64,000 nt of DNA from Paraglaciecola hydrolytica (lineage in GTDB: Bacteria > Pseudomonadota > Gammaproteobacteria > Enterobacterales > Alteromonadaceae), in assembly GCF_001565895.1 (NCBI RefSeq), contig NZ_LSNE01000015.1, forward strand, positions 27,642 to 91,641, in the 5' to 3' direction. The notes under the pieces are model-generated. The model searched no databases. It saw only the letters and a program-made list of their open reading frames with translations, and was not told the origin of the DNA. Shown in pieces: positions 1 to 64,000 of the stretch (its first letter is position 1; every line of letters begins with the position of its first letter). The position numbers and the translations under genes are program-made.

Positions 1-1773
1 GATCGGGCTAGCACTGGAAAAATGCTGCTCACTTACCCTACGGCTAGTTTGCATATACAGGGTATCAATGTCGCTAGCGCGCATAAATTTAGCGCTAAAA
101 CCGGGATAAACCGGATCGATATGTAAACGTGCAGTATTAATAAAGTGAGCGATTAACTCTTTAACGTTGTCTGTACCCATGGCCACTCGCATAGTAGTGA
201 GATAAATACCACCTTGCTCTTGAGCTGTTTTGTCTAACTCACTGTGTGAAGTTAAAGCCGGACACAAAATAATCGTATTACTTTGACCTATGCTGACCTG
301 ATGACTAAATGCTGGCTCTAGGGCATCAAAAAACCGTACAAAGGTTTCGCGCGCTACACCTGCTCTTTGCATATCCACAGTAAACAAAGCACAGGGCCAA
401 CCGTGGCGCATTTGACTCTTACGCAGTTCAGCATTTTTATGCCCCTCTATCGCGTGACAGTTAACATTTAAGTCAGGGTGTGAGGCTAAAAACTGGCTAA
501 ATACCGTGGTATTAATAACTTTTTGCATGATGCGCATTTCGAGGGTTTTCATGCCGTTGAGTACATCAAAGGCTTTTTCAGAGTCCAAAAATGCCCCTTT
601 AATGTAATACACATCCCAGAACATCGTTTTTGACCAATGGTAGCCGTTAACACTATCGCCTTTGCCTTGGAACATACGATAGCTTTCACCGATCACCACA
701 CCAGCGGTGGTTGCGCCGCTGCCACAAATATCTTTGGTATAACTATGCACCACATAATCTGGGCGCTCGGTTTTATCCTTTCTTTGCAAAGGTTGATGTA
801 AAATCGGCGTAGCTAACGTGGCATCTAACATGACTAAGTGGCCATGTGCGTGAGCTAATTTACTGATACCGGCCACATCGAGCACATAACCGTGGGGATT
901 ACAGGGCGACTCAAGATACACATGTAAGGCCTTACCTTGTGACCGCTCTTGCTGGTATTTATCACGAGTGACCTCAAGAAACACAGAAAATTCATCAGCG
1001 CTGTAACCATCAAACCATTCGATTTTTACATCAAGGCGATTTTCCCGAGCAAAATAGTCGTGTAATAACTGATACACACCACCATAAACATTACGCGAGA
1101 CAATGATGATATCGCCGTGGCTTAATACGTTAGATAACAGCGCGTCAATGGCTGCCATGCCTGAGTTGAAATTCCACGCTAAATAATCCGCCGCATAGGG
1201 CCCAGCTTCGAGATCTACTATGGCATTAGCCAGTGAAATATTAGTGGGATTGAGCAAACGTGAATAAATCTGATGGGTTGACTCTTTACCCTGAAAAGCA
1301 TCATCCACCCATTCGGTACAGGCATAGACATAAGTCGCGGTGCGCACTACCACTGGTGTAGCCGAAAACAGCGCGGTAATATTATCGAATAAGGGGTAAT
1401 GACTTTTGCTGACCTGCGAACCACTTTGTTTAGTCATGCTTTGGTAGGTCGCTCTAAAGGGGTTTTGTAAAGTATCTAGTACTTTAGCCAGCTGAAAAGA
1501 CAAAAACTTTTTGGCATTAAAATAGGCTACTTTGTCTTGTTTACTCAAACCCGCCAGAGTATCCGTGGTGACCTTCCACAGTTGCTGCACGTCGGTTTGT
1601 GCATGATACAAATGCTGAGTCAGGCTACCTAAGGCTTGACCATAGTCACTTTTTGGATCGATGCCAAAGTGCTGTAACTGCTCATTTGATAGTTCTTCTA
1701 TGGAACTAGCCATAGTGGTATTGCGTTTAGGGGATAACATTTTTGCATGATTAAACTTGGCGATCTCAGACAT
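1..1773 (-). CDS. Cys/Met-metabolism-type PLP-dependent enzyme, 3' part cut by window edge
   Basis: The reading frame is open from an ATG at 1773 to the left edge, 591 codons without a stop, so the C-terminus is missing. Around residue 347 the sequence SYTKDICGSG resembles the PLP-lysine segment of the cystathionine gamma-synthase / O-acetylhomoserine sulfhydrylase family, with the cofactor-binding aspartate in HLVMLDAT upstream. Family members are usually near 400 residues with the lysine near 200, so this protein has roughly 150 extra residues at the N-terminus. The substrate cannot be read from sequence; a carbon-sulfur bond-forming or -cleaving reaction is the family expectation. It is transcribed divergently from the dehydrogenase gene at 2021. 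Confidence 0.8.
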   Translation of the reverse strand, partial: MSEIAKFNHAKMLSPKRNTTMASSIEELSNEQLQHFGIDPKSDYGQALGSLTQHLYHAQTDVQQLWKVTTDTLAGLSKQDKVAYFNAKKFLSFQLAKVLDTLQNPFRATYQSMTKQSGSQVSKSHYPLFDNITALFSATPVVVRTATYVYACTEWVDDAFQGKESTHQIYSRLLNPTNISLANAIVDLEAGPYAADYLAWNFNSGMAAIDALLSNVLSHGDIIIVSRNVYGGVYQLLHDYFARENRLDVKIEWFDGYSADEFSVFLEVTRDKYQQERSQGKALHVYLESPCNPHGYVLDVAGISKLAHAHGHLVMLDATLATPILHQPLQRKDKTERPDYVVHSYTKDICGSGATTAGVVIGESYRMFQGKGDSVNGYHWSKTMFWDVYYIKGAFLDSEKAFDVLNGMKTLEMRIMQKVINTTVFSQFLASHPDLNVNCHAIEGHKNAELRKSQMRHGWPCALFTVDMQRAGVARETFVRFFDALEPAFSHQVSIGQSNTIILCPALTSHSELDKTAQEQGGIYLTTMRVAMGTDNVKELIAHFINTARLHIDPVYPGFSAKFMRASDIDTLYMQTSRRVSEQHFSSASPI

Positions 1774-2020
1774 GGAATACACTTAAGTTGATTGAGTACC
1801 ACCTCAGCATATACAAATTATATTTTTTGTTAACACGGCAATTACAAATTTAATTCGCAATAAACAACACAATAGGAAATATACGTTTACACATCTTCGA
1901 TTGAATACCGATTTCAACAGAATTTACTATCCACGTTCACTTGCACTAAATAAAGTTAATAGCCAAGCCGTTTTGTTATTGTCAGAATAGGGCGATAGGC
2001 TACTAGGAAGCTCGCACCGC

Positions 2021-2956
2021 ATGTACAAACTTGGAATACTCACCCGTAATGCCACTCATTACGCGACCTTGCTCGAGCAGGCTCAGCTACCCGATTTACA
2101 CATCGAATTTTGTCAAGATCATGTTGATACAATGCCGGATTTAAGCCAGATTGATATTTTGTTAGCCGAGCCCAAGCTCGCTGCACAAGTGGTATTAAAC
2201 TGCCCTAAACTTAAGTGGCTGCAATCCACCTGGGCGGGCAATAAACCCTTGTTTGACTTAGCCAAAAAAGACTATTTGTTAAGCGGTGTAAAAGATGTCT
2301 TTCAAGATGCCATGGCGGAATATGTGTTTGCCTATATGCTGTATTTTTCACGCAATATCGAGGGCTTTAAACAACGGCAGCAAAAGGCGCTTTGGCAAGC
2401 ACCTGTCCATACAACCCTCAAAGGTAAAAACCTCGGCATTCTTGGTGTAGGCAATATTGGCAAAGGCGTGGCGCAAAAAGCCCAAGCCTTTGGCATGCAA
2501 GTCAGAGGTTTAAGTCATAGTTCACGCGACTGCATGCATGTTGATCAATATTTTACTTGGTCAGAGATTACAACATTCTGTGCCGGACTCGACTATTTGC
2601 TGTGTTTGTTACCCCACAGCCAACAAACCGAAGGAGTGATAGACGCCAAACTACTAGCCTTGTTGCCAACACATTGTGTATTAATCAACGCCGGCCGAGG
2701 TCAAACGATTAATGAACAAGATCTGCTAACAGCCCTGCAACAAAACACCCTCAAAGCCGCGGTATTGGATGTTTTTTCCCTAGAGCCTTTAATCAGTTCA
2801 CACCCATTTTGGAGCATGGAAAACGTGTATATTACTCAACACACTGCAGCTGAATCGCAGCCAGAGGACATTAACAAAATATTCGTCAAAAATTATGTTT
2901 TGTTTATGCAAAATTTACCACTGCAAGGCCTGCTAGATTTTCATAGAGGCTACTGA
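2021..2956 (+). CDS. D-isomer-specific 2-hydroxyacid dehydrogenase
   Basis: A 311-residue NAD(P)-dependent dehydrogenase that would interconvert a 2-hydroxyacid and a 2-oxoacid in the cytoplasm. The Rossmann motif GVGNIGKG lies near residue 142. The catalytic triad is visible as Arg226 (NAGRGQ), Glu255 (SLEP) and His274 (TQHTAA). The length is close to the 310-330 usual for the GhrA-like branch, so glyoxylate/hydroxypyruvate reductase activity is plausible but not provable here. An AGGA sequence lies about 12 bases before the ATG. The gene is divergent from the PLP enzyme, with a 247-bp shared promoter region. Confidence 0.88.
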   Translation: MYKLGILTRNATHYATLLEQAQLPDLHIEFCQDHVDTMPDLSQIDILLAEPKLAAQVVLNCPKLKWLQSTWAGNKPLFDLAKKDYLLSGVKDVFQDAMAEYVFAYMLYFSRNIEGFKQRQQKALWQAPVHTTLKGKNLGILGVGNIGKGVAQKAQAFGMQVRGLSHSSRDCMHVDQYFTWSEITTFCAGLDYLLCLLPHSQQTEGVIDAKLLALLPTHCVLINAGRGQTINEQDLLTALQQNTLKAAVLDVFSLEPLISSHPFWSMENVYITQHTAAESQPEDINKIFVKNYVLFMQNLPLQGLLDFHRGY

Positions 2957-3050
2957 GATAAATGGTAAACTAATCACACAGTGTACAGATTGCCCAAGCT
3001 CCATAGGGCTGCTTAGAAGAAAAATAGGCTCCTAAATACTCAGGTGTAAC

Positions 3051-4025
3051 ATGCAGGAAAAAAAACGTAGTCCCGAAGAAATAGTCATTTTAGCTATAAG
3101 TAGCGCAGCTGTTTTTTGCCTATTACCATTTTTGATTTGGCGTAGCATAGAGCAAGACTGGCTTATCGCCGGACTTGACCTGTTTGCCATCACAGTGGCC
3201 ATTGTTATATTTATCCATGTTTATGTTACCCATAAAGTTTTGTATGCCCGCTGGATCTTAGGTATTTTATGCGCAATTGAATTACCCCTAACTATCGCCA
3301 TGAAAGGTTCCGACCAAATTGGTTGGATTTACCCTGCAATTATCGCCATATACATGTTACTTAATCCCACTGTTGCTTTGATGATTAGCCTAACCATGAT
3401 CAGCATTGTTGCCGGTGTACTTTGGTCGCAATTAAGCCCCTTAATGTATTTCCAGATGTTGTTTTCTATTCTCGCGACCGCACTTTTTATCTATGCATTT
3501 GCTGCTCACATGCTTAACCAACAACAAATTTTGCAGCAGTTATCAACCAAAGATCCTTTAACCGGTGCAGGTAATAGGCGTGCACTGGAAGACAAATTGC
3601 TCGAATTAATGAGCTATAAAAGAGCACATCGCGACAACACCTCAACCCTGATACTCATTGATTTGGATCAGTTTAAAGAGATCAATGACAATTATGGACA
3701 TAACGTGGGTGACCAAATATTGGTCACCTTTGCTTCGCTGGTAAAACAAAAACTGCGTAACAATGAATCTTTATATCGTTTAGGCGGTGAAGAGTTTGTT
3801 ATCACTGTTGCCGATAAAACCAGTGACAAAGCCTCTATTTTGGCCGAAGAAATCCGTGAGCTTGTTGATATGTTTTTGTTTACCAACAGTATTCATCTAA
3901 CCATTTCTATTGGTATTGCCGAAAGTCAGGCTAACGAAACCAGTCTAGAATGGTTGGGCAGAGCCGATGCCGCCATGTACAAAGCCAAAGGCGCTGGGCG
4001 CAATTTATGTTGTGTTGCTGCTTAA
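3051..4025 (+). CDS. Membrane-anchored GGDEF diguanylate cyclase
   Basis: A 324-residue inner-membrane protein. Residues about 10-155 form five or six hydrophobic segments without a recognisable sensor domain, followed by a GGDEF domain (KDPLTGAGNRRAL near 167, DLDQFKEIND, GGEEF at 245-249, AMYKAKGAGRN at the end). GGEEF is compatible with cyclic-di-GMP synthesis from two GTP. The allosteric inhibitory site, normally RxxD five residues before GGEEF, reads RNNE here, so product feedback may be weak. An AGG lies 8 bases before the ATG. It appears to be a single-gene unit. Confidence 0.9.
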   Translation: MQEKKRSPEEIVILAISSAAVFCLLPFLIWRSIEQDWLIAGLDLFAITVAIVIFIHVYVTHKVLYARWILGILCAIELPLTIAMKGSDQIGWIYPAIIAIYMLLNPTVALMISLTMISIVAGVLWSQLSPLMYFQMLFSILATALFIYAFAAHMLNQQQILQQLSTKDPLTGAGNRRALEDKLLELMSYKRAHRDNTSTLILIDLDQFKEINDNYGHNVGDQILVTFASLVKQKLRNNESLYRLGGEEFVITVADKTSDKASILAEEIRELVDMFLFTNSIHLTISIGIAESQANETSLEWLGRADAAMYKAKGAGRNLCCVAA

Positions 4026-4151
4026 ATAATCAAGCTTAAGCTAAATACACAGATTTTTTAATCCAACAAGCTATTAGAAAAAGACTCAGCCACCATGTTG
4101 CTTTATGCTATTACTTGAAACATCCGCAGTTAAATTTCAGTAGGAAATCTT

Positions 4152-4550
4152 ATGGCCGAAGCAATTGATTCAACTTTATTAGCCACCATCGCCCAATATA
4201 CCCCCGAAGAACGTCTCAATTACCTCGTTAAAGAAGTGGTTAAACATCAGCAGGTGTGGATACTTACCGACAATGACGGTTGTGTGATGCTCAATACCGA
4301 CGATGAAGACTGCGCCCCAGTATGGCCAAGCGAAGCGTTTGCCCAAGCATGGGCCACCGGCGAATGGGCTGATTGTAAAGCTATCGCCATTGAATTAAAA
4401 ACCTGGCGCACCCGCTGGACCTATGGCCTAGAAGGCGACAATGTAGCTATCGCAGCCTTCCCCAGCGATGACGAAGAAGGTTTAGTAATTTCAGCTCAAG
4501 AATTTGATTATGAGTTGCAACAGTTGATTAATAAAAAGAAGGTGAATTAA
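4152..4550 (+). CDS. DUF2750 family protein
   Basis: A 132-residue acidic cytoplasmic protein matching the DUF2750 pattern: a QQVWILTDNDGCVML strand early, then WPSEAFAQAWA and a WTYGLEGDNVAIAAFP segment. The function of the family is not known to me. A paralogue with the same order of motifs is at 38628-38993. A TAGGA ribosome binding site lies 6-7 bases before the ATG. It is followed by the repeat-rich gap. Confidence 0.8.
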   Translation: MAEAIDSTLLATIAQYTPEERLNYLVKEVVKHQQVWILTDNDGCVMLNTDDEDCAPVWPSEAFAQAWATGEWADCKAIAIELKTWRTRWTYGLEGDNVAIAAFPSDDEEGLVISAQEFDYELQQLINKKKVN

Positions 4551-5566
4551 ACGGCAGTAGCGAGATGCTAGCATCGAGCGGCGAGCTAAAGATAAGATTA
4601 TCGCTGCGCGACAGCGCATGCACTTTGTGCACAATGCATGCGCTGCGCTTATCTAACATGGCCTGCGGCCACTAAAATTATGCGCTGCGCGCACTAAAGG
4701 CGTCGCTTCGCGACACAACATGCGCTGACGCTTACGTCATCCATGACGATTTTTCAAACCACGTCCCGTGGCGCGCCTTGACTTTAAAAGGCCGTGAGCA
4801 GATGTTCCCGACATCATTCTCACTCAAAGTGCATCCTTGCACTTTGTCCTTTTAAAACCCGCTGTGCTCGGGGAGCAATGAGTCGAGAATAAAATCAAAA
4901 GCATCGGCTGCGCCGACAAAAAACAACGTGGTTGGATAAACTACTTTGGTTGATTAACTTTGCTACGACCCCAGTTATTCCAATGGAATTTATATTTTTT
5001 ACCAACGGGTAATTTTTAAGCCTGAAATTGAAATCTGTCTGACTGTGCATTTTTACTTTTTTTGATATCGGCATTTTATCGACGAGCTAAGAATTTGACG
5101 TGATAAATCCCGACCTACATGAGAGAAAATAGTTCCATTCGTTGTAGGTTGGCCTTTAGGCCATGTTTATTATCGGCGAAGCCGATGCTTTTGATTTTCC
5201 TCTCGACTCCAACTTACCCGATTTAAGGCACAACTTGTCAAATGACCAGACAGGATGTCTGGGCAAGGCGTGGTGAGCGCAGGGATGCGCTCTCCACGCC
5301 GGTTTGAATAGCAAGTTGGGGCTTAAATTGGAATAGTAAGTTGGTTGGAGAGCGGCCCTTTTTGCCTACTTTTTGCGGCTGTTGGGAAAAAGTATGGTCG
5401 GGCGGTAGGCGACCACCATGGATGGTGGAAGGTAGAATAACGCAGGAGCAGTTATCGAGACGCCGTCTGAAAAACGCAATGGATTGCGGTGTGCGAAGCA
5501 CATGCTTTTAAAAGTAAGCACAGCGCATGCTGTGTCGCGAAGCGATAAGTACGTTCAGCGCATGCA
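4551..5566. other. Repeat-rich intergenic region, no convincing gene
   Basis: One kilobase without a convincing gene. It holds many short palindromic GC-rich words (GCGCTGCGC, GCATGCGCTG, CGCGAAGCG and relatives at 4600-4740 and again at 5510-5566) and a long inverted repeat described separately. An 87-codon minus-strand frame at 5238-5501 is open, but its composition (many R, S, P, Q) and lack of a ribosome binding site make it look like non-coding repeat sequence. A GC-clamped, word-repeating texture like this is typical of dispersed intergenic elements. Confidence 0.6.
4880..5209. repeat. Imperfect 38-bp inverted repeat enclosing 254 bp
   Basis: The left arm 4880-4917 and right arm 5172-5209 are reverse complements at 34 of 38 positions by hand alignment. 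Each arm contains a GACTC/GAGTC outer end, a run of AT bases with AAAAGCATCGG, and a GCCGA inner end. The enclosed 254 bp has no gene. It could be a miniature inverted-repeat element or two oppositely oriented copies of a dispersed intergenic repeat. No target-site duplication was recognised. Confidence 0.7.
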
Positions 5567-6202
5567 TTAGTCTTTAACAAAAGTCTCAAACTGATTGGGT
5601 AGATATTCAATTAACTGCCCAGAGGTTGCCACATAAATCCGCAGCACTTCTGGTATAGAGCGATAAATAAGTGGCAAGGCGGTGGTGAGTTGCGCCTTAT
5701 CTTTGGCTTGTTGTAAGGCAAAAGGAATATCCGCAAAGGTGCTGAATACGGATAAACAATGTTTTAGATCTTTTTGTAGTTTACCTACCTCTGCGTGTTT
5801 ACTTTCCAACATGGATTGCCATGCTTTTTGCCACACTTTATCTAGTTGAGTATGGGCCAACAACACACCCTGCATCCACTGTGCTATAGGGCTGTTGTTC
5901 TGCTCGGAATAGTTTAATCCCTCTAACAGAGCTATTTTTTCATCACGCATTTGTTGCAACTGCCACTGCAAACAGGCCATAACAACGTCATGGATGCAGG
6001 GTAAATCCTTGATGTCTTGGGGTTGGGTAGAAGATTTAAATATCCACGGCAACCATACGTCGGGCAGCGGGATATCTGGCGCGGCGGCTACAGCAAAGAT
6101 GGTTCCTAGAATATTATAGGGCGTTTGTAAGTGAGAACTATCTGGACCAGTCTTCACGAGCTTATATAGGTTCTGATGACAGGCCTGCGATAAATTGCTC
6201 AT
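5567..6202 (-). CDS. UPF0149 (YecA/YgfB) family protein
   Basis: A 211-residue helical cytoplasmic protein. The stretch with IHDVVMACLQWQLQQM, then SPIAQWMQGVLLAH and LDKVWQ resembles the UPF0149/YecA fold, in which a conserved xxWxxGFLxG-like helix is central. Family members have no catalytic motif and their role is poorly known. Unlike many YecA proteins there is no C-terminal SEC-C zinc motif. It lies 42 bp downstream of the MalY-like gene and may be cotranscribed with it. The assignment is moderately secure. Confidence 0.62.
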   Translation of the reverse strand: MSNLSQACHQNLYKLVKTGPDSSHLQTPYNILGTIFAVAAAPDIPLPDVWLPWIFKSSTQPQDIKDLPCIHDVVMACLQWQLQQMRDEKIALLEGLNYSEQNNSPIAQWMQGVLLAHTQLDKVWQKAWQSMLESKHAEVGKLQKDLKHCLSVFSTFADIPFALQQAKDKAQLTTALPLIYRSIPEVLRIYVATSGQLIEYLPNQFETFVKD

Positions 6203-6244
6203 CTGGATTGGTTCATCTTATTTAACTCCCCAAAAAACATGGCG

Positions 6245-7372
6245 CTACTTTTTAAGCAGTGCCATTGCATCTTTTAACTGAGATAAAGGGCAACCAAAGT
6301 TGATCCGCACAAAACGGCTATCACCAAAGTCACTGCCTGGTGAGGGGCCTATTCCCTTGTTTTCAAAATACTTTTGCACTGAATCCACACCCAGGCCGCT
6401 GCCGTCAATCCATGCTAAAAACGTGGCTTGTGGGGCTAACAGTCGTAAGCCGTCAATTTGCGCAATTTCACTAATGAGGTAATCACGATTAATACGTAAA
6501 TAACTGAGTAATTGTTGGTGCCAGTCATCACATAAAGTAAAGGCCGCTTCGGTGGCACTTAAACCCAATACATTGGCCCAAGGCACTATGCCTTGTGCAG
6601 CACCAGTGAATTGTTGCCTAAGCTTGGCATCTTCAATGATCGCAAAAGACGCGCCTAAACCCGCGATATTAAAGGTTTTACTGGCCGCCATTAAGGTAAT
6701 CACTTGGCCTTTAAACTGTTCTAATTTTCCGGCCGGAATGTGTTTGGCATCTTCATCTAAAATAAGATCACAATGAATTTCGTCCGAACACAACAGTACG
6801 TGGTGTTGTAAACAAATATCAGCAACACGTTCTAATTCAGCAGCCGTTAGTACAGTGCCAACTGGGTTCATTGGATTACATAAAATGAGTAATTTACACA
6901 AAGGATCGGCGGCTTGCTTTTCTAGCTCAGTAAAATCCAACGTCCAGCGGCCATCAACTTCCACAGTATTAATATCAACTCTAGTGAGTTGATTGAGCTT
7001 AGGTGCAGCCAATAAAGGCGGATAATTGGGCGATTGAATGAGTACCTTATCACCAGGCTGACAAACGGCTTTGCAAGCCACGTTAAAAGCGGGCACCACG
7101 CCTGGCGTCCACACTATCCATTCGGGCTTAATCTGCCAGTTGTATTGTTTAGCTAACCAGTTTACTACCGCCTGATTGGCTGATTTATGGTGAGCAGGTA
7201 AGGTGTAACCCAATAAGCCGTGATCGACTCGCTGATGCAAGCTATCTAGAATAGCTTGTGGACATTTAAACTCGGTATCGGCCACCCACATGGGTAAGAT
7301 ATTCTGGCCTTCGTATTTATTCCATTTATAAGAATAAGTCGAACTTCTATCAATAATTTGATCAAACAACAT
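6245..7372 (-). CDS. MalY/PatB-type aminotransferase-fold C-S lyase
   Basis: A fold-type I PLP enzyme of about 375 residues, most like cystathionine beta-lyase MalY/PatB, which splits carbon-sulfur bonds to a thiol, pyruvate and ammonia. Visible motifs are the N-terminal FDQIIDRSSTYSYKW typical of this branch, LCNPMNPVGTV, SDEIHCDLIL and the PLP lysine in AASKTFNIAGL. The frame could open at a GTG at 7384, but the ATG at 7372 matches the family N-terminus and has AAAGTGA 8 bases upstream, so it was chosen. It lies just downstream of the response regulator gene and before the UPF0149 gene. Confidence 0.86.
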   Translation of the reverse strand: MLFDQIIDRSSTYSYKWNKYEGQNILPMWVADTEFKCPQAILDSLHQRVDHGLLGYTLPAHHKSANQAVVNWLAKQYNWQIKPEWIVWTPGVVPAFNVACKAVCQPGDKVLIQSPNYPPLLAAPKLNQLTRVDINTVEVDGRWTLDFTELEKQAADPLCKLLILCNPMNPVGTVLTAAELERVADICLQHHVLLCSDEIHCDLILDEDAKHIPAGKLEQFKGQVITLMAASKTFNIAGLGASFAIIEDAKLRQQFTGAAQGIVPWANVLGLSATEAAFTLCDDWHQQLLSYLRINRDYLISEIAQIDGLRLLAPQATFLAWIDGSGLGVDSVQKYFENKGIGPSPGSDFGDSRFVRINFGCPLSQLKDAMALLKK

Positions 7373-7401
7373 GTTTACAGTCACTTTAATTTTGTATCGA
7401 A

Positions 7402-7791
7402 CTAATCGATGTTAATTTCGTGGATTAACCTTTCAACTTTGTTAGTCAAGTCAGCGGTATGAAATGGCTTCAAGATAAAATCAGAAGCGCCTAAACGCAT
7501 TGACTCAAGCACAAGCTCTTTGGTGGCATTGGCGGTTAACATCAAAAATGGGCATTCAGGTTTATTTTGGCGTAAGGCCGCCAGTATGTCTAAACCACTC
7601 ACTTGTGGCATCATCCAGTCACAAATAACCAGTGAAATTCTGTCCATTGCATTACTTTTGACATAGGCCAACGCGGCTGTACTGTCAGAAAAACTGACTA
7701 TTTCGCCAGCTATAACATCTTCTAAAATAATCCCAAGTAGTTCTAAAATAATGAGGTCATCATCTATAACCACCACGTTGCAATCGTACAC
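7402..7791 (-). CDS. Single-domain CheY-like response regulator
   Basis: A 129-residue receiver domain without an output domain. The acidic pocket (VVIDDD, residues 8-12), the phosphoacceptor Asp58 (VICDWMMP), the switch Thr in MLTANAT and the conserved Lys in FILKPF are all present, so phosphorylation should be possible. The start is a GTG at 7791, supported by AAGGA 7 bases upstream. There is no kinase next to it, so it may serve a phosphorelay or a distant histidine kinase. It lies between polB and the MalY-like gene. Confidence 0.9.
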   Translation of the reverse strand: MYDCNVVVIDDDLIILELLGIILEDVIAGEIVSFSDSTAALAYVKSNAMDRISLVICDWMMPQVSGLDILAALRQNKPECPFLMLTANATKELVLESMRLGASDFILKPFHTADLTNKVERLIHEINID

Positions 7792-7957
7792 TAGCCTGTC
7801 CTTATAGCGAATATAACTTACGTATCAACATGTACGTGATAAAAACCCCTAAATCGCTAGCCAGAATACTGAAAACTTTTTATAAAGCAAAAGCAAAAAT
7901 AGAGTTTTAGCAATTCTTTACAATTAATGCTTAAAACTTAAGCAAGGCTGAATTTTA

Positions 7958-10399
7958 CTAAAACAAGTCGAGCTGCCGGCTGCTGATATTGCTAAATGAC
8001 AAACCGATAAAAGGCAAGATACCTTCTGCGATAGGTTTAATTTGTTTGTCGATATAATGTGCATAATCAATTGTCGAGCGCAAAAACTCCACAGGCTCTG
8101 GCCCATTAACGGTAATGATGTAAGAGATCCAACCTTTGTTTTGATAACGTGCAGACTTGCCCAGCGCCACATATTGCTCATCAGCAAGGCGCGCAGCCCG
8201 TACATGCGGGGGCACATTTTTGATATACAGATTCAATCGTCGTCTGATACGTTTGCGGTAAATCAGGTCTTTGTCTACTCGCCCTGTTAGGGTGTCGTTA
8301 ATGGTGTTTTGAATAAACTGACTAACATCCTGTTTAGCAAACACCATCTGATACAAAGTGAGTTGAAAGTTTTTGGCCAAAGCAGTCCAGTCTGAGCGCA
8401 CGGTTTCTAAACCTTTAAAGACTAATTCGTCACCTTTGGCGCTGCGTTTTAATCCTGCGTAACGCTTTTTACTACCCAGCTCAGAGCCACGAATTGTGGG
8501 CATTAAAAACTGCACAAAGTGAGATTCGAACTCAATCTCTAAATAATTTTCTAAGTGATATTGCTGCTCAATTAATTCCGTCCATTGTTGATTGATACTT
8601 TGCACCAACTGTTTACCAATAACCTGAGCCGCCGCGTCATCATCAATGCCATGTAAGGCCACAAAGGTCGAATCGGTATCACCGTAGATCACCTCATAAC
8701 CCGCTTCTCGTATCCACTTTGCGGTAGTTTGCATGATGTCATGGCCGCGTAAGGTAATCGAACTGGCAAGGCGAGTATCATAAAAAGGACAGCCGCCTGA
8801 ACCTAGTACCCCATAAAACGAATTCATCAGTATTTTAATCGCCTGACTTCGCACACTGTCTTTATCTTTTTTAGCCTGATCACGTTGCTGCCACAAGGAT
8901 GTAATAATGTCGGGCAAAAAGTGTTTTTCCCGATCAAACATCGCGCCACGATAGCCTTGAATAGCAGTTTCGGGAGAGAGTAAACCTTCAACTAATCCCA
9001 AGGGGTCTATTTTGAAAGTACGAATAATGGAGGGATACAAACTCTTAAAATCCAGCAACAGTACGTGTTGATATAAACCCGGTTTAGATTCCATGACATA
9101 ACCACCTGGGCTGGCCAAACCGCCATCTTCAGGGCGTTTGGGCGCAATATAACCAGCACGATGTAACTTGGGCAGATACAGATTAACAAAGGCCGCCACC
9201 GAACCGCCCATACGGTCTAACTCCAATCCGGTTAACTGGCTGCGCAAACGCAAAAAATCCAGCACTTTGGTATGGGCGAATATCTCCAGTACTAAGGCAC
9301 AGTCTTGAATGTTGTACTCGGCTAATTTAACTTTATTGTGCTGAAAATCATATTCAATTTGCGCGAGGCGATTGTCTACATCTTCGGTAGCTTTACCTTT
9401 GCCCAATAAGTTTTGTGCGACGGCTTCTAAACTAAAACTATCAAACTGATAAGTGGCGGTTTTAAGTGCGTCGATACCATCCACGACCACTCGCCCTGCC
9501 ATAGACACATAACCCTGATTTACTTCGTTACGAGCATCACGCCACTCTAGTGGCTGCTGATTACGCCCCAAATTAAGTTTTACCTTATGTAAGGCGGCAC
9601 GTTTTAGCAGTAAGCGAAAATCAAAATTCACCACATTCCAACCGACAATAATATCCGGATCGAATGTTTGAATTTGCCTGACTAAAGACTGCAATAGTGT
9701 CTTTTCGTCAGCCTGCCAGCAAATCCAATCCTCGCTGCTTTGTGAAGAGCAAAGGTGCGGCTCACTTCTTTGTGAGGAGTAAATGTTCGGCTCACCTCTT
9801 TGTGAAGAGCAAAGGTTCGGCTCACCGATCATCAATACTTGTTTAAAATCGTCGCCCAATAAACCTATCGAAAACAGGTCGCCTTGCTCACTGCATTCAA
9901 TATCCAGCGACAGTAATTTGAATGTAGGACTAAATACTCCGGGTTTGAGCCTTGCCTGCTCTATGCTTAAAAATGGCAGACTAACATCTGCATTCTCAAT
10001 AACTTGCCCCACCACAGTGGCACTGCCATAGACAAATCGCTCCATTAAATAACGTTCACCTAGACGAATATCGTCTTCATAACAAACTATCTGCCCTTGT
10101 TTTAATATATCTCTGGCAACAAAAGCCTGACGTGGAGTAGTAAAATACAAAGCACCTACGGCCTGATGTTCAAAGGTAGTCAGTTTTAGTGTTTGATATT
10201 GATAAGGAATACGCGCCGCATCTAATAATGTCTGAGCGTAAGCTGCGTTATCTTGCAAGATGAAAAAAGGCACTTTTTGTGCCTCTGTAATAACTTTTAG
10301 TGGCCCTTGAGCGGTATGCAGCCACAGCTCCAGAAAACCCTTGTCTCCTCTATCCAATGGCTGGACGGTTAGAATAAAACCTGAAATTTCAGTCAACAT
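7958..10399 (-). CDS. polB: DNA polymerase II (family B)
   Basis: An 813-residue family-B polymerase, slightly longer than E. coli Pol II (783). Exonuclease motifs are present: LSLDIECS (Exo I), NVVNFDFR (Exo II) and YNIQDCALV (Exo III). Polymerase motifs are LDFKSLYPSI (A), KILMNSFYG (B) and YGDTDST (C), followed by KKRYAGL. It should be active in damage-tolerant and restart synthesis with proofreading. The extra length comes partly from a three-unit 10-residue repeat between Exo I and Exo II. The gene begins 5 bp after the stop of the TPR-GGDEF gene, so cotranscription is likely. In E. coli the gene is SOS-controlled; I saw no clear LexA box. Confidence 0.95.
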   Translation of the reverse strand: MLTEISGFILTVQPLDRGDKGFLELWLHTAQGPLKVITEAQKVPFFILQDNAAYAQTLLDAARIPYQYQTLKLTTFEHQAVGALYFTTPRQAFVARDILKQGQIVCYEDDIRLGERYLMERFVYGSATVVGQVIENADVSLPFLSIEQARLKPGVFSPTFKLLSLDIECSEQGDLFSIGLLGDDFKQVLMIGEPNLCSSQRGEPNIYSSQRSEPHLCSSQSSEDWICWQADEKTLLQSLVRQIQTFDPDIIVGWNVVNFDFRLLLKRAALHKVKLNLGRNQQPLEWRDARNEVNQGYVSMAGRVVVDGIDALKTATYQFDSFSLEAVAQNLLGKGKATEDVDNRLAQIEYDFQHNKVKLAEYNIQDCALVLEIFAHTKVLDFLRLRSQLTGLELDRMGGSVAAFVNLYLPKLHRAGYIAPKRPEDGGLASPGGYVMESKPGLYQHVLLLDFKSLYPSIIRTFKIDPLGLVEGLLSPETAIQGYRGAMFDREKHFLPDIITSLWQQRDQAKKDKDSVRSQAIKILMNSFYGVLGSGGCPFYDTRLASSITLRGHDIMQTTAKWIREAGYEVIYGDTDSTFVALHGIDDDAAAQVIGKQLVQSINQQWTELIEQQYHLENYLEIEFESHFVQFLMPTIRGSELGSKKRYAGLKRSAKGDELVFKGLETVRSDWTALAKNFQLTLYQMVFAKQDVSQFIQNTINDTLTGRVDKDLIYRKRIRRRLNLYIKNVPPHVRAARLADEQYVALGKSARYQNKGWISYIITVNGPEPVEFLRSTIDYAHYIDKQIKPIAEGILPFIGLSFSNISSRQLDLF
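9738..9827 (-). repeat. Three 30-bp tandem repeats inside polB
   Basis: Units at 9738-9767, 9768-9797 and 9798-9827 are near-identical 30-mers, giving the in-frame decapeptides GEPNLCSSQR, GEPNIYSSQR and SEPHLCSSQS on the minus strand. The insertion sits between the Exo I and Exo II motifs and keeps the frame. Confidence 0.93.
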
Positions 10400-10404
10400 A
10401 GAAC

Positions 10405-12297
10405 TTAAGGTAAGGAGTCGGTGGGTACTGTGATATTTCTGTTAGCTACCACCACCTGATCACGACCATTATTTTTTGCTCTATATAAAGCGGTATCTGC
10501 TAACAACATAAAATCTTCTAAACTGTCATCTTGCTGATATTCAGCGATACCAATAGAAATAGTCACTTCAGCCTGAGGGATCTCAGCCAGTTGACTGAGC
10601 CCTACCATTTTCAACCGTAAATTATCCAGTACTTTATAGGCATCGTCGCTAGCGGTATGACTGAGGATCAACAAAAATTCTTCACCACCAATACGTCCTA
10701 CCACATCAGATTCACGCAGACTCTTATTGCATAACACGGCAAACTCACGCAGTACTTTATCGCCTGCCACATGGCCATAAGAATCATTGATTTGCTTGAA
10801 CCAATCGAGATCTAACATGGCTATGCACAGCCTTTTATCGTGACGCGCCGCCAGTGACATTTGCTGCTCTAACAAGGCCAATGTATGCCTGCGATTATAT
10901 AAATCAGTCAATTCATCACGAGTAGCTAACTTTTCCAATCTATTTTTATGTACCTTATTGCGCATAACGATAATACCCAGCAAACCACACACCACAGTGG
11001 CGAATACAGTCAGTAAAATAAGCTGTAAATTCAGTGTTTTTTTATTGCTTAACTGCAACTGTTGTAGTGCATTTTGCTGGGATAACACTTTGTTTTCTTG
11101 CTGAGCTAATTGCAGCTCAAAACGTGAACTCAGCTCATGTAATTGCTCGGAACTTTGTGCACTTTGATATTTTTTATGATTGAGAAAGGCTTGTTTAAGC
11201 ACTTCATAAGCACGTTGATAATGGCCTTGTCTGAACAACAAACCAGCATAAATTTCATCAAAACCTATGCTGTGCACTGGCATATTCTGGCGATCGAGTA
11301 AAATGTCAGCACTGTGCAAATAGGTTTCAGCCTGCGTTAAATTATCCGTTTCAAGAGCTAGCATGCCCAATGAAACCATCATATTAAAATTCATCTGCGG
11401 ATTGCCTGCCTGGGCAAAAATATCCGCCGCTTTAACCAGTTTTTGTTCAGCTGCAGCATAGTCTTTTTGTAGCATGTTGATCGCGGCTAATTCTTTTAGG
11501 GCATAGGCAACACCTTGTAAATCATCGATTTTTTCAGCCAGTAGGGCAGATTCCTCTAATTGGGAAATGGCTAATTCAATATTACCAGTATTACGGTGTG
11601 CTTTTCCCAAACCAAATAAGGCGATACTTAGATCTAAATCTGCACCATGGGTTCGGTGAGCTGCCACTGCTTCTTCATAATAGGGTATGGCCACGCTATC
11701 TTCACTGCGGTATTCATAAACCTGAGCCAACATGGCAGCAACATGGGCTTTACTCAGTTCATTGGGGTTATCACTCGCTAGGGCATAGGCCTGCTGAAAG
11801 TCATCTAAAGCTGCAAGGTAATCCGCTAAACTTGTTTGAACAATGCCTCTAGAAAACAAAGCTTGTAAGTAGAGTTTTGCATCGTTTTGTTGCTTGCTCC
11901 AAGCTATTGCAGCATTTAAGCCTGCTAGGCCTTGCATCGGAGTTCCAATCAATTCAAATGCCACAGCCTCCATCACTTTAACTTGATGATAAAGCCAGGT
12001 CTGACTTTTTTCCGAGACAAAACCTAAGGCTAATTGTGCATGTTTAAGGGCTTTTTGTGGGTAAGTTAGATTGTAATAAGCCTTGGCCAACATAAGTTGA
12101 TACTGAGCATGTATGATATCTGCCGCACTCGCATCAGGAGCGCTGTTTATTAAGGTATCAAGCACCTCGTGGGGGGAGTTAAGCACAGTGAGTGCATAGC
12201 CTGCGTAGGGTTCAGACAACTGTTTTAACTGTGTTGTTTGCGCATTTGCCATCACGCTACATAACAGCCAACTGCATAAAACTAAACTTCTGAGCAA
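10405..12297 (-). CDS. Periplasmic TPR sensor with C-terminal GGDEF domain
   Basis: A large signalling protein: a signal peptide, about 350 residues of TPR-like helices, a coiled-coil, one membrane helix (LLTVFATVVCGLLGIIV, near residue 435) and a cytoplasmic GGDEF domain (DELTDLYNRRH, DLDWFKQIND, GGEEF). The inhibitory site is intact (RESD five residues before GGEEF), so it is probably an active, feedback-regulated cyclic-di-GMP synthase reading a periplasmic signal. The frame opens at a TTG at 12324, but a TTG at 12297 has AAGGGAG 5 bases upstream and gives a typical signal peptide (MLRSLVLCSWLL), so it was preferred. It lies directly before polB. Confidence 0.85.
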   Translation of the reverse strand: MLRSLVLCSWLLCSVMANAQTTQLKQLSEPYAGYALTVLNSPHEVLDTLINSAPDASAADIIHAQYQLMLAKAYYNLTYPQKALKHAQLALGFVSEKSQTWLYHQVKVMEAVAFELIGTPMQGLAGLNAAIAWSKQQNDAKLYLQALFSRGIVQTSLADYLAALDDFQQAYALASDNPNELSKAHVAAMLAQVYEYRSEDSVAIPYYEEAVAAHRTHGADLDLSIALFGLGKAHRNTGNIELAISQLEESALLAEKIDDLQGVAYALKELAAINMLQKDYAAAEQKLVKAADIFAQAGNPQMNFNMMVSLGMLALETDNLTQAETYLHSADILLDRQNMPVHSIGFDEIYAGLLFRQGHYQRAYEVLKQAFLNHKKYQSAQSSEQLHELSSRFELQLAQQENKVLSQQNALQQLQLSNKKTLNLQLILLTVFATVVCGLLGIIVMRNKVHKNRLEKLATRDELTDLYNRRHTLALLEQQMSLAARHDKRLCIAMLDLDWFKQINDSYGHVAGDKVLREFAVLCNKSLRESDVVGRIGGEEFLLILSHTASDDAYKVLDNLRLKMVGLSQLAEIPQAEVTISIGIAEYQQDDSLEDFMLLADTALYRAKNNGRDQVVVANRNITVPTDSLP

Positions 12298-12362
12298 ACA
12301 AACTCCCTTGCTATCGAGTGACAACAGCTCAAATTAATCCAAGTTTGATGTTATCACAAGTC

Positions 12363-12393
12363 ACAAAAAAGGCTGCATATTGCTATGCAGCCT
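12363..12393 (-). terminator. Rho-independent terminator after the GH3 gene
   Basis: An 8-bp stem GGCTGCAT/ATGCAGCC with a six-base loop is followed on the minus strand by a run of six T. It lies 27 bp past the GH3 stop, before the TPR-GGDEF gene. Confidence 0.85.
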
Positions 12394-12419
12394 ATTTTAA
12401 TGCTTTTTAATACGCAGTT

Positions 12420-14960
12420 TTACAAAGAGCAGCTCGCCGCACCTTCATTTGAAACCAGTTTAATTTCTTTAAACTGTAACTTTGAACCTTTGTCTGAATT
12501 GATACCAAAAGGTGTAATAATGCTGGTCAATTGCTCATTAGACAAACCAAAACAGCTCAGTTTTATCTGGCTTTGTTGCCAACCTTGCCCTGCTTTAGTT
12601 TGCAGAGACTGGCTAATATCCAACTCGCCATTACAGGTTTCACATTCTATGAACAGATTGGATTGACCTGTGGTTGCACTCAATACCTGATAATCAATCT
12701 GAATGGCCATATCACCCGTCGCCTGACGGCTCAAATCAACAGCATTGCCGCGAATATATAAACGTGCGCTATCTTGCCAGTTTGCCTCTACGGTATCTTC
12801 CTGTGCTTGATAATCCGTGGCTTTAACACTAATCGCAGCCGACGCACTCACTTGTGCATTGCCTGTCACCTGAGTATTTCCAGCTTTATCGTTTAATGCT
12901 AAGCGCCAAGGCTGTACCGCATCACCCGCAAACATATAACGACTATCATTTTGGCTAGACAAACTTGGGTCAAGTGTTTCGTCTAAGGGCGCCATATCTT
13001 GTGCATCTTGGACCGACAGACCATAACCATAAGCAAACAGAGGTTGATAGTCAGCATTACCTACATTCAGCTCAACATCAGTTGGTGTGGCAGGCCACGA
13101 GAACGACAAACGCCCAGTAAAGTCATAAGCCACTTCGCCATCAGCACTGCGGAACAAGACATCAGCCACCCCTGTACCTTCAGAGCCAGGTAACCACGCG
13201 GCGACAAAAGCATCTGAAGCGTTAAGCTCAGGATTAACCCACATAGGACGACCTGATAAAAACACACTAACCGTTGGAATACCTTGAGCTTGTAAGTCTT
13301 TTAATATTTTTAAACTGTCTTCAGGTTTAAAATCAACATCTGTCACATCACCTTGAAACTCAGCATAAGGCTGTTCGCCAAATACCACGATAGCTACATC
13401 TGGGCGGGTAGTGAATTGGCCTTGTTCATTTAACTCAACCTTACCCCCAGCAGCCGTCACCGTTGCAGCAATACCTTGGTAAATAGAAGCACCATTGGGG
13501 AAATCAGTGTTTTTATTGCCCGTACCCTGCCAAGTCAAAGTCCAACCACCAGATTGCTGACCGATATTATTTGCTGCACTACCTGCTACCAAAACCTTTG
13601 ACTTGGCAGAAAGAGGCAATAACTGCTCATTATTTTTTAATAATACCAATGATTTACGTACGGCTTCGCGAGCAACTTCACGATGTGGAGCAGAGCCCAG
13701 TAATTCAAATTTTCCCGCATAGGTGCGGCTTGAAGGTAGACCCGCATCAAACAAACCAGCGCGCAATTTAACGCGCAAGATACGTGATACAGCTTGGTCT
13801 AAACGCTCCATCGTAATCTCACCCGACTTAACCTGAGCCAGAGTATTGTGATACAAGCCTTTCCAACTATCAGGTGCCATAAACATATCTAAACCCGCAT
13901 TAAAAGCTTGCGCACAAGATACGTTAGTACAACCTTTCACTTGGCCATGACCATTCCAGTCACCCACTACAAAGCCATCAAAGCCCATGCGCTCAACCAA
14001 AACATCGGTCAACATAGGTTTAAAGCCATGCATTTTATTACCATGCCAGCTATTAAAAGACGCCATTACCACTAAAGCACCGCTTTGAATTGCCGGTGGA
14101 TATCCTGCACCATGAATGTCGCGTAGTTCTTCTTCTGAGGATAGGGTTTCACCTTGGTCGATACCGTCTTTCGTACCACCATCACCCACAAAATGTTTAA
14201 CGTTGGCTAACAAGTGGCCGTTAGTCAGAAATTCATCGGTATTAACTGTGCCCTGAACGCCTTCAACTATCTTGCCTGCATAACTGGCAACGATTTCAGG
14301 CTTTTCTGAAAAACTTTCAAAAGTACGACCCCAACGATCGTTCTGCACTACCGCAATTGTCGGTGCAAAAGTCCAATCGATACCGGTAACTAATACTTCT
14401 TTAGCGGTCACAGCACCAATTTTACGCATTAATTCAGGATCGTTTGCTGCTCCTAAACCAATGTTATGGGGGAATATCGTTGCACCGACCACGTTATTGT
14501 TGCCATGCACGGCATCTATGCCCCACAGCGCAGGAATACCCACTCCACCGTCTGACTTATCTGTCGATGCTATCCAGAATTTATCCGCAAGACTTAACCA
14601 ATCTTTGGCTGGGGAGTGATTGTTATTATTAGGCGCAGAGTTACCGCCGTTTAATACCGAACCCAAATGGAATTCTTTAACCTCTTCAGGGGTAACCGAA
14701 GCGATATCTGCCTGGATCACCTGACCGACCTTTTCTTCCAAGGTCATTTTTGCCAATAAATCCGCTATCTGCTGTTCTTGCTGAGGGTCACGGGCAATGG
14801 GTGAACTTTGTTTGGGCCAGATTTCAGGATGAATAGTCGCTGGCGCTGCAGCCGCAGATTTATCGATATCGGCGGATTTAACCGCCTGCTTGTCTACAGA
14901 GCTACCATTGCAGCCTGTTAGCGCTGCAACAATAGATAAAACTAATAATTTATTTGTCAT
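12420..14960 (-). CDS. GH3 beta-glucosidase/exo-beta-glucanase lipoprotein (ExoP-like)
   Basis: An 846-residue exported glycosidase. The lipoprotein signal ends in LTGC, followed by a GH3 N-terminal domain with KHFVGDGGT and the nucleophile Asp near residue 333 (VVGDWNG), a second GH3 domain (LVLLKNNEQLLPL, SGRPMWV, YGYGLS) and, from about residue 683, a galactose-binding-like domain as in Pseudoalteromonas ExoP. This order fits exo-1,3/1,4-beta-glucanases that trim glucose from cello- or laminari-oligosaccharides. The frame opens at a GTG at 14981, but the ATG at 14960 has TAGGA 5 bases upstream and starts the signal peptide. A palindromic operator lies 84 bp upstream. Confidence 0.93.
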   Translation of the reverse strand: MTNKLLVLSIVAALTGCNGSSVDKQAVKSADIDKSAAAAPATIHPEIWPKQSSPIARDPQQEQQIADLLAKMTLEEKVGQVIQADIASVTPEEVKEFHLGSVLNGGNSAPNNNNHSPAKDWLSLADKFWIASTDKSDGGVGIPALWGIDAVHGNNNVVGATIFPHNIGLGAANDPELMRKIGAVTAKEVLVTGIDWTFAPTIAVVQNDRWGRTFESFSEKPEIVASYAGKIVEGVQGTVNTDEFLTNGHLLANVKHFVGDGGTKDGIDQGETLSSEEELRDIHGAGYPPAIQSGALVVMASFNSWHGNKMHGFKPMLTDVLVERMGFDGFVVGDWNGHGQVKGCTNVSCAQAFNAGLDMFMAPDSWKGLYHNTLAQVKSGEITMERLDQAVSRILRVKLRAGLFDAGLPSSRTYAGKFELLGSAPHREVAREAVRKSLVLLKNNEQLLPLSAKSKVLVAGSAANNIGQQSGGWTLTWQGTGNKNTDFPNGASIYQGIAATVTAAGGKVELNEQGQFTTRPDVAIVVFGEQPYAEFQGDVTDVDFKPEDSLKILKDLQAQGIPTVSVFLSGRPMWVNPELNASDAFVAAWLPGSEGTGVADVLFRSADGEVAYDFTGRLSFSWPATPTDVELNVGNADYQPLFAYGYGLSVQDAQDMAPLDETLDPSLSSQNDSRYMFAGDAVQPWRLALNDKAGNTQVTGNAQVSASAAISVKATDYQAQEDTVEANWQDSARLYIRGNAVDLSRQATGDMAIQIDYQVLSATTGQSNLFIECETCNGELDISQSLQTKAGQGWQQSQIKLSCFGLSNEQLTSIITPFGINSDKGSKLQFKEIKLVSNEGAASCSL

Positions 14961-15043
14961 GTTGTTCCTACAAATTACCACAATGTCTCGCCAAGTTAGC
15001 TTAGCTATGTATATAAGAAACGCTCTTGCGAAGCGCCTAAACA

Positions 15044-15055
15044 GAAAACGTTTTC
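15044..15055. promoter_or_regulatory. Palindromic LacI-type operator upstream of GH3
   Basis: GAAAACGTTTTC is a perfect 12-bp palindrome 84 bp before the GH3 start. The same core sits in an 18-bp palindrome upstream of the TonB-dependent receptor (28796-28813). A CG-centred dyad of this sort is characteristic of LacI/PurR/CcpA-type repressors. Confidence 0.55.
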
Positions 15056-15116
15056 ACACCTAATATAACACGGCTGACAGGGCATTCCATAGCATTGCTT
15101 TACACAACATGGAGAA

Positions 15117-15233
15117 ATGAAAAGAATCTGCCAAGATCAATATAAATTAAATGGTATCCATGGGGACAACGAACAAGACGCCCGCTCTTTAATTGAACAT
15201 AGTGCTAAACAAAGTGGCGCTAATGAGGAGTAG
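15117..15233 (+). CDS. Possible 38-residue peptide in the GH3/DUF2799 gap
   Basis: An ATG-to-TAG frame of 38 codons with a GGAG only three bases before the ATG, which is closer than usual. The peptide (MKRICQDQYKLNG at the start) has no recognised family. It is the only coding candidate in the 379-bp gap between the GH3 start and the DUF2799 gene; it may be a remnant or chance. Confidence 0.2.
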   Translation: MKRICQDQYKLNGIHGDNEQDARSLIEHSAKQSGANEE

Positions 15234-15294
15234 TTAAATACGAGACAGTGGCCAATTCAAATTGCTCATTATGTAAGTGGCACTAGCTTGCAGG

Positions 15295-15331
15295 TGAAAA
15301 AAAAGAGGAACGACTATGTGAGTTCCTCTTT
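15295..15331 (-). terminator. Rho-independent terminator after the DUF2799 lipoprotein
   Basis: A 10-bp perfect stem AAAGAGGAAC/GTTCCTCTTT is followed on the minus strand by an unbroken run of T. It sits 8 bp past the lipoprotein stop. Confidence 0.88.
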
Positions 15332-15339
15332 GTGGTTAA

Positions 15340-15783
15340 TTAAAATACTGGTGTAGCATCGCCACCGACTTGCTTAGAATTTTCAACTGTTGGTCTGGTG
15401 AGTTTTTCGACCTCACGACGCTCTCTCTCTTCTATGTGTATATCTACGCCTTTGGCGTAACCTTCACCAAATTCCTTAAATTCTTTACAAGCTTTGTAAT
15501 ACTGGCTGCCTTTTTTACCCCGTTCGACACCATTTTCAAAAGTGCAATATGCAATTAAGCCATCCTGAAAACCAGAATAATATTGTTCTTTGTTGGGCGT
15601 GACCCCACCTTTTTTACAGGTTTCTACATATTGATTAAATTGCAAGACATCCGTTGCAGAATTAGCATCGGCTGCACCACGCTCTTGCCAATTGGTGGTT
15701 TTGCACTCTTCAGCAGTCATAGAGGTAGAACCACAAGCAACTAAGCCCAAAATAGATATAAAAATAACGACTAATTTTTTCAT
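15340..15783 (-). CDS. DUF2799 lipoprotein
   Basis: A 147-residue protein with a lipoprotein signal (LVAC at the cleavage site). The mature part has TNWQERGAADA and, later, GFQDGLIAYCTFENGVERGKKG, the spaced G/Y/C pattern of DUF2799. Its function is unknown; it is expected to be anchored to the outer or inner membrane facing the periplasm. It ends in a basic-acidic helix (EERERREVEKL). It appears monocistronic, with its own terminator. Confidence 0.82.
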   Translation of the reverse strand: MKKLVVIFISILGLVACGSTSMTAEECKTTNWQERGAADANSATDVLQFNQYVETCKKGGVTPNKEQYYSGFQDGLIAYCTFENGVERGKKGSQYYKACKEFKEFGEGYAKGVDIHIEERERREVEKLTRPTVENSKQVGGDATPVF

Positions 15784-16014
15784 GTAAATAACCCTTAGTT
15801 AAGCCCAAGTACCTTTCTTATCAGTAATACTTAGGTAAATTTTTGTTAAATTAATATGTTCAAACTGTCTATTGAAAAAGCATATTTTTCAAGTTTTGCT
15901 ATTCAATAAAGTAAAAATTGTCATAGTAAAAATAAAAAACACGACGTATACCGATCTATCTTAATAAATGTCAATTACCTCACGTTAAAACAGACTACCC
16001 GGCAGGCACGTTTT

Positions 16015-16701
16015 TTACATGCCGGAAATAAATGAAGTGAGCGTAAAGCGCCCAGTTCGTGGATCCGTATCAAATGCATAGTCATGGCCGATATTGCCGG
16101 AATGTAAACTGGAACATCGATAAAAGACTATGCGATTAAATTTGGCATCAACGGACATGATGCGCTCATAACAAGGGGAGTCAGCATTCATATACCCCCT
16201 TGGTTGACCTTCTAACTGAAACTCTTGTTGCTGTGTTTGCAGATAACCAGACAACCTCTGTTTATTAATATATTCAAAACCGGTTTTTTTGTGACGATAC
16301 AAGGAGGTTCCTCCGTGTTTTTCATCACATAAGTACAATATCGCAGCGATATCTGTCACTGCGGGTCGATCAAAATGCGGCACTGATTGAAACACAGATA
16401 GTTGCTGTACTGGTGTAGTTACCATGGAAAAATAACTTTCACAGCTTTTTAATGAGTCTGCCGACTGGCTAAAATACGGCGCGATATGAGCCCCAACAAA
16501 ATCGAGTAAGATCTCATTATAACGTTGCGGCGCGGCAGAACGGATCCCCGGATAGAAGCCACGAGCCGGAGCAACTCCACCCGATTGCAAGGCATAATCG
16601 ATAAGTGAATCCGCATTCTGCAAAAAATCATCCACCACTACCACAGGCTGTTTTTCATTGCCCACCAAGTGATGTAGTACTTGATTATCAGGATTAATCA
16701 T
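16015..16701 (-). CDS. DUF6445 family protein, possible 2-oxoglutarate/iron-type oxygenase fold
   Basis: A 228-residue cytoplasmic protein, last gene of the halogenase operon. It has VPHFDRP (an HxD pair) and, 90 or so residues later, SLHSGNIG, then RFTLTSFI. An HxD...H triad followed by a basic residue is the metal/2-oxoglutarate arrangement of prolyl-hydroxylase-like enzymes. DUF6445 proteins are, as I recall, often beside tryptophan-halogenase-family genes and TonB receptors in marine bacteria. Activity and substrate are unknown. Start at ATG 16701, 25 bp after the haloperoxidase-like stop. Confidence 0.68.
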   Translation of the reverse strand: MINPDNQVLHHLVGNEKQPVVVVDDFLQNADSLIDYALQSGGVAPARGFYPGIRSAAPQRYNEILLDFVGAHIAPYFSQSADSLKSCESYFSMVTTPVQQLSVFQSVPHFDRPAVTDIAAILYLCDEKHGGTSLYRHKKTGFEYINKQRLSGYLQTQQQEFQLEGQPRGYMNADSPCYERIMSVDAKFNRIVFYRCSSLHSGNIGHDYAFDTDPRTGRFTLTSFISGM

Positions 16702-16726
16702 CGCTAATACGTCCTGTCAAAATTCA

Positions 16727-18715
16727 CTAGGGCTGCCCTTCAAAATAGGACTTGGCTTTGGCAAAAGCCGCATTACCTATTTTAATCCCCATTAAACGGC
16801 CTGGAATATCATCGGCCGGTGGATGAATACCGCCCCAGATCCGAGATAAACTACATTGGTCTGAAGCATCTTGGTAGGTAGCCCATTGCAGCGTCATATC
16901 AACACTGGGGCCTTTTTCAAAAACCAGAAAGTCATTCGCTTTTATTTCAAAACCACTCATACCTCCGGGGAAATAATTACTGCCGGTTAACGCTGTGAGA
17001 ACTTCAGCCGCCGCCCGAGAATAAGTGGAGTGACCAGAGACATAACCAGCAAAAGGCGGTGTAACAAAAGTGGGGCGTTGGTATGGCCACCAGTTCTCTG
17101 CCAATATCCAACCTACTCCAGCATCGTATTGCACAGGATCAACAACATAATCTGGGCCACGCCATGAGAATAATTTAATTTTACCTACATGCTCATTGTT
17201 TGTTCCAGCTAGTGGGTCACCTACTGCGACCAATTCAATAAAACCTGGCTCCAAAGGAAGACCATTAACGTGATATGAAGCTGCATCAGGATCACTACTT
17301 TGACCAAAGTCTGCCATCGAACGTATCGCCGACACAGGACGTATATAGTCATACCATCCTTTGATTCCCCACGCTGTAATTGCCGCATCATGCATAGCGC
17401 CACCTAGAGTAAAATAGGCCTTAACATCCCATTCCATCGAGCCTAATTCATTCCCTTTCCCCTCATATTTGCGCTCAAATAAGGCATGATCAACAATGGA
17501 ATTAAGTAATACAAACCAATGTCCTGGTGGTGTTTCAGAATTAGGGCCGTCAGCCCAAAATTCTGCCAATACACGAGTATAATCGCCACGGGGAACAATC
17601 TGCGGAGTGTAAGCCTGATTAGTCACTGGATTAATACTATAGCCAATACTGTTATCACCACCTTGTAAGCTGTCGTAAAAATCCTGATATTCGCTAAAAG
17701 ACTCAGGATAGTGTTGGATATTTCCAAGACTAGCCGGTGAAATATCTATCATCACCTTGTCATCAGGACTCAGATGCGATGACCATTTTGCGACAAGTGA
17801 AAAGCCCCATTTGTAATATTCGGCGCTGTCTGTTTCTGCCAAAGGGGGGAGTCCAGGATCGTGATAAATTTGGTAATCATGGCCATCACGCTGAACTACT
17901 TTTTTATCTTCAGGCAGCAAAGCAAAGGGCTCAACATTACCCCATTCAGGACTTAAAAATTCTGAGGCGCCACCGATAACGGCATTACCCGCTTGATCGA
18001 TAAACTCATTCAAAGCTAATGGCTGCCAACGATTCAGATCAATAATATCCGGATTGCCTGGCTGAGACATAATCAAGTCAGGATTCACGTGCTGATAATA
18101 TACATTGGCGTAGTTTACTCTTTCGTTCGCACCGTCCTGCATGCCATATTGAACAATACAATCGGCTATATGATTACCTAAACCAATGGCAGAACCATTG
18201 GTATATAAGCGACTGGTATAGCTGGTATCTAAGCCTAAGTCTGTCATTAGTTTATCGGCTAAACTAAAAATATGATCCACACCGGGAGAGTTTTTAAAAC
18301 GATGTCTGATAATACGATATACCGCAAAACTCAGGGCTTGTTCACGAGCAATTTGTGGATCGCCAACTAGGACGGAAGCATCAAAATCACACCTAAAATC
18401 ACCGTGAGTTTGGCCCAATATAAAGGGCTTTGCAGTTTGAGAATAAGCCGCCCATGCGTCATACATCGCAATACTGACATGATAGAGGTTTCTTGCATGA
18501 ATAGTGGGGCGGGCAAAATCATGACGGATCCCTTCTAATAGTACTTCGTTCCACATCCTTGCTACTGATACAGGTCTATCGTCGGCGACAACAGTCTGAG
18601 GGCGTTGTGGTGTTGGAGTGTTATTGCCACTCTCAGTAGAACCTGAGCCACATCCGCTTAAACTCAATATACAAAAAAAGATAAGAGCAAGGGACTGCAT
18701 CATTATTTTATTCAT
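16727..18715 (-). CDS. Vanadium-dependent haloperoxidase/PAP2-like lipoprotein
   Basis: A 662-residue exported lipoprotein (signal ending LSGC). The vanadate/phosphate pocket of the PAP2-haloperoxidase superfamily is complete: KGWYDYIRP (KxxxxxxRP), YVSGHSTYSRAA (SGH) and SRIWGGIHPPADD (SRxxxxxH). Vanadium haloperoxidases use hydrogen peroxide to oxidise halides to hypohalous acid; the same pocket can act as a phosphatase, and sequence does not separate the two. The lipid anchor puts it in the periplasm or on the outer membrane, where bromide and chloride from seawater are available. AGGAGAG lies 7 bases before the ATG. It is 12 bp after the FG-GAP gene. Confidence 0.84.
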   Translation of the reverse strand: MNKIMMQSLALIFFCILSLSGCGSGSTESGNNTPTPQRPQTVVADDRPVSVARMWNEVLLEGIRHDFARPTIHARNLYHVSIAMYDAWAAYSQTAKPFILGQTHGDFRCDFDASVLVGDPQIAREQALSFAVYRIIRHRFKNSPGVDHIFSLADKLMTDLGLDTSYTSRLYTNGSAIGLGNHIADCIVQYGMQDGANERVNYANVYYQHVNPDLIMSQPGNPDIIDLNRWQPLALNEFIDQAGNAVIGGASEFLSPEWGNVEPFALLPEDKKVVQRDGHDYQIYHDPGLPPLAETDSAEYYKWGFSLVAKWSSHLSPDDKVMIDISPASLGNIQHYPESFSEYQDFYDSLQGGDNSIGYSINPVTNQAYTPQIVPRGDYTRVLAEFWADGPNSETPPGHWFVLLNSIVDHALFERKYEGKGNELGSMEWDVKAYFTLGGAMHDAAITAWGIKGWYDYIRPVSAIRSMADFGQSSDPDAASYHVNGLPLEPGFIELVAVGDPLAGTNNEHVGKIKLFSWRGPDYVVDPVQYDAGVGWILAENWWPYQRPTFVTPPFAGYVSGHSTYSRAAAEVLTALTGSNYFPGGMSGFEIKANDFLVFEKGPSVDMTLQWATYQDASDQCSLSRIWGGIHPPADDIPGRLMGIKIGNAAFAKAKSYFEGQP

Positions 18716-18727
18716 TTCATTGCTCTC

Positions 18728-20506
18728 CTAAGGTTTACTGATAGTTAAACTTTGACCCGAACTCACGTTAGTGCGTAAGGTTTCTGTACCGTCTGGCCAT
18801 ACCACTCGAATAGAGTCCACAATATCAATGGTACCCAAACCAAAAAACTGTGTACTCGGATTTTGTGCCGTAAAATTACTGCCCAGCGTTATTTCGCGCA
18901 TTTGGGTAATACCACCAGCCTTTAAATAAATCCGCGCACCTATGGCAAAACTATTTTTGTGACCTGGCATAGTTAACTTTATGCTTAGGGCATTGTTTTG
19001 CTGAATATCATTGCGAAATAAGCTTGCTGCATTGATTTCATCACGATGCAATTGCAATACATCAATATCACCGTCGTTATCAAAATCAGCGCAAACGACG
19101 GTTCGGCTACTATGGGTATCATTCAAACCTAAATCTGCAGATTTTTCTTCAAAGGTGGCATCCCCTAAGCCCATAAAAACCCGGGTTGTATCAAGGTTAA
19201 AATCGAAAGAAATATTGTTGTCAGAAAAAGAGTAAGGAAATCCATTGGTCATGTAGATATCTAAATTACCATCACTGTCAAAATCAGCGGCGCACGAACC
19301 CCATCCCCAACTCGATTTTTGTTGCGAGGTGCCAGTATTAATGTTGATAGCAGCTAAGACACTCCCATTGGAAAACTGGCCATCCGTATTAAGGTAAAAA
19401 CGATTGCCGATGGGCCATAATGGCCCTGTAATAGCGGACACAAACCAATCTAAATCACCATCGTTATCAAAATCGGCGACGGCTGCCCCCATTCCACTGT
19501 CATCTATAATGACTTTTTCATCAGTGGCATTACTAAAAGATCCATTGCGATTATTTGTCAGCACTCTACTGGTGCTAAAGTCGCCAGTTACTAATAGGTC
19601 AAGCCAGCCATCGTTATTAATGTCGGCAAAATTTGGCGTAAAACTATAGTCATGGTTATCACCTAAAGCGCTACCTGCTTTTGGCTGAATTAAAAGGGCA
19701 GCAGTGACACCAGTGATTTTACTGACATCGGTAAATTTAATATTTCCATCAACTGAATCATTGCGCCATAAATGTCCTGTATCGCCGGGAGCTTCAATAT
19801 CAACGGGATTACCCCAATGAGTTAAAAACATATCGAGATCACCGTCGCCGTCATAATCACCAAAGGCGGATGATAAGGTAAACTGGGTCGATAGAAGATC
19901 AATGCCTGAACCTGAGGTGACATTAGTAAAAGTACCGTCACCGTTGTTGCTATAAATAAAAGCAGGGTCAAATTCGATTCCACCAATAAATAAATCTAAG
20001 TCGCCATCGCCATCCATATCGGCGAAAGTAGGCCCAGAGTGGCGGTAATTTTGACTTGCACTTTTTGTATAGGCTAAGCCCGCTTGCAAGGCCACATCAA
20101 CAAAGTGACCTGTGCCGTCATTTTGATAGAGTAAGTTAGGCCCTATATCGCCACGCACAATGAATACGTCGATATCCCCATCGTTATCATAATCACCTGC
20201 TGCAGCTCCTCCCGCAAAGTCCTCAGGGTGTTGCTGGGATGAATTACCCTCAGCGACTGACTTTGGAAATAAATAACCCTGTTTATAATTAATACCGCTG
20301 CTACTGATTTCAGTGAAGCCATCGCCATAACCAACAACAACTTTAGGTTCTGGTGGGGGTGGGGGTGGAGTGACAGGAGGAAGCGGTGTGGTAACGACAG
20401 GAGGAGATGCAGGCGCAGTGTCACTGCCTCCACATGCCCACAACATAAAACTTAATGCACAACATACGGCGATTTTACTATAGGATTTTTTTATGATTAT
20501 CTTCAT
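18728..20506 (-). CDS. FG-GAP/VCBS-repeat lipoprotein with ASPIC/UnbV C-terminus (CRTAC1-like)
   Basis: A 592-residue lipoprotein (signal ending LWAC, then a proline-rich linker). Seven calcium-binding D-x-D-x-D-G-D loops are spread through the body (for example GDYDNDGDIDVF, ADMDGDGDLDLF, ADFDNDGDIDVL), which predicts a seven-bladed integrin-like beta-propeller. The last 90 residues are an ASPIC/UnbV domain (GARIYLKAGG ... RVVWPDGTE). Such proteins are surface or periplasmic binding scaffolds with no known catalysis. It lies 27 bp from the halogenase upstream and 12 bp from the haloperoxidase-like lipoprotein, so the two lipoproteins are probably made together. Confidence 0.9.
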   Translation of the reverse strand: MKIIIKKSYSKIAVCCALSFMLWACGGSDTAPASPPVVTTPLPPVTPPPPPPEPKVVVGYGDGFTEISSSGINYKQGYLFPKSVAEGNSSQQHPEDFAGGAAAGDYDNDGDIDVFIVRGDIGPNLLYQNDGTGHFVDVALQAGLAYTKSASQNYRHSGPTFADMDGDGDLDLFIGGIEFDPAFIYSNNGDGTFTNVTSGSGIDLLSTQFTLSSAFGDYDGDGDLDMFLTHWGNPVDIEAPGDTGHLWRNDSVDGNIKFTDVSKITGVTAALLIQPKAGSALGDNHDYSFTPNFADINNDGWLDLLVTGDFSTSRVLTNNRNGSFSNATDEKVIIDDSGMGAAVADFDNDGDLDWFVSAITGPLWPIGNRFYLNTDGQFSNGSVLAAININTGTSQQKSSWGWGSCAADFDSDGNLDIYMTNGFPYSFSDNNISFDFNLDTTRVFMGLGDATFEEKSADLGLNDTHSSRTVVCADFDNDGDIDVLQLHRDEINAASLFRNDIQQNNALSIKLTMPGHKNSFAIGARIYLKAGGITQMREITLGSNFTAQNPSTQFFGLGTIDIVDSIRVVWPDGTETLRTNVSSGQSLTISKP

Positions 20507-20533
20507 CTTTTTGCCAATTAAAAACGTGAGGGC

Positions 20534-22054
20534 TTACATGTTCAGAGGTTTAGGCGCTAAACAATAGTGTTGAATAAATTCCTGTTGCGACGGCATCGCT
20601 TCCACGGATTTATCAATCACATTTTTAATAAATGCCATGCGTCGCTTTAACTCATCGTCTGCGACTAAATCCACCAACGGGTGATAACTTTTTGGATGCA
20701 TACCTTGGCCATGAAATACTTCTAACCAACTCGTATCGTTAAATAATTCCATATTAGTGCGATGGATCTGACCGTTTTCCATAAACTGATCGATCTTTTG
20801 TTTCAATGAATCCGGAATAGACATAGTGCGGCAATAATTCCAAAACTCAGAATCACTGCGTTCAGTGGCCTTGTAGTGCAAAATAATAAAGTCTCGAATG
20901 CGCTCATATTCAAAATCAGTTTGCTGATTAAATAAATCGATGTCGTGCTGATTAAAATCCCTATTCGGGAATAAGCTCATTAGTCTTGCAATACCACTTT
21001 GTACGAGATGAATACTGGTTGATTCTAAGGGTTCAATAAAACCGCCAGACAAGCCAAAAGCGACACAATTTTTATTCCATGCTTTGAGGCGTTTTCCGGT
21101 GCTAAATTTCAATAATCTGGGTTCAGCTAAGGCTTTACCCGAAAGGTTTGCCATGAGTATCTCTCGTGCTTCGTCCTCGCCCATAAATTTGCTAGAAAAC
21201 ACATGACCATTGCCAGTACGATGCTGCAAGGGAATTCGCCACTGCCAGCCCGCACTGTGGGCTGTTGAACGAGTGTAAGGTAACAAGGGTTCAGTTCTCT
21301 CACAGGGCACAGCCCAAGCCCTGTCACAAGGCAACCAATGACTCCAATCTTCGAAGCCAGTATTAAGGGCCTTTTCAATCAATAAACCCTGAAACCCGGA
21401 GCAATCAATGAACAGATCGCCTTGCACGATTTCACCGTTATCTAACACCACAGATTCAATAAAGCCATCACTCGCACGCAAACGTGTTTCTACGATCTTA
21501 GCGAGGGTTCTGCTTACCCCACGAGCTCCGGCATACTCGCGTAGGAATTGTGCGTATAGTCCTGCATCAAATTGGTATGCATAGACAATCTTTGATAAGG
21601 GAGAGTTGCCTGCATCCACTGAACGCATAAATTTACCTAAGGGCGCAGCCACCGCATTTAACGAATAAGCTCCGATATCGTCCGCATGTCCCTGTTGGCG
21701 CATTTTCCACCAATAGTGATAAAACTGTAATGAATCCATGTCATTACCGACATCACCAAAGGCATGAATATAGCTATCTCCTACCTTGCCCCAATTGACA
21801 AACTCAATGCCAAGTTTAAAGGTGCCTTGGGTGCGTTTAATAAACTCGTTTTCATCTATCCCCAGAGTGCGGTTAAACACTTGAATTTGTGGGATGGTTG
21901 CCTCACCCACTCCCACCGTAGGAATGTCTTCAGCTTCAATTAATCTAACTTTACAAAAGCTATCTTTTAAAAAACGCCCTAAAGTTGCAGCGGCCATCCA
22001 GCCAGCCGTACCACCGCCAACAATAACGATATTTCTTAGATTTTTATCAGACAC
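20534..22054 (-). CDS. Flavin-dependent tryptophan halogenase family protein (copy B)
   Basis: A 506-residue FAD enzyme of the PrnA/RebH family. It has the FAD motif GGGTAGW (residues 13-19), the lysine-bearing TFKLGIEFVNW segment that matches the catalytic lysine region, the halogenase signature WQWRIP near residue 270, and FIEPLESTSIHL, which carries the flavin/substrate-tunnel glutamates. It should use reduced FAD, oxygen and halide to halogenate an aromatic ring, with a flavin reductase from elsewhere in the genome. The true substrate of the TonB-receptor-linked branch is unknown. It starts 9 bp after the degenerate paralogue ends. Confidence 0.88.
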   Translation of the reverse strand: MSDKNLRNIVIVGGGTAGWMAAATLGRFLKDSFCKVRLIEAEDIPTVGVGEATIPQIQVFNRTLGIDENEFIKRTQGTFKLGIEFVNWGKVGDSYIHAFGDVGNDMDSLQFYHYWWKMRQQGHADDIGAYSLNAVAAPLGKFMRSVDAGNSPLSKIVYAYQFDAGLYAQFLREYAGARGVSRTLAKIVETRLRASDGFIESVVLDNGEIVQGDLFIDCSGFQGLLIEKALNTGFEDWSHWLPCDRAWAVPCERTEPLLPYTRSTAHSAGWQWRIPLQHRTGNGHVFSSKFMGEDEAREILMANLSGKALAEPRLLKFSTGKRLKAWNKNCVAFGLSGGFIEPLESTSIHLVQSGIARLMSLFPNRDFNQHDIDLFNQQTDFEYERIRDFIILHYKATERSDSEFWNYCRTMSIPDSLKQKIDQFMENGQIHRTNMELFNDTSWLEVFHGQGMHPKSYHPLVDLVADDELKRRMAFIKNVIDKSVEAMPSQQEFIQHYCLAPKPLNM

Positions 22055-22063
22055 TCTTTTTCC

Positions 22064-23530
22064 TCACTGAGAACAAAAGGCTTTCAAGTAAGCAGCATGG
22101 TGTGGCGCCGTTTGGGCGGCATGCTGAATAGCTTGTTCAATCTTTTGCTGAATATTTTGTAATTGGCCTATGGGGACTTGTTGCACCATAAGATCTAATT
22201 GTTTTGGTGTATGCGCCAAGCCCATGAGTAGTGACATTTGCTCGTTTACAGAGATGACTTCTTCATCAAACAAAGCCAGTTTGCCACGACTTTGGTACAA
22301 CTTAATTTTATGCACAAGATCAGCAGACAGCTCAGATTGGCCAACTTGTTGCCACAACAGCCCTTGATGACCATCAGCAAGATGCAAATGTAAACACGTG
22401 ACATCTTTAAGTCGTTGATAACGTTGCTGAACTAAACGATTGTATTCTCGTATTAATTGCTTAGCTAAGGGAAACCTCGGGCATTGATCAATAAGTTGAC
22501 GAATTCCCAGCCAACTTACATCGACTTCACTGACACAAAAGCCAGGTAATGTTAACGCGGCATTTCCGATTGCGATGCAATTGGCGACCCAGGGTTCAAG
22601 CATGCATCCATAATGTTGTTGACGAATGACTATATTTTTACTGTCTTGAGTAATGGTTGGGTCGATCGCAGTTGCTCCCGCAAAATAATACTGGCGACAA
22701 CGCTTTTGTTGAGTAGTAATGTCTATCAACCAGCCATCTTGCTTAGCACTAATGGTAGTCAACGGAGCATCTGGCCCAGTAAATGGCAACTCCATAGTTG
22801 CAACATTACAACTGGGGATTTGTTGTTGCCAACTATGAGGCTTTTGCTCTAAGGCTTGCATTAACAAGCCCTTTTCAGTGCAATCAATATAGAGGTCGGC
22901 GGTAAGTATTTGCTTACTTTTCAGTGCTACATTTTTTATCGATAGCTCGCTTGTTGTTAGTTCAAGCTCCTCTAAAGCGTCTTCAATCACCTCAAGACCA
23001 CGACTTATACAAAAGTGTTTAAGCGAATCACGATAAGCATCGGCATCAATATTCCAACCATAAGACAGGCTAGATAATACTGATGTGGGATCAGGCTTTG
23101 GATGGCAAAACTTTGCTGATTTTGCCATTTGCGCACCTAAGCTGTAGGTATCTACGGCCTGTGAAACGCCTATTTGTTGTAAGCGAGCATGTGCCTGTGA
23201 AAATTGCACATTAGCCATGCCTGTGCCGAACTCGCCAAACGCATGGTAAAACTCGTCAGTTTCGCTATTCCAATGTCGAAAATAATTAGCCAGTTTGAAT
23301 GTAGCCTGACTAGAGCGCATAAACTCAGGTTCTGGCATGCCAATCAAGCGCAAAAAGTCCATAAACTCTGGCCGAACTGACATATTGCCTAAAGCGGTGG
23401 CGGGCTCATCCAAAACACAATGACTCACCTTTACACCATATTTGCCAACGCTGGCCAGCAGTGCCGCTGAAGAAATCCAAGCGCTTATGGAATTTCCCAT
23501 TACCACAATATTGTTTGGCAGGTGGCTCAT
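22064..23530 (-). CDS. Degenerate tryptophan-halogenase-family paralogue
   Basis: A 488-residue protein alignable to the two flanking halogenases (SSQATFKLANYF, NIDADAYRDSL, LYIDCTEKGLL, VANCIAIGNAAL), but with key motifs lost. The FAD motif is GNSISAW instead of GGGTAGW, the WxWxIP signature reads GWLIDIT, and the EPLEST segment is absent (TLPGFCVSEVD). The frame is intact with codon use like its neighbours, so it is not a simple pseudogene. It may be a non-catalytic partner or bind something else. It lies 2 bp after copy A and 9 bp before copy B. Confidence 0.82.
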   Translation of the reverse strand: MSHLPNNIVVMGNSISAWISSAALLASVGKYGVKVSHCVLDEPATALGNMSVRPEFMDFLRLIGMPEPEFMRSSQATFKLANYFRHWNSETDEFYHAFGEFGTGMANVQFSQAHARLQQIGVSQAVDTYSLGAQMAKSAKFCHPKPDPTSVLSSLSYGWNIDADAYRDSLKHFCISRGLEVIEDALEELELTTSELSIKNVALKSKQILTADLYIDCTEKGLLMQALEQKPHSWQQQIPSCNVATMELPFTGPDAPLTTISAKQDGWLIDITTQQKRCRQYYFAGATAIDPTITQDSKNIVIRQQHYGCMLEPWVANCIAIGNAALTLPGFCVSEVDVSWLGIRQLIDQCPRFPLAKQLIREYNRLVQQRYQRLKDVTCLHLHLADGHQGLLWQQVGQSELSADLVHKIKLYQSRGKLALFDEEVISVNEQMSLLMGLAHTPKQLDLMVQQVPIGQLQNIQQKIEQAIQHAAQTAPHHAAYLKAFCSQ

Positions 23531-23532
23531 TC

Positions 23533-25080
23533 TTAACGCCTCCCGTATAAATTGAGACTGGCGGAATGAGAATGGGCTTGTCCTTTAAGTAAGGCATTTA
23601 GGGCATTTTTATGCGTAGGTATTGCATCAACACTTTGTTGCAAGTAGTGGCGCATGTTTTGTAATTGCTTGCTGACAGCATCAAAATTTAAGGTTTCAAC
23701 ACGGGGATCGATATTATCAGGAAAATATCCCTGCCCAATAAACACTGACAACCAACTGGGTGTTAAAAATAAACCCGCAGAATATTCCGAAAAATAGCCA
23801 GTTTCTTTAAATAAAGCCATACGTTGCTCAAGTGAGTCCGGTATTGGCATGTCATGACAATAACGCCAAAACGGACTTTTATTAGGGTCACTTAACTTAT
23901 AGTGAAGGATCAAAAAGTCTCTGACTTTCAGATATTCATCTTTAACCACTCGATTAAACTCATCTTCATCAACCGAACTAAAATGCATATCCGGTAACAG
24001 CTCCATTAACTTGTAGATACCAAGCTGAATGAGATAAATACTGGTCGATTCTAAAGGCTCTAAAAAACCACTGGATAATCCAATAGCGACACAGTTTTTG
24101 CTCCAACTTTTTTCATGCATGCCAGTTTTAAAATGTAACTGTTTGGGCTCAGCCATAGGTGCAGCAGGTAAGTTGTTTAATAAAATATCTTGGGCCTGTT
24201 CTTTAGTCATAAATTCAGAACAAAATACATGACCATTACCAATGCGATGTTGCAAAGGAATTTGCCACTGCCAACCGGCATCATGGGCGATAGATTGGGT
24301 ATATGCCAATGGCTCACCTTCCGTTTCGCAGGGTACTGCGATAGCACTGTTGCAAGGTAGCCAATGACTCCAATCTTCAAAGCTAACATTAAGGGCTTTA
24401 TTGATCAGTAATGAACGAAAACCTGAACAATCTATAAACAGATCACCCTTTATCTGCTGCCCATCGTTTAAAATGACAGAAGTAACAAATCCATCAGTGG
24501 CATTTTTAGCCACTTCTGCAATTAAGCCAGTGACACGCTTAACTCCTCTTTGCTCACTGTAAGTTCGCAAATATTGTGCATATAAATTGGCATCTAAGTG
24601 ATAGGCATAAGAAAAACTGGAATAAATCGAGTTAGAACTTTCATCGGGAAAACAAAACTTATTATTTTTTGCCGCTGTGATAGAAAACGAATAATCATCT
24701 AAGGCACTGGTGTCACCCTGATTACGCGCATGTAACCAGTACTGGTGAAAAGGTAGTTTATCAATTTCAAAGCCGTGAGCACCAAAGGGATGAAAATAAT
24801 CTTGGCCTTGGTCACCCCAACCACAAAATTTAATACCAAGTTTAAAGGTCGCTTGAGTCTGGGTTAAAAAATCTTTTTCATCTATTCCAAGCATTTGATT
24901 AAATACTCGAATATGCGGAATTGTGGCTTCACCAACACCTACAGTACCGATTTGCTCTGACTCTACTAAGGTAATTTGACAATGTTTAGGGTCAATAAAA
25001 TTTGATAAGGCCGCTGCTGTCATCCATCCAGCAGTACCTCCACCTACGATCACAATCTGTCGAATTGATTTTTGTTGCAT
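23533..25080 (-). CDS. Flavin-dependent tryptophan halogenase family protein (copy A)
   Basis: A 515-residue FAD-dependent halogenase-family enzyme with GGGTAGW at residues 13-19, ATFKLGIKFCGW, GWQWQIP near residue 268 and FLEPLESTSIYL, all as expected for a catalytic PrnA/RebH-type protein. It is clearly related to copy B (same lengths, many shared blocks such as NVSFEDWSHWLPC versus NTGFEDWSHWLPC), which suggests duplication within the locus. The open frame begins at a TTG at 25086, but the ATG at 25080 has GAAGG about 10 bases upstream. It is the first gene of the six-gene run and lies 227 bp after the receptor, past a terminator-like hairpin. Confidence 0.88.
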   Translation of the reverse strand: MQQKSIRQIVIVGGGTAGWMTAAALSNFIDPKHCQITLVESEQIGTVGVGEATIPHIRVFNQMLGIDEKDFLTQTQATFKLGIKFCGWGDQGQDYFHPFGAHGFEIDKLPFHQYWLHARNQGDTSALDDYSFSITAAKNNKFCFPDESSNSIYSSFSYAYHLDANLYAQYLRTYSEQRGVKRVTGLIAEVAKNATDGFVTSVILNDGQQIKGDLFIDCSGFRSLLINKALNVSFEDWSHWLPCNSAIAVPCETEGEPLAYTQSIAHDAGWQWQIPLQHRIGNGHVFCSEFMTKEQAQDILLNNLPAAPMAEPKQLHFKTGMHEKSWSKNCVAIGLSSGFLEPLESTSIYLIQLGIYKLMELLPDMHFSSVDEDEFNRVVKDEYLKVRDFLILHYKLSDPNKSPFWRYCHDMPIPDSLEQRMALFKETGYFSEYSAGLFLTPSWLSVFIGQGYFPDNIDPRVETLNFDAVSKQLQNMRHYLQQSVDAIPTHKNALNALLKGQAHSHSASLNLYGRR

Positions 25081-25247
25081 CACCAATACACCTTCAAACT
25101 ACACATATGTAAAATGGTTTTTCCGTCGAGAATACTTAAAAATCAGGCTATTGAATAGGAGCAACTACTCTTAGAAATTTAGCTTATTTTTGCCACATTT
25201 TGATTTGACCAATTCATGTGGTCGATTGACTATATAATTTATTACCT

Positions 25248-25284
25248 AAAAAAACTAAAAAGCGCACCACAAGTGGGTGCGCTT
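25248..25284 (-). terminator. Terminator-like hairpin between receptor and halogenase genes
   Basis: A 9-bp stem AAGCGCACC/GGTGCGCTT is followed on the minus strand by a T-rich tail. It lies 23 bp past the receptor stop and 170 bp before the first halogenase. It should end most receptor transcripts, leaving the halogenases to read-through or their own promoter. Confidence 0.82.
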
Positions 25285-25307
25285 GAATAGCTATAACATT
25301 TAAACGC

Positions 25308-28300
25308 TTAGAAGTTAGCTCTAACTGCTAGCGAGTAACGTCTGTCACTTACGTTCCAAGAACGTGGTAACTGATTTGTACCATCCACTAACTGATAGGT
25401 TTCAACTTGCGTATTGAGTAAGTTAACACCTTGCAATACTAATTGAACATTGTCAGTAAGGTTATAACTCACAGAGGCATCCATATACCCTGCTGCTTTA
25501 TTGAAAATGGGCAAATAAGTGATTACGTCACGAGTAGTAACCAAAAACTCTGAACGCCAGTTGTAGGCTATACGTCCAGACCAATCGCCTTTTTCATACA
25601 TAGCAACAAAGTTAGCTGTGTGATCCGATTGGCGCTCTAAAGGTAGTCCATCACCAAATAAAAACTCTTGTGTGCCACCTTCATTGGCAACATCGCCAGC
25701 ATCAAGGTTAGATGAAGGTACTCCACGTGCTTTTATGTAGGAATAGTTGGCTTGTATACCAAAACCATCAAACGGGGCTGGCAACATATCAAAGAATTGT
25801 TGATAGCTAATCTCAACGCCTTTCATGGTTCCGTCACCACCATTTAATGGGCCTGCTACATTCACGGTTTGTGTCACACCAGATGTAGGATTAGTGAATT
25901 CTCTCTCATAAGCTCCGTTAATAAAGAAATTTTTCAAATCTTTATAAAAAACCGAAACTACAAATGAGCCTACATCAGCAAAATACCATTCTAATGACGC
26001 ATCATATTGAATAGATTCCATTGGTTTCAAGTAGGGGTTACCTGCACTCGCCTTCCAACCATAAAGCTGTATGGATGAAGCATCAATTTGTCTGTTTTCT
26101 TTTAAAGGCTCGCCATTGGCATCAAGTCTTGGCTGGCCATTTTCATCCAGTGGAACATAATCTTGCGGAAAATGAGGTGCAAGGAAATCACGTTCAATGG
26201 AATCAGACACGGTACTAATTGAAGTATAGTTACGCATATTACCTAAGTCAGGCAATGCTATGGCTTTAGATACGGCGAAACGTGCCAATAACTCATCAGT
26301 CACATTCACTTTAACATTAAAGCTGGGCAGTACTTTTGTATATGACTGCTCAGCAAAGTTTTCTGTACTTGCATCATTTGCAAACGCAACAACTTCGGCA
26401 GGTAAATAGTTATTTACATCTGATAAGAATTTAGTGCTCGGACCAAACAGATCATAGTCATCTGGATTCCAGTTATTGGGATCGAATCCAGCAGGGAATG
26501 GATCAGCTGGACGTAAATCTGGATACACTGTATTACCGGTGGTCTCAGTACTTATGTTAACTACACGTATACCAAAGTTACCGGCAATACGATGATCAGC
26601 AAAACCATCATAATCAAAATCTAATCTGATATAAGCTGATTTATTTTCTTCAGTCGTATTACTTATTTCATTTGGTCTAAAATAACCGTCTAACTCGTAT
26701 GGCTCACACGTCACATCATCTATGCGTTTGTCTGCTGGTAACCAATCGCCACAGCTATCCACAAAACCAGCAAAGGTCGTACCCCAGTTTGCATAATCAT
26801 CTAATACCGCTGATGAAGGATGCAGCATTTGATTGCCACCTTGAACATCAACAGCACCGCCACGGAAAAGGTTACTCCAATCCACAACATCATATTGACC
26901 TTCTAATCCGGCATTAGTCACCATAGGGCTAGTTAGCCACGCAGCTTCATTATATAAAGGAGCTAGAGCTCCCCAGTTGTACTGTGAGTTTTTAATGTTT
27001 TGTTTGCGTTTTGCATAACGAGCACCAAACATAACTTGAGAAATCACATCATGCTCAGTGTAGTAAGTTGCATCAATTCTTACAGCGTCTGACTCACCTT
27101 TACTGCGCTCATAGTGATCCATCGCATGGTTATACAAATAATTTTGTGGCTGGGTAAAATAATCAGGGGTCGCAAAATCTGAACCATCTTCAGCATATAT
27201 TGCTCGAACATCTTCAGGCACAAATTCCCATGGGCTGATAAAGGATATTTTGGCATGTTCACCTGAGGTATCGTAATACTGATTAGCCCATGTATTTAAA
27301 CCCAAGGTTAAATCATCACTCGTAGTTTTAGCGCTGATGTGTTGTACGTCAGCAACAATTTTTAACGAGTCAGTGGCTTTCCACTCTAAATTTAAAGTTA
27401 AGTCATCAACTAACGAGCTACTCACACTTTTACGTGTTTCTGAGCCCATTTGCTGACCAAAGTTTACCACTTGCGCTCCACCCCAACCATTTGAAGCATG
27501 CAGGTTATGTGGGACATGATTACCATCACCGCGCCAACCATCGGGCACATCTGTTAAATAACCACTGGTAAATACGCCATTGGAATCGAATTCATATTCT
27601 TCACCGGGTATACCCCAAACGCGGTTTTCGTTATTTACACCAACACCGCCAACACCGGTAGAATACTCTTTCCAAGAAAGCTTTGAATCAGAGCGTAAAA
27701 ATTGCAGAGTTGCTGTAAAGGTTTCTTCTGGATTTTCCCATTGTAACGCAGCTGCATAGCCTTTACGTTTGCGGTCATCCGTTTTCATGGTGATAGCAGC
27801 GCCTTGAGGTGTAAGTACACCTTGGTCACCAACTTCCGTGCCTGCTGGGGGATAAGCTAGCGACCCATCATATACATAAGGGTTTTCTGCATATTCAAAT
27901 CCTGGCCAACTATAGTTATTAGTCGTGCGGGGGGCTAATGCACGAAATGCATAAGTCGAAGAACGCATTTGGTGATTGCTTGCTTTAAGTGTTGAATCAG
28001 CGATATTGAACAATACGCCAAATTTACCCGCATCCGTTTTCCAATTATTGCTATACAAGGCAGAAACAGTAGGAGTGGCTTCTTTAACTAAATCCCCCCA
28101 AGTCATATCTGCAGAAACAGAAAACTTCTGACCCTCACTATCAAAAGGCTTACGAGTACGTAAACTCACTGTACCTGCAATACCACCTTCAATCATATCG
28201 GCTGTTTGGTTTTTATAAACGTCTACCCCCGCCATTAACTCTGGCGATACGTCTTGGAACGATAAACCACGACTAGAGTTAGCGGTAAAAGAATCACGGC

Positions 28301-28691
28301 CGTTAAATTCAGAACGTGTTTGGGTCATCCCCCGCACAACCGCTCCTGAACCTTCCACACCAAAATGGTCTGGGTCATTTTTAGCAGCATAACGGTCAAT
28401 AGATACACCGGGCAAGCGTTGCATTGCTTCCAAAACGCTTCTATCCGGCAATGCACCAATATCTTCGGAGGTAATCGCATCAACAAAAGTATTTGCATCT
28501 CGTTTTAAGGCTTGGGCACTGAATAAACTTGCGCGCATACCTTTTACTTCAATTGTTTCAACGTCTGCTTCTTCTGTCGCACTTTGCTCTGCTTCTTGGC
28601 TGTATGCAGTTACGCATACACCCATCATAGCCAGCGCTAATAATGATTTTCTAAAAATAGGCACTTGTGATCTCATTTTTTTTGTAGCCAT
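25308..28691 (-). CDS. TonB-dependent outer-membrane receptor (long, CUT-locus type)
   Basis: A 1127-residue receptor with a signal peptide (ending TAYSQ), a TonB-box-like segment (VETIEVKG), a plug domain (DAITSEDIGALPDRSVLEAMQRLPGVSID, then VRGMTQTRSEFNGR and GGIAGTVSLRTRKPFD) and a C-terminal barrel that ends in an aromatic residue (SLAVRANF). The IxALPDxxVxExLQRxPGVxI-type plug and length over 1000 are typical of receptors in marine carbohydrate-utilisation loci that sit beside tryptophan-halogenase genes. The ligand is unknown; an oligosaccharide or glycoside is the most likely class. An 18-bp palindromic operator lies 105 bp upstream. Confidence 0.93.
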   Translation of the reverse strand: MATKKMRSQVPIFRKSLLALAMMGVCVTAYSQEAEQSATEEADVETIEVKGMRASLFSAQALKRDANTFVDAITSEDIGALPDRSVLEAMQRLPGVSIDRYAAKNDPDHFGVEGSGAVVRGMTQTRSEFNGRDSFTANSSRGLSFQDVSPELMAGVDVYKNQTADMIEGGIAGTVSLRTRKPFDSEGQKFSVSADMTWGDLVKEATPTVSALYSNNWKTDAGKFGVLFNIADSTLKASNHQMRSSTYAFRALAPRTTNNYSWPGFEYAENPYVYDGSLAYPPAGTEVGDQGVLTPQGAAITMKTDDRKRKGYAAALQWENPEETFTATLQFLRSDSKLSWKEYSTGVGGVGVNNENRVWGIPGEEYEFDSNGVFTSGYLTDVPDGWRGDGNHVPHNLHASNGWGGAQVVNFGQQMGSETRKSVSSSLVDDLTLNLEWKATDSLKIVADVQHISAKTTSDDLTLGLNTWANQYYDTSGEHAKISFISPWEFVPEDVRAIYAEDGSDFATPDYFTQPQNYLYNHAMDHYERSKGESDAVRIDATYYTEHDVISQVMFGARYAKRKQNIKNSQYNWGALAPLYNEAAWLTSPMVTNAGLEGQYDVVDWSNLFRGGAVDVQGGNQMLHPSSAVLDDYANWGTTFAGFVDSCGDWLPADKRIDDVTCEPYELDGYFRPNEISNTTEENKSAYIRLDFDYDGFADHRIAGNFGIRVVNISTETTGNTVYPDLRPADPFPAGFDPNNWNPDDYDLFGPSTKFLSDVNNYLPAEVVAFANDASTENFAEQSYTKVLPSFNVKVNVTDELLARFAVSKAIALPDLGNMRNYTSISTVSDSIERDFLAPHFPQDYVPLDENGQPRLDANGEPLKENRQIDASSIQLYGWKASAGNPYLKPMESIQYDASLEWYFADVGSFVVSVFYKDLKNFFINGAYEREFTNPTSGVTQTVNVAGPLNGGDGTMKGVEISYQQFFDMLPAPFDGFGIQANYSYIKARGVPSSNLDAGDVANEGGTQEFLFGDGLPLERQSDHTANFVAMYEKGDWSGRIAYNWRSEFLVTTRDVITYLPIFNKAAGYMDASVSYNLTDNVQLVLQGVNLLNTQVETYQLVDGTNQLPRSWNVSDRRYSLAVRANF

Positions 28692-28795
28692 TACGACTTA
28701 CCTCTTTTTGTGTGATTTAAACCGCTTGCACCCCCTGATATTGGTACAAGTGACTTTTCCAGCCAACAATCTCAAAAACTACAAATGATGAGAGA

Positions 28796-28813
28796 GTTGA
28801 AAACGTTTTCAAC
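28796..28813. promoter_or_regulatory. 18-bp perfect palindromic operator upstream of the TonB receptor
   Basis: GTTGAAAACGTTTTCAAC is a perfect palindrome with a central CG, placed 105 bp before the receptor start, and shares a 12-bp core with the site before the GH3 gene. It fits a LacI-family repressor; none is encoded in this window. Confidence 0.72.
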
Positions 28814-29185
28814 GATTATGCCTTCAGCAATTACCTCAGTCAATTATTCAACATTTTATTAACAAATAATTTTTGTTTGGCATAATCAAATTACAGTTAT
28901 GAATTTTATTTACTTTTTATTACACTTTATTAAGTCGACTATGGTTTTTTACCCCAAAACAGTCAATGGAACTGGCAGATATCTGAAGAATGAAACGATA
29001 TTTCGCAACATTAACTTAACAAAAAACGTTAGATAGTTGAAAACACCTGTTTTAAAAGGAAATTTTTTACTCCGAATGGTGTTTTAGCGGTTTTACTCCC
29101 GCTAATTACGTGTGATTGGAAAAACGTAAACTGCAGCATAAAAACGAAATGTTAGTCATGCTTTTACTGGCACATCCAAATGATT
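28814..29185. other. AT-rich gap between GH115 and receptor promoter
   Basis: 372 bp of AT-rich sequence with no open frame I would support. It contains one half-site-like AGTTGAAAAC (about 29035-29044) resembling the left half of the operator nearby. No clear terminator was seen after the GH115 gene. Confidence 0.5.
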
Positions 29186-32065
29186 TTAAGGTAATTTTCT
29201 ACTTGGTGGCGGCGCTAAGTAACTGGATTTTAGTTCACTTGTAGCAATTACAAGTTTCTGCACAGTTAAACCTGATTCTAATAGGTAAAGTCTTAACTTC
29301 TTTGCGCCAGCTTGAGTTAAATCATGGTGACTGATCACCGCTCTTACCCCATCCTTGACTGATTCTTCCCAACTCACTGCGTTATTTTCAGCTAATACAT
29401 CAATAATCTGCGGTTTTTCATCGTCAAAACCGATAGCAAAACGGATACCTCTGCCTGGTACAAAATTAAGACTGGGCGCTACTATGGTGTGTATTTCAAA
29501 CTTACCTTCAGTAAAAAAGTGCAGAGGATATTCTAAATAAGGGGCTTGAGAAGGCTTATCAACAAAGCTCAACTCAGGCTTGATTAAACCCGTCATAGAC
29601 GACAAAGTACGGCCATGATTAGGAATTTCCTGCCAGTAGGCATCCTTAGCTTGCTGCTGAACAGTTCCACTGCCTGCGTCTAATGAAATATAACCATCAG
29701 CTTCAACAAAGCCATGAATATTGTTATCTGCAGGTTTAAAGGCATTTATCTTGACCTTGGCAGAGCCCCAACCTGTACCTTTAATATCAATGGTGCCTGC
29801 GGCATGCTCGGTTGACAATTGAGACCAATCTATACTGACCCACAAACGTTGCTCAGTGGCGATCTGCGCAGGTCTTGTTGCCAGTTTTATCCAAGGCTCT
29901 GATACCCTAATGTTTACATCAAAGGGTACATTACCTTTATTAAATACATCAATGTAACGCTGTTGTTGGCCGTAGAAATCAAACTTGAGTGGTAAGTTGC
30001 CATTCACTGGCCAAGCCGCAGCACTGCCTTCTACCGCCACGCCCATATCAGCGGCATTAATCGGCTCGTTTAACACAATGTTTGGCATTATATTGGCAGG
30101 CGGATTATTCCAAGTGGTGTAACCAATATGCGGCTGACTCATAAAGTGGTTCCAGCGACCTTTACCTAGTTGATGATATTGCTGTTCAAGTGCTTTATCC
30201 GCAGCAAACCAGTATTTAACTTGTGCTGCATAGTCGTTGCTACTTGCTCTGCCCTGCTCGGCATATAAACGGTTAAGCGCAGCATTATGATTGAGTTCAA
30301 AGATAATTCGGGTGGCTTTTACTGGATGTAAAACCAATTGGAAAAAGGCATCTTTATATTGCTCTGGCATTTTCTCATGGAGGGTTTCTGCTTGTTCAAC
30401 GTAGCTTTGCAATTCTGTTGAGATCCGCGACGCCTCATTGTAATTCAGCACACTGTAAGTATCAGGTTCCATTAATTCAGGTTTACGTCGCCCATTGTGG
30501 CGAGTATAGCCCGTCATTAATTTTTCGATTTGCACTGCATGCTCTGCACCAAACTGCTGGGTGGCCCATTGTTGGCCATATGTTACGAGATTGTCGGCAG
30601 AATAATTTTCTGGGTTCCACGCCATGCGTAGGAAAAAGTCGATGGGGTATTCCATGGGTTTTAAGTCACCCACATTGGTAAGCCAAATTCGGTTAGCTTG
30701 ATAGTCATAGGCCAGGTTCATTTGTTCCCAAATTTTGGTAATAGGAACAGTATTGATCCAACGATAAGAACGCGGCCCACCTACATAATCAAAATGATAG
30801 TACACACCAGCCCCACCGCTACGTTTGCGCTCATCAGGTGTAGGTAAACGGCGTAAATTACCCCAGTTATCATCTGACCATAATAAGGTCACGTCATCAG
30901 GCACCCGCATACCATTTTCATAATAACTCTGTACTTCTTTATACAAGGCCCAAACTTGAGGGACTTGGCTTAATTTGTCTTTACCAAAAGTATCACTAAG
31001 AATTTGCCGTTGAGCAGCGACGATTTTTTCTAATAATGCAATGTTCTCATTTTCGCCCATGGGTTCGTCCGCTTGGCCACGCATACCAAGGGTGTAAACG
31101 CTTTCATAATCACGATGTCGCTGCGCACCTTCTTGCCAGAATTTATAAAGCTTTTTTGGGTTAACCGCATAATCCCATTTGCCATCACGTTCAGCATGCC
31201 ATTCTTTATCCGCCCGCATCATGGGTTCGTGGTGAGAGGTGCTCATCACTATGCCCATGGTATTGGCTAATTGTGGGTTAGCGATATCATCAACATTAAA
31301 CGAATTATTCCACATGGCTGGCCACAAAAAGTTAGCTTTTAAACGCAGTAGTAGCTCAAACACATGTTGATAAAACGCACTGTTGTAATTGCCATATTTT
31401 TCATGCACCCAACTGGATAAAGCTGGCGCTTCGTCATTCAGAAAGATGCCGCGATAACGAACTTTGGGTTGTTGCTGAACTAGGGTATTGGCTTTTACAA
31501 ACAAGGATTTAGCTTGTTTTACAGGTACGTCAGCCCACCAATACCAAGGTGATACACCGATTTTTTCACTTAGGTCATACACACCAAAAATAGCACCACG
31601 CATATCACTACCCGCGACAACCAAGGCTTGTTCAACACCCGCCATAGGCTGATTGATAAGCTGTATTAACATGCCTTCCCATTGGCCATCAATGGCAGAG
31701 ACATCCAATTTACCTGCGGCGACCAGTTGTTGTAATACTACACTGTGTTGCAAGGTACCCACTATAACTATGGATTTTTGTTTGGTTATGGCGGATACCA
31801 GCTCACTAGTTGCACCGCTGACTTTTTGCATATCATTTTGCAAGTTTGTTACTGCTAATTTAAGCCCTTGCGGTTCAGCTTTATCGAGGTAGATAGCTAC
31901 TGCGTTACCATTGTGAACTAAGGGAAAGTCACCTTTTTTACCGGCTAGGCTTACATAATCAGACGCTTGTGCACTAAGCAAAAAACAGCTCACCAACAAC
32001 ACACACCACGTTTTAACGTACATCACTCGTAACAACAAATTTGCATAGACGCTTATTTCTCTCAC
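29186..32065 (-). CDS. GH115 xylan alpha-glucuronidase, exported
   Basis: A 959-residue exported protein matching GH115 along its length: GAIFGVYDLSEKIGVSPWYWWADVPV, YRGIFLNDEAPALSSW, NFLWPAMWNNSFNVDD, MGIVMSTSHHEPMMR and WSDDNWGNLRRLP. The signal peptide core is VKTWCVLLVSCFLLSAQA. GH115 enzymes remove (4-O-methyl)glucuronic acid from xylan side chains. The start is a GTG abutting the TAG of the GH43 gene, with AGGTGG 5 bases upstream; an ATG 14 codons later also gives a good signal peptide but has no ribosome binding site. It is last in the ExoP_C-GH9-GH43-GH115 operon. Confidence 0.93.
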   Translation of the reverse strand: MREISVYANLLLRVMYVKTWCVLLVSCFLLSAQASDYVSLAGKKGDFPLVHNGNAVAIYLDKAEPQGLKLAVTNLQNDMQKVSGATSELVSAITKQKSIVIVGTLQHSVVLQQLVAAGKLDVSAIDGQWEGMLIQLINQPMAGVEQALVVAGSDMRGAIFGVYDLSEKIGVSPWYWWADVPVKQAKSLFVKANTLVQQQPKVRYRGIFLNDEAPALSSWVHEKYGNYNSAFYQHVFELLLRLKANFLWPAMWNNSFNVDDIANPQLANTMGIVMSTSHHEPMMRADKEWHAERDGKWDYAVNPKKLYKFWQEGAQRHRDYESVYTLGMRGQADEPMGENENIALLEKIVAAQRQILSDTFGKDKLSQVPQVWALYKEVQSYYENGMRVPDDVTLLWSDDNWGNLRRLPTPDERKRSGGAGVYYHFDYVGGPRSYRWINTVPITKIWEQMNLAYDYQANRIWLTNVGDLKPMEYPIDFFLRMAWNPENYSADNLVTYGQQWATQQFGAEHAVQIEKLMTGYTRHNGRRKPELMEPDTYSVLNYNEASRISTELQSYVEQAETLHEKMPEQYKDAFFQLVLHPVKATRIIFELNHNAALNRLYAEQGRASSNDYAAQVKYWFAADKALEQQYHQLGKGRWNHFMSQPHIGYTTWNNPPANIMPNIVLNEPINAADMGVAVEGSAAAWPVNGNLPLKFDFYGQQQRYIDVFNKGNVPFDVNIRVSEPWIKLATRPAQIATEQRLWVSIDWSQLSTEHAAGTIDIKGTGWGSAKVKINAFKPADNNIHGFVEADGYISLDAGSGTVQQQAKDAYWQEIPNHGRTLSSMTGLIKPELSFVDKPSQAPYLEYPLHFFTEGKFEIHTIVAPSLNFVPGRGIRFAIGFDDEKPQIIDVLAENNAVSWEESVKDGVRAVISHHDLTQAGAKKLRLYLLESGLTVQKLVIATSELKSSYLAPPPSRKLP

Positions 32066-33811
32066 CTAGTCCACCTGCTTATTGTTGCTAGAGGGTTCAT
32101 TTCGAACATGTAAACCAAGCATGGCGCCAACAAATCCTCCAGCACGTTCAGTACTCAGCAGGGTGGCGTCAGCATTTGACACGACCTCAACTTGCTCACC
32201 ATCAGCCAATTTATAAGAGAAACTGATGTGCCCCTTGTCGCCATTGACCAGCAAGGTAAGCTCTTGACCGGCCTGAGCTTTGATTACAGTTTCAGCCAAT
32301 AAGGACAGCTGACCATTATTTACCTGTTGCACAAACAATCGATAGTTATCTTGTTGTTTTTGCACAGCAAAATAATAGTAAAAAGCTGAATTTTGCAAGG
32401 CAGTTAAACCGCCAGAAATGCCTTGCTGAGCCGGTAAGTTTAACGAGGTACTTAGGCTAAAACGGCCATGTTGCTGCCTATGCCCCATAAAGCTAGTTTG
32501 TTGTAGTGAACTCAAATCAAACTCGCTGGCTTGCATATCAAGCTTATCGTTTGCTACCTGCAACCAACTACGTTCAAAACCCCGTAAAAAATTCCAACGA
32601 GGATCTATGTTTTGCTGGTTAAATTCGTCACGCCATATAAAGTTTCCTGTTAAAGCATCAGTAGCACTTAACTGAGTCAACTCAACATTAATCTCAGGTT
32701 TAATCTGGCGATAAGGCACTTCTTGCCCCTTAGGTAAAATCACTGGCCATTCGTCTTGCCAAGTAATAGGCAATAAGTAGGTTTCACGGCCGGTATTGTA
32801 AAAATTATCGCCATAAGGACGAGTGGCTAGAAATACCGACCACCAATCTCCCTCGGCAGTTTGAATAAAATCAGCATGACCAGTACTGGTTACAGGGTTA
32901 AGACGTGTTGGATCTAAGTCTCGTTGGCTTAAAATAGGATTATTAGCATAAGGCACAAAAGGCTCGCTTAAATTCTTCGTGCGAAATACCACTTGCGAGT
33001 GATTGACACTGGTACCACCTTCGGCGCAGGTTAAATAATACCAGCTATTGATTTTGTAGATATGGGGCCCTTCTATCCACACGGGTTTATCCGCAATATT
33101 TACCCCGCCGTTTACAATAACACGGCCACTGCCTTCACTGGTCACTACGGTGTTAGTGGCCAAATCAAATTCCCACAATCGGATAACACGGTGCCCTTCA
33201 TACAATGGTTCCCCGTCTGGCGCGTCATTATGGGCAATATAGACTTTTCCATCATCATCAAAAAAAATATCGGGATCGATACCGCCAATTTCAGGCAGCC
33301 ATAGTGGTTCAGACCAAGGGCCAGCGGGATCAGTGGCAGTGACTAAAAAATTTCCGCCCGAATCTACCGCTGTGGTGATCATATAAAATAACCCGTCGTG
33401 ATAACGCAGAGTCGGGGCAAATATGCCTCGAGATACGCCTAGGCCATCTAACTTAAGTTGTGTTGGTTGGGTCAGAATATGGCCGACTAACTGCCAATTG
33501 ACTAAATCTCGACTATGCAAAATAGGCACACCAGGCGCATAAGAAAAGGAAGAATGCACCATGTAATAATCTTCACCTTTACGCGTGATACTGGGATCAG
33601 GATAAAAACCCGCCACGATGGGATTTTGATATTGTCCCTGAGCTAAAGGCTGAGCAAAAATCTCATCATTACCTTGATACTCAAACCAATTAAAACTCAC
33701 ACTAGCGGGTGTTTTTGGGTTCTTATCGAGCTCAGCTGAATTTGGCTGACAAGCTAGTAGTAAGGGAAAACTAGCGGCTAGCAAACAGGTGCGAAAAAAC
33801 AAAGATGTCAT
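32066..33811 (-). CDS. GH43 beta-xylosidase/arabinofuranosidase lipoprotein
   Basis: A 581-residue lipoprotein (signal ending LLAC). The five-bladed GH43 domain shows the base aspartate near residue 72 (GFYPDPSI), the pKa-modulating aspartate near 178 (GGIDPDIF) and the acid glutamate near 244 (VWIEGPHIYK). From about 395 (FIWRDEFNQ) it has the C-terminal beta-sandwich seen in many xylosidases. It should release xylose or arabinose from oligosaccharides at the cell surface or in the periplasm. It is translationally coupled to GH115, whose start codon follows its stop directly, and lies 40 bp after the GH9 gene. Confidence 0.92.
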   Translation of the reverse strand: MTSLFFRTCLLAASFPLLLACQPNSAELDKNPKTPASVSFNWFEYQGNDEIFAQPLAQGQYQNPIVAGFYPDPSITRKGEDYYMVHSSFSYAPGVPILHSRDLVNWQLVGHILTQPTQLKLDGLGVSRGIFAPTLRYHDGLFYMITTAVDSGGNFLVTATDPAGPWSEPLWLPEIGGIDPDIFFDDDGKVYIAHNDAPDGEPLYEGHRVIRLWEFDLATNTVVTSEGSGRVIVNGGVNIADKPVWIEGPHIYKINSWYYLTCAEGGTSVNHSQVVFRTKNLSEPFVPYANNPILSQRDLDPTRLNPVTSTGHADFIQTAEGDWWSVFLATRPYGDNFYNTGRETYLLPITWQDEWPVILPKGQEVPYRQIKPEINVELTQLSATDALTGNFIWRDEFNQQNIDPRWNFLRGFERSWLQVANDKLDMQASEFDLSSLQQTSFMGHRQQHGRFSLSTSLNLPAQQGISGGLTALQNSAFYYYFAVQKQQDNYRLFVQQVNNGQLSLLAETVIKAQAGQELTLLVNGDKGHISFSYKLADGEQVEVVSNADATLLSTERAGGFVGAMLGLHVRNEPSSNNKQVD

Positions 33812-33851
33812 ATTTTACTACTCATAAAAAAAGGAATATAAAACCTGCAAA

Positions 33852-35636
33852 CTAGTAAGCTTGCAGGCCTGCTAATACATAAACCAATGGCGCATTCCAA
33901 TTAATGGCGATTTCGTTGGTTGAATAACTACAATAGTCATCCACATAAGACGCGGCTGGATATTTTGATGGGTATACACACTTGTCCTGCCAACCATTTT
34001 GCGCGCCACCAGCCACAAAACCCGGTACCGGCTCTACCACACCATCAGCTTCAGAAGGCCGATGATGGATATGCTGGGGCGATTTGCTACCAAAACCAGT
34101 TACATAGGCATAACCCGTGGGGTTTCGCCCTAATACATAGTCTGTTAAGGCCACAGCGGCATCACGAAATTCTTGTTGTGGTTTAAGTTGGTTAGCAATT
34201 AACAGCAACATGGCTTTGTTCATTGCCACTGCATTACTGCCCCAAACAAAATCACTTTCTATTAACGGTAATAGATAGGCCGATTGGACTTGTTGCTCAA
34301 GCATTAACAGAGCTTGCTCTACCAATTGTTGACTGTACTTTTCATACAAAGTGGGCGCTAATTGCGATTTACCCAAGCTAAGTAAGCTGTAATATCCCAG
34401 CGCCGCAGTACTGGCCCAATTAGGTACAGTTAAAGGCTGAGCCAAAGTATTAAATTCGTCCAAATAGCTTTGGTCTTTTGTTAACAGAAATAATTGCGCG
34501 GCCGCAAAGGCAAACTCATCGGCTAGGTGTTTATCGCCATATGCACCAGTCTTAACATCTTGTGGTTGTTGATAAATTTGTTCTGGATTGGCTTTGGCCC
34601 ATCGCCATGCGCTCAGAGCGGCTTGTTGATATTCTGCACTTTTGCCTGGATAGACAGTTTCAAAATCAGCGTATATTTGACTAGCAAAAGCCATGACGGC
34701 AGCAAAATTTAGCGCCGCTGCTGTGCTTTTTTGTACCACATAACGTTGCTCGTGGGTTTTATCAGGCATCACATTGCCAGTAAACTTGAGGGTAGTAAGC
34801 TTGTGATAAACCCCACCATCATTAGGATCCTGCATGGCTTGTAACCAATCTAAATTCCACATAATTTCGTTAAGAATATCGGGGACTTGATCATTTGACT
34901 CTGGAATGTGACCTGAACGAGCTTGGTAAAAATCCTTATGCTGACGGTAAGCCAACAACAGGGTGTAGGTAGAAATGCCTGAATTCACCACGTACTTGCC
35001 ATAGTCACCGGCGTCATACCAACCTTTAGGCGCAGAAATTACTGTCCCCTCTGGACGATCCTTGGATGCGGCTGAACTGTGCACCATGACTTGCTCGTCG
35101 GGATGCCCTGCAGCTCGAGCCCACTGTCCAGCATATTGTTCAGGCAAGTCGGTGCTGGCGCGATTAAAATAATAGGCTTTCAGGCTCGCATCATGTATTT
35201 GACTATATACGTTCTGATTAATGGCAAATGGTACAGATTGGCTACCATCCTCTAATTCGAGTCGATACTTGCCTGTTTGTTTGTGCGAGCTAAAGTCCGC
35301 CAAACTGACATTTTCACCAGACAATGGCCAATCGCCTTTGGCACTCAGTGAGCCTTTGAATACAACTTGCTGAGTGTCTTCAGATAGCAAATTAAAACTA
35401 CCTTGCTGGCGGTTAGCCACCACTGCAATTTTATGGTCCTGAGGTAAAAATCCCAATTGGTTGATATGTATTTCAGGACTAATTTTCGAGGTAGTGACAA
35501 GCGGAAGCTCAGTACTTGCAACATCCTTGCTGCCACCACCACAGGAAATAAGCATAGTACTTGTGGCACAAGCAACCAGTATCAATAAGTAAACTTGCTG
35601 TTGCATATTGCGACTCAATCTCGATTTATGCGGCAC
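33852..35636 (-). CDS. GH9 glucanase-type lipoprotein with Ig-like N-domain
   Basis: A 594-residue protein with a lipoprotein signal (ending LISC), an Ig-like CelD_N domain (INQLGFLPQDHKIAVV) and a GH9 (alpha/alpha)6 barrel: GWYDAGDYGKYVVN near residue 208 with the catalytic aspartates, QHIHHRPSEADG near 522 and the proton donor Glu near 574 (STNEIAINWNAP). GH9 enzymes hydrolyse beta-1,4-glucans or act as exo-glucosidases or glucosaminidases on short chains. The GTG at 35636 overlaps the preceding gene by 11 bp and has AAGGGG upstream; an ATG at 35606 is an alternative. Cotranscription with the ExoP_C-like gene is likely. Confidence 0.9.
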   Translation of the reverse strand: MPHKSRLSRNMQQQVYLLILVACATSTMLISCGGGSKDVASTELPLVTTSKISPEIHINQLGFLPQDHKIAVVANRQQGSFNLLSEDTQQVVFKGSLSAKGDWPLSGENVSLADFSSHKQTGKYRLELEDGSQSVPFAINQNVYSQIHDASLKAYYFNRASTDLPEQYAGQWARAAGHPDEQVMVHSSAASKDRPEGTVISAPKGWYDAGDYGKYVVNSGISTYTLLLAYRQHKDFYQARSGHIPESNDQVPDILNEIMWNLDWLQAMQDPNDGGVYHKLTTLKFTGNVMPDKTHEQRYVVQKSTAAALNFAAVMAFASQIYADFETVYPGKSAEYQQAALSAWRWAKANPEQIYQQPQDVKTGAYGDKHLADEFAFAAAQLFLLTKDQSYLDEFNTLAQPLTVPNWASTAALGYYSLLSLGKSQLAPTLYEKYSQQLVEQALLMLEQQVQSAYLLPLIESDFVWGSNAVAMNKAMLLLIANQLKPQQEFRDAAVALTDYVLGRNPTGYAYVTGFGSKSPQHIHHRPSEADGVVEPVPGFVAGGAQNGWQDKCVYPSKYPAASYVDDYCSYSTNEIAINWNAPLVYVLAGLQAY

Positions 35637-36318
35637 AAGTCGGTGCCCCTTCAGGTAATAATTCCAATCTTATATTGGCAACTTCTATTTCTAAAATCCC
35701 ATCAGAGGCCAAAATAATAGGGCTATTAATTTTACTGAGATCAGCGCCATTTATGGAAAAACAATTAATGGGAATGGGAAATAAAACCCATTCATCGGTT
35801 TCCATACCTCTTAACATTTTATGAATACTTAATTCTCCACGACAGGGATATCCACAATCCATACCTATGGTCACACCCGTTTTGGGCTTTTTAAGAATTT
35901 TGATTTCCATGGTCAGTGCAGCCCTATTTTCTAATTTACTTAAATCCACTGGTGCACCATAAATAGCAAACTGCCCTTTACCTTTGTTACGTGACCATTT
36001 AAGACGCAAAGCATCACCCTTTTGTTTATGGTCTGAACGAGAAACTTCTATTTGTTTATTAGCCGATTTTGCTTCATCAGTTGTTATGGGCATCACCCAG
36101 TTACCTTCATCACCCAACGTCAACCCCCAACCACCAACGGGCTTACCATCAAAAAAATAAAAGTAATTGGCATTAAGTGCTTTTTCTTGTGCGACTACCC
36201 CACCAGTTAACAATAACAAACTGGCGAAAATGCCTATTAATCCGCGACTTAAAACAGATTTAATCCCTACACTAGTATTAAAGTATTGGTTTTTATGGCA
36301 TTGACTTGAATTTTGCAT
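35626..36318 (-). CDS. Secreted stand-alone ExoP_C-like galactose-binding-domain protein
   Basis: About 230 residues with a membrane/signal segment (GIFASLLLLTGGVVA) and no catalytic module. The mature part follows the order of the C-terminal domain of the GH3 enzyme at 12420: ALRLKWS, then VDLSKLENRAALTMEIKI against VDLSRQATGDMAIQIDYQV, GMDCGYPCRGELSI against IECETCNGELDIS, and IPINCFSINGADL against IKLSCFGLSNEQL. It may be a carbohydrate-binding protein that helps the neighbouring glycosidases. The ATG at 36318 has AAGGA 7 bases upstream and was preferred to a TTG at 36369. First gene of the operon. Confidence 0.78.
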   Translation of the reverse strand: MQNSSQCHKNQYFNTSVGIKSVLSRGLIGIFASLLLLTGGVVAQEKALNANYFYFFDGKPVGGWGLTLGDEGNWVMPITTDEAKSANKQIEVSRSDHKQKGDALRLKWSRNKGKGQFAIYGAPVDLSKLENRAALTMEIKILKKPKTGVTIGMDCGYPCRGELSIHKMLRGMETDEWVLFPIPINCFSINGADLSKINSPIILASDGILEIEVANIRLELLPEGAPTCAA

Positions 36319-36395
36319 TTTTTCCATCCTTATTTGTACTGATAAGCTATTTTGGGGGACATTTTTCAAATTAACTTAAGATGAGATATACCATC

Positions 36396-36471
36396 TGTAA
36401 CATATTCATTGTAAATGTAATGTTACAAAAATGCGGGCTTCTCAGGGCATTACATTATGTAGTTATGTAAT
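36396..36471. promoter_or_regulatory. Two inverted repeats in the divergent xylan-locus promoter
   Basis: TGTAACAT (36396-36403) pairs with ATGTTACA (36420-36427), and ATTACAT (36449-36455) pairs with ATGTAAT (36465-36471). Both dyads share TTACAT-like arms and lie between the ExoP_C-like gene and manD, so they could bind a regulator of both operons. No regulator gene is adjacent. Confidence 0.45.
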
Positions 36472-36595
36472 TACGTTAATAAATTTAACAGTATGGCAAC
36501 AGACACTTTTAGGCAAAAATAAGGCACGCTGTCTATTAACACCCCAATGTGATGCTCAAATTATTTAAAGCCACTTATCTTTACTGGAGTTATAT

Positions 36596-37804
36596 ATGAA
36601 AATCCGTGCTGTTCGAGTAATAGTAACTTGCCCGAGTCGCAATTTTGTCACCCTTAAAATTGAAACTGAATGCGGACTTTATGGTGTGGGTGATGCCACC
36701 CTAAATGGTCGTGAATTGGCCGTTGCGTCTTACTTACAAGACCATCTCATTCCCTGTTTGATTGGCCGCGATGCTTCACAGATTGAAGATATTTGGCAGT
36801 ATTTTTACAAAGGTGCCTATTGGCGCCGTGGCCCGGTCACCATGACAGCCATTGCCGCTATCGATGTGGCTTTGTGGGACATCAAAGCCAAAGCGGCCAA
36901 TATGCCTTTATATCAATTACTCGGTGGTAAAAGTCGCCACGGCGTATTGGTGTATAGTCATGCTAATGGTCGTGACTTGGAAGAAACCGTCGATGAAGTG
37001 GGTCGCCATATCGATATGGGTTATAAAGCCATACGTGCTCAATCAGGGATACCCGGACTTGATGGCACTTATGGGGTATCAAAAATAAAGGGGTTTTATG
37101 AACCAGCCGATGCAGACTTACCCTCAGAAAGTGTTTGGTCTACCAGCAAGTACCTGAATTTTTTACCCTCTTTGTTTGAAAAACTTCGTGCTACTTACGG
37201 TTACGAACATCACTTATTACACGATGTGCACCACAGGCTGACGCCCATTGAAGCAGCTCGATTGGGAAAAGACTTAGAGCCTTATCGGCTGTTTTGGATG
37301 GAAGATGCCGTGCCCGCTGAATTGCAAGAAGGATTCAGGTTGATTAGACAACATACCACCACCCCCATTGCGGTGGGTGAGGTGTTTTCGTCTATTTACG
37401 ATTGCCAACAATTGATTACCGAACAACTGATTGACTATATTCGCACCACCATAGTCCATGCTGGCGGAGTTACTCATTTGAAAAAAATCGCCGCCTTAGC
37501 TGATCTTTATCATGTCAAAACCGGCTTCCATGGTGCTACCGATTTATCGCCCATCACTATGGGTTGTGCCTTACATTTTGATAGCTGGGTACCTAATTTT
37601 GGCATTCAAGAACATATGCACCATAGCGAATTGACTAACGAAGTATTTCCCCATGATTACCATTTTGAGCAAGGTTATATGTACCTTGGCGATAAAGTAG
37701 GTCATGGTTCTGACATCGACGAAAAACTCGCTGCCAAATATCCCTATCAACGTGCCTATTTACCAGTTAACCGACTGGAAGATGGCTCTATGTTTAACTG
37801 GTAA
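36596..37804 (+). CDS. manD: D-mannonate dehydratase, enolase superfamily
   Basis: A 402-residue enolase-superfamily dehydratase that converts D-mannonate to 2-keto-3-deoxy-D-gluconate, a step in glucuronate catabolism. Length and numbering agree exactly with Novosphingobium ManD: metal ligands Asp210 (LHDVHH), Glu236 (WMEDAV) and Glu262 (VGEVFS), catalytic Arg147, Tyr159 and His212, and Glu339-region IQEHM. Position 314 is Ala (HGATDLSP), which as I recall marks the efficient mannonate-specific group rather than the RspA-like group with Pro. TGGAG lies 6 bases before the ATG. It is divergent from the xylanolytic operon and followed by a ThuA-like gene. Confidence 0.93.
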
Positions 37805-37821
37805 AATAAAAAGGAAAAACA

Positions 37822-38589
37822 ATGAAACTATCGAAAAAACTAAGCTGCCTGGGACTATTATTAGTCTCCCTATGTCAAACGGCCATTGCTGAACAATTTA
37901 ATGTATTGGTATTCAGTAAAACCGCTGGCTGGCATCATAAATCCATCAATGCTGGTGTCACCGCCTTAGAAAAAATGGCGCAAAACCACCATTTCAGTAT
38001 GGATTGGCAAGAAGATGCTAATCTGATTAACAGTAAAAATCTGGCGAAATTTGATGTGGTACTGTTTTTACAAACCACTGGGGATGCACTTAACGACGAG
38101 CAACAAAAAGCCTTAGAAGCATTTATCCAATCAGGTAAAGGATTTGTAGGCGTACACAGTGCCAGTGATACCGAATATGACTGGCCTTGGTATGGTAAAT
38201 TAGTGGGTCGCCAATTTAAAATTCATCCGCAAATTCAAACCGCACGTTTAACCGTATTAGACAGAAAGTTTCCGGGTTTAGAATACCTACCTGACTCTAG
38301 TTTATGGACCGAAGAATGGTATGAATTTGGTGCGGAGTTAAGCCCTAACTTGAATTATATCTTGAGTGTCGATGAAAGTACTTATGATCCCAAAGTCAGC
38401 TGGGGCGACAACCATGGTAAAGGCATGGGTAAATTTCACCCAATTGCTTGGTATCAAAATTATGATGGTGGCCGTTCATTTTATACTGGCTTAGGCCACA
38501 TGGGTGTTTCGTACGAAAACAAAGCCTTTATCGAACATTTATACGGCGGTATTTATTGGGCTGCGACTGGTAAAGGTATGACAAAATAA
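37822..38589 (+). CDS. Exported ThuA-like domain protein
   Basis: A 255-residue protein with a signal peptide (ending TAIAEQF) and a ThuA/class I glutamine amidotransferase-like fold: VLVFSKTAGWHHKSI, FDVVLFLQTTGD, GKGFVGVHSASDTEYDW, WTEEWYEF and RSFYTGLGHMGVSYENKAF. ThuA-like proteins sit in many polysaccharide-utilisation loci; their reaction is not established. It lies 17 bp after manD with AAAAGGAA before the ATG, so it is the second gene of the manD operon, and ends in a bidirectional terminator. Confidence 0.9.
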   Translation: MKLSKKLSCLGLLLVSLCQTAIAEQFNVLVFSKTAGWHHKSINAGVTALEKMAQNHHFSMDWQEDANLINSKNLAKFDVVLFLQTTGDALNDEQQKALEAFIQSGKGFVGVHSASDTEYDWPWYGKLVGRQFKIHPQIQTARLTVLDRKFPGLEYLPDSSLWTEEWYEFGAELSPNLNYILSVDESTYDPKVSWGDNHGKGMGKFHPIAWYQNYDGGRSFYTGLGHMGVSYENKAFIEHLYGGIYWAATGKGMTK

Positions 38590-38596
38590 ACAAAAA

Positions 38597-38625
38597 AAAT
38601 GGCCTCAAGTGAGGCCATTTTTCTT
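38597..38625. terminator. Bidirectional terminator between ThuA-like and DUF2750 genes
   Basis: A 10-bp stem AAATGGCCTC/GAGGCCATTT with a 4-base loop has a T-rich tail to the right and A-rich sequence to the left, so it serves both converging genes. Confidence 0.92.
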
Positions 38626-38627
38626 TG

Positions 38628-38993
38628 TCAGCTTTTTTTGAATGCTTCTATTTCAGCGACCTTCTGACTAAATTCCGCCAATTCAACTTCTAGGTATTCA
38701 TCACCTTGCCAATCAACACCGATCATCACATTGTCTTCGGCTAAATCTTCAACCCAAAACTCTAACCAATCTGCCACGCTGATCTTGACCGGCGCATAGC
38801 CTTGCCATTCATCCGTACAATGGCTTTTAGCCAGTTCTTCACTCGACCATAGCGGCATGACATCGGTATCTTCAAAATTAATTGAATCTAAAATCACCCA
38901 CCCATCACTGGCTTTGTCATGCAACGCCCAAAGTTGTTGAGTTAATTTTACCGTCGCGATAAAAGTGTCGAAGTGTGTCGTATTGTTGTCCAT
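38628..38993 (-). CDS. DUF2750 family protein (second copy)
   Basis: About 121 acidic residues with the same motif order as the protein at 4152: QQLWALHDKASDGWVIL, LWSSEELAKSHC, DWLEFWVEDLAEDNVMIGVDW and an acidic C-terminal helix. Function unknown. The frame opens at an ATG at 39032, but the ATG at 38993 places the N-terminus as in the other copy and was preferred; neither has a strong ribosome binding site. It is convergent with the ThuA-like gene. Confidence 0.78.
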   Translation of the reverse strand: MDNNTTHFDTFIATVKLTQQLWALHDKASDGWVILDSINFEDTDVMPLWSSEELAKSHCTDEWQGYAPVKISVADWLEFWVEDLAEDNVMIGVDWQGDEYLEVELAEFSQKVAEIEAFKKS

Positions 38994-39176
38994 GATTAAC
39001 CCAAAATAGTCTGTAATAATGCCACCTATCATACGGAGTTAGATAAGGCGGAACAATGCTAAATTTGTTTCAGCAAAAAGCTGCTCAAACTACTATCCCT
39101 GCCCACGTAAGTTATCCATGCCCTACTGGATCCTGTATGCTGTTACTCAACTATTGATGATTAACTTGAAGCCTAA

Positions 39177-39575
39177 GTGAAAGAGTGTACTCAATGTGGA
39201 AAATGCTGTACTAAGTACAGCGACGGTGGGTTGTCCGTTACAGACAGTGAAATTGATATGTGGCAATTATTTCGCCCTGACATTGCCGACTATGTCAAAA
39301 ATGGTTTGATATGGTTCAACCCTCAAAATGGTCAAGCCCTGTCCTTGTGTCCCTTTTTACGTAAAGTGCCAGAGCAAGAAATTTACACCTGCGATATTTA
39401 TTATGACAGGCCAGATGATTGCAAATCTTATCCGGTGACCATTCAGCAAATGCTGCAAGACGAGTGTGAAATGCTCGAAGACGCTGATCTTAAACATCCC
39501 GACCAAGCGCAACAAAACTTAGACAGCCTCATGGCCGATAGTCGCCCGCCCTTTAGCAGCAAATATCATGGCTAA
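39177..39575 (+). CDS. YkgJ-type cysteine-cluster protein
   Basis: A 132-residue protein with the cysteine pattern of the YkgJ/UPF0153 family: CTQCGKCC at residues 4-11, CPFL near 61, CDIYYDRPDDCKSYP near 76-90. These cysteines probably bind zinc or an iron-sulfur cluster. The start is a GTG, with TTGAAG 6 bases upstream, placing the cysteine cluster immediately at the N-terminus as in the family. Its role is unknown. In the 208 bp after it, one short frame overlaps its stop (MAKPKIIGI, 31 codons) but I would not call it. Confidence 0.85.
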   Translation: MKECTQCGKCCTKYSDGGLSVTDSEIDMWQLFRPDIADYVKNGLIWFNPQNGQALSLCPFLRKVPEQEIYTCDIYYDRPDDCKSYPVTIQQMLQDECEMLEDADLKHPDQAQQNLDSLMADSRPPFSSKYHG

Positions 39576-39783
39576 ACCCAAAATCATTGGAATTGCACAG
39601 CGGTGGCAAATGAATGACAAATTGGTATGGAACCAATTTGAACAGCCGGAGGCTGGCCTTTAGGTGAAAACCATGGAGGGTTTTCCTAATCCCCATGAGC
39701 TTAGTGTACTAAGTGCTAATACCAACTCACGGCGAATGAGCACAGCCAACAAACGTGCAGTTTCAAAGATGAAGGATAAACAA

Positions 39784-40566
39784 TCAATTAGTAAACTGTT
39801 CTGCCCGCGTAAATACCAACTGTTGAGCCTTACTGCGTGCTGCATCAAAGCGGTAGCCCGCCACATCAAAATCTTCTAATTGTTTAAGCTCGCTTAAACG
39901 ATTTTGTATGATGTAACGAGCCATCAAACCACGGGCTCTTTTTGCATAAAAGCTAATGACTTTATATTGACCGTTTTTACAATCCAGAAAAGTCGGCGTG
40001 ATGATCTGAGCTTTCAAAACTTTAGGTTTAACTGCTTTAAAGTATTCGTTAGAAGCAAGGTTAATCAATACATTATCACCCTGCTCGACCAATACCTCAT
40101 TAAGTTTAGTGGTGATACGTTCACCCCAAAATTGATAGAGATCCTTACCTCGTTTGGTATCCAATTTGGTTCCCATTTCGAGGCGATAAGCCTGCATCAA
40201 ATCCAAGGGTTTTAATAAGCCATACAAACCAGACAATATGCGTAAATGCTGCTGAGCATATTCGCTGTCAGCCGAACTAAAACTCGTAGCATCCAATCCG
40301 CTATACACGTCGCCGTTAAAGGCTAACATGGCTTGTTTGGCGTTGTCGGCAGAAAAAGGAGTTTGCCAAGCGGCATAACGATCAGCGTTTAAACCCGCCA
40401 GTTTGTCAGAGATTTTCATCAAGGATGAGATATTGGCCGGACTGAGTTTGCGACACCGATTAATCAACTGCTCTGAATGTTCCAACATATCAGGCTGAGT
40501 AAACTGAGAAAACCTAGCGGGAGTCTCAAAATCCAGGTTTTTAGCGGGGGAAATAACAACTAACAT
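39784..40566 (-). CDS. yaaA: Peroxide stress protein YaaA (UPF0246)
   Basis: A 260-residue cytoplasmic protein that begins [16 protein letters not shown], the family hallmark, and contains LFGLL-like [33 protein letters not shown] and a basic end typical of YaaA. In E. coli it lowers intracellular free iron under hydrogen peroxide stress and is under OxyR control. An ATG at 40581 adds five residues; the ATG at 40566 matches the family start. A peroxide-stress gene in a genome with haloperoxidase-like functions is compatible but not evidence of linkage. Confidence 0.94.
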
Positions 40567-40915
40567 ACAATAACTAACCATTTAAAATTTGTGTTGATAT
40601 GTGGCACAAGTTGCTAATTGCAAGGGTAGTTTCTGTTCTTTTGTTACTGTTTCCGATAACAGTTCAAGACCAAGCCTACTATTATGACTCCTCACAATAG
40701 CGTTATTTTAGTTGTGCTTTATTAGAGTAAAAGTAGCAACATTGGGATATCAACGATACTCTGTATCAATCAATTAATTTTATTTGTATGACAAATACGT
40801 TTATACTTTATTTGAATCGGCTAATATTACATATAGTATTCATCTTAATTCTTTGAAAGCCTTATATTTATTGCCAAAATAGACACTAGCAAGAGCGAAC
40901 ACCAACGAGGATACC
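40567..40915. other. Intergenic region before transaldolase, with a possible promoter
   Basis: 349 AT-rich bases, no gene. TTGAAT at 40812-40817 and TAGTAT at 40834-40839 are 16 bp apart and could be the -35 and -10 of the tal-pgi transcript, about 75 bp before the tal start. A weak 6-bp dyad ACTGTT/AACAGT lies near 40645-40662. Confidence 0.3.
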
Positions 40916-41869
40916 ATGTCTAATCAGTTACAAGCATTACGTGCCATTACTACCGTTGTAGCCGACACCGGCGACATCGAAGCAATTAAAAAATACCAGC
41001 CTGTCGATGCGACGACTAACCCTTCTTTATTACTGAAAGCGGCAGAAATGCCCCAGTATAAGTCCCATATTGAACAGTCGGTTGCTTGGGCTAAACAACA
41101 ATCTAATGATCCTGAACAACAAATCATTGATGCTGGCGATAAACTTTCTGTTTTGATTGGTACCGATATTGTGAATATTGTGCCCGGTCGTATATCCACA
41201 GAAGTGGATGCACGATTATCTTTTGATACCGCGGCCAGTGTCGAAAAAGCCCATAAGCTGATTGCTTTGTATCAAGAAGCAGGCATCGGCAAAGAGCGCA
41301 TTTTGATCAAATTGGCTTCTACTTGGGAAGGCATCTGTGCAGCGGAACAATTAGAAAAAGAAGGTATCAACTGTAACCTGACATTATTGTTCGGTTTTGC
41401 TCAAGCTCAAGCCTGTGCCGAAGCTGGTGCCTATCTAATTTCTCCTTTTGTTGGCCGTATACTGGATTGGTACAAAGCCAAAACCGGCAAAGCCAGTTAC
41501 GAACCATCTGAAGATCCAGGTGTGAGATCAGTCACTAAAATCTATAACTTCTATAAAGAGCACGGTTATAAAACGGTCGTAATGGGCGCGAGCTTCAGAA
41601 ATACCGACGAAATTACCGAATTAGCCGGCTGTGATCGTTTAACAATTGGCCCTGGTTTGTTAGAAGAATTGTCCCAGACTGATGCACCTTTACCGCTTAA
41701 ACTAAAAGATACTGGTGCAACTTCAACGCCGGGTCCGCGTTTAACTGAAGCGCAATTCCGTTGGGAAATGAACCAAGATGCCATGGCCACAGAAAAATTA
41801 TCTGAAGGCATCCGTAATTTTGCAATCGACCAAGTTAAACTTGAAACCTTGCTAAGAAGCTACTTCTAA
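40916..41869 (+). CDS. tal: Transaldolase
   Basis: A 317-residue cytosolic enzyme of the non-oxidative pentose phosphate pathway. It moves a dihydroxyacetone unit from sedoheptulose-7-phosphate to glyceraldehyde-3-phosphate. TalB-type features are [12 protein letters not shown] at the N-terminus, the Schiff-base lysine in [25 protein letters not shown] and [12 protein letters not shown]. The length equals E. coli TalB. GAGG lies 7 bases before the ATG. It is followed by a terminator and then pgi. Confidence 0.97.
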
Positions 41870-41888
41870 ACATACAGTGACATAAAAC

Positions 41889-41920
41889 AAAGCGTCTGAA
41901 TTAGGCGCTTTTTTATTTTT
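41889..41920 (+). terminator. Terminator between tal and pgi
   Basis: A short stem AGCGTCT/AGGCGCT (one G-T pair) is followed by TTTTT-A-TTTTT. It is 20 bp past the tal stop and 40 bp before pgi, so it may only partly uncouple the two. Confidence 0.75.
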
Positions 41921-41955
41921 TACCGTTCAAACTGACAATACACGAGGCCTTTAAC

Positions 41956-43599
41956 ATGACAGCACTCACTTCCTCCACTTCTTGGCAACAATTAACTGCC
42001 CTTGCTGAACAGGTTAAAACTCAGCATATGCGTGATTGGTTTGCGGCAGACCCAAAACGTGCTCAAAAATACACAGTCGCGGCCTGTGGAATTGAACTGG
42101 ATTATTCCAAAAACTTAATTACTGACGAGGTGCTAGCTGCCTTACAAAGTTTGGCCAATGAGTCCCAAGTGGCTGAGAAACGTGATGGCATGTTCGCTGG
42201 CGACATCATCAACCACACCGAAAAACGTGCGGTATTGCACACTGCTTTGCGTAACTACTCAGGCAAACCTGTATTAGTCGATGGTCAAGACGTGATGCCT
42301 GAAGTGCAAGCCTGTCAGCAAAAGATCAAAGACTTTGTAGCCAGTGTGCATAAAGGCGAACGTAAAGGACTAAGTGGCAAACCTTTAACTCAAATCGTAG
42401 CCATTGGCATAGGCGGCTCCTTCCTTGGTCCCAAAATCATGTCTGAAACCCTTAAACCTTATTGGTTTAAAGGCGTGAAAGTACACTATGTGGCCAACGT
42501 TGATGGTTGCCATATTCAGGATGTGTTAGCTGGTTTAGACCATGAAGAAACCTTAGTAGTCATGTCTTCCAAGTCATTTACTACCCAAGAAACCTTGCAA
42601 AATACTTTAACGGCTAAAGCTTGGTTCTTAAAAGCCGGTGGTACTCAGCAAGATATCGCTAAACACTTCATCGCCGTGTCTTCTAACATTAAAGCCGCCA
42701 CTGACTTTGGTATGGCTGAAGATAATATCTTCCCCATGTGGGATTGGGTGGGAGGTCGTTATTCGTTGTGGTCAGCTATAGGTTTACCTATCGCACTGAC
42801 GATTGGCTATGAGCACTATGAGGCCCTATTAAAAGGCGCTTATGCCATGGATGAGCATTTCCAAACGGCTCCCGCTGAGCAAAACTTACCCATGATTTTG
42901 GCTTTATTAGGTGTGTGGTATATCAACTTTTTTGGCGCCCAAAGCCATGTATTGTTGCCTTATTATCATTATATGCGTGGCTTTCCAGCTTATGTACAAC
43001 AGTTGGATATGGAAAGTAACGGCAAACGTATTGCAGGTGACAGTACGGTTACTGACTACGCTACTGGCCCCATTATTTGGGGTAGCGAAGGTACTAACGG
43101 TCAACATTCATTCCACCAGCTTATCCACCAAGGTACGGTATTAGTGCCAGCTGATTTTATGTTGCCCTTGAATGTCCCTAATCAGGATAAAACCCATCAT
43201 GCCATGTTGGCCTCTAACTGTTTTGGTCAAACTCAGGCTTTGATGCAAGGTAAAACCTTAGCAGAGTGTAAAGCCGATTTAGCCGCTAAAGGATTGGATG
43301 CAGCTACGTTAGAATCACTAGCTACCCATAAAACCATGCCGGGTAATAAACCCAGCAATACCTTGTTATTCGATCAGGTTGATCCTGCTACTTTAGGCGC
43401 CTTAGTGGCACTGTATGAACATAAAGTATTTGTCCAAGGTGCCATTTGGGGAGTAAATTCCTTTGATCAATGGGGTGTTGAATTAGGCAAAGAGCTGGGT
43501 AATCAAGTATTAGACAAACTTGTGAATACTCAAGCTGAGCTAAGTTTTGACAGTTCAACCAATCAGTTGATTAACAAGTTTAGACAAGCTAACGCTTAA
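41956..43599 (+). CDS. pgi: Glucose-6-phosphate isomerase
   Basis: A 547-residue glycolytic enzyme that interconverts glucose-6-phosphate and fructose-6-phosphate. Both family signatures are present: the sugar-isomerase block with [14 protein letters not shown] and [12 protein letters not shown], and [15 protein letters not shown]; the catalytic Glu lies in [11 protein letters not shown] and the lysine in [14 protein letters not shown]. It matches E. coli Pgi (549) in length. GAGG is 8 bases before the ATG. Gene order tal-pgi brings the pentose phosphate pathway and glycolysis together. Confidence 0.98.
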
Positions 43600-43617
43600 T
43601 CAATCTGTTTATTAATA

Positions 43618-43651
43618 CTGCCAACATCAAGGTGTTGGCAGCGATTTTTTT
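43618..43651 (+). terminator. Rho-independent terminator after pgi
   Basis: A 9-bp perfect stem CTGCCAACA/TGTTGGCAG with a 6-base loop is followed by CGATTTTTTT, 19 bp past the pgi stop. Confidence 0.92.
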
Positions 43652-43843
43652 AAACATCGTGTTTGAATCGTACTATTTTTCTCCACTATCCTAACACCCT
43701 GTCATCAAGCTAGTTCCCACAGCATAATCAGTGGACTTGAGCCGCTACAATGCTTATTCTACTTATACTTTAAAATCTCAGAACAGAGAAATTAAGCACA
43801 TTTTTGTTATAAGATTGTAAATATTTTCACCTAGGGCACTGTT

Positions 43844-45472
43844 ATGGATTCTATTCTGCCGATCATTTTTATCTCACTGGCTATTGCCAGTGTACTTAAC
43901 ATCATTCTTAAAAAATTCTCTGTTTCGCACATTATTGGTTACATCATAACCGGCACTATTATCAGCAACTTGTTTGATTTTAATGGCAGTGAAAATTTAG
44001 CCTCGCTGGACTTAATTGGTGAGTTTGGCATTGTGTTTTTGATGTTCACCATTGGCCTCGAAATATCCTTTGCCAAGTTAAAAAAGATGCGCGACATCGT
44101 ATTTATCAACGGTATTAGCCAAGTCCTCATTAGTGCTTTGATTATCTATCCAGTGGCCCATTATATTTTTGAACTTGATGCAACGTCGTCGATTATTATT
44201 GCGCTAGCCTTTAGTTTGTCATCCACCGCCATCGTGCTGACTTACTTGAAAAAATCTAAAGATATTATTACGCCTTATGGTGAAAAAACCGTGGCCATCC
44301 TGATCTTTCAAGACTTAGCGGTGATCCCCATTTTGTTACTCATCAGCTTTTTAGCCAACAATGAATTATCGATGCAAGAGGTGTTAGTTAAAACCTTGCT
44401 GTCGGCCTTTGCGGTTATTCTTTTTATGTTTACCTTGGGTAAAAAACTGATTGAATGGCTGTTACATTTTTCTACTAATGCCAAGCTCGAAGAACTGTTT
44501 TTAGGCTCGGTATTAACCATAGTGATAGGTGCGTCCCTACTCGCCCATCAAATGGGTTTTACATACTCTTTAGGGGCTTTTATTGCCGGCATGATCATTG
44601 CCGAAACCACTTATCACGTAAAAGTAGAGTCAGATATTGCCTCTTATAAAGATATCTTATTAGGTGCCTTCTTTTTCTCCATCGGCACTAAAATCGACGT
44701 AAACTATTTTTATCACGAGTTTTGGTTAGTTTGTGCGGTTTTACTGCTGACCATGTTAGTCAAAGCCTTGATTATCTTTGGCCTACTCAAACGTAAGGCC
44801 AACAAAAGTGATGCGATTAAATCCGCTATCGCCTTGTGTCAAATTGGTGAGTTTTCCTTTGCGATATTTTCCTTAGCGACTAGCCAACATGTTATTTCTG
44901 ATGAACTGGGTGGATTTTTGATCTTGGTTACTGTGCTCTCCATGATAGTCACACCTTTCATGGTCAATAATATCTACAAACTCGCCTCCTATTTTGTCGT
45001 CGAGTTTTTTGAATCAGATAAGATTACCCCTATCACTGCCACCAACCACACCATCATCTGTGGTTTTGCCATAGTCGGGCGTATTGTCGCCACTGAATTG
45101 ACCAAAAAAAGCATGCGTTTTGTGATTATTTCCGACAACTTACAGCACGTCCTACTTGCTCGTGAAAGGGGCTACATGGCTTATTTTGGTCACTTAGAAA
45201 AACGCCCCGTACTCGAATCACTCAAAGTGGAAGAAGCCGCCAGTATCATCATGACCATGGACAACTTACTGACTAAAAAGATTATTTGTCAGGCCATACT
45301 CGACTATCACCCTGCGGCCAATATCGTGGTTAAAATCAACAGCAAAGAAGAGCAAAGCGCATTAAGCGGCATTGCTATCCATTCTTTTGTGCATGCGCGC
45401 CACGAAGCCGCCTTATTGCTGGTTAAAAAGAGCATGACCATCGCATCCGACCATAACAACTTGCCAGAATAA
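43844..45472 (+). CDS. Kef/CPA2-type monovalent cation:proton antiporter with TrkA-N domain
   Basis: A 542-residue inner-membrane protein. About twelve hydrophobic segments cover residues 1-385, including the CPA2 hallmarks GEFGIVFLMFTIGLE, SLSSTAIVL and FQDLAVIP. From about residue 400 a Rossmann-like TrkA-N domain follows (HTIICGFAIVGRIVATEL, ending near 510). Such proteins exchange K+ or Na+ for protons under nucleotide control. The nucleotide-binding loop is slightly unusual, GFAIVG rather than GxGxxG. AGGG lies 8 bases before the ATG. It is convergent with the GH13 gene, with 11 bp between stops. Confidence 0.93.
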   Translation: MDSILPIIFISLAIASVLNIILKKFSVSHIIGYIITGTIISNLFDFNGSENLASLDLIGEFGIVFLMFTIGLEISFAKLKKMRDIVFINGISQVLISALIIYPVAHYIFELDATSSIIIALAFSLSSTAIVLTYLKKSKDIITPYGEKTVAILIFQDLAVIPILLLISFLANNELSMQEVLVKTLLSAFAVILFMFTLGKKLIEWLLHFSTNAKLEELFLGSVLTIVIGASLLAHQMGFTYSLGAFIAGMIIAETTYHVKVESDIASYKDILLGAFFFSIGTKIDVNYFYHEFWLVCAVLLLTMLVKALIIFGLLKRKANKSDAIKSAIALCQIGEFSFAIFSLATSQHVISDELGGFLILVTVLSMIVTPFMVNNIYKLASYFVVEFFESDKITPITATNHTIICGFAIVGRIVATELTKKSMRFVIISDNLQHVLLARERGYMAYFGHLEKRPVLESLKVEEAASIIMTMDNLLTKKIICQAILDYHPAANIVVKINSKEEQSALSGIAIHSFVHARHEAALLLVKKSMTIASDHNNLPE

Positions 45473-45483
45473 ACTGGCTTTGC

Positions 45484-48117
45484 TTATGGCTTTTTAGCTA
45501 ACTCAAGTAAAACTGCGTCAAGTATTTTGGGGCTCGTTAGCGAGCCACCTCCAAAAGTCCAGGTGTTGGCGTTTTCGGCAAGTTCACGATAATTACCTTC
45601 GCCACTTTTGTCCCAGGTTGTCACATAAATACTTACACCAGCCCAATCTTCAATACCTAGTTCTGCGCCGTCATAAGTAAATTCTATGCTGTTGTTTTGG
45701 TAGTCTATTGCCATAGGCGGGGCAATTCCGGCCTTTTCACCTTCATGCAAAGCCGTCGCTTGAGTCGGCCAATAGACATAGTTTGCCCAACCATAGGCTA
45801 CGTGGGCCAAATCCCAAGCGGCCCCATCAGGAAACTGTCCACCAATCACAGGTAACTCAGACATGCCCGTTCTGGTTGGTAAATCAAAAAACAGCGTAAA
45901 GGCCACATGGTCAAAACCATTAGGCGGCGCCCAGATGTGACTAAGTTCACACATCTTTAAACTCAGCTTTAATATCTTGCCGCCCGTCTGGGCAGTTGCA
46001 CCAATAATATCCATTTGGCAAGCTACAGTAGGATCTAAAGGTTTAGTGTAATTCCTCTCTAATCCATGGTCGTCATTCAGAGGATCACTGACTTGTACTT
46101 GAGCACTCACTTGGTCGGATTGAGTCTGATAATAGTAAACAGCAGAGGCCACTTTGGCCGTGGGCGAATAGATTTCGAGTTGATGCTGGTGAGTACCAAG
46201 ATCATTCACTGCCAACTCAGTTTGCCACTGTCCTGTAGCATTAGTGTGAATGGTTTTAGCATCAGTCAGTTTGCCATCGATCACCACCAATAAGTCACTG
46301 TGTGGATAATCACTTGTCCCTTTTATACTGGCGTAAACTTGGTTTTGGTAAAGGCTTTGTAAGTTTTTAGGCTCAATGCTTCTAGCTATGTCAAGTTGTG
46401 GCTGATTACCCTCACGTTCATCCCCAAGCAATACCACCACAGCTTGCGCGGGTAATACTGTGGTCAACAAACCTTGAACATCAAAACGCAAGGTTTCTTG
46501 CAGGTTTTCGTTAATGAGGACCAGAGGTTTATTGTTTTCGACAAAGTCGGTTTGTAAGGCATTTAACAGCACCTCATGTTTGGCCGTATTAAATATCACA
46601 TAAGCCACTTTACCCTGATAATTACGTTTATACGCCAAGATGCCCGCACCCGCTGCGTTGTCTTGCAGTATCTCAATACTGCCCCGACTAAAAATCAGAT
46701 TTTTTTTGCGTAACTCGGTCAATTGCTGAATAAAAAGATACATGGGAGAGTGCTGATTAAATTGATCAAACTGACTTAAATAACCCCCAGCAAACATAGC
46801 TCGTCTGCTGCTTTTAAAGGCTTGTTCATCACCTTGATAAATGGTGGGAATACCCGGCACTGTCATCATCAGGGTATAGGCCTGTTTAAAACCCGCGATA
46901 TTGCCAGCAGCTAAAAAGCGCTCAACATCATGATTATCAATAAAATTAACTACTTTAAAAGGCTCATTAAACAAGCGCATTTGGGCTTCTAAACGATAAC
47001 TAAGATATTGGGTGGGCATGCCACCGGCAAAGACCCGGCTGATCTCTTTGTATAAAGGAAACCCGATAGGCGCATCAATACGCTGATGTTGCGAGTCTGA
47101 CACATATTGTTTGAGTTTTTGCTCACCGTTATCCGCCATGGGTAAAGAGGTTTCATAGATTTCGCCAAAACTGAAAAAATCGTCCCGTCCGGTGCTTTGA
47201 GCAGCGGCTTTTAGGCCGTCTGGGGCATGTAAAAAATCACTGAAAAAGTCACTTTCCACATACTTTGCGGTATCAATTCTGATGGCATCTACCCCAGCCT
47301 GCTCAATCCAATATGCAAAGGAATCTTTTAAGGCACTACGCACCACAGGATTTGAAGTATTTAAGTCATCTAAATCAGCGGTTTGATAGGTGGTTTCTTG
47401 TTTTGGGTCGGCAAAATTGACTATGCTGGGGGTCCAGTTATAAATAGCTGCTTTACGGTGCTCGGCATTATTGGCGTCGTTTAAGGTAAAGGGATACTGA
47501 CTTGGAGCACTGCCCGGTGTAGCGGAGTGGTTAAGTACAAAATTATCTGTCACTTTGTGCTCATCATAGTCGCCCTGATAAGTAAAAAAATTGCCGGTAT
47601 GGTTGACTACTACATCTTGAATTAAATACATACCACGCTGATGTAAACCACTCGACAATGCCTGATAGTCGGCCAGTGTGCCAAAATGCTCATCCACCGC
47701 TTTAAAGTCTCGTGCCCAGTAACCGTGATAACCCCCATAGTTGGATAGAGGATCCCACCACAAATTGGCCACTTGAGGAGTAGTCCATAAGGCTGTTGCG
47801 CCTAGCTTTCGGATATAATCTAGATGCTGAACTAAGCCTACTAAGTCGCCCCCACTGTAATGGCTCTCCTTAGTTGGATCATATTCATTTTGGGCTTGGC
47901 TATTGTTAGTAGGGTCGCCGTCAGCAAAACGATCAATCATCGCTAGGTAAATAATCTGATCTTGCCATTGGGGAGAAGGTACATGTAACAGTAGCTCAGC
48001 AGTGTTGCCAACTGTTGACTCTAACTCGGGCGGTTCACTAGGCGCATTAACAGGGCTACAAGCCACACTCAGGATAGTGACCAGCGCCAAACCACTTATT
48101 TTTTTACACAATTGCAT
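45484..48117 (-). CDS. GH13 alpha-amylase-family lipoprotein with glucodextranase-like C-domain
   Basis: An 877-residue lipoprotein (signal ending SVAC). The GH13 barrel shows the nucleophile Asp near 281 (IRIDTAKYVE), the acid Glu near 319 (SFGEIYE), the third Asp near 392 (FIDNHDVERF) and region I (LIQDVVVNHTG). After the barrel is an Ig/CBM-like stretch, and the last 210 residues (DPLNDDHGLERNY ... IYVTTWDKSGEGNYREL) resemble the glucodextranase C-terminal DOMON-type domain. It should hydrolyse alpha-glucans at the cell envelope. Upstream at 48189-48196 is the 8-bp palindrome ATACGTAT, possibly regulatory. Confidence 0.92.
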   Translation of the reverse strand: MQLCKKISGLALVTILSVACSPVNAPSEPPELESTVGNTAELLLHVPSPQWQDQIIYLAMIDRFADGDPTNNSQAQNEYDPTKESHYSGGDLVGLVQHLDYIRKLGATALWTTPQVANLWWDPLSNYGGYHGYWARDFKAVDEHFGTLADYQALSSGLHQRGMYLIQDVVVNHTGNFFTYQGDYDEHKVTDNFVLNHSATPGSAPSQYPFTLNDANNAEHRKAAIYNWTPSIVNFADPKQETTYQTADLDDLNTSNPVVRSALKDSFAYWIEQAGVDAIRIDTAKYVESDFFSDFLHAPDGLKAAAQSTGRDDFFSFGEIYETSLPMADNGEQKLKQYVSDSQHQRIDAPIGFPLYKEISRVFAGGMPTQYLSYRLEAQMRLFNEPFKVVNFIDNHDVERFLAAGNIAGFKQAYTLMMTVPGIPTIYQGDEQAFKSSRRAMFAGGYLSQFDQFNQHSPMYLFIQQLTELRKKNLIFSRGSIEILQDNAAGAGILAYKRNYQGKVAYVIFNTAKHEVLLNALQTDFVENNKPLVLINENLQETLRFDVQGLLTTVLPAQAVVVLLGDEREGNQPQLDIARSIEPKNLQSLYQNQVYASIKGTSDYPHSDLLVVIDGKLTDAKTIHTNATGQWQTELAVNDLGTHQHQLEIYSPTAKVASAVYYYQTQSDQVSAQVQVSDPLNDDHGLERNYTKPLDPTVACQMDIIGATAQTGGKILKLSLKMCELSHIWAPPNGFDHVAFTLFFDLPTRTGMSELPVIGGQFPDGAAWDLAHVAYGWANYVYWPTQATALHEGEKAGIAPPMAIDYQNNSIEFTYDGAELGIEDWAGVSIYVTTWDKSGEGNYRELAENANTWTFGGGSLTSPKILDAVLLELAKKP

Positions 48118-48406
48118 ACTAACTATTACCCAGCATTAACAAGTGGTAAGCACGTTAGCGATATTTAATTTTTAAAACAATGTACTACATACGTATTCAT
48201 CCCCTGACTATATTTTGTCCAGACTTTTTATACGTGCGTCATTAAACTTTCATCAATTGTTAATAAAAAGTACAAGAATCTATTCTATTTTAGGGTGCAG
48301 TATGGTAAAAGAGCGTTGAACTTGTTGCACTAGCTTGTGTAAAAAGTTTATCGATTTCAATATAAAGCAGTGACTATTGCGCTAAAAATAATAATGGGGA
48401 TCCCAA

Positions 48407-48577
48407 ATGGATAAGTCCGATTTATTTTCAATGATAGATACAGAAAGCCGCTCCGCTAAAACTAAATCCGTTAAACGAAAATGGCGAGAAATCGAAGCCA
48501 TTCATGACCGTCAACGCCTACGACAAGAATTGAGTGAATTAGGCCTAACCGCCGAAGATGAATTAGAATTTTTATAA
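48407..48577 (+). CDS. DUF3545 family small protein
   Basis: A 56-residue, charged, helical protein that starts MDKSDLFSMIDTES and ends LGLTAEDELEFL, with KRKWREIEAIHDRQRLRQEL between; this is the DUF3545 pattern found in Alteromonadales and relatives. Function unknown. GGGGA lies 6 bases before the ATG and a strong terminator follows 10 bp after the stop, supporting a real single-gene unit. The 289 bp before it, back to the GH13 start, holds only promoter-type AT-rich sequence. Confidence 0.82.
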   Translation: MDKSDLFSMIDTESRSAKTKSVKRKWREIEAIHDRQRLRQELSELGLTAEDELEFL

Positions 48578-48587
48578 CCTTACTTAC

Positions 48588-48615
48588 AAAACTTCGCTCC
48601 GGCGAAGTTTTTTTT
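48588..48615 (+). terminator. Rho-independent terminator after the DUF3545 gene
   Basis: A 10-bp perfect stem AAAACTTCGC/GCGAAGTTTT with a TCCG tetraloop and a T run to 48615. Confidence 0.95.
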
Positions 48616-48644
48616 AGCCTAAAAACGTTCACTGCAATTGCACC

Positions 48645-48800
48645 TTATGGCCAATTTCAGACCGTGCATCAGCCAAGCTGATGATCAGCTTCTATCAAAA
48701 TCTGCAATCAGGCCAAACCCTTAGCAATGCACTGAGAAAAAGCCAACTATTCATGTTTAACAATCCTCGTTTTATCCCCCTATTATTGGGCTGCGTATAA
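48645..48800 (+). pseudogene. Relic of a CHAT (caspase-like) domain C-terminus
   Basis: The frame ending at the TAA at 48798-48800 reads LWPISDRASAKLMISFYQNL, then SGQTLSNALRKSQLFMF and NNPRFIPLLLG. That is the conserved end of CHAT peptidase domains (SLWPVxDxATAxLMxxFYxxL ... ALRxAQLxM ... PxxWAPFxLxG). There is no start codon, ribosome binding site or upstream domain: the frame reaches back only into the DUF3545 terminator. It looks like the tail left by deletion of a larger CHAT gene. Confidence 0.58.
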
Positions 48801-48903
48801 TTTGTATTCAGCCAATACTAACCAAGTTGTTTTCAACAAAATATTTTTATAATTCATATAGATAAATACAATATTCAAATTTTATTGATTTTCTAACTTG
48901 AAC

Positions 48904-48944
48904 TACGAAAGTATTCGTATATATTTAATACGAATTGAATCGTA
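48904..48944. promoter_or_regulatory. Two tandem 16-bp BlaI-type operators
   Basis: TACGA-N6-TCGTA occurs twice, at 48904-48919 and 48929-48944, centres 25 bp apart, ending 13 bp before the repressor ATG. Half-sites TACGA/TCGTA echo the TACA/TGTA half-sites of BlaI/MecI operators. The placement argues for autorepression of the repressor-peptidase operon. Confidence 0.83.
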
Positions 48945-48957
48945 GAAGGAATTGAAT

Positions 48958-49335
48958 ATGATTGCCCCGACCCCCTCGGAACTTGAAATCCTCAATATAC
49001 TATGGAAATCTGGCGAAGCCACCACACAAATCGTCAATGATCAGCTCAACTTAACCCGTCCTGTCGGTTATACCACTACGCTAAAAACCATGCAGTTGAT
49101 GACCGAAAAAGGCTTGTTGGATAGACGCAAAGAAGGCAAGAGTCACGTCTATTTTGCTTTAAGTGATGAATCAAAGACCAAATCACACTTGCTCGACAAA
49201 ATAATTCAAACCACCTTTGGAGGCTCAACTAGCGGTTTGTTGATGCAACTGTTTGGCAATAAAGCAGTTAGCCAAGACGAAATTGTACAAATCAGAGCCT
49301 TTTTAGACGGCATGGAGGATAAAAATCATGGATAA
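48958..49335 (+). CDS. BlaI/MecI/CopY-family winged-helix repressor
   Basis: A 125-residue repressor with the family start PTPSELEILNILWKSGEATTQIV, the recognition region RPVGYTTTLKTMQLMTEKGLLDRRKEGKSHVYFAL and a dimerisation tail. BlaI-type repressors bind as dimers to dyads and are cut by a partner metallopeptidase on signal. The frame opens at a TTG at 48952, but the ATG at 48958 has AAGGA 7 bases upstream. It overlaps the M56 peptidase gene by 8 bp (ATG inside its end), so they are coupled, and two matching operators lie just upstream. Confidence 0.93.
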   Translation: MIAPTPSELEILNILWKSGEATTQIVNDQLNLTRPVGYTTTLKTMQLMTEKGLLDRRKEGKSHVYFALSDESKTKSHLLDKIIQTTFGGSTSGLLMQLFGNKAVSQDEIVQIRAFLDGMEDKNHG

Positions 49336-51361
49336 TTTAAGCAGCATTTTGGATCCACATTTAATTTATGCCTTGGGTTGGACATTAGTGCATTCACTCT
49401 GGCAGTCCTTACTGGTATTTGTACTACTGAGTAGTGGCCTTAAAATGACTAATTCACTTAGGCCTGCTTTACGTTATCGATTATGTATAAGTGCCTTATG
49501 TTGCTGTGTGATACTCAGTGGGCTCACTTTTTATCAAAACTACACTCAATCGGTGCAAACCAGTCTGTATCTAGGCGACATCCAAACTCATATTGCATTG
49601 GTTTATGAAGGCAGTTTTTGGTCATCAATTTACCAAAATATCAACCCTTGGCTGAGCTCGGTAGTACTTGTTTGGTTTGTTGGTTTTGGCTTGCAATTTG
49701 TACGCTACTTATATGATGTGCTCCAAGGTCTGCAACTAAAAACCCAGAACACTTTTACTGTGAGCCCTGAATGGCAAAAGCGTCTGGCTCGTTTGCTTAA
49801 TGTGTTACAGATTAAGCACTCAGTTGAATTTAAATTATCCAGCAAAATTAGCGTTCCTTGCATAGTTGGGCACTTTAAACCTGTGGTACTACTGCCTCTG
49901 GGGCTGTTTACGCAACTGCCTATGGAGCAAGTTGAAGCCATTGTATTACATGAACTTGCACACATTAAACGTAACGATTATCTGCTCAATTTAGTGCAAT
50001 ACCTCGTCAAAATTGTGTTTTTCTTCAACCCTTTTGTATTGCTCATTTGCCATAAAATAGATTTTGAACGCGAAGCGGCCTGTGACGATATTGCGGCTAA
50101 GGCCTGTGGTAATGCGCTAATATTCGCTAAGAGTTTGAGTCGTTTTGCAGAATTCAGCCAGCAGCGTCAATCTGTATTGGCTGCACATAAACAATCGTTT
50201 TTCTTACTTGATAGAGTAAAGCGCATTTTTACACGGACTTTACCTCTTTCTGCTGCGGCTGAACGTTTGGTATTACTCATGGGGATTGCCGTTTTTGGCT
50301 TAACCCTCAATGTGAATGCGAGTGACCAGATAACAGGATTAGTGGCAAATTCACCCACTATAAATCTAGCGACAATGACATCTCAAAACGATCAAAATAC
50401 ATCCGTTGATATTGATGTTTTAGGTGCTGCAACTACAAGCCAAACAAACGTTCAACAGTCCATTGATGAACAACTAGCACCACAACCTATTGAACTCATT
50501 GAAAATATCGATACCAAACTGGAAAATGTGGCTCTTTCTACTCAGAGTACTCAGCCCAATAATATTAAGCCATTTGAAAATAACACTATCTTGTTAGCTA
50601 GCGCAGCACGTGATTTTGCCCTTGGAAATAATCCAACAGACACTATTCTTCCTGTAACACCGACCTCATTTACCGAGCCAAACCAACAGCAGCAAGCTGT
50701 AAGTAATACCCAAAGTGAAACAACAAGCTTAGTTAAATTTGAAAAGCCACTGGCTGACTTATCGTTAGTTAAAATCAATAACAGTGGCTTTGATCTGGCA
50801 TTGTTTGAACCTCAATTTGTAGATAAGCAATATAGAGGCATCAAACTATTACCGATTAACGTTGATAAAACCATTGTCGAGTCCAATTTTAAACGCTGGG
50901 AAGTCATTACTTATCAAGGATTAAAAGATTCGCTCAACGGTATTAATCAACTCATCACGCAACATAATGCCAGCTTAGGTGCTATTCCTGACAAAGACTT
51001 ACTGGTTGCTCGTATTGAGATTAAAAAAGTGGTGCATATGAAATTGTGGGCTGGCTTGGTAAATGACGGTAATCGCCGTTCTACTCATAGTAACAGTGTT
51101 GAATACCTAGCCGGGGCACAACTACAGATTGTTCTTAATGAGGCGCTTAGTAAGGATAAAATAGGCATTATCTGGGCGGGATTTGATGTTGATGGTGAAT
51201 CGCTATCAGGCAAAAACTTCAAGTTTTGGAACAGCGAAACACAACAAAACTACTGGCATGAAATTATGCATTCCACTTTAGCCAAATTAGATAATACATT
51301 GGAGCAAATTCAAGGGCGCAACTTTGTTGAATTTAATCCCAAACTGAATAACCAATACTAA
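49328..51361 (+). CDS. BlaR1-type M56 membrane metallopeptidase with non-PBP sensor tail
   Basis: A 677-residue inner-membrane protein. Several membrane segments cover residues 1-130 and the M56 zinc site HELAH lies near 215 (IVLHELAHIKRNDYLL), with a second Glu in FEREAACDD. After another membrane segment near 310 (LLMGIAVFGLTLN) the chain goes to the periplasm: a low-complexity N/Q/T-rich linker, then about 190 residues (KINNSGFDLALFEPQF ... TLEQIQGRNFVEF). That tail has no penicillin-binding SxxK/SxN/KTG set; it weakly recalls DUF3313 lipoproteins. It should cleave the BlaI-like repressor on an unknown envelope signal. Confidence 0.88.
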   Translation: MDNLSSILDPHLIYALGWTLVHSLWQSLLVFVLLSSGLKMTNSLRPALRYRLCISALCCCVILSGLTFYQNYTQSVQTSLYLGDIQTHIALVYEGSFWSSIYQNINPWLSSVVLVWFVGFGLQFVRYLYDVLQGLQLKTQNTFTVSPEWQKRLARLLNVLQIKHSVEFKLSSKISVPCIVGHFKPVVLLPLGLFTQLPMEQVEAIVLHELAHIKRNDYLLNLVQYLVKIVFFFNPFVLLICHKIDFEREAACDDIAAKACGNALIFAKSLSRFAEFSQQRQSVLAAHKQSFFLLDRVKRIFTRTLPLSAAAERLVLLMGIAVFGLTLNVNASDQITGLVANSPTINLATMTSQNDQNTSVDIDVLGAATTSQTNVQQSIDEQLAPQPIELIENIDTKLENVALSTQSTQPNNIKPFENNTILLASAARDFALGNNPTDTILPVTPTSFTEPNQQQQAVSNTQSETTSLVKFEKPLADLSLVKINNSGFDLALFEPQFVDKQYRGIKLLPINVDKTIVESNFKRWEVITYQGLKDSLNGINQLITQHNASLGAIPDKDLLVARIEIKKVVHMKLWAGLVNDGNRRSTHSNSVEYLAGAQLQIVLNEALSKDKIGIIWAGFDVDGESLSGKNFKFWNSETQQNYWHEIMHSTLAKLDNTLEQIQGRNFVEFNPKLNNQY

Positions 51362-51367
51362 TCTGGC

Positions 51368-51410
51368 AAAAAAAAGCCCTGTTTAACTTCTGTTAAACAG
51401 GGCTTTTTTT
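51368..51410. terminator. Bidirectional terminator between blaR-like and sapC-like genes
   Basis: A long perfect stem of about 17 bp, GCCCTGTTTAAC/GTTAAACAGGGC plus flanking A/T pairs, with a 4-base loop and T runs on both strands. Confidence 0.95.
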
Positions 51411-51421
51411 ATTAATCAAAA

Positions 51422-52183
51422 TTAAGCTGTTGCTGGTTCTTTTGCTGTTTCTTCCAATTTCAATTGTAAAGACTGAATTGGTGTAGCAGTAGCAGCAGAT
51501 AATTGCACTAGGCGGTTTAATTGACCTAAAGACATCATCACAGCGTAGATAGCGCCTAAGAAGCCGGCTTTATGCAATTCTAGGATTTTAGCATCGTCTA
51601 GAGCATGTAAACGTTTTTCGCTGATACATTTCATACCATTGATATTACGTTGTTGACCATTCGCATATTGCACACGTAAGGTAATCGCGTCGAGAAGGTC
51701 CAATTCAATTAACTTAGCCACAAAACGCTGAGTGGCCATTTCACTGTTAGCCAGATCAGACAATAATTGCTGACGATTTTGCAAATAAGGGCTAGGCTCA
51801 CCGGCTTCAGTAAATAACAACTCACCTTCTTTAGTACCAACTAACTCGCTATTTTCATCAATAAAGACCCCTAATTTGTCGCCATCAGGACGAACATCAA
51901 AAGGATAACGCTGAATATTTAAAGGTACAGTATGGGCGTTCCATTTGCCGTCAGTCATAAACATATTGACACCTTGTTCGGTACCTAACATGGCAATACT
52001 GTGGGTCGCGTTAGTTTTTGGATCTTGTACAAAAACAATCGGCATGGTGCTAGCTAACTGTGCATATTCACGTAGTGATGCGGCGGCCAAATGTGCGTCT
52101 TTAGTGTGGCTAAAATCGTGTTTTAAGTTAACACGTAGGTCTTTATGTTTATCTTTGTCTAGCGGGATGTAGTTAGTTGTCAT
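51422..52183 (-). CDS. SapC family protein
   Basis: A 253-residue cytoplasmic protein of the SapC family (PF07277 type): AAASLREYAQLASTMPIVFVQD, LGTEQGVNMFM, WNAHTVPLNIQRYPFDV and GVFIDENSELVG. SapC was named in Campylobacter S-layer loci, but in marine Gammaproteobacteria it usually belongs to TonB-receptor/tryptophan-halogenase clusters. Here it stands alone, more than 22 kb from the halogenases. Function unknown. The ATG at 52183 is preceded by AAAAAGAGAAG. Confidence 0.92.
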   Translation of the reverse strand: MTTNYIPLDKDKHKDLRVNLKHDFSHTKDAHLAAASLREYAQLASTMPIVFVQDPKTNATHSIAMLGTEQGVNMFMTDGKWNAHTVPLNIQRYPFDVRPDGDKLGVFIDENSELVGTKEGELLFTEAGEPSPYLQNRQQLLSDLANSEMATQRFVAKLIELDLLDAITLRVQYANGQQRNINGMKCISEKRLHALDDAKILELHKAGFLGAIYAVMMSLGQLNRLVQLSAATATPIQSLQLKLEETAKEPATA

Positions 52184-52964
52184 TGGATACTTCTCTTTTT
52201 AATTTTTAAACAAATTGGGATTTAACTTAGATGCTGACGAAATAATTTATTTCAAGTGCTACTAACGGAAAACGAAGATGTTAGATCGGATCACTGTGGC
52301 GTATCGTGCTGCTTTGAATAAACTTAGCAGCACCAATATTTCAATCTGCAGGTGGCTAAACCTAGCAAAAACGGCCAAAAGTATCTTATATTTGCCATAC
52401 TTTGTCACCCCATCGTTACAGCTTATTTACATCTTTCTGCCTGCTAAAATGTTCTAATCTAGATTAAGCAATAAAAACAAAAAGATAGCCTTCCCTATTA
52501 TGGCTTTTTTAAATTGTGCAATATTTACCCAAAGTGAAAATATTCTACAATTTTGTTGCTTACCTCAGCACAGCAGCTTTGCAAACTCAGCGGGTATTAA
52601 ATAAGTCAAAACCGTTAGCACATTTATATAGGACTCAAGGTCTACTCGCGAAATCTACTAGATAAAATCCCTCAAACTTGTAAGCCGGATATCTCTGAAA
52701 CTATTCTAAACAGATATTAAATCCATTAAATTACAAATAGTTATGTTAACTAAATATTCAAAAATAGAAACTCGCGGCACACAACCATCAGCAAAAGCTC
52801 AAACCACCACACCTATAAAACCATTCATCCACTTTGTATATTCACTCTCTTCAGTGCGCCTTTATAAATAGTAGCGCCACTGCGGCATCTAACTTGCAGC
52901 CCTACTCATTTATGGAAATGAAAATGTTTTATGTAATTTATCCTTAACATGGGAGGAAAAAGCA
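52184..52964. other. 781-bp intergenic region, no supported gene
   Basis: AT-rich sequence between two divergent genes. A 12-bp palindrome TAATCTAGATTA lies at 52455-52466. The longest plausible frame, 59 codons from an ATG at 52278, has no ribosome binding site and no recognisable family. No RNA gene was recognised. Confidence 0.5.
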
Positions 52965-53492
52965 ATGAACCCTAACGTGATTGACGAACAATACCCAGGC
53001 AAAGTGGTAGGTGTGTACAACAGAGAAGCCAGCGCAAAAAAGATGGCTGAACAACTAATCAGCGAAGGTGGTTTTTTAACTGAGCAGCTAAGTGTAGTGC
53101 GGCCTGATGATGGAAATTTTGCAGGTAAATTAGAACCCGACAGCAAGGGTATCGGCCGGACTTTACTTAAATCCCATCTCATTCTAGGGAGTGCAGGTTT
53201 AGTGGTCGGTTTGTTGGTAGCAAGCCTGTTAATTATTATTGGTTCCCCTTTTGCGGCCTCAAGTCCGGTGATGATGTTATCGGCTGCAGCTATATTAGGC
53301 ACTTTTTTAGGCTTGTTGGTTGCAGGCGCGATATCTTTGCGTCCGGACCATGATGGGCCGATCAATAGTGCCCGCCACGCCAGCCATCATCATCAATGGT
53401 CGGTTGTAGTACAAACCAAAGATCATGAACAAATAGAGCAGGCTAGAAAATTAATGCAGCCTTCAGCGGTAAAACTGTCTGAATCCTTGTAA
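52965..53492 (+). CDS. Small inner-membrane protein, stress-protein-like, family uncertain
   Basis: A 175-residue protein with a soluble N-terminal part (VVGVYNREASAKKMAEQLISEGGF, a beta-alpha pattern like that of 17M-type general stress proteins), two adjacent glycine-rich membrane helices (about 72-93 and 101-124) and a soluble tail with ARHASHHHQWSVVVQ. The repeated alpha/beta flanks with a helical hairpin between them suggest a ferredoxin-like domain split by a membrane insert. GGGAGGA lies 6 bases before the ATG, a very strong site. I do not recognise a named function. Confidence 0.78.
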   Translation: MNPNVIDEQYPGKVVGVYNREASAKKMAEQLISEGGFLTEQLSVVRPDDGNFAGKLEPDSKGIGRTLLKSHLILGSAGLVVGLLVASLLIIIGSPFAASSPVMMLSAAAILGTFLGLLVAGAISLRPDHDGPINSARHASHHHQWSVVVQTKDHEQIEQARKLMQPSAVKLSESL

Positions 53493-53561
53493 CAATTCAA
53501 TCTATCCACGTAGAGCAGTTAGTTCGCCTACTCTACGTCTCAGCTATCTCTTGAAATCAGT

Positions 53562-54539
53562 TTATTTAAGCGCTAATTCGCTTAATAACGGAAAGTGATC
53601 TGAACCAATGTCTGGCAAACGTTTTAAGCTAACTAACTCAAAATCATCACTGTGAAAAATATGATCCAAGGGCCAGCGCGCAAAAGCATACTGAGCATGA
53701 AAAGTATTGTAGGCGCCACGCCCTTTGCGCGGATCCAGCAATCCGCTGACCCGTAAAAAGGCGCGAGTGGTTGGTGACCAGGCTACGTCATTTAAATCAC
53801 CACTCACCAATACTGACTTTGAGTGATGAGATTTTTTCGCGGCTATTTCTCTAGCCAAACTCAGTAACTCTACATCCCGCTCAGTTGCTTCGGAATTTTC
53901 CGTGGGACTTGGTGGTGCAGGATGCAAAAAATGGCAATTGATCTGCTCACCACTGGGTAAAATGGCCGTGCAGTGAATCGACGGCACACCTTTTTCAACT
54001 CGTTCTGCGCTAGTGATGTTTGTCAGCGGTAGACGACTAAACACATGCATACCGTATAAATTTTCAAGTGGGTAATTTACCCTGTAAGGATAGGAATCAT
54101 GCAGTGGTGCAAGGGCATCTTGCCACCATTGATTAGTTTCAAGGGTTACCAAAATGTGCGGTTGCTCTTGATTAACCAAAGCAATCAATTTGTGTGCATC
54201 ACGATTGCTCATCAATACGTTGGCATTCATCACCCTGACTCTGCGTTTTAAGTCAGGCGAGCGTGCTGTCTTGACGGTTTTTTTCATTAATGGCGTATAG
54301 GGTAAAATCCAATAGAGTTGATAAGCTAACGCGGCTAAGTTAATAGCAAGTAGCGCAAATTTATAAACAATATTTTGATGGTAAAAAATACCCAGCACCA
54401 CGGTATTGAGCAACAATAAAAACGCAATTTGCAAACGCGGAAATTCCCATACACGCACTACCCAATGATCACTAGGTAATAGTGGAGCTAGGGTCAGCAG
54501 CATTAACACAATACTAGTTATAACAAAGGTTGTTAACAT
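53562..54539 (-). CDS. Membrane-anchored endonuclease/exonuclease/phosphatase-fold hydrolase
   Basis: A 325-residue protein with three N-terminal membrane segments (residues 1-85) and an EEP domain: NANVLMSN, the metal-binding Glu in VTLETNQWW, HFLHPAPP, VSGDLNDVAWS, WPLDHIF and IGSDHFPL. All catalytic blocks are intact, so a phosphodiesterase is expected, probably facing the periplasm, on DNA or phospho-lipid headgroups; substrate unknown. It overlaps the AsmA-like gene by 7 bp (54533-54539), a translationally coupled pair. Confidence 0.9.
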   Translation of the reverse strand: MLTTFVITSIVLMLLTLAPLLPSDHWVVRVWEFPRLQIAFLLLLNTVVLGIFYHQNIVYKFALLAINLAALAYQLYWILPYTPLMKKTVKTARSPDLKRRVRVMNANVLMSNRDAHKLIALVNQEQPHILVTLETNQWWQDALAPLHDSYPYRVNYPLENLYGMHVFSRLPLTNITSAERVEKGVPSIHCTAILPSGEQINCHFLHPAPPSPTENSEATERDVELLSLAREIAAKKSHHSKSVLVSGDLNDVAWSPTTRAFLRVSGLLDPRKGRGAYNTFHAQYAFARWPLDHIFHSDDFELVSLKRLPDIGSDHFPLLSELALK

Positions 54540-55693
54540 GGTTTTTGACCCATTTTTAAATTAAATAGAGCGCTAAGATGTGGGTTTATTTCCCCCTCAA
54601 ATACCTCACACTGAGTGGCATCGATCTTTACAATATCATCAATCTTAATTTCTAATGCCTTAAAAAATGCGTTTTTAATGATGCCGAAAATTGCTGGCCA
54701 AAGTGGCGTTTTGAGTTCATCTATGGTGCCCTCAAGAGGAACTTTAGTGCCAAGTAGATCGCTTTGACCATTTTCAAACAATTCAGCCACACCACCAGTT
54801 AATGCTTCGAACAATAGCTGAAAGGGATTGTCGCCGTCTTTAACCACATCTTCTTGCCAATCAAATACCGATAAGTCATACACCCCGCCTTTTACGTAAC
54901 CTTCAACCACACCTTGGTTAGCAGCAAACTCCATGACAAAATCAACCTCCCCGGCTTCAACATCAAAGGGGGTATAAAAGCTAATCAGATGATCAATCTT
55001 TTTCACCGGCAAACGCTGCATTTCCACATCAAAATTAAAGCTTGGTTTGTCTGCATAAGGATCATAAGAGCCCGATAACACGATAGGCGAGACGTTTTCA
55101 ATGACCGCGTCTAAACGCATATTGGTCACTAACGAACCGGAATGTTTTTTACTGTTAGTTAAATTGGTGATGTGCCCGTTAATCTCCTGAATTTCAGTAA
55201 TGTTAGTTTGTTCATTATTGATAACCGCAAATAACAAACGGCCAGCAACAATATCAATTCTATCGATAGAAAATGGCACTAAGCGATTTGCCAACGTGAT
55301 CCAGGTTTGTTCGTTTTGCACATCTTCATTGATATGCTCTTCACGTTCCGCCTTATCAGCATAATAAAATTGTGGCTGCAAAAAGGTCATTTTGGACACA
55401 ATACTGCCGTGAAATAAGGCTGACCATAAAACCGAGATATCCAACTGTTGAATTTTTATGAGTGGTTTTTGTAACTCACCATCAACTAAATAGAGTTCGA
55501 TATCTTCAATTTGATAGGCGCCTCGATATAGTGCGATGTCAATATCTCCCACTTTTCCACTCAACCCAGGGGTAGTATCAATAGCGTAGTTAACCCCTTT
55601 TTTTACTGCGTAGGGTGCTGCCACACGCAACAAAACCAACAACAAGATGATGAAAAATAAGGTCAATGCACTTTTACGGTAAAATAACTGCAT
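54533..55693 (-). CDS. AsmA-like/DUF748 periplasmic protein
   Basis: A 386-residue protein with one N-terminal membrane helix (ALTLFFIILLLVLL) and a long beta-rich periplasmic part with DUF748 features: TTPGLSGKVGDIDIALYRGAYQIEDIELYLV, SVLWSALFHGSIVSKMTFLQPQFYYA, DRIDIVAGRLLFAVI. Such proteins belong to the AsmA superfamily linked to phospholipid traffic between membranes. It is first in a two-gene operon with the EEP hydrolase, which suggests a shared envelope-lipid role (inference). Confidence 0.85.
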   Translation of the reverse strand: MQLFYRKSALTLFFIILLLVLLRVAAPYAVKKGVNYAIDTTPGLSGKVGDIDIALYRGAYQIEDIELYLVDGELQKPLIKIQQLDISVLWSALFHGSIVSKMTFLQPQFYYADKAEREEHINEDVQNEQTWITLANRLVPFSIDRIDIVAGRLLFAVINNEQTNITEIQEINGHITNLTNSKKHSGSLVTNMRLDAVIENVSPIVLSGSYDPYADKPSFNFDVEMQRLPVKKIDHLISFYTPFDVEAGEVDFVMEFAANQGVVEGYVKGGVYDLSVFDWQEDVVKDGDNPFQLLFEALTGGVAELFENGQSDLLGTKVPLEGTIDELKTPLWPAIFGIIKNAFFKALEIKIDDIVKIDATQCEVFEGEINPHLSALFNLKMGQKPC

Positions 55694-56347
55694 AGATTAT
55701 CTCCCTTAAAACTAAAGCCTTTGTTTTAGGCTCATTCGTTTTCCGACGTTTGTTAGAAATGATGAAAGCTAAATAACAAGCATATATTTCACAGCCATTT
55801 GTAAAATATCCTACTCCCAATTAGGCGCCCCTCTTAAATAAGGTTAACGTTTTTACCTCACTTAATACTCAAAATTTTGAATTAAATAATATGTTAAATC
55901 CCACTGACACTGGCGTTTTATCCGCTTTGTTATCGATTTTATGTAACTCTTTTTTAGTTAATAAAATCATTCATGTTGTTATATGAATTTGCGCCATTCT
56001 AGTTTAAGTAGGGTTTTTATAACTTAGTCAGTAGCTAGCTATGCCATTTTTATGCCGCCTACTTTCAGCGGATAGAAACAACTCACTGATGCGCAAATAA
56101 TCTCGACTCATGTATCAAATCGACAAAAAATAACTGATTAGCTTTATAAACGCTTATCTCCTCGCTATTTTGGTCGATAAAACTTTTACATCATCGCTCC
56201 AATTTACCGCGTATTTTGCTGTGCCCATGTCACACACAGTAAACGCCATTAAAAAGAGCAATTAAATGTGTATTTATTTGAATTAAATACTATTTTTGTA
56301 GAACGCCTTAGGTAGCGGCTTAATTACATCACTCACAGGGTATTTGA
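55694..56347. other. 654-bp intergenic region before the chemoreceptor gene
   Basis: AT-rich, with stops in all frames at short intervals. I see no gene, hairpin or repeat that can be supported. It separates the divergent AsmA-like and chemoreceptor genes. Confidence 0.5.
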
Positions 56348-57985
56348 ATGTTAAATTCCACATCAGTTAAAACCAGATTAGGCGTTATGGCGATACTCCC
56401 TGGCGTATTTTTTGCGGTAATGGCCATTTTAGTAAACTCCATAATGAAAACCCAAAACCAAGGCATCGAAAGCTTGTATGCTGACAGAGTGGTGCCACTG
56501 AAACAAATCAAACTGGTGTCTGATAATTACGCGGTTAGCATTGTGGACTTATTGCATAAATACCGGGCAGGCATGCTCAGTGACTCACAAGTGCTGAATC
56601 GTATTAAGCAGTCAGAAAACATCGCCGATGAACAATGGGATGCCTACATTAATACCAAATTAACTGAGCGCGAAAGTGACTTAGTTAATAAAACCAAACG
56701 CAACTTACCCGCCGTGCAAAAACTGATCGAAAAATACAAAAAGATGATCAACGAGGGCACGCTGGTTTCTTATCCTGCCAATACTTTTAATGCCGAACTT
56801 TACGAGGTCTTTGATCAACTGAGTCAAAGTTATGAAGCCCTGATCGACTTGCAACAGGATGAGTCTTTATCGTTTCGTGATGCATCTCATGAAAAATTTG
56901 TAAGTACTGAAAGAGCACTCATTATTGCTTCAATTCTGGTTTTGATACTGATGTTCTCCATTGCATTTTTGATTTATCGCTCTATTCAAAGGCCATTAAA
57001 TAAACTGCAAAACACGATTACTGACATTGCTGAAAAAGCGAATCTAACCTTGCGTGCAGAAGTCGAAGGTGATGATGAATTTGCCAAAACCGCTGAGAGT
57101 TTTAATCTTATGCTGGATCGTATTCATACCCTTGTAATGAACGTATCCGAAGCAACCTTAACCTTGGCCTCGGCCGCAGAAGAAATGCAGACTATCAGTA
57201 CTCAGGTTGCCACCACGGCGAATGAGCAAGAATTGCAAAACACCATGATAGCCACCGCGATTACCGAAATGAGTTCAGCCATTCAAGAGGTGGCTAATAG
57301 CGCGCTAAAAACCTCAACCCGCGCCACCGATGCTGACAAACAAGCCGTGCTCGGTCAGGCGAAAGTGAAACAAAATATCCAATCTATTACTGATTTATCC
57401 AAAACGGTTGATAGCACCACAGAAGTCATTCAAAAATTACATGATCAAGCCAACGAAATTAACCAAGTGGTACAGTTAATTAAGGGCGTAGCAGAACAAA
57501 CCAATTTATTAGCATTGAATGCGGCTATTGAGGCTGCTCGCGCAGGAGATTCTGGCCGAGGGTTTGCGGTTGTGGCGGATGAAGTAAGGCAATTGGCGCA
57601 CAATACCCAAAAAGCCACTGAATCCATCAGTGAAATGATCGGAAGATTGCAAAACTCGGCTAAACAATCGGTAGATTCAATGAGTAAAGCACAAGAGCGT
57701 GCCAACGAAAGTGTAGATCATGCCAAAGACTCATCCATTGTGTTACAGGAAATCATTACCGCCATGTCTGAAATTGCGAATATGAACACCCAAGTATCAG
57801 TTGCGACTGAAGAACAAACCATGGTGGCCAGCGAGATCAGTAAAAACGTTAACGAGTTTAGTATTAGCATTGCTGTGGTAAACGAAAGCTCCCAGCAAAA
57901 TGCCATCGCCAGCGGAGAATTAACCCAATTAGCGGATAAATTACAAAAACAAATCTCGATCTTTAAAATTAACAAAAAATACTAA
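56348..57985 (+). CDS. Methyl-accepting chemotaxis protein
   Basis: A 545-residue transmembrane chemoreceptor: membrane helix 1 (about 12-33), a periplasmic four-helix-bundle sensor to about 188, membrane helix 2 (about 190-212), a HAMP domain, and a signalling domain with the conserved hairpin tip [32 protein letters not shown]-type sequence starting near residue 383. It should signal through CheA/CheW to the flagellar motor. The ligand is unknown. There is no C-terminal CheR-docking pentapeptide (ends FKINKKY). Its last 17 bp overlap a decayed minus-strand gene. Confidence 0.96.
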
Positions 57986-58258
57986 TAGCGCTCAAGGTAA
58001 GCAAAAAGTCTTCTAACTTGGTGGCCATTTCTCGCTCGGGCGCATGTTCAATTTCTACCCGCAAGTATTCTGAGTTTTCAATTAATAACTCAAAATTTTC
58101 GAGGTATTTAATCCCTCCCCACGCCAACTTAGACGAGTTAGAACGGGTGCAAGCGGCAAAACCTCTTTGATCGATTAAGGCCCCCCCAAGCCCCTACCGC
58201 ACCATTCTACCACCACCGAAAATCCATACATTGAAGGTGTGTATAATACCAACTCCAT
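57969..58258 (-). pseudogene. Small gene with a frameshift in a G7 run, family unknown
   Basis: From an ATG at 58258 the minus strand reads MELVLYTPSMYGFSVVVEWCGRGLGG, then reaches a stop just after a run of seven G (58181-58187). With one more G the frame continues GALIDQRGFAACTRSNSSK, GGIKYLENFELLIENSEYL and EHAPEREMATKLEDFLL to a TAA at 57969, exactly 97 codons. The protein-like composition on both sides of the run suggests a real gene broken by a one-base deletion, or a sequencing error. I do not recognise the family. No ribosome binding site is evident. Confidence 0.55.
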
Positions 58259-58494
58259 TAAATAAGGAGTTTTTTGAGATTGCTGGTTCTAAGTGAGCCC
58301 ACAGTTGTCCTGAACAATTAACTTCAACTTTATTAAGGGTTACTTTAGCGCTGTCTACATGGAAAAGTAGCGGAATCACTGATTACCAATAACAGATCAC
58401 ACTTTTTTGCTCTGGCCTTTTCCAAAAAATTCAAAGATGTGCAAACAATACAATTCGGCTACCATGACAACTCTACATCGCTTCAGGAAAAAAC

Positions 58495-59775
58495 ATGAAT
58501 TTACTTAGTCTTATTTTACTCAGTTGCGTGATATTGAGCGGCTTATCAACGGCCCATGCCAATCAATCAGGCAGTATTATTCGGGCTGCCCAGATGCTCG
58601 ATATAAAAAGCGGCAAATTGATCTCACCTGCCGTATTAGTAGTACAGGATGGCAAAATAACTGCAATAAACCCAACCAGCCTACCTACAGGTTTAGCCAC
58701 CTATGATCTTGGAGATAAGGTGCTATTGCCCGGCTTTATTGATATGCACACTCACCTCACCCAAGACTTTTTTAATGGTAATCATTGGGAAACCGAAGCG
58801 GTTAACGAAACGCCTGCTGACTGGGCCTTACATGGCGTGGAGTTTGGTAAAAATATGCTTTTGGCAGGTTTTACTTCGGTCAGGGATGCAGGCGCGTGGC
58901 CGGGATTTCCTGATGTCGCTTTAATGCGAGCCATTGAGCGGGGTGCGGTGGTTGGTCCTCGAGTATTTCCTGCTGGGCATTATATTTCTATCACCGGAGG
59001 TCATTGTGATGTAACGGGTTTCGCTCCCGGCATAATGGAATTAGGCCCTAAACAGGGCATTGCCGATGGCAAAGACGAAATCCTCAAGGCTATTCGTTAT
59101 CAGGCCAAACACGGAGTAAAAGTCATTAAAGTCTGCGCCACTGCCGGAGTTTTTTCCAAAGGCTTTAGCCCCGGAGCTCAACAATATTCTGATGAAGAAT
59201 TAAATACCATAGTGCAAGAAGCCTCACGCCATGGTTTGAAAGTGATGGCACATGCCCATGGTAGCGAAGGTATCATGGCCGCGGTTAAAGCTGGCGTTGC
59301 CTCTATCGAACATGGCTCGATGTTAACCCCAGAAATAATCAAAGAAATGAAAAAACGCGGTACCTATTATATTCCTACTATTCATCTTGCAGATGTACCA
59401 TTGCCCCCCGAAACACCACAATGGACAGTAGACAAATCAAACTTCCTCGCCCCTTATGTGGAACGCAGTTTTAAAATGGCTTTGGATGCCGGTATCAATA
59501 TCGCCTTAGGCAGTGATGCAGGTGTGATGGCACACGCCGATGCGAGATTTGAATTTAATGCCATGGTCAAGCGTGGTATGAGTGAACTACAAGCGCTGCA
59601 AGCGGGCACCATCAAAGCCACCGAGCTACTAGGTGTGAGTGATAGAGGTGAATTGAAGGTCGGCATGTTAGCGGATATTGTAGCGGTTAAGGGCAATCCA
59701 CTTAAGGATATTCAGGTGGTGGAGAATGTGACATTTGTGATGAAAAATGGTGAAGTTTATAAACATCTACAATAA
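58495..59775 (+). CDS. Exported amidohydrolase (imidazolonepropionase/prolidase-like)
   Basis: A 426-residue metal-dependent hydrolase with a signal peptide (ending STAHA). The amidohydrolase metal and catalytic residues are visible: HTH in GFIDMHTHLTQD, the bridging lysine in VKVIKVCATAG, His in MAHAHG, His in SIEHGSML and Asp in LGSDAGVM. Close relatives are periplasmic Xaa-Pro or Xaa-Arg dipeptidases, so peptide hydrolysis is most likely, though not provable. AGGAAAAA lies just before the ATG. It seems monocistronic. Confidence 0.92.
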   Translation: MNLLSLILLSCVILSGLSTAHANQSGSIIRAAQMLDIKSGKLISPAVLVVQDGKITAINPTSLPTGLATYDLGDKVLLPGFIDMHTHLTQDFFNGNHWETEAVNETPADWALHGVEFGKNMLLAGFTSVRDAGAWPGFPDVALMRAIERGAVVGPRVFPAGHYISITGGHCDVTGFAPGIMELGPKQGIADGKDEILKAIRYQAKHGVKVIKVCATAGVFSKGFSPGAQQYSDEELNTIVQEASRHGLKVMAHAHGSEGIMAAVKAGVASIEHGSMLTPEIIKEMKKRGTYYIPTIHLADVPLPPETPQWTVDKSNFLAPYVERSFKMALDAGINIALGSDAGVMAHADARFEFNAMVKRGMSELQALQAGTIKATELLGVSDRGELKVGMLADIVAVKGNPLKDIQVVENVTFVMKNGEVYKHLQ

Positions 59776-59917
59776 CCACTCAGTACACAAACAACGGGGT
59801 TTAGCTAACATTGTTAGTTGACCGACTAAGGCCTTCGTGATCCAATAGGCGGCTCTCAGCAGACAGTCGCCCAATCTTAATTTGCGACGTTTTTATAAAA
59901 ATGACACAGGACTGACC

Positions 59918-60571
59918 ATGTTAACACCCACCCAACTAGCCACTATGCTTAAGCTGCAAGACGGCATGAATTGCAAAGTAAACCCAAGCTGGTTAACCGC
60001 CGGTTATGCGTATTTACGCGCCGCCATGATTGAGTCCGTTGAAGGTATCGAACATCACGGTTGGAAATGGTGGAAGGCCCAGCACAAAGACCTACCCCAA
60101 TTACAAATGGAGTTAGTCGATATTTGGCACTTTGCCCTTTCGCACATCATCATTGAATATTCTGGTGATATTCAACAATCGGCGCGCACTATAGCCGAAC
60201 AACTCGCTTCACAGCGCAGCAAAGTCACTTTTGACGGTCTTGATTATCACTTTAACACCCTGGATATATTAGATAATCTCGAATTAATGGCCGGACTCTG
60301 TGCCGCTAAACGTTTTGATGTGCCCTTGTTTATTAAAATTGTTGAACAGGCAGAGATGAATTCTGACGAGCTCTATCGGCAGTTTGTAGGCAAAAACGTA
60401 TTGAATTTTTTCCGTCAAGACCATGGTTACAAAGATGGTACTTATATCAAAGTCTGGCACGGCCGCGAAGATAATGAGCACTTGGTTGATGTACTCAACT
60501 CACTGGATATCAGCCTGAGTGACTATAGCGATCAAGTGTATGTAGGTTTGCAACAACGCTATCCACGTTAA
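59918..60571 (+). CDS. Dimeric all-alpha dUTPase
   Basis: A 217-residue MazG-like all-alpha NTP pyrophosphatase of the dimeric dUTPase type. Key features are WLTAGYAYLRAAMIESVEGIEHHGWKWWK-type sequence near the N-terminus, QMELVDIWHFALS with the Mg-binding E..D, and later AEMNSDELYRQFVGKNVLNFFRQDHGYKDG with the second metal site and phosphate contacts. It hydrolyses dUTP to dUMP. The frame opens at a TTG at 59882, but the ATG at 59918 has AGGA 6 bases upstream and gives the family N-terminus. Confidence 0.93.
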   Translation: MLTPTQLATMLKLQDGMNCKVNPSWLTAGYAYLRAAMIESVEGIEHHGWKWWKAQHKDLPQLQMELVDIWHFALSHIIIEYSGDIQQSARTIAEQLASQRSKVTFDGLDYHFNTLDILDNLELMAGLCAAKRFDVPLFIKIVEQAEMNSDELYRQFVGKNVLNFFRQDHGYKDGTYIKVWHGREDNEHLVDVLNSLDISLSDYSDQVYVGLQQRYPR

Positions 60572-60623
60572 GCCAGATTGCAGCAATTAACCTTATTTTG
60601 TTGCTAAAATTAACTAACTAATC

Positions 60624-60659
60624 ATCAAGTGCAAAACCAATAAGGGTTTTGCACTTGAT
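60624..60659. repeat. 15-bp perfect hairpin in the gap after the dUTPase gene
   Basis: ATCAAGTGCAAAACC (60624-60638) and its exact complement (60645-60659) are separated by six bases. There is no T run after it on the plus strand, so it is an atypical terminator at best. It lies 53 bp past the dUTPase stop. The rest of the 388-bp gap to 60959 holds nothing I can support. Confidence 0.85.
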
Positions 60660-60959
60660 AGCGCAAAACATCTCCCTCTTTCTTTAGTTTTTAATAGGCC
60701 ATGTTGACCTTTGCTGTATATTGATATATCAAAGAACAATGCAGCCTTAAATAAAAAAATTTAACCTCACTATTTTTAGCTAATTAGCTTTTCAGTAACG
60801 TTGATTCAGGTTAGATTAAAAACCTTACTTTATTAGTGGTTAAGTAAACGTTGAACAAATTGATAATTACTGGAAGCGAATTGTCATAGGGGTTTTATAT
60901 CGTTTAGGTGTGCCATTAAAAGGCAATAGTCGCAGTATTAACTAAGATGGACGTAATTT

Positions 60960-62618
60960 TTGCTAGCAATTCCTGATAAAAAAGCCTTACAAGAATTTAA
61001 TGTACTTATCATCGACGAACAGTCATTTGCTCACGATGTGATCAAATCAGCCTTAAAAGATTTAGGTGTCGATAACGTTAAAAGTGCGCAAAATGCTTTT
61101 TATGCCTTAAGTCTATGTGAAACTATTTCATTCGATATGGTCCTGATTGCCTTTGATGTAAAAAGTGATAAAGACGGATTCAACTTACTCGAAGAGATGA
61201 AGTTCAAAGGTTTTATCACTAAAACCACTATCGTTATTTTTCTTAGCTCTAATACTTCAGCGGATTTGGTCAATTGCGTGGTTGAACTGCAGCCCAACGA
61301 TTTTTGGGTCAAACCTTTGGATAAATCCAAAGTCGAAAAACGCATACGGCACATCCTCGATTTTGAGCAAAAACTGCACAAATTGCATTACTGTTTTGAT
61401 CAGGAAAAATATAACACTGCGATTTATTTAGCTCAGCGCCATTTAGCCGATCAGAGTTTGAAAAACTATCATCCGCAAATCAACCGACTAATGGGTAAGT
61501 CATTATTTTTAATGCATGAATACACCGAGGCCGAAACTTTTTATCGGTATCTCAGTGAAATGTACAAGTTTGCGTGGGTTTATGTGGAATTAGCCAGAAC
61601 CTTATTCAGCTTACAAAAAAATACCGAAGCCATGACATTGATTGATACTTTACTGAAACGGGATGACGCAAGATTTAGTGCCTTTGATTTATTAGCAGAA
61701 CATTACATTGCCAACGAAAATTTTGCTAAAGCCTACGAGATTATTAAACAGGCCTGCGAATTAGCCCCACGTAATATTGAGCGTAATAAAAAATGTTGGA
61801 ACCTAGCGCGCCTGAATCATGATCGCATGGGTCAATATACAGCCACCAGAAACATGGCCAAATACGCTAAAAACTCCATTCATGATTCACCTGAACTGAC
61901 GTTAAATATCATCAGAGCCGGTTTAGATCTGGCCACCGCATTAACCGGCCAAGATGCCCAAACCATGGTCAGTAAAATTGAAAAAGATATTGTTGCACTC
62001 GAAAGTAATAAACCACAAATGCAGGCGTTTAATAGCCAAATAAATATTATTCGTGCTCGTTTATGTAATCTAAAACAGGATAAAAAAGGCGCTGAAAACT
62101 TGATGAAGGACAAGTTAAAAGACCAAACTAATGGCTCTTTTGAAGATAATCTGGATAAAATGAAGGTCTATCACGAGTTGGGAGAGCGGGAACAGTCTAT
62201 TGCTTTACTCGAACAGATGAATATCGATAAGTTAGGCCATTCATTTACCGCCAAAGTCCTCTCGCAATATTTGGAGCAAGAAACTGTCGAAAGGAAAGAA
62301 ATTCAGTTCAGCCCTAAAGAACTCATTGAAATGGCTTCGGCACATTACAAAGGCCGGCGTTACACACCGGCCTATGAGCTATTATCGCAGGCCTTAACCC
62401 TATCACCCAAAAATGCCCACATCATGTTATCTATTGTCAAAGTGTTGGTTTTTATCGCTGAACTAGAAGGGCTCGATGAGGAACAACAAAACACTAAAGA
62501 TGCCTGCGCAAATCTACTGAAAACCAGCAACTTATCTGACTTACATCGTGACGAGTTAAACAATTATTTGTTACGGATCCAAGCCACGGCACCACTCAGT
62601 AAAATCGTCAGCCATTGA
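60960..62618 (+). CDS. Response-regulator receiver fused to TPR repeats
   Basis: A 552-residue cytoplasmic protein. Residues 1-140 form a receiver domain: VLIIDEQSF pocket, phosphoacceptor Asp in LIAFDVKSD, SSN in place of the switch Thr region, and conserved Lys in FWVKPLDK. The rest is helical TPR-like repeats (YTEAETFYRYLSEMY, FAKAYEIIKQACELAPRN, YTPAYELLSQALTLSPKN). This REC-TPR layout occurs in marine Gammaproteobacteria; the output is probably protein-protein interaction. The start is a TTG at 60960 with GGA 9 bases upstream; no ATG is near. Confidence 0.87.
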   Translation: MLAIPDKKALQEFNVLIIDEQSFAHDVIKSALKDLGVDNVKSAQNAFYALSLCETISFDMVLIAFDVKSDKDGFNLLEEMKFKGFITKTTIVIFLSSNTSADLVNCVVELQPNDFWVKPLDKSKVEKRIRHILDFEQKLHKLHYCFDQEKYNTAIYLAQRHLADQSLKNYHPQINRLMGKSLFLMHEYTEAETFYRYLSEMYKFAWVYVELARTLFSLQKNTEAMTLIDTLLKRDDARFSAFDLLAEHYIANENFAKAYEIIKQACELAPRNIERNKKCWNLARLNHDRMGQYTATRNMAKYAKNSIHDSPELTLNIIRAGLDLATALTGQDAQTMVSKIEKDIVALESNKPQMQAFNSQINIIRARLCNLKQDKKGAENLMKDKLKDQTNGSFEDNLDKMKVYHELGEREQSIALLEQMNIDKLGHSFTAKVLSQYLEQETVERKEIQFSPKELIEMASAHYKGRRYTPAYELLSQALTLSPKNAHIMLSIVKVLVFIAELEGLDEEQQNTKDACANLLKTSNLSDLHRDELNNYLLRIQATAPLSKIVSH

Positions 62619-62625
62619 GTTAATA

Positions 62626-63573
62626 TTAACAACGCTGCTGGCGATACCACTCGCCTAAAATCAAACTGGCCGCAACACTGACATTGAGTGATTCTACCTG
62701 ACCAGATCCAGGAATTTGCAGTGCCACATCAGTACTTTTGGCTACTTGGGGCGATACTCCATCCATTTCTTCGCCAAACACCACCACGACTTTGTTAGCA
62801 AGTTTACTTTGATACAAAGACACACTGGCATGGCTAGAGGTAGTCACCAAGCTATAACCCGCTTGTTTGCACTGTTGCAGCGCCAAGGGCAAATTATCAC
62901 AGCTTAAACCATCCACAAATTCAATCCCGCCTTCTGCAGTGCGAGCAGCCGCACCGGATTGCAGCAGATAGGGCTGAGTCATCATCACCCCTTTCACCCC
63001 AAAGTGCGCACAACTGCGGGCGATAGCACCTAAATTATGTGGGTTACCCACACCATCTAAGGCCAGCAAACAATCTTGCTTAAGATCTTTATTAGCGGCC
63101 AAATAAGCAGCTAACGTCAGTTCGGGTTTGCGTTTAACTATCAATACCACGCCACCGTGATGTTCGCTGCCAGCAACTTTTTCTAACTCAGCGTTTTCGA
63201 CAATGTGATAAGCATATTTGTTAGCGGCCAGATATTTCATCACGTCAGCAAATTTTTTAGCCATGTTGACTTCGACATACATTTTGACCACAGACTGAGG
63301 ACGTTTGTTAAAACACACTCTACAGGCATTTTCGCCCTGCACTTTGGCCTCTTCTAGTCGATGCTGCCTTAAGGTAGCGGCACTGACTTTAGAGGTAAGC
63401 GTTTTTTTATTGTTTTGCCGAGCCGTTTTATCCCCCTCTTTAACCCAAGGTTTTTGTGCAGCATTACCACTACTGCCTTGAGTATGGCGCGGCTGACTTG
63501 GTTTACGAGGGCCACCTGCTGTATTGGATGAAGGCTTGCCTGGAGAACGGCGAGAATTGGCTTCTTTAGACAC
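62626..63573 (-). CDS. yfiF: SpoU-family tRNA/rRNA 2'-O-methyltransferase (YfiF-like)
   Basis: A 315-residue RNA methyltransferase with a basic, disordered N-terminus (RRSPGKPSSN, RQNNKKTLTSK), a substrate-binding domain with CRVCFNKRP, and a SPOUT knot with motif 1 (GNPHNLGAIARS), motif 2 (VVVFGEEMDGVS) and motif 3 (IPGSGQVESLNVSVAAS). It transfers a methyl group from S-adenosylmethionine to a ribose. The frame opens upstream at 63645, but a GTG at 63573 has AAAGGA 7 bases upstream and gives the YfiF-type charged start (MSKEANSRRS). Convergent with the REC-TPR gene, with 7 bp between stops. Confidence 0.88.
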   Translation of the reverse strand: MSKEANSRRSPGKPSSNTAGGPRKPSQPRHTQGSSGNAAQKPWVKEGDKTARQNNKKTLTSKVSAATLRQHRLEEAKVQGENACRVCFNKRPQSVVKMYVEVNMAKKFADVMKYLAANKYAYHIVENAELEKVAGSEHHGGVVLIVKRKPELTLAAYLAANKDLKQDCLLALDGVGNPHNLGAIARSCAHFGVKGVMMTQPYLLQSGAAARTAEGGIEFVDGLSCDNLPLALQQCKQAGYSLVTTSSHASVSLYQSKLANKVVVVFGEEMDGVSPQVAKSTDVALQIPGSGQVESLNVSVAASLILGEWYRQQRC

Positions 63574-63660
63574 GAATATTTCCTTTAGGCATGCACCTGC
63601 GTTGCAGGCACCAATAAGGGGATATTCTAACCTAGTTATCAGCAAGCACGAAGGCCAGAC

Positions 63661-64000
63661 TTACTCCTTCTTAGTCCTTATCACTTTCAAGCCAAACAAC
63701 CAGCGCGATAGGCTAAACCGGCGCACCAACTCATAGCCCAATAAACAGCCCAAGCTAGTTAACAAAATTAATATTGGCGCTTCTATTCCAGCGGGTAGAT
63801 TAAACGGCAACAACTGCATGGCAAATACCACTATCAAAGTTTGGTGAAAAATATACCAAGGCAAAATGGCTTGATTGGCATAAGTCAAAAAGCGATTAGT
63901 AAAATTCAAATAATGGCCAGCATAAGCCACCACGACTAGGATCCACGCCCAATAGTTAAGACTAAGTAATACACCGTGTATTAATTTAATAATAATTAAA
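63661..64000 (-). CDS. Acyltransferase 3 family membrane protein, C-terminal part at window edge
   Basis: The frame is open from the right edge (64000) to a TAA at 63661, so only the last 112 codons are seen. It shows membrane helices (NYWAWILVVVAYAGHYLN, ILPWYIFHQTLIVVFAMQLL, ILILLTSLGCLLGYELVRR), and ILPWYIFHQTLIV is a common block near the end of acyltransferase 3 proteins. These modify surface sugars or lipids with acyl groups. The target is not known. Confidence 0.82.
   Translation of the reverse strand, partial: LIIIKLIHGVLLSLNYWAWILVVVAYAGHYLNFTNRFLTYANQAILPWYIFHQTLIVVFAMQLLPFNLPAGIEAPILILLTSLGCLLGYELVRRFSLSRWLFGLKVIRTKKE

Follow-up and report, generated by a model that had tools for sequence, protein, structure and literature searches.

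Flavin-dependent halogenases (FDHs) linked to TonB-dependent receptors have been the subject of earlier work. The FDH BrvH is reported to brominate indole and to have a second FDH gene adjoining it (PMC5945002); the native substrates of BrvH and of the Xanthomonas FDHs are stated as unknown (PMC7336383, PMC5945002). Among the literature matches listed, with subscription papers mostly outside their scope, there is no description of linkage between an FDH and a haloperoxidase, an FG-GAP protein and a haloperoxidase, or an FDH and a degenerate FDH. The TonB-receptor glycan loci of Proteobacteria are presumably of the CUT or PUL type.

Gene content of the receptor locus

The window, the whole stretch of DNA analysed, comprises 64,000 nt from Paraglaciecola hydrolytica (GCF_001565895.1, NZ_LSNE01000015.1 positions 27,642 to 91,641). 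The features relevant here are as follows.

25308..28691, minus strand: TonB-dependent receptor of TIGR01782 (Xanthomonas/Caulobacter) type (TIGR01782 629.9 bits, cut-off 310)
25260..25284, minus strand: terminator-like hairpin with T-rich tail in the receptor/FDH1 gap (9-pair stem, 6 G-C)
23533..25086, minus strand: FDH1, intact flavin-dependent halogenase-family enzyme, presumed cytoplasmic (Pfam Trp_halogenase 622 bits)
22064..23530, minus strand: pseudo-FDH, catalytically degenerate FDH homologue 3' of FDH1 (Pfam Trp_halogenase 223 bits)
20534..22054, minus strand: FDH2, intact flavin-dependent halogenase-family enzyme (Pfam Trp_halogenase 653 bits)
18728..20506, minus strand: FG-GAP/UnbV_ASPIC beta-propeller lipoprotein, CRTAC1-like, module B (FG-GAP_3 146.6 bits, UnbV_ASPIC 62.3 bits)
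16727..18715, minus strand: vanadium haloperoxidase-family lipoprotein, module B (Pfam DUF6851 and VCPO_2nd)
16015..16701, minus strand: DUF6445 protein, last gene of module A (PF20043 255.6 bits)
29186..32065, minus strand: GH115 (alpha-glucuronidase family), glycan context (Pfam 514 bits)
32066..35636, minus strand: GH43 and GH9 glycoside hydrolases, glycan context (Pfam)
12420..14981, minus strand: GH3 glycoside hydrolase, glycan context (Pfam)

The six genes downstream of the receptor are separated by 2, 9, 27, 12 and 25 bp; ORF coordinates and Pfam matches agree with the initial annotation on their common direction, spacing and families. FDH1 lies 221 bp from the receptor, and the terminator-like hairpin (25284-25260) falls within this gap, so that a single full-length transcript of the receptor and the six genes is not required. 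Terminator-like sites were no commoner in a scan of the region than in shuffled sequences; on visual inspection, 9 of 13 other receptor–FDH1 gaps contain a hairpin followed by a T tract. No Rfam match at the gathering score was present within 15000-30000. A recent foreign island was considered and rejected, with G+C at 0.37–0.46 across 12000-36000 and no plasmid match.

FDH1 retains GGGTAGW, VGEATIP, Lys82, WQWQIP and the EPLEST stretch with Glu346, and FDH2 likewise retains the family motifs. Both have the GxGxxG and WxWxIP motifs, catalytic Lys and catalytic Glu by which flavin-dependent halogenases are recognized in sequence, the two catalytic residues being those we take to be equivalent to the ones of PrnA. 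With the Pfam scores, these motifs bear out the earlier description of two intact enzymes of this family. The solved structures best matching FDH1 are 9luq, 6frl and 6y1w, of which the last two are presumably BrvH and Xcc4156, respectively.

The DUF6445 protein shows an HxD..H..R pattern, which we take to be that of 2OG-Fe(II) oxygenases, in 11/11 sequences. Compared by hhalign with two sets of 2OG oxygenases from relatives, the protein reached probabilities of 5% and 31%, against 97% for the positive control between the sets and 0.4% for SapC/Cupin_8 controls. A structure model, built on a two-row alignment (pLDDT 44.6), was set aside.

The GH115, GH43, GH9 and GH3 genes look like those of a glucuronoxylan-type locus, and their presence with a TIGR01782 receptor is the composition of a TonB-receptor glycan utilization locus. 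No NRPS, PKS or aromatic-degradation family was found among the 30 Pfam-scanned of the 42 window ORFs of at least 120 aa; these 30 thus lack the nearby NRPS/PKS genes that mark a halogenated natural product cluster.

The halogenase cassette and its degenerate homologue in related genomes

The order receptor, FDH1, pseudo-FDH, FDH2, DUF6445 is here termed module A; the FG-GAP protein and haloperoxidase, which in the window lie between FDH2 and DUF6445, form module B. Matches to the receptor at E <= 1e-180 occur in 16 of 246 family genomes, including its own. Seven of the 15 related receptor loci carry the complete module A, with DUF6445 then following FDH2, and none of the 15 stretches includes an FG-GAP or haloperoxidase gene. 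GH115 is inside the fetched flank of five of the 15. Module A also stands at the syntenic site of two genomes from the same genus. In G292 (L285) this site reads GH3-DUF6445-FDH2-pseudo-FDH-FDH1-receptor-GH43-GH9-Exop_C-enolase; the GH3 directly beyond DUF6445 is 73% identical to that of the window, and GH43 and GH9 adjoin the receptor, as in the window. In G585 the site (L160, which is among the seven complete loci) reads PolB-GGDEF-cassette-Exop_C-YaaA. FG-GAP and haloperoxidase genes are absent from both syntenic sites. The best explanation of these gene orders is that module A represents an accessory cassette, conserved within this bacterial family, that belongs to a receptor of the glycan-uptake type. 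Because parts of it are kept across related genomes, the gene order of the window is, as judged from these comparisons, not a chance arrangement.

The window pseudo-FDH has lost GxGxxG, VGEATIP, WxWxIP and the catalytic Glu and retains the Lys; the same motifs and the Glu are absent in 16/16 copies, and the Lys in 15/16. It is an FDH-family homologue which, lacking FAD and catalytic motifs, is not expected to be an active member. Among 394 genomes searched for degenerate FDHs at E <= 1e-70, that of P. hydrolytica was the only one with a match; the threshold was too strict at about 20% identity, and this search was replaced by an FDH1-profile search in which at most six candidates were scored per genome and the best rows only were taken. 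Of the 30 best relatives of FDH1, 28 have a pseudo-FDH directly 3' of them, at a gap of −142 to +43 bp, and the two lowest-scoring of the 30 have none. In 6 of 16 cassettes the two genes share a 4-bp overlap. All but one of the 28 twins are open frames of more than 400 aa, the other being only 106 aa, and in three the intact-FDH profile outscores the pseudo-FDH profile, yet the motifs are missing.

Mean identity is 25% for the pseudo-FDH versus 53% for FDH1 and 66% for FDH2, and the window copy is only 15–22% identical to the others. This divergence, with the loss of motifs, would fit a decaying pseudogene. Against this, the open frame is kept at the same position in 28/30 relatives and dN/dS is 0.14–0.25, a rough range from the four computable pairs, with dS >1 in all four. 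The pseudo-FDH seems to be under purifying selection by these sequence measures, and the pseudogene reading, which we consider extremely improbable, is ruled out, as far as conservation goes, by the position, open frame and dN/dS together. The 'degenerate paralogue' of the initial annotation is thus correct as to the loss of motifs; as to decay, the gene looks instead like a maintained partner. A conserved inactive twin would offer a tangible explanation for any difficulty in assigning FDH1-type enzymes, as the partner may be missing in assays.

FG-GAP and haloperoxidase genes, and the halogenases beside them

Direct reading of the FG-GAP protein reveals seven D-x-D/N-x-D-G calcium-loop-like motifs; Pfam identifies five FG-GAP_3 stretches, one FG-GAP and UnbV_ASPIC, that is, the FG-GAP repeats followed by an ASPIC domain that define CRTAC1/UnbV_ASPIC proteins. 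Lipobox-like motifs were also read directly, LWAC in this protein and LSGC in the haloperoxidase. The haloperoxidase has the Lys-x6-Arg-Pro, Ser-Gly-His and Ser-Arg-x5-His vanadate pocket, with residues present in 80/80 and 107/107 sequences; Lys452, Arg459, Ser560-Gly561-His562, Arg625 and His631 are intact in all 107, in keeping with the complete pocket originally noted in this lipoprotein. The nearest folds to its predicted model (pLDDT 76.9, residues 517-556 poorly modelled) are 4cit (Z 24.4), 9l8x (24.1) and 3w35 (23.7), and NapH3, which is homologous to haloperoxidases but has a different chemistry, is also among the near folds. The predicted fold is nearest to those of vanadium haloperoxidases rather than a small PAP2 phosphatase, and a phosphatase reading is disfavoured by the fold scores and the intact pocket.

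A search for the haloperoxidase was positive in 31 of 395 genomes drawn from the family and in 3 of 394 drawn from the taxonomic order, P. hydrolytica itself counted in both. The FG-GAP protein and haloperoxidase are fused as one protein in 29 of 79 relatives; L055, in which the haloperoxidase is not in one frame, was excluded from the 79, and a 14-bit FG-GAP match at L079 was not scored as fusion, while a 15-bit match at L112 was taken into a count of 19/80. In 22 of the 24 family loci having a separate FG-GAP gene, this lies <400 bp from the haloperoxidase. The fusion indicates that, in this subfamily, a propeller partner accompanies many of the bacterial envelope haloperoxidases.

An FDH adjoins module B, at most 81 bp from the FG-GAP gene, in nine of 34 other haloperoxidase loci, against 0.9 expected from the FDH density in 22 haloperoxidase-bearing genomes (171 halogenase-family genes), a figure that ignores kinship. 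All nine FDHs belong to a different clade from those of the window and fall into two related groups, and therefore do not represent nine events; with the window counted, the association occupies three places in the FG-GAP tree. Neighbourhoods of receptor, FDH, FG-GAP and haloperoxidase genes recur, and are colinear in L190, L195 and L202; at L218 and L219 the haloperoxidase is encoded on the opposite strand, in tail-to-tail orientation. The FDH, FG-GAP and receptor trees share one deep split, the haloperoxidase of two loci grouping elsewhere, in small unrooted trees. (Trees were midpoint-rooted FastTree or small unrooted iqtree2 trees, with genomes found twice entered once.) Linkage of a putative cytoplasmic halogenase to a putative envelope haloperoxidase is therefore, at the level of gene neighbourhoods, recurrent.

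The other 25 of the 34 loci have no FDH within the fetched flank, some flanks stopping at a contig end, and module B can thus probably work without an FDH. Module A is joined to module B in no relative examined, and the full combination is known from the window genome only; in G585 the two modules are at separate places. The initial annotation had made its single-system idea depend on finding the FG-GAP, haloperoxidase and DUF6445 genes beside halogenases in relatives, and they do occur there, an FDH by FG-GAP in 9/34 and DUF6445 after FDH2 in 7/15. The check it proposed, co-occurrence of all six families, yields partial linkages, and the complete set in no relative examined.

Proposed mechanism, alternatives and comparison with known systems

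The reading marginally favoured here is a receptor-linked halogenation locus of two modules with a non-glycan target, in which module A is a cassette containing an FDH1–twin partnership and module B an envelope pair. FDH1 and FDH2 would act in the cytoplasm on reduced FAD, oxygen and halide. FDH1 and the pseudo-FDH would probably work together as a heteromer, with the fast-evolving twin selecting or holding the substrate. Module B would be a pair of envelope lipoproteins making hypohalous acid from peroxide and halide, with the FG-GAP propeller positioning the haloperoxidase on its target. In the P. hydrolytica lineage, module B may have been inserted between FDH2 and DUF6445 (insertion, rather than loss elsewhere), bringing both modules together with one receptor. 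In appearance the associated loci are ones for glucuronoxylan, chitobiose or starch, none of which offers an obvious aromatic target, and these differing contexts suggest a protein or other shared target. For the cytoplasmic enzymes the most likely target would be, instead of the glycan, a polypeptide or a compound of indole type connected with the receptor system.

Module B may instead be a stand-alone envelope haloperoxidase, merely co-regulated with the halogenase cassette by the glycan and without a common target; its role could then be peroxide removal, production of antimicrobial hypohalite or signal quenching during particle feeding. We regard both this arrangement and these roles as possible, at well below even odds. 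The majority of family haloperoxidase loci without a flanking FDH (25/34), the confinement of A and B together to the window locus, and relatives labelled Bacteroidota, mostly without FG-GAP or FDH nearby, all fit such an arrangement; direct adjacency of FDH and FG-GAP at ten times the expected frequency, and the split shared by the FDH, FG-GAP and receptor trees, from which the haloperoxidase of two loci departs, speak against it. That the receptor imports one compound, halogenated outside by the haloperoxidase and inside by the FDHs, as the initial annotation proposed, draws on the recurrent, partly colinear neighbourhoods and the intact active sites of both enzyme types. The receptors, however, occur with genes for three or more types of glycan, and the scanned ORFs of the window lack NRPS, PKS and aromatic-degradation families; the proposal is left unsupported by the glucuronoxylan-, chitobiose- and starch-like loci, and we think it quite unlikely.

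A different chemistry, in which the FDHs would be flavin monooxygenases and the haloperoxidase would be an acid phosphatase or some other enzyme, also seems improbable. The native substrates left unassigned for BrvH and the Xanthomonas FDHs, in the sources cited above, and the presence of NapH3 among near folds leave room for it; the catalytic Lys and Glu retained in FDH1 and FDH2 and the indole bromination reported for BrvH count against it, as do Z-scores of about 10 for acid phosphatases against 23–24 for bacterial haloperoxidases, although algal bromoperoxidases, which are true haloperoxidases, also score just 10–12. Within the two-module reading, a bolder and rather doubtful version is that FDH1 and its inactive twin are a heteromeric halogenase, the twin fixing a protein target (tryptophans of the receptor or a partner lipoprotein) before export, and that the FG-GAP–haloperoxidase then carries out halide chemistry at the surface, on that same receptor complex. 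If true, heteromer and surface unit would amount to a two-sided, glycan-independent halogen modification of the uptake machine.

FDH1 and FDH2 share their family motifs with the flavin-dependent tryptophan halogenases PrnA, RebH, BrvH and Xcc4156. They differ from that family in being receptor-linked, with no biosynthetic cluster seen, and in the degenerate twin directly 3' of FDH1. The haloperoxidase resembles NapH1, XhnO11, the bacterial iodoperoxidase 4cit and the Curvularia chloroperoxidase in its complete vanadate pocket and predicted fold, at about 20% identity to solved vanadium haloperoxidases; unlike these, it is a putative lipoprotein beside or fused to an FG-GAP/ASPIC propeller, within glycan-uptake loci. 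The FG-GAP protein has the repeats and ASPIC domain of CRTAC1/UnbV_ASPIC proteins, with cartilage acidic protein 1 (9etn) as a solved relative, but in module B it lies next to a haloperoxidase or forms the N-terminal domain of one. The locus as a whole is like the TonB-receptor glycan loci of Proteobacteria in combining a TIGR01782 receptor with GH115, GH43, GH9 and GH3, and differs from them in its accessory FDH, pseudo-FDH, DUF6445 and module B genes. Together, the twin and the fusion tie halogen chemistry to glycan uptake, and not to the making of antibiotics.

Gene layout of the locus

The minus strand of the window carries a TIGR01782-type TonB receptor and six genes, encoding, in order, a flavin-dependent halogenase (FDH1), a degenerate FDH homologue (pseudo-FDH), a second halogenase (FDH2), an FG-GAP/UnbV_ASPIC protein, a vanadium-haloperoxidase-family protein and a DUF6445 protein. 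The families and the intergenic gaps of 2, 9, 27, 12 and 25 bp are as described in the initial annotation. The receptor is separated from FDH1 by 221 bp, within which lies a terminator-like hairpin; in relatives, 9 of the 13 other receptor–FDH1 gaps folded contain a hairpin and then a T tract, as judged by eye (L numbers denote compared loci):

Window 25260–25284: terminator-like hairpin between receptor and FDH1
L148, L149, L151, L152, L154, L158, L160, L037, L038: hairpin with T tract between receptor and FDH1

This arrangement would fit partial read-through from the receptor into the enzyme genes, and the hairpins may set the receptor-to-enzyme ratio. Genes for GH115, GH43 and GH9 lie on the far side of the receptor and GH3 lies past DUF6445, and the locus is of the glucuronoxylan type. 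The window also contains a lone SapC gene (51422–52183).

Two modules and their junction

Receptor relatives are present in 16 of 246 Alteromonadaceae genomes, including P. hydrolytica itself. Comparison of 15 receptor-relative loci (18–19.5 kb each) reveals receptor, FDH1, pseudo-FDH, FDH2 and DUF6445 (module A) in this order in seven; a further three lack DUF6445 only, FDH1 and pseudo-FDH occur in one, FDH2 alone in three, and one locus is rearranged. GH115 falls inside the fetched flank in five of the 15. None of the 15 stretches contains an FG-GAP or haloperoxidase (module B) match, and FDH2 and DUF6445 are spaced by −32 to +16 bp in the seven complete loci, as against 3832 bp in the window. 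The module A cassette also occupies the syntenic site in two genomes of the same genus. In G292 (L285) it is surrounded by GH3, GH43, GH9, Exop_C and an enolase (87% identical); in G585 (L160, one of the seven, plus L286 and L287) PolB and GGDEF genes flank it at one end, Exop_C and YaaA genes at the opposite end. Neither syntenic site has an FG-GAP or haloperoxidase gene. The simplest reading is that the two genes were inserted in the window lineage; their loss elsewhere would be a less simple explanation.

The haloperoxidase gene is single copy in P. hydrolytica and present in 31 of 395 family genomes. From a scan of genome contigs the best 80 of 570 relatives were taken, whose titles include Gammaproteobacteria, Bacteroidota and others. 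Among these 80, an N-terminal FG-GAP/ASPIC domain is fused to the haloperoxidase in 29 of the 79 readable, and a separate FG-GAP match lies nearby in 19 loci. Lys452, Arg459, Ser560, Gly561, His562, Arg625 and His631, together with Trp449 and Phe555, are invariant in 107 sequences. The predicted model (pLDDT 76.9; residues 517–556 poor) matches bacterial vanadium haloperoxidases with Z 23–24, the fungal enzyme with 19–20, and algal bromoperoxidases and acid phosphatases with about 10–12. Fusions, adjoining genes, invariant residues and fold thus suggest that the FG-GAP protein and the haloperoxidase function together. In L060 and L072 a single haloperoxidase gene is flanked on both sides by FG-GAP genes, and L059, L061, L212 and L221 encode very long haloperoxidases, of about 1760–1815 aa, fused to FG-GAP; L061, under a Dehalococcoidia title, differs little from L059, under a Proteobacteria title, and one bin may be mislabelled.

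The initial annotation took a lack of halogenases beside these genes in all related genomes as refuting a single system. Halogenases were found in 9 of 34 family haloperoxidase loci (window left out), in each case no more than 81 bp from the FG-GAP gene; the fetched flanks of the other 25 contain no FDH. From the FDH density (171 in 22 genomes, 101 Mb), 0.9 of the 34 would be expected (binomial tail 1.8e-7, ignoring kinship). Receptor, FDH, FG-GAP and haloperoxidase genes are colinear, in this order, in L190, L195 and L202, as are the last three in L216, at a contig end. In L204, L206 and L210 the FG-GAP and haloperoxidase genes are convergent with the FDH, and in L218 and L219 receptor, FDH and FG-GAP are followed by a haloperoxidase gene that faces them tail to tail from the other strand. 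L214 and L215 have colinear receptor, FG-GAP and haloperoxidase genes without an FDH and group with the FDH-bearing loci; loss of the halogenase is possible. At the contig start in L078, which is also L205, a DUF6445 gene (43–765) lies ~2 kb from an FG-GAP–haloperoxidase pair.

The nine halogenases form a clade that is separate from FDH1 and FDH2 and also takes in three P. hydrolytica FDHs without module B. In a larger tree, FDH-linked FG-GAP proteins, the window's counted, fall in three places. Subset trees of FDH, FG-GAP and receptor share one deep split, from which the L218/L219 haloperoxidase departs, grouping with L216 (support 92); from these trees, the haloperoxidase appears to have been exchanged and the association kept. 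The initial annotation had proposed a single receptor–halogenase–haloperoxidase system acting on both sides of the membrane, an interpretation that the comparison supports in part. It survives its own refutation test, since FDHs do adjoin FG-GAP–haloperoxidase gene pairs in other loci, but two modules meet in the window, and no other locus seen has both.

Degenerate halogenases and DUF6445

In all 16 cassettes compared, pseudo-FDH lacks GxGxxG (GxG is left in some), VGEATIP, WxWxIP and the catalytic Glu; the Lys is lost in 15, the exception being the window's copy. FDH1 and FDH2 keep all these motifs wherever the stretch is present (FDH1 of L159 is cut off N-terminally, and part of the L031 FDH2 is unread). 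Across the 55 pairs that eleven loci provide, identity averages 25% in pseudo-FDH, 53% in FDH1 and 66% in FDH2. Where computable, at dS of 0.7 to 2.9, dN/dS is 0.14–0.25 for pseudo-FDH (four pairs), 0.075–0.091 for FDH1 and 0.02–0.05 for FDH2 (three pairs each). In the 30 best loci from an FDH1 profile search of the 246 genomes, taken as DNA, pseudo-FDH lies directly 3' of FDH1 in 28, with more than 400 aa in 27 of them and as a 106-aa frame in the other; it is missing from the two loci that score lowest. The intact-FDH profile outscores the pseudo-FDH profile in three of the 28, although the motifs are absent, and seven of eight copies scanned outside the window exceed the Pfam Trp_halogenase cut-off. 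As called, FDH1 and pseudo-FDH have a 4-bp overlap in 6 of the 16 cassettes. It would be natural to infer from such sequence patterns that FDH1 and pseudo-FDH form a heteromer.

P. hydrolytica encodes 22 distinct Trp_halogenase-family proteins, counted from 26 match rows (two proteins span two rows each); two are remote flavoproteins. Each of its four degenerate FDHs directly adjoins an intact one, a receptor adjoins the FDHs in 9 of 11 loci, and two of its three DUF6445 genes lie within FDH loci. A third receptor-linked arrangement, comprising receptor, SapC, Cupin_8 (JmjC-like), FDH and DUF6445, was found whole in L035 and, judged from similarity, in L154, with parts in L032, L039, L147, L152, L153, L155 and L157.

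DUF6445 keeps a His-x-Asp, a His and an Arg in all 11 sequences compared, the pattern seen in 2OG-Fe(II) oxygenases; profile and fold tests gave no confirmation that it is one. One receptor locus (L041) has a DUF6445 gene (8231–8947) and no FDH match, so DUF6445 may act without an FDH.

Glycan context and halogenation target

By Pfam, the neighbours of L204 and L216 are chitobiose/glucosamine genes (GH20, amidohydrolase, kinase type and glucosamine isomerase), and L190 has genes for a lipoprotein of the starch-binding type and for an MFS transporter. From sequence starts and lengths only, L206 and L210 resemble L204, and L195, L202, L214 and L215 resemble L190. Because this kind of association recurs in glycan loci of three types, halogenation of the glycan itself is unlikely. 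Our best guess is that the target would be a partner, polypeptide or aromatic in nature, that such receptors share. For the halogenase BrvH, the authors of its study suggest that the natural substrate may be something other than indole and that the enzyme could admit larger ones (PMC5945002).
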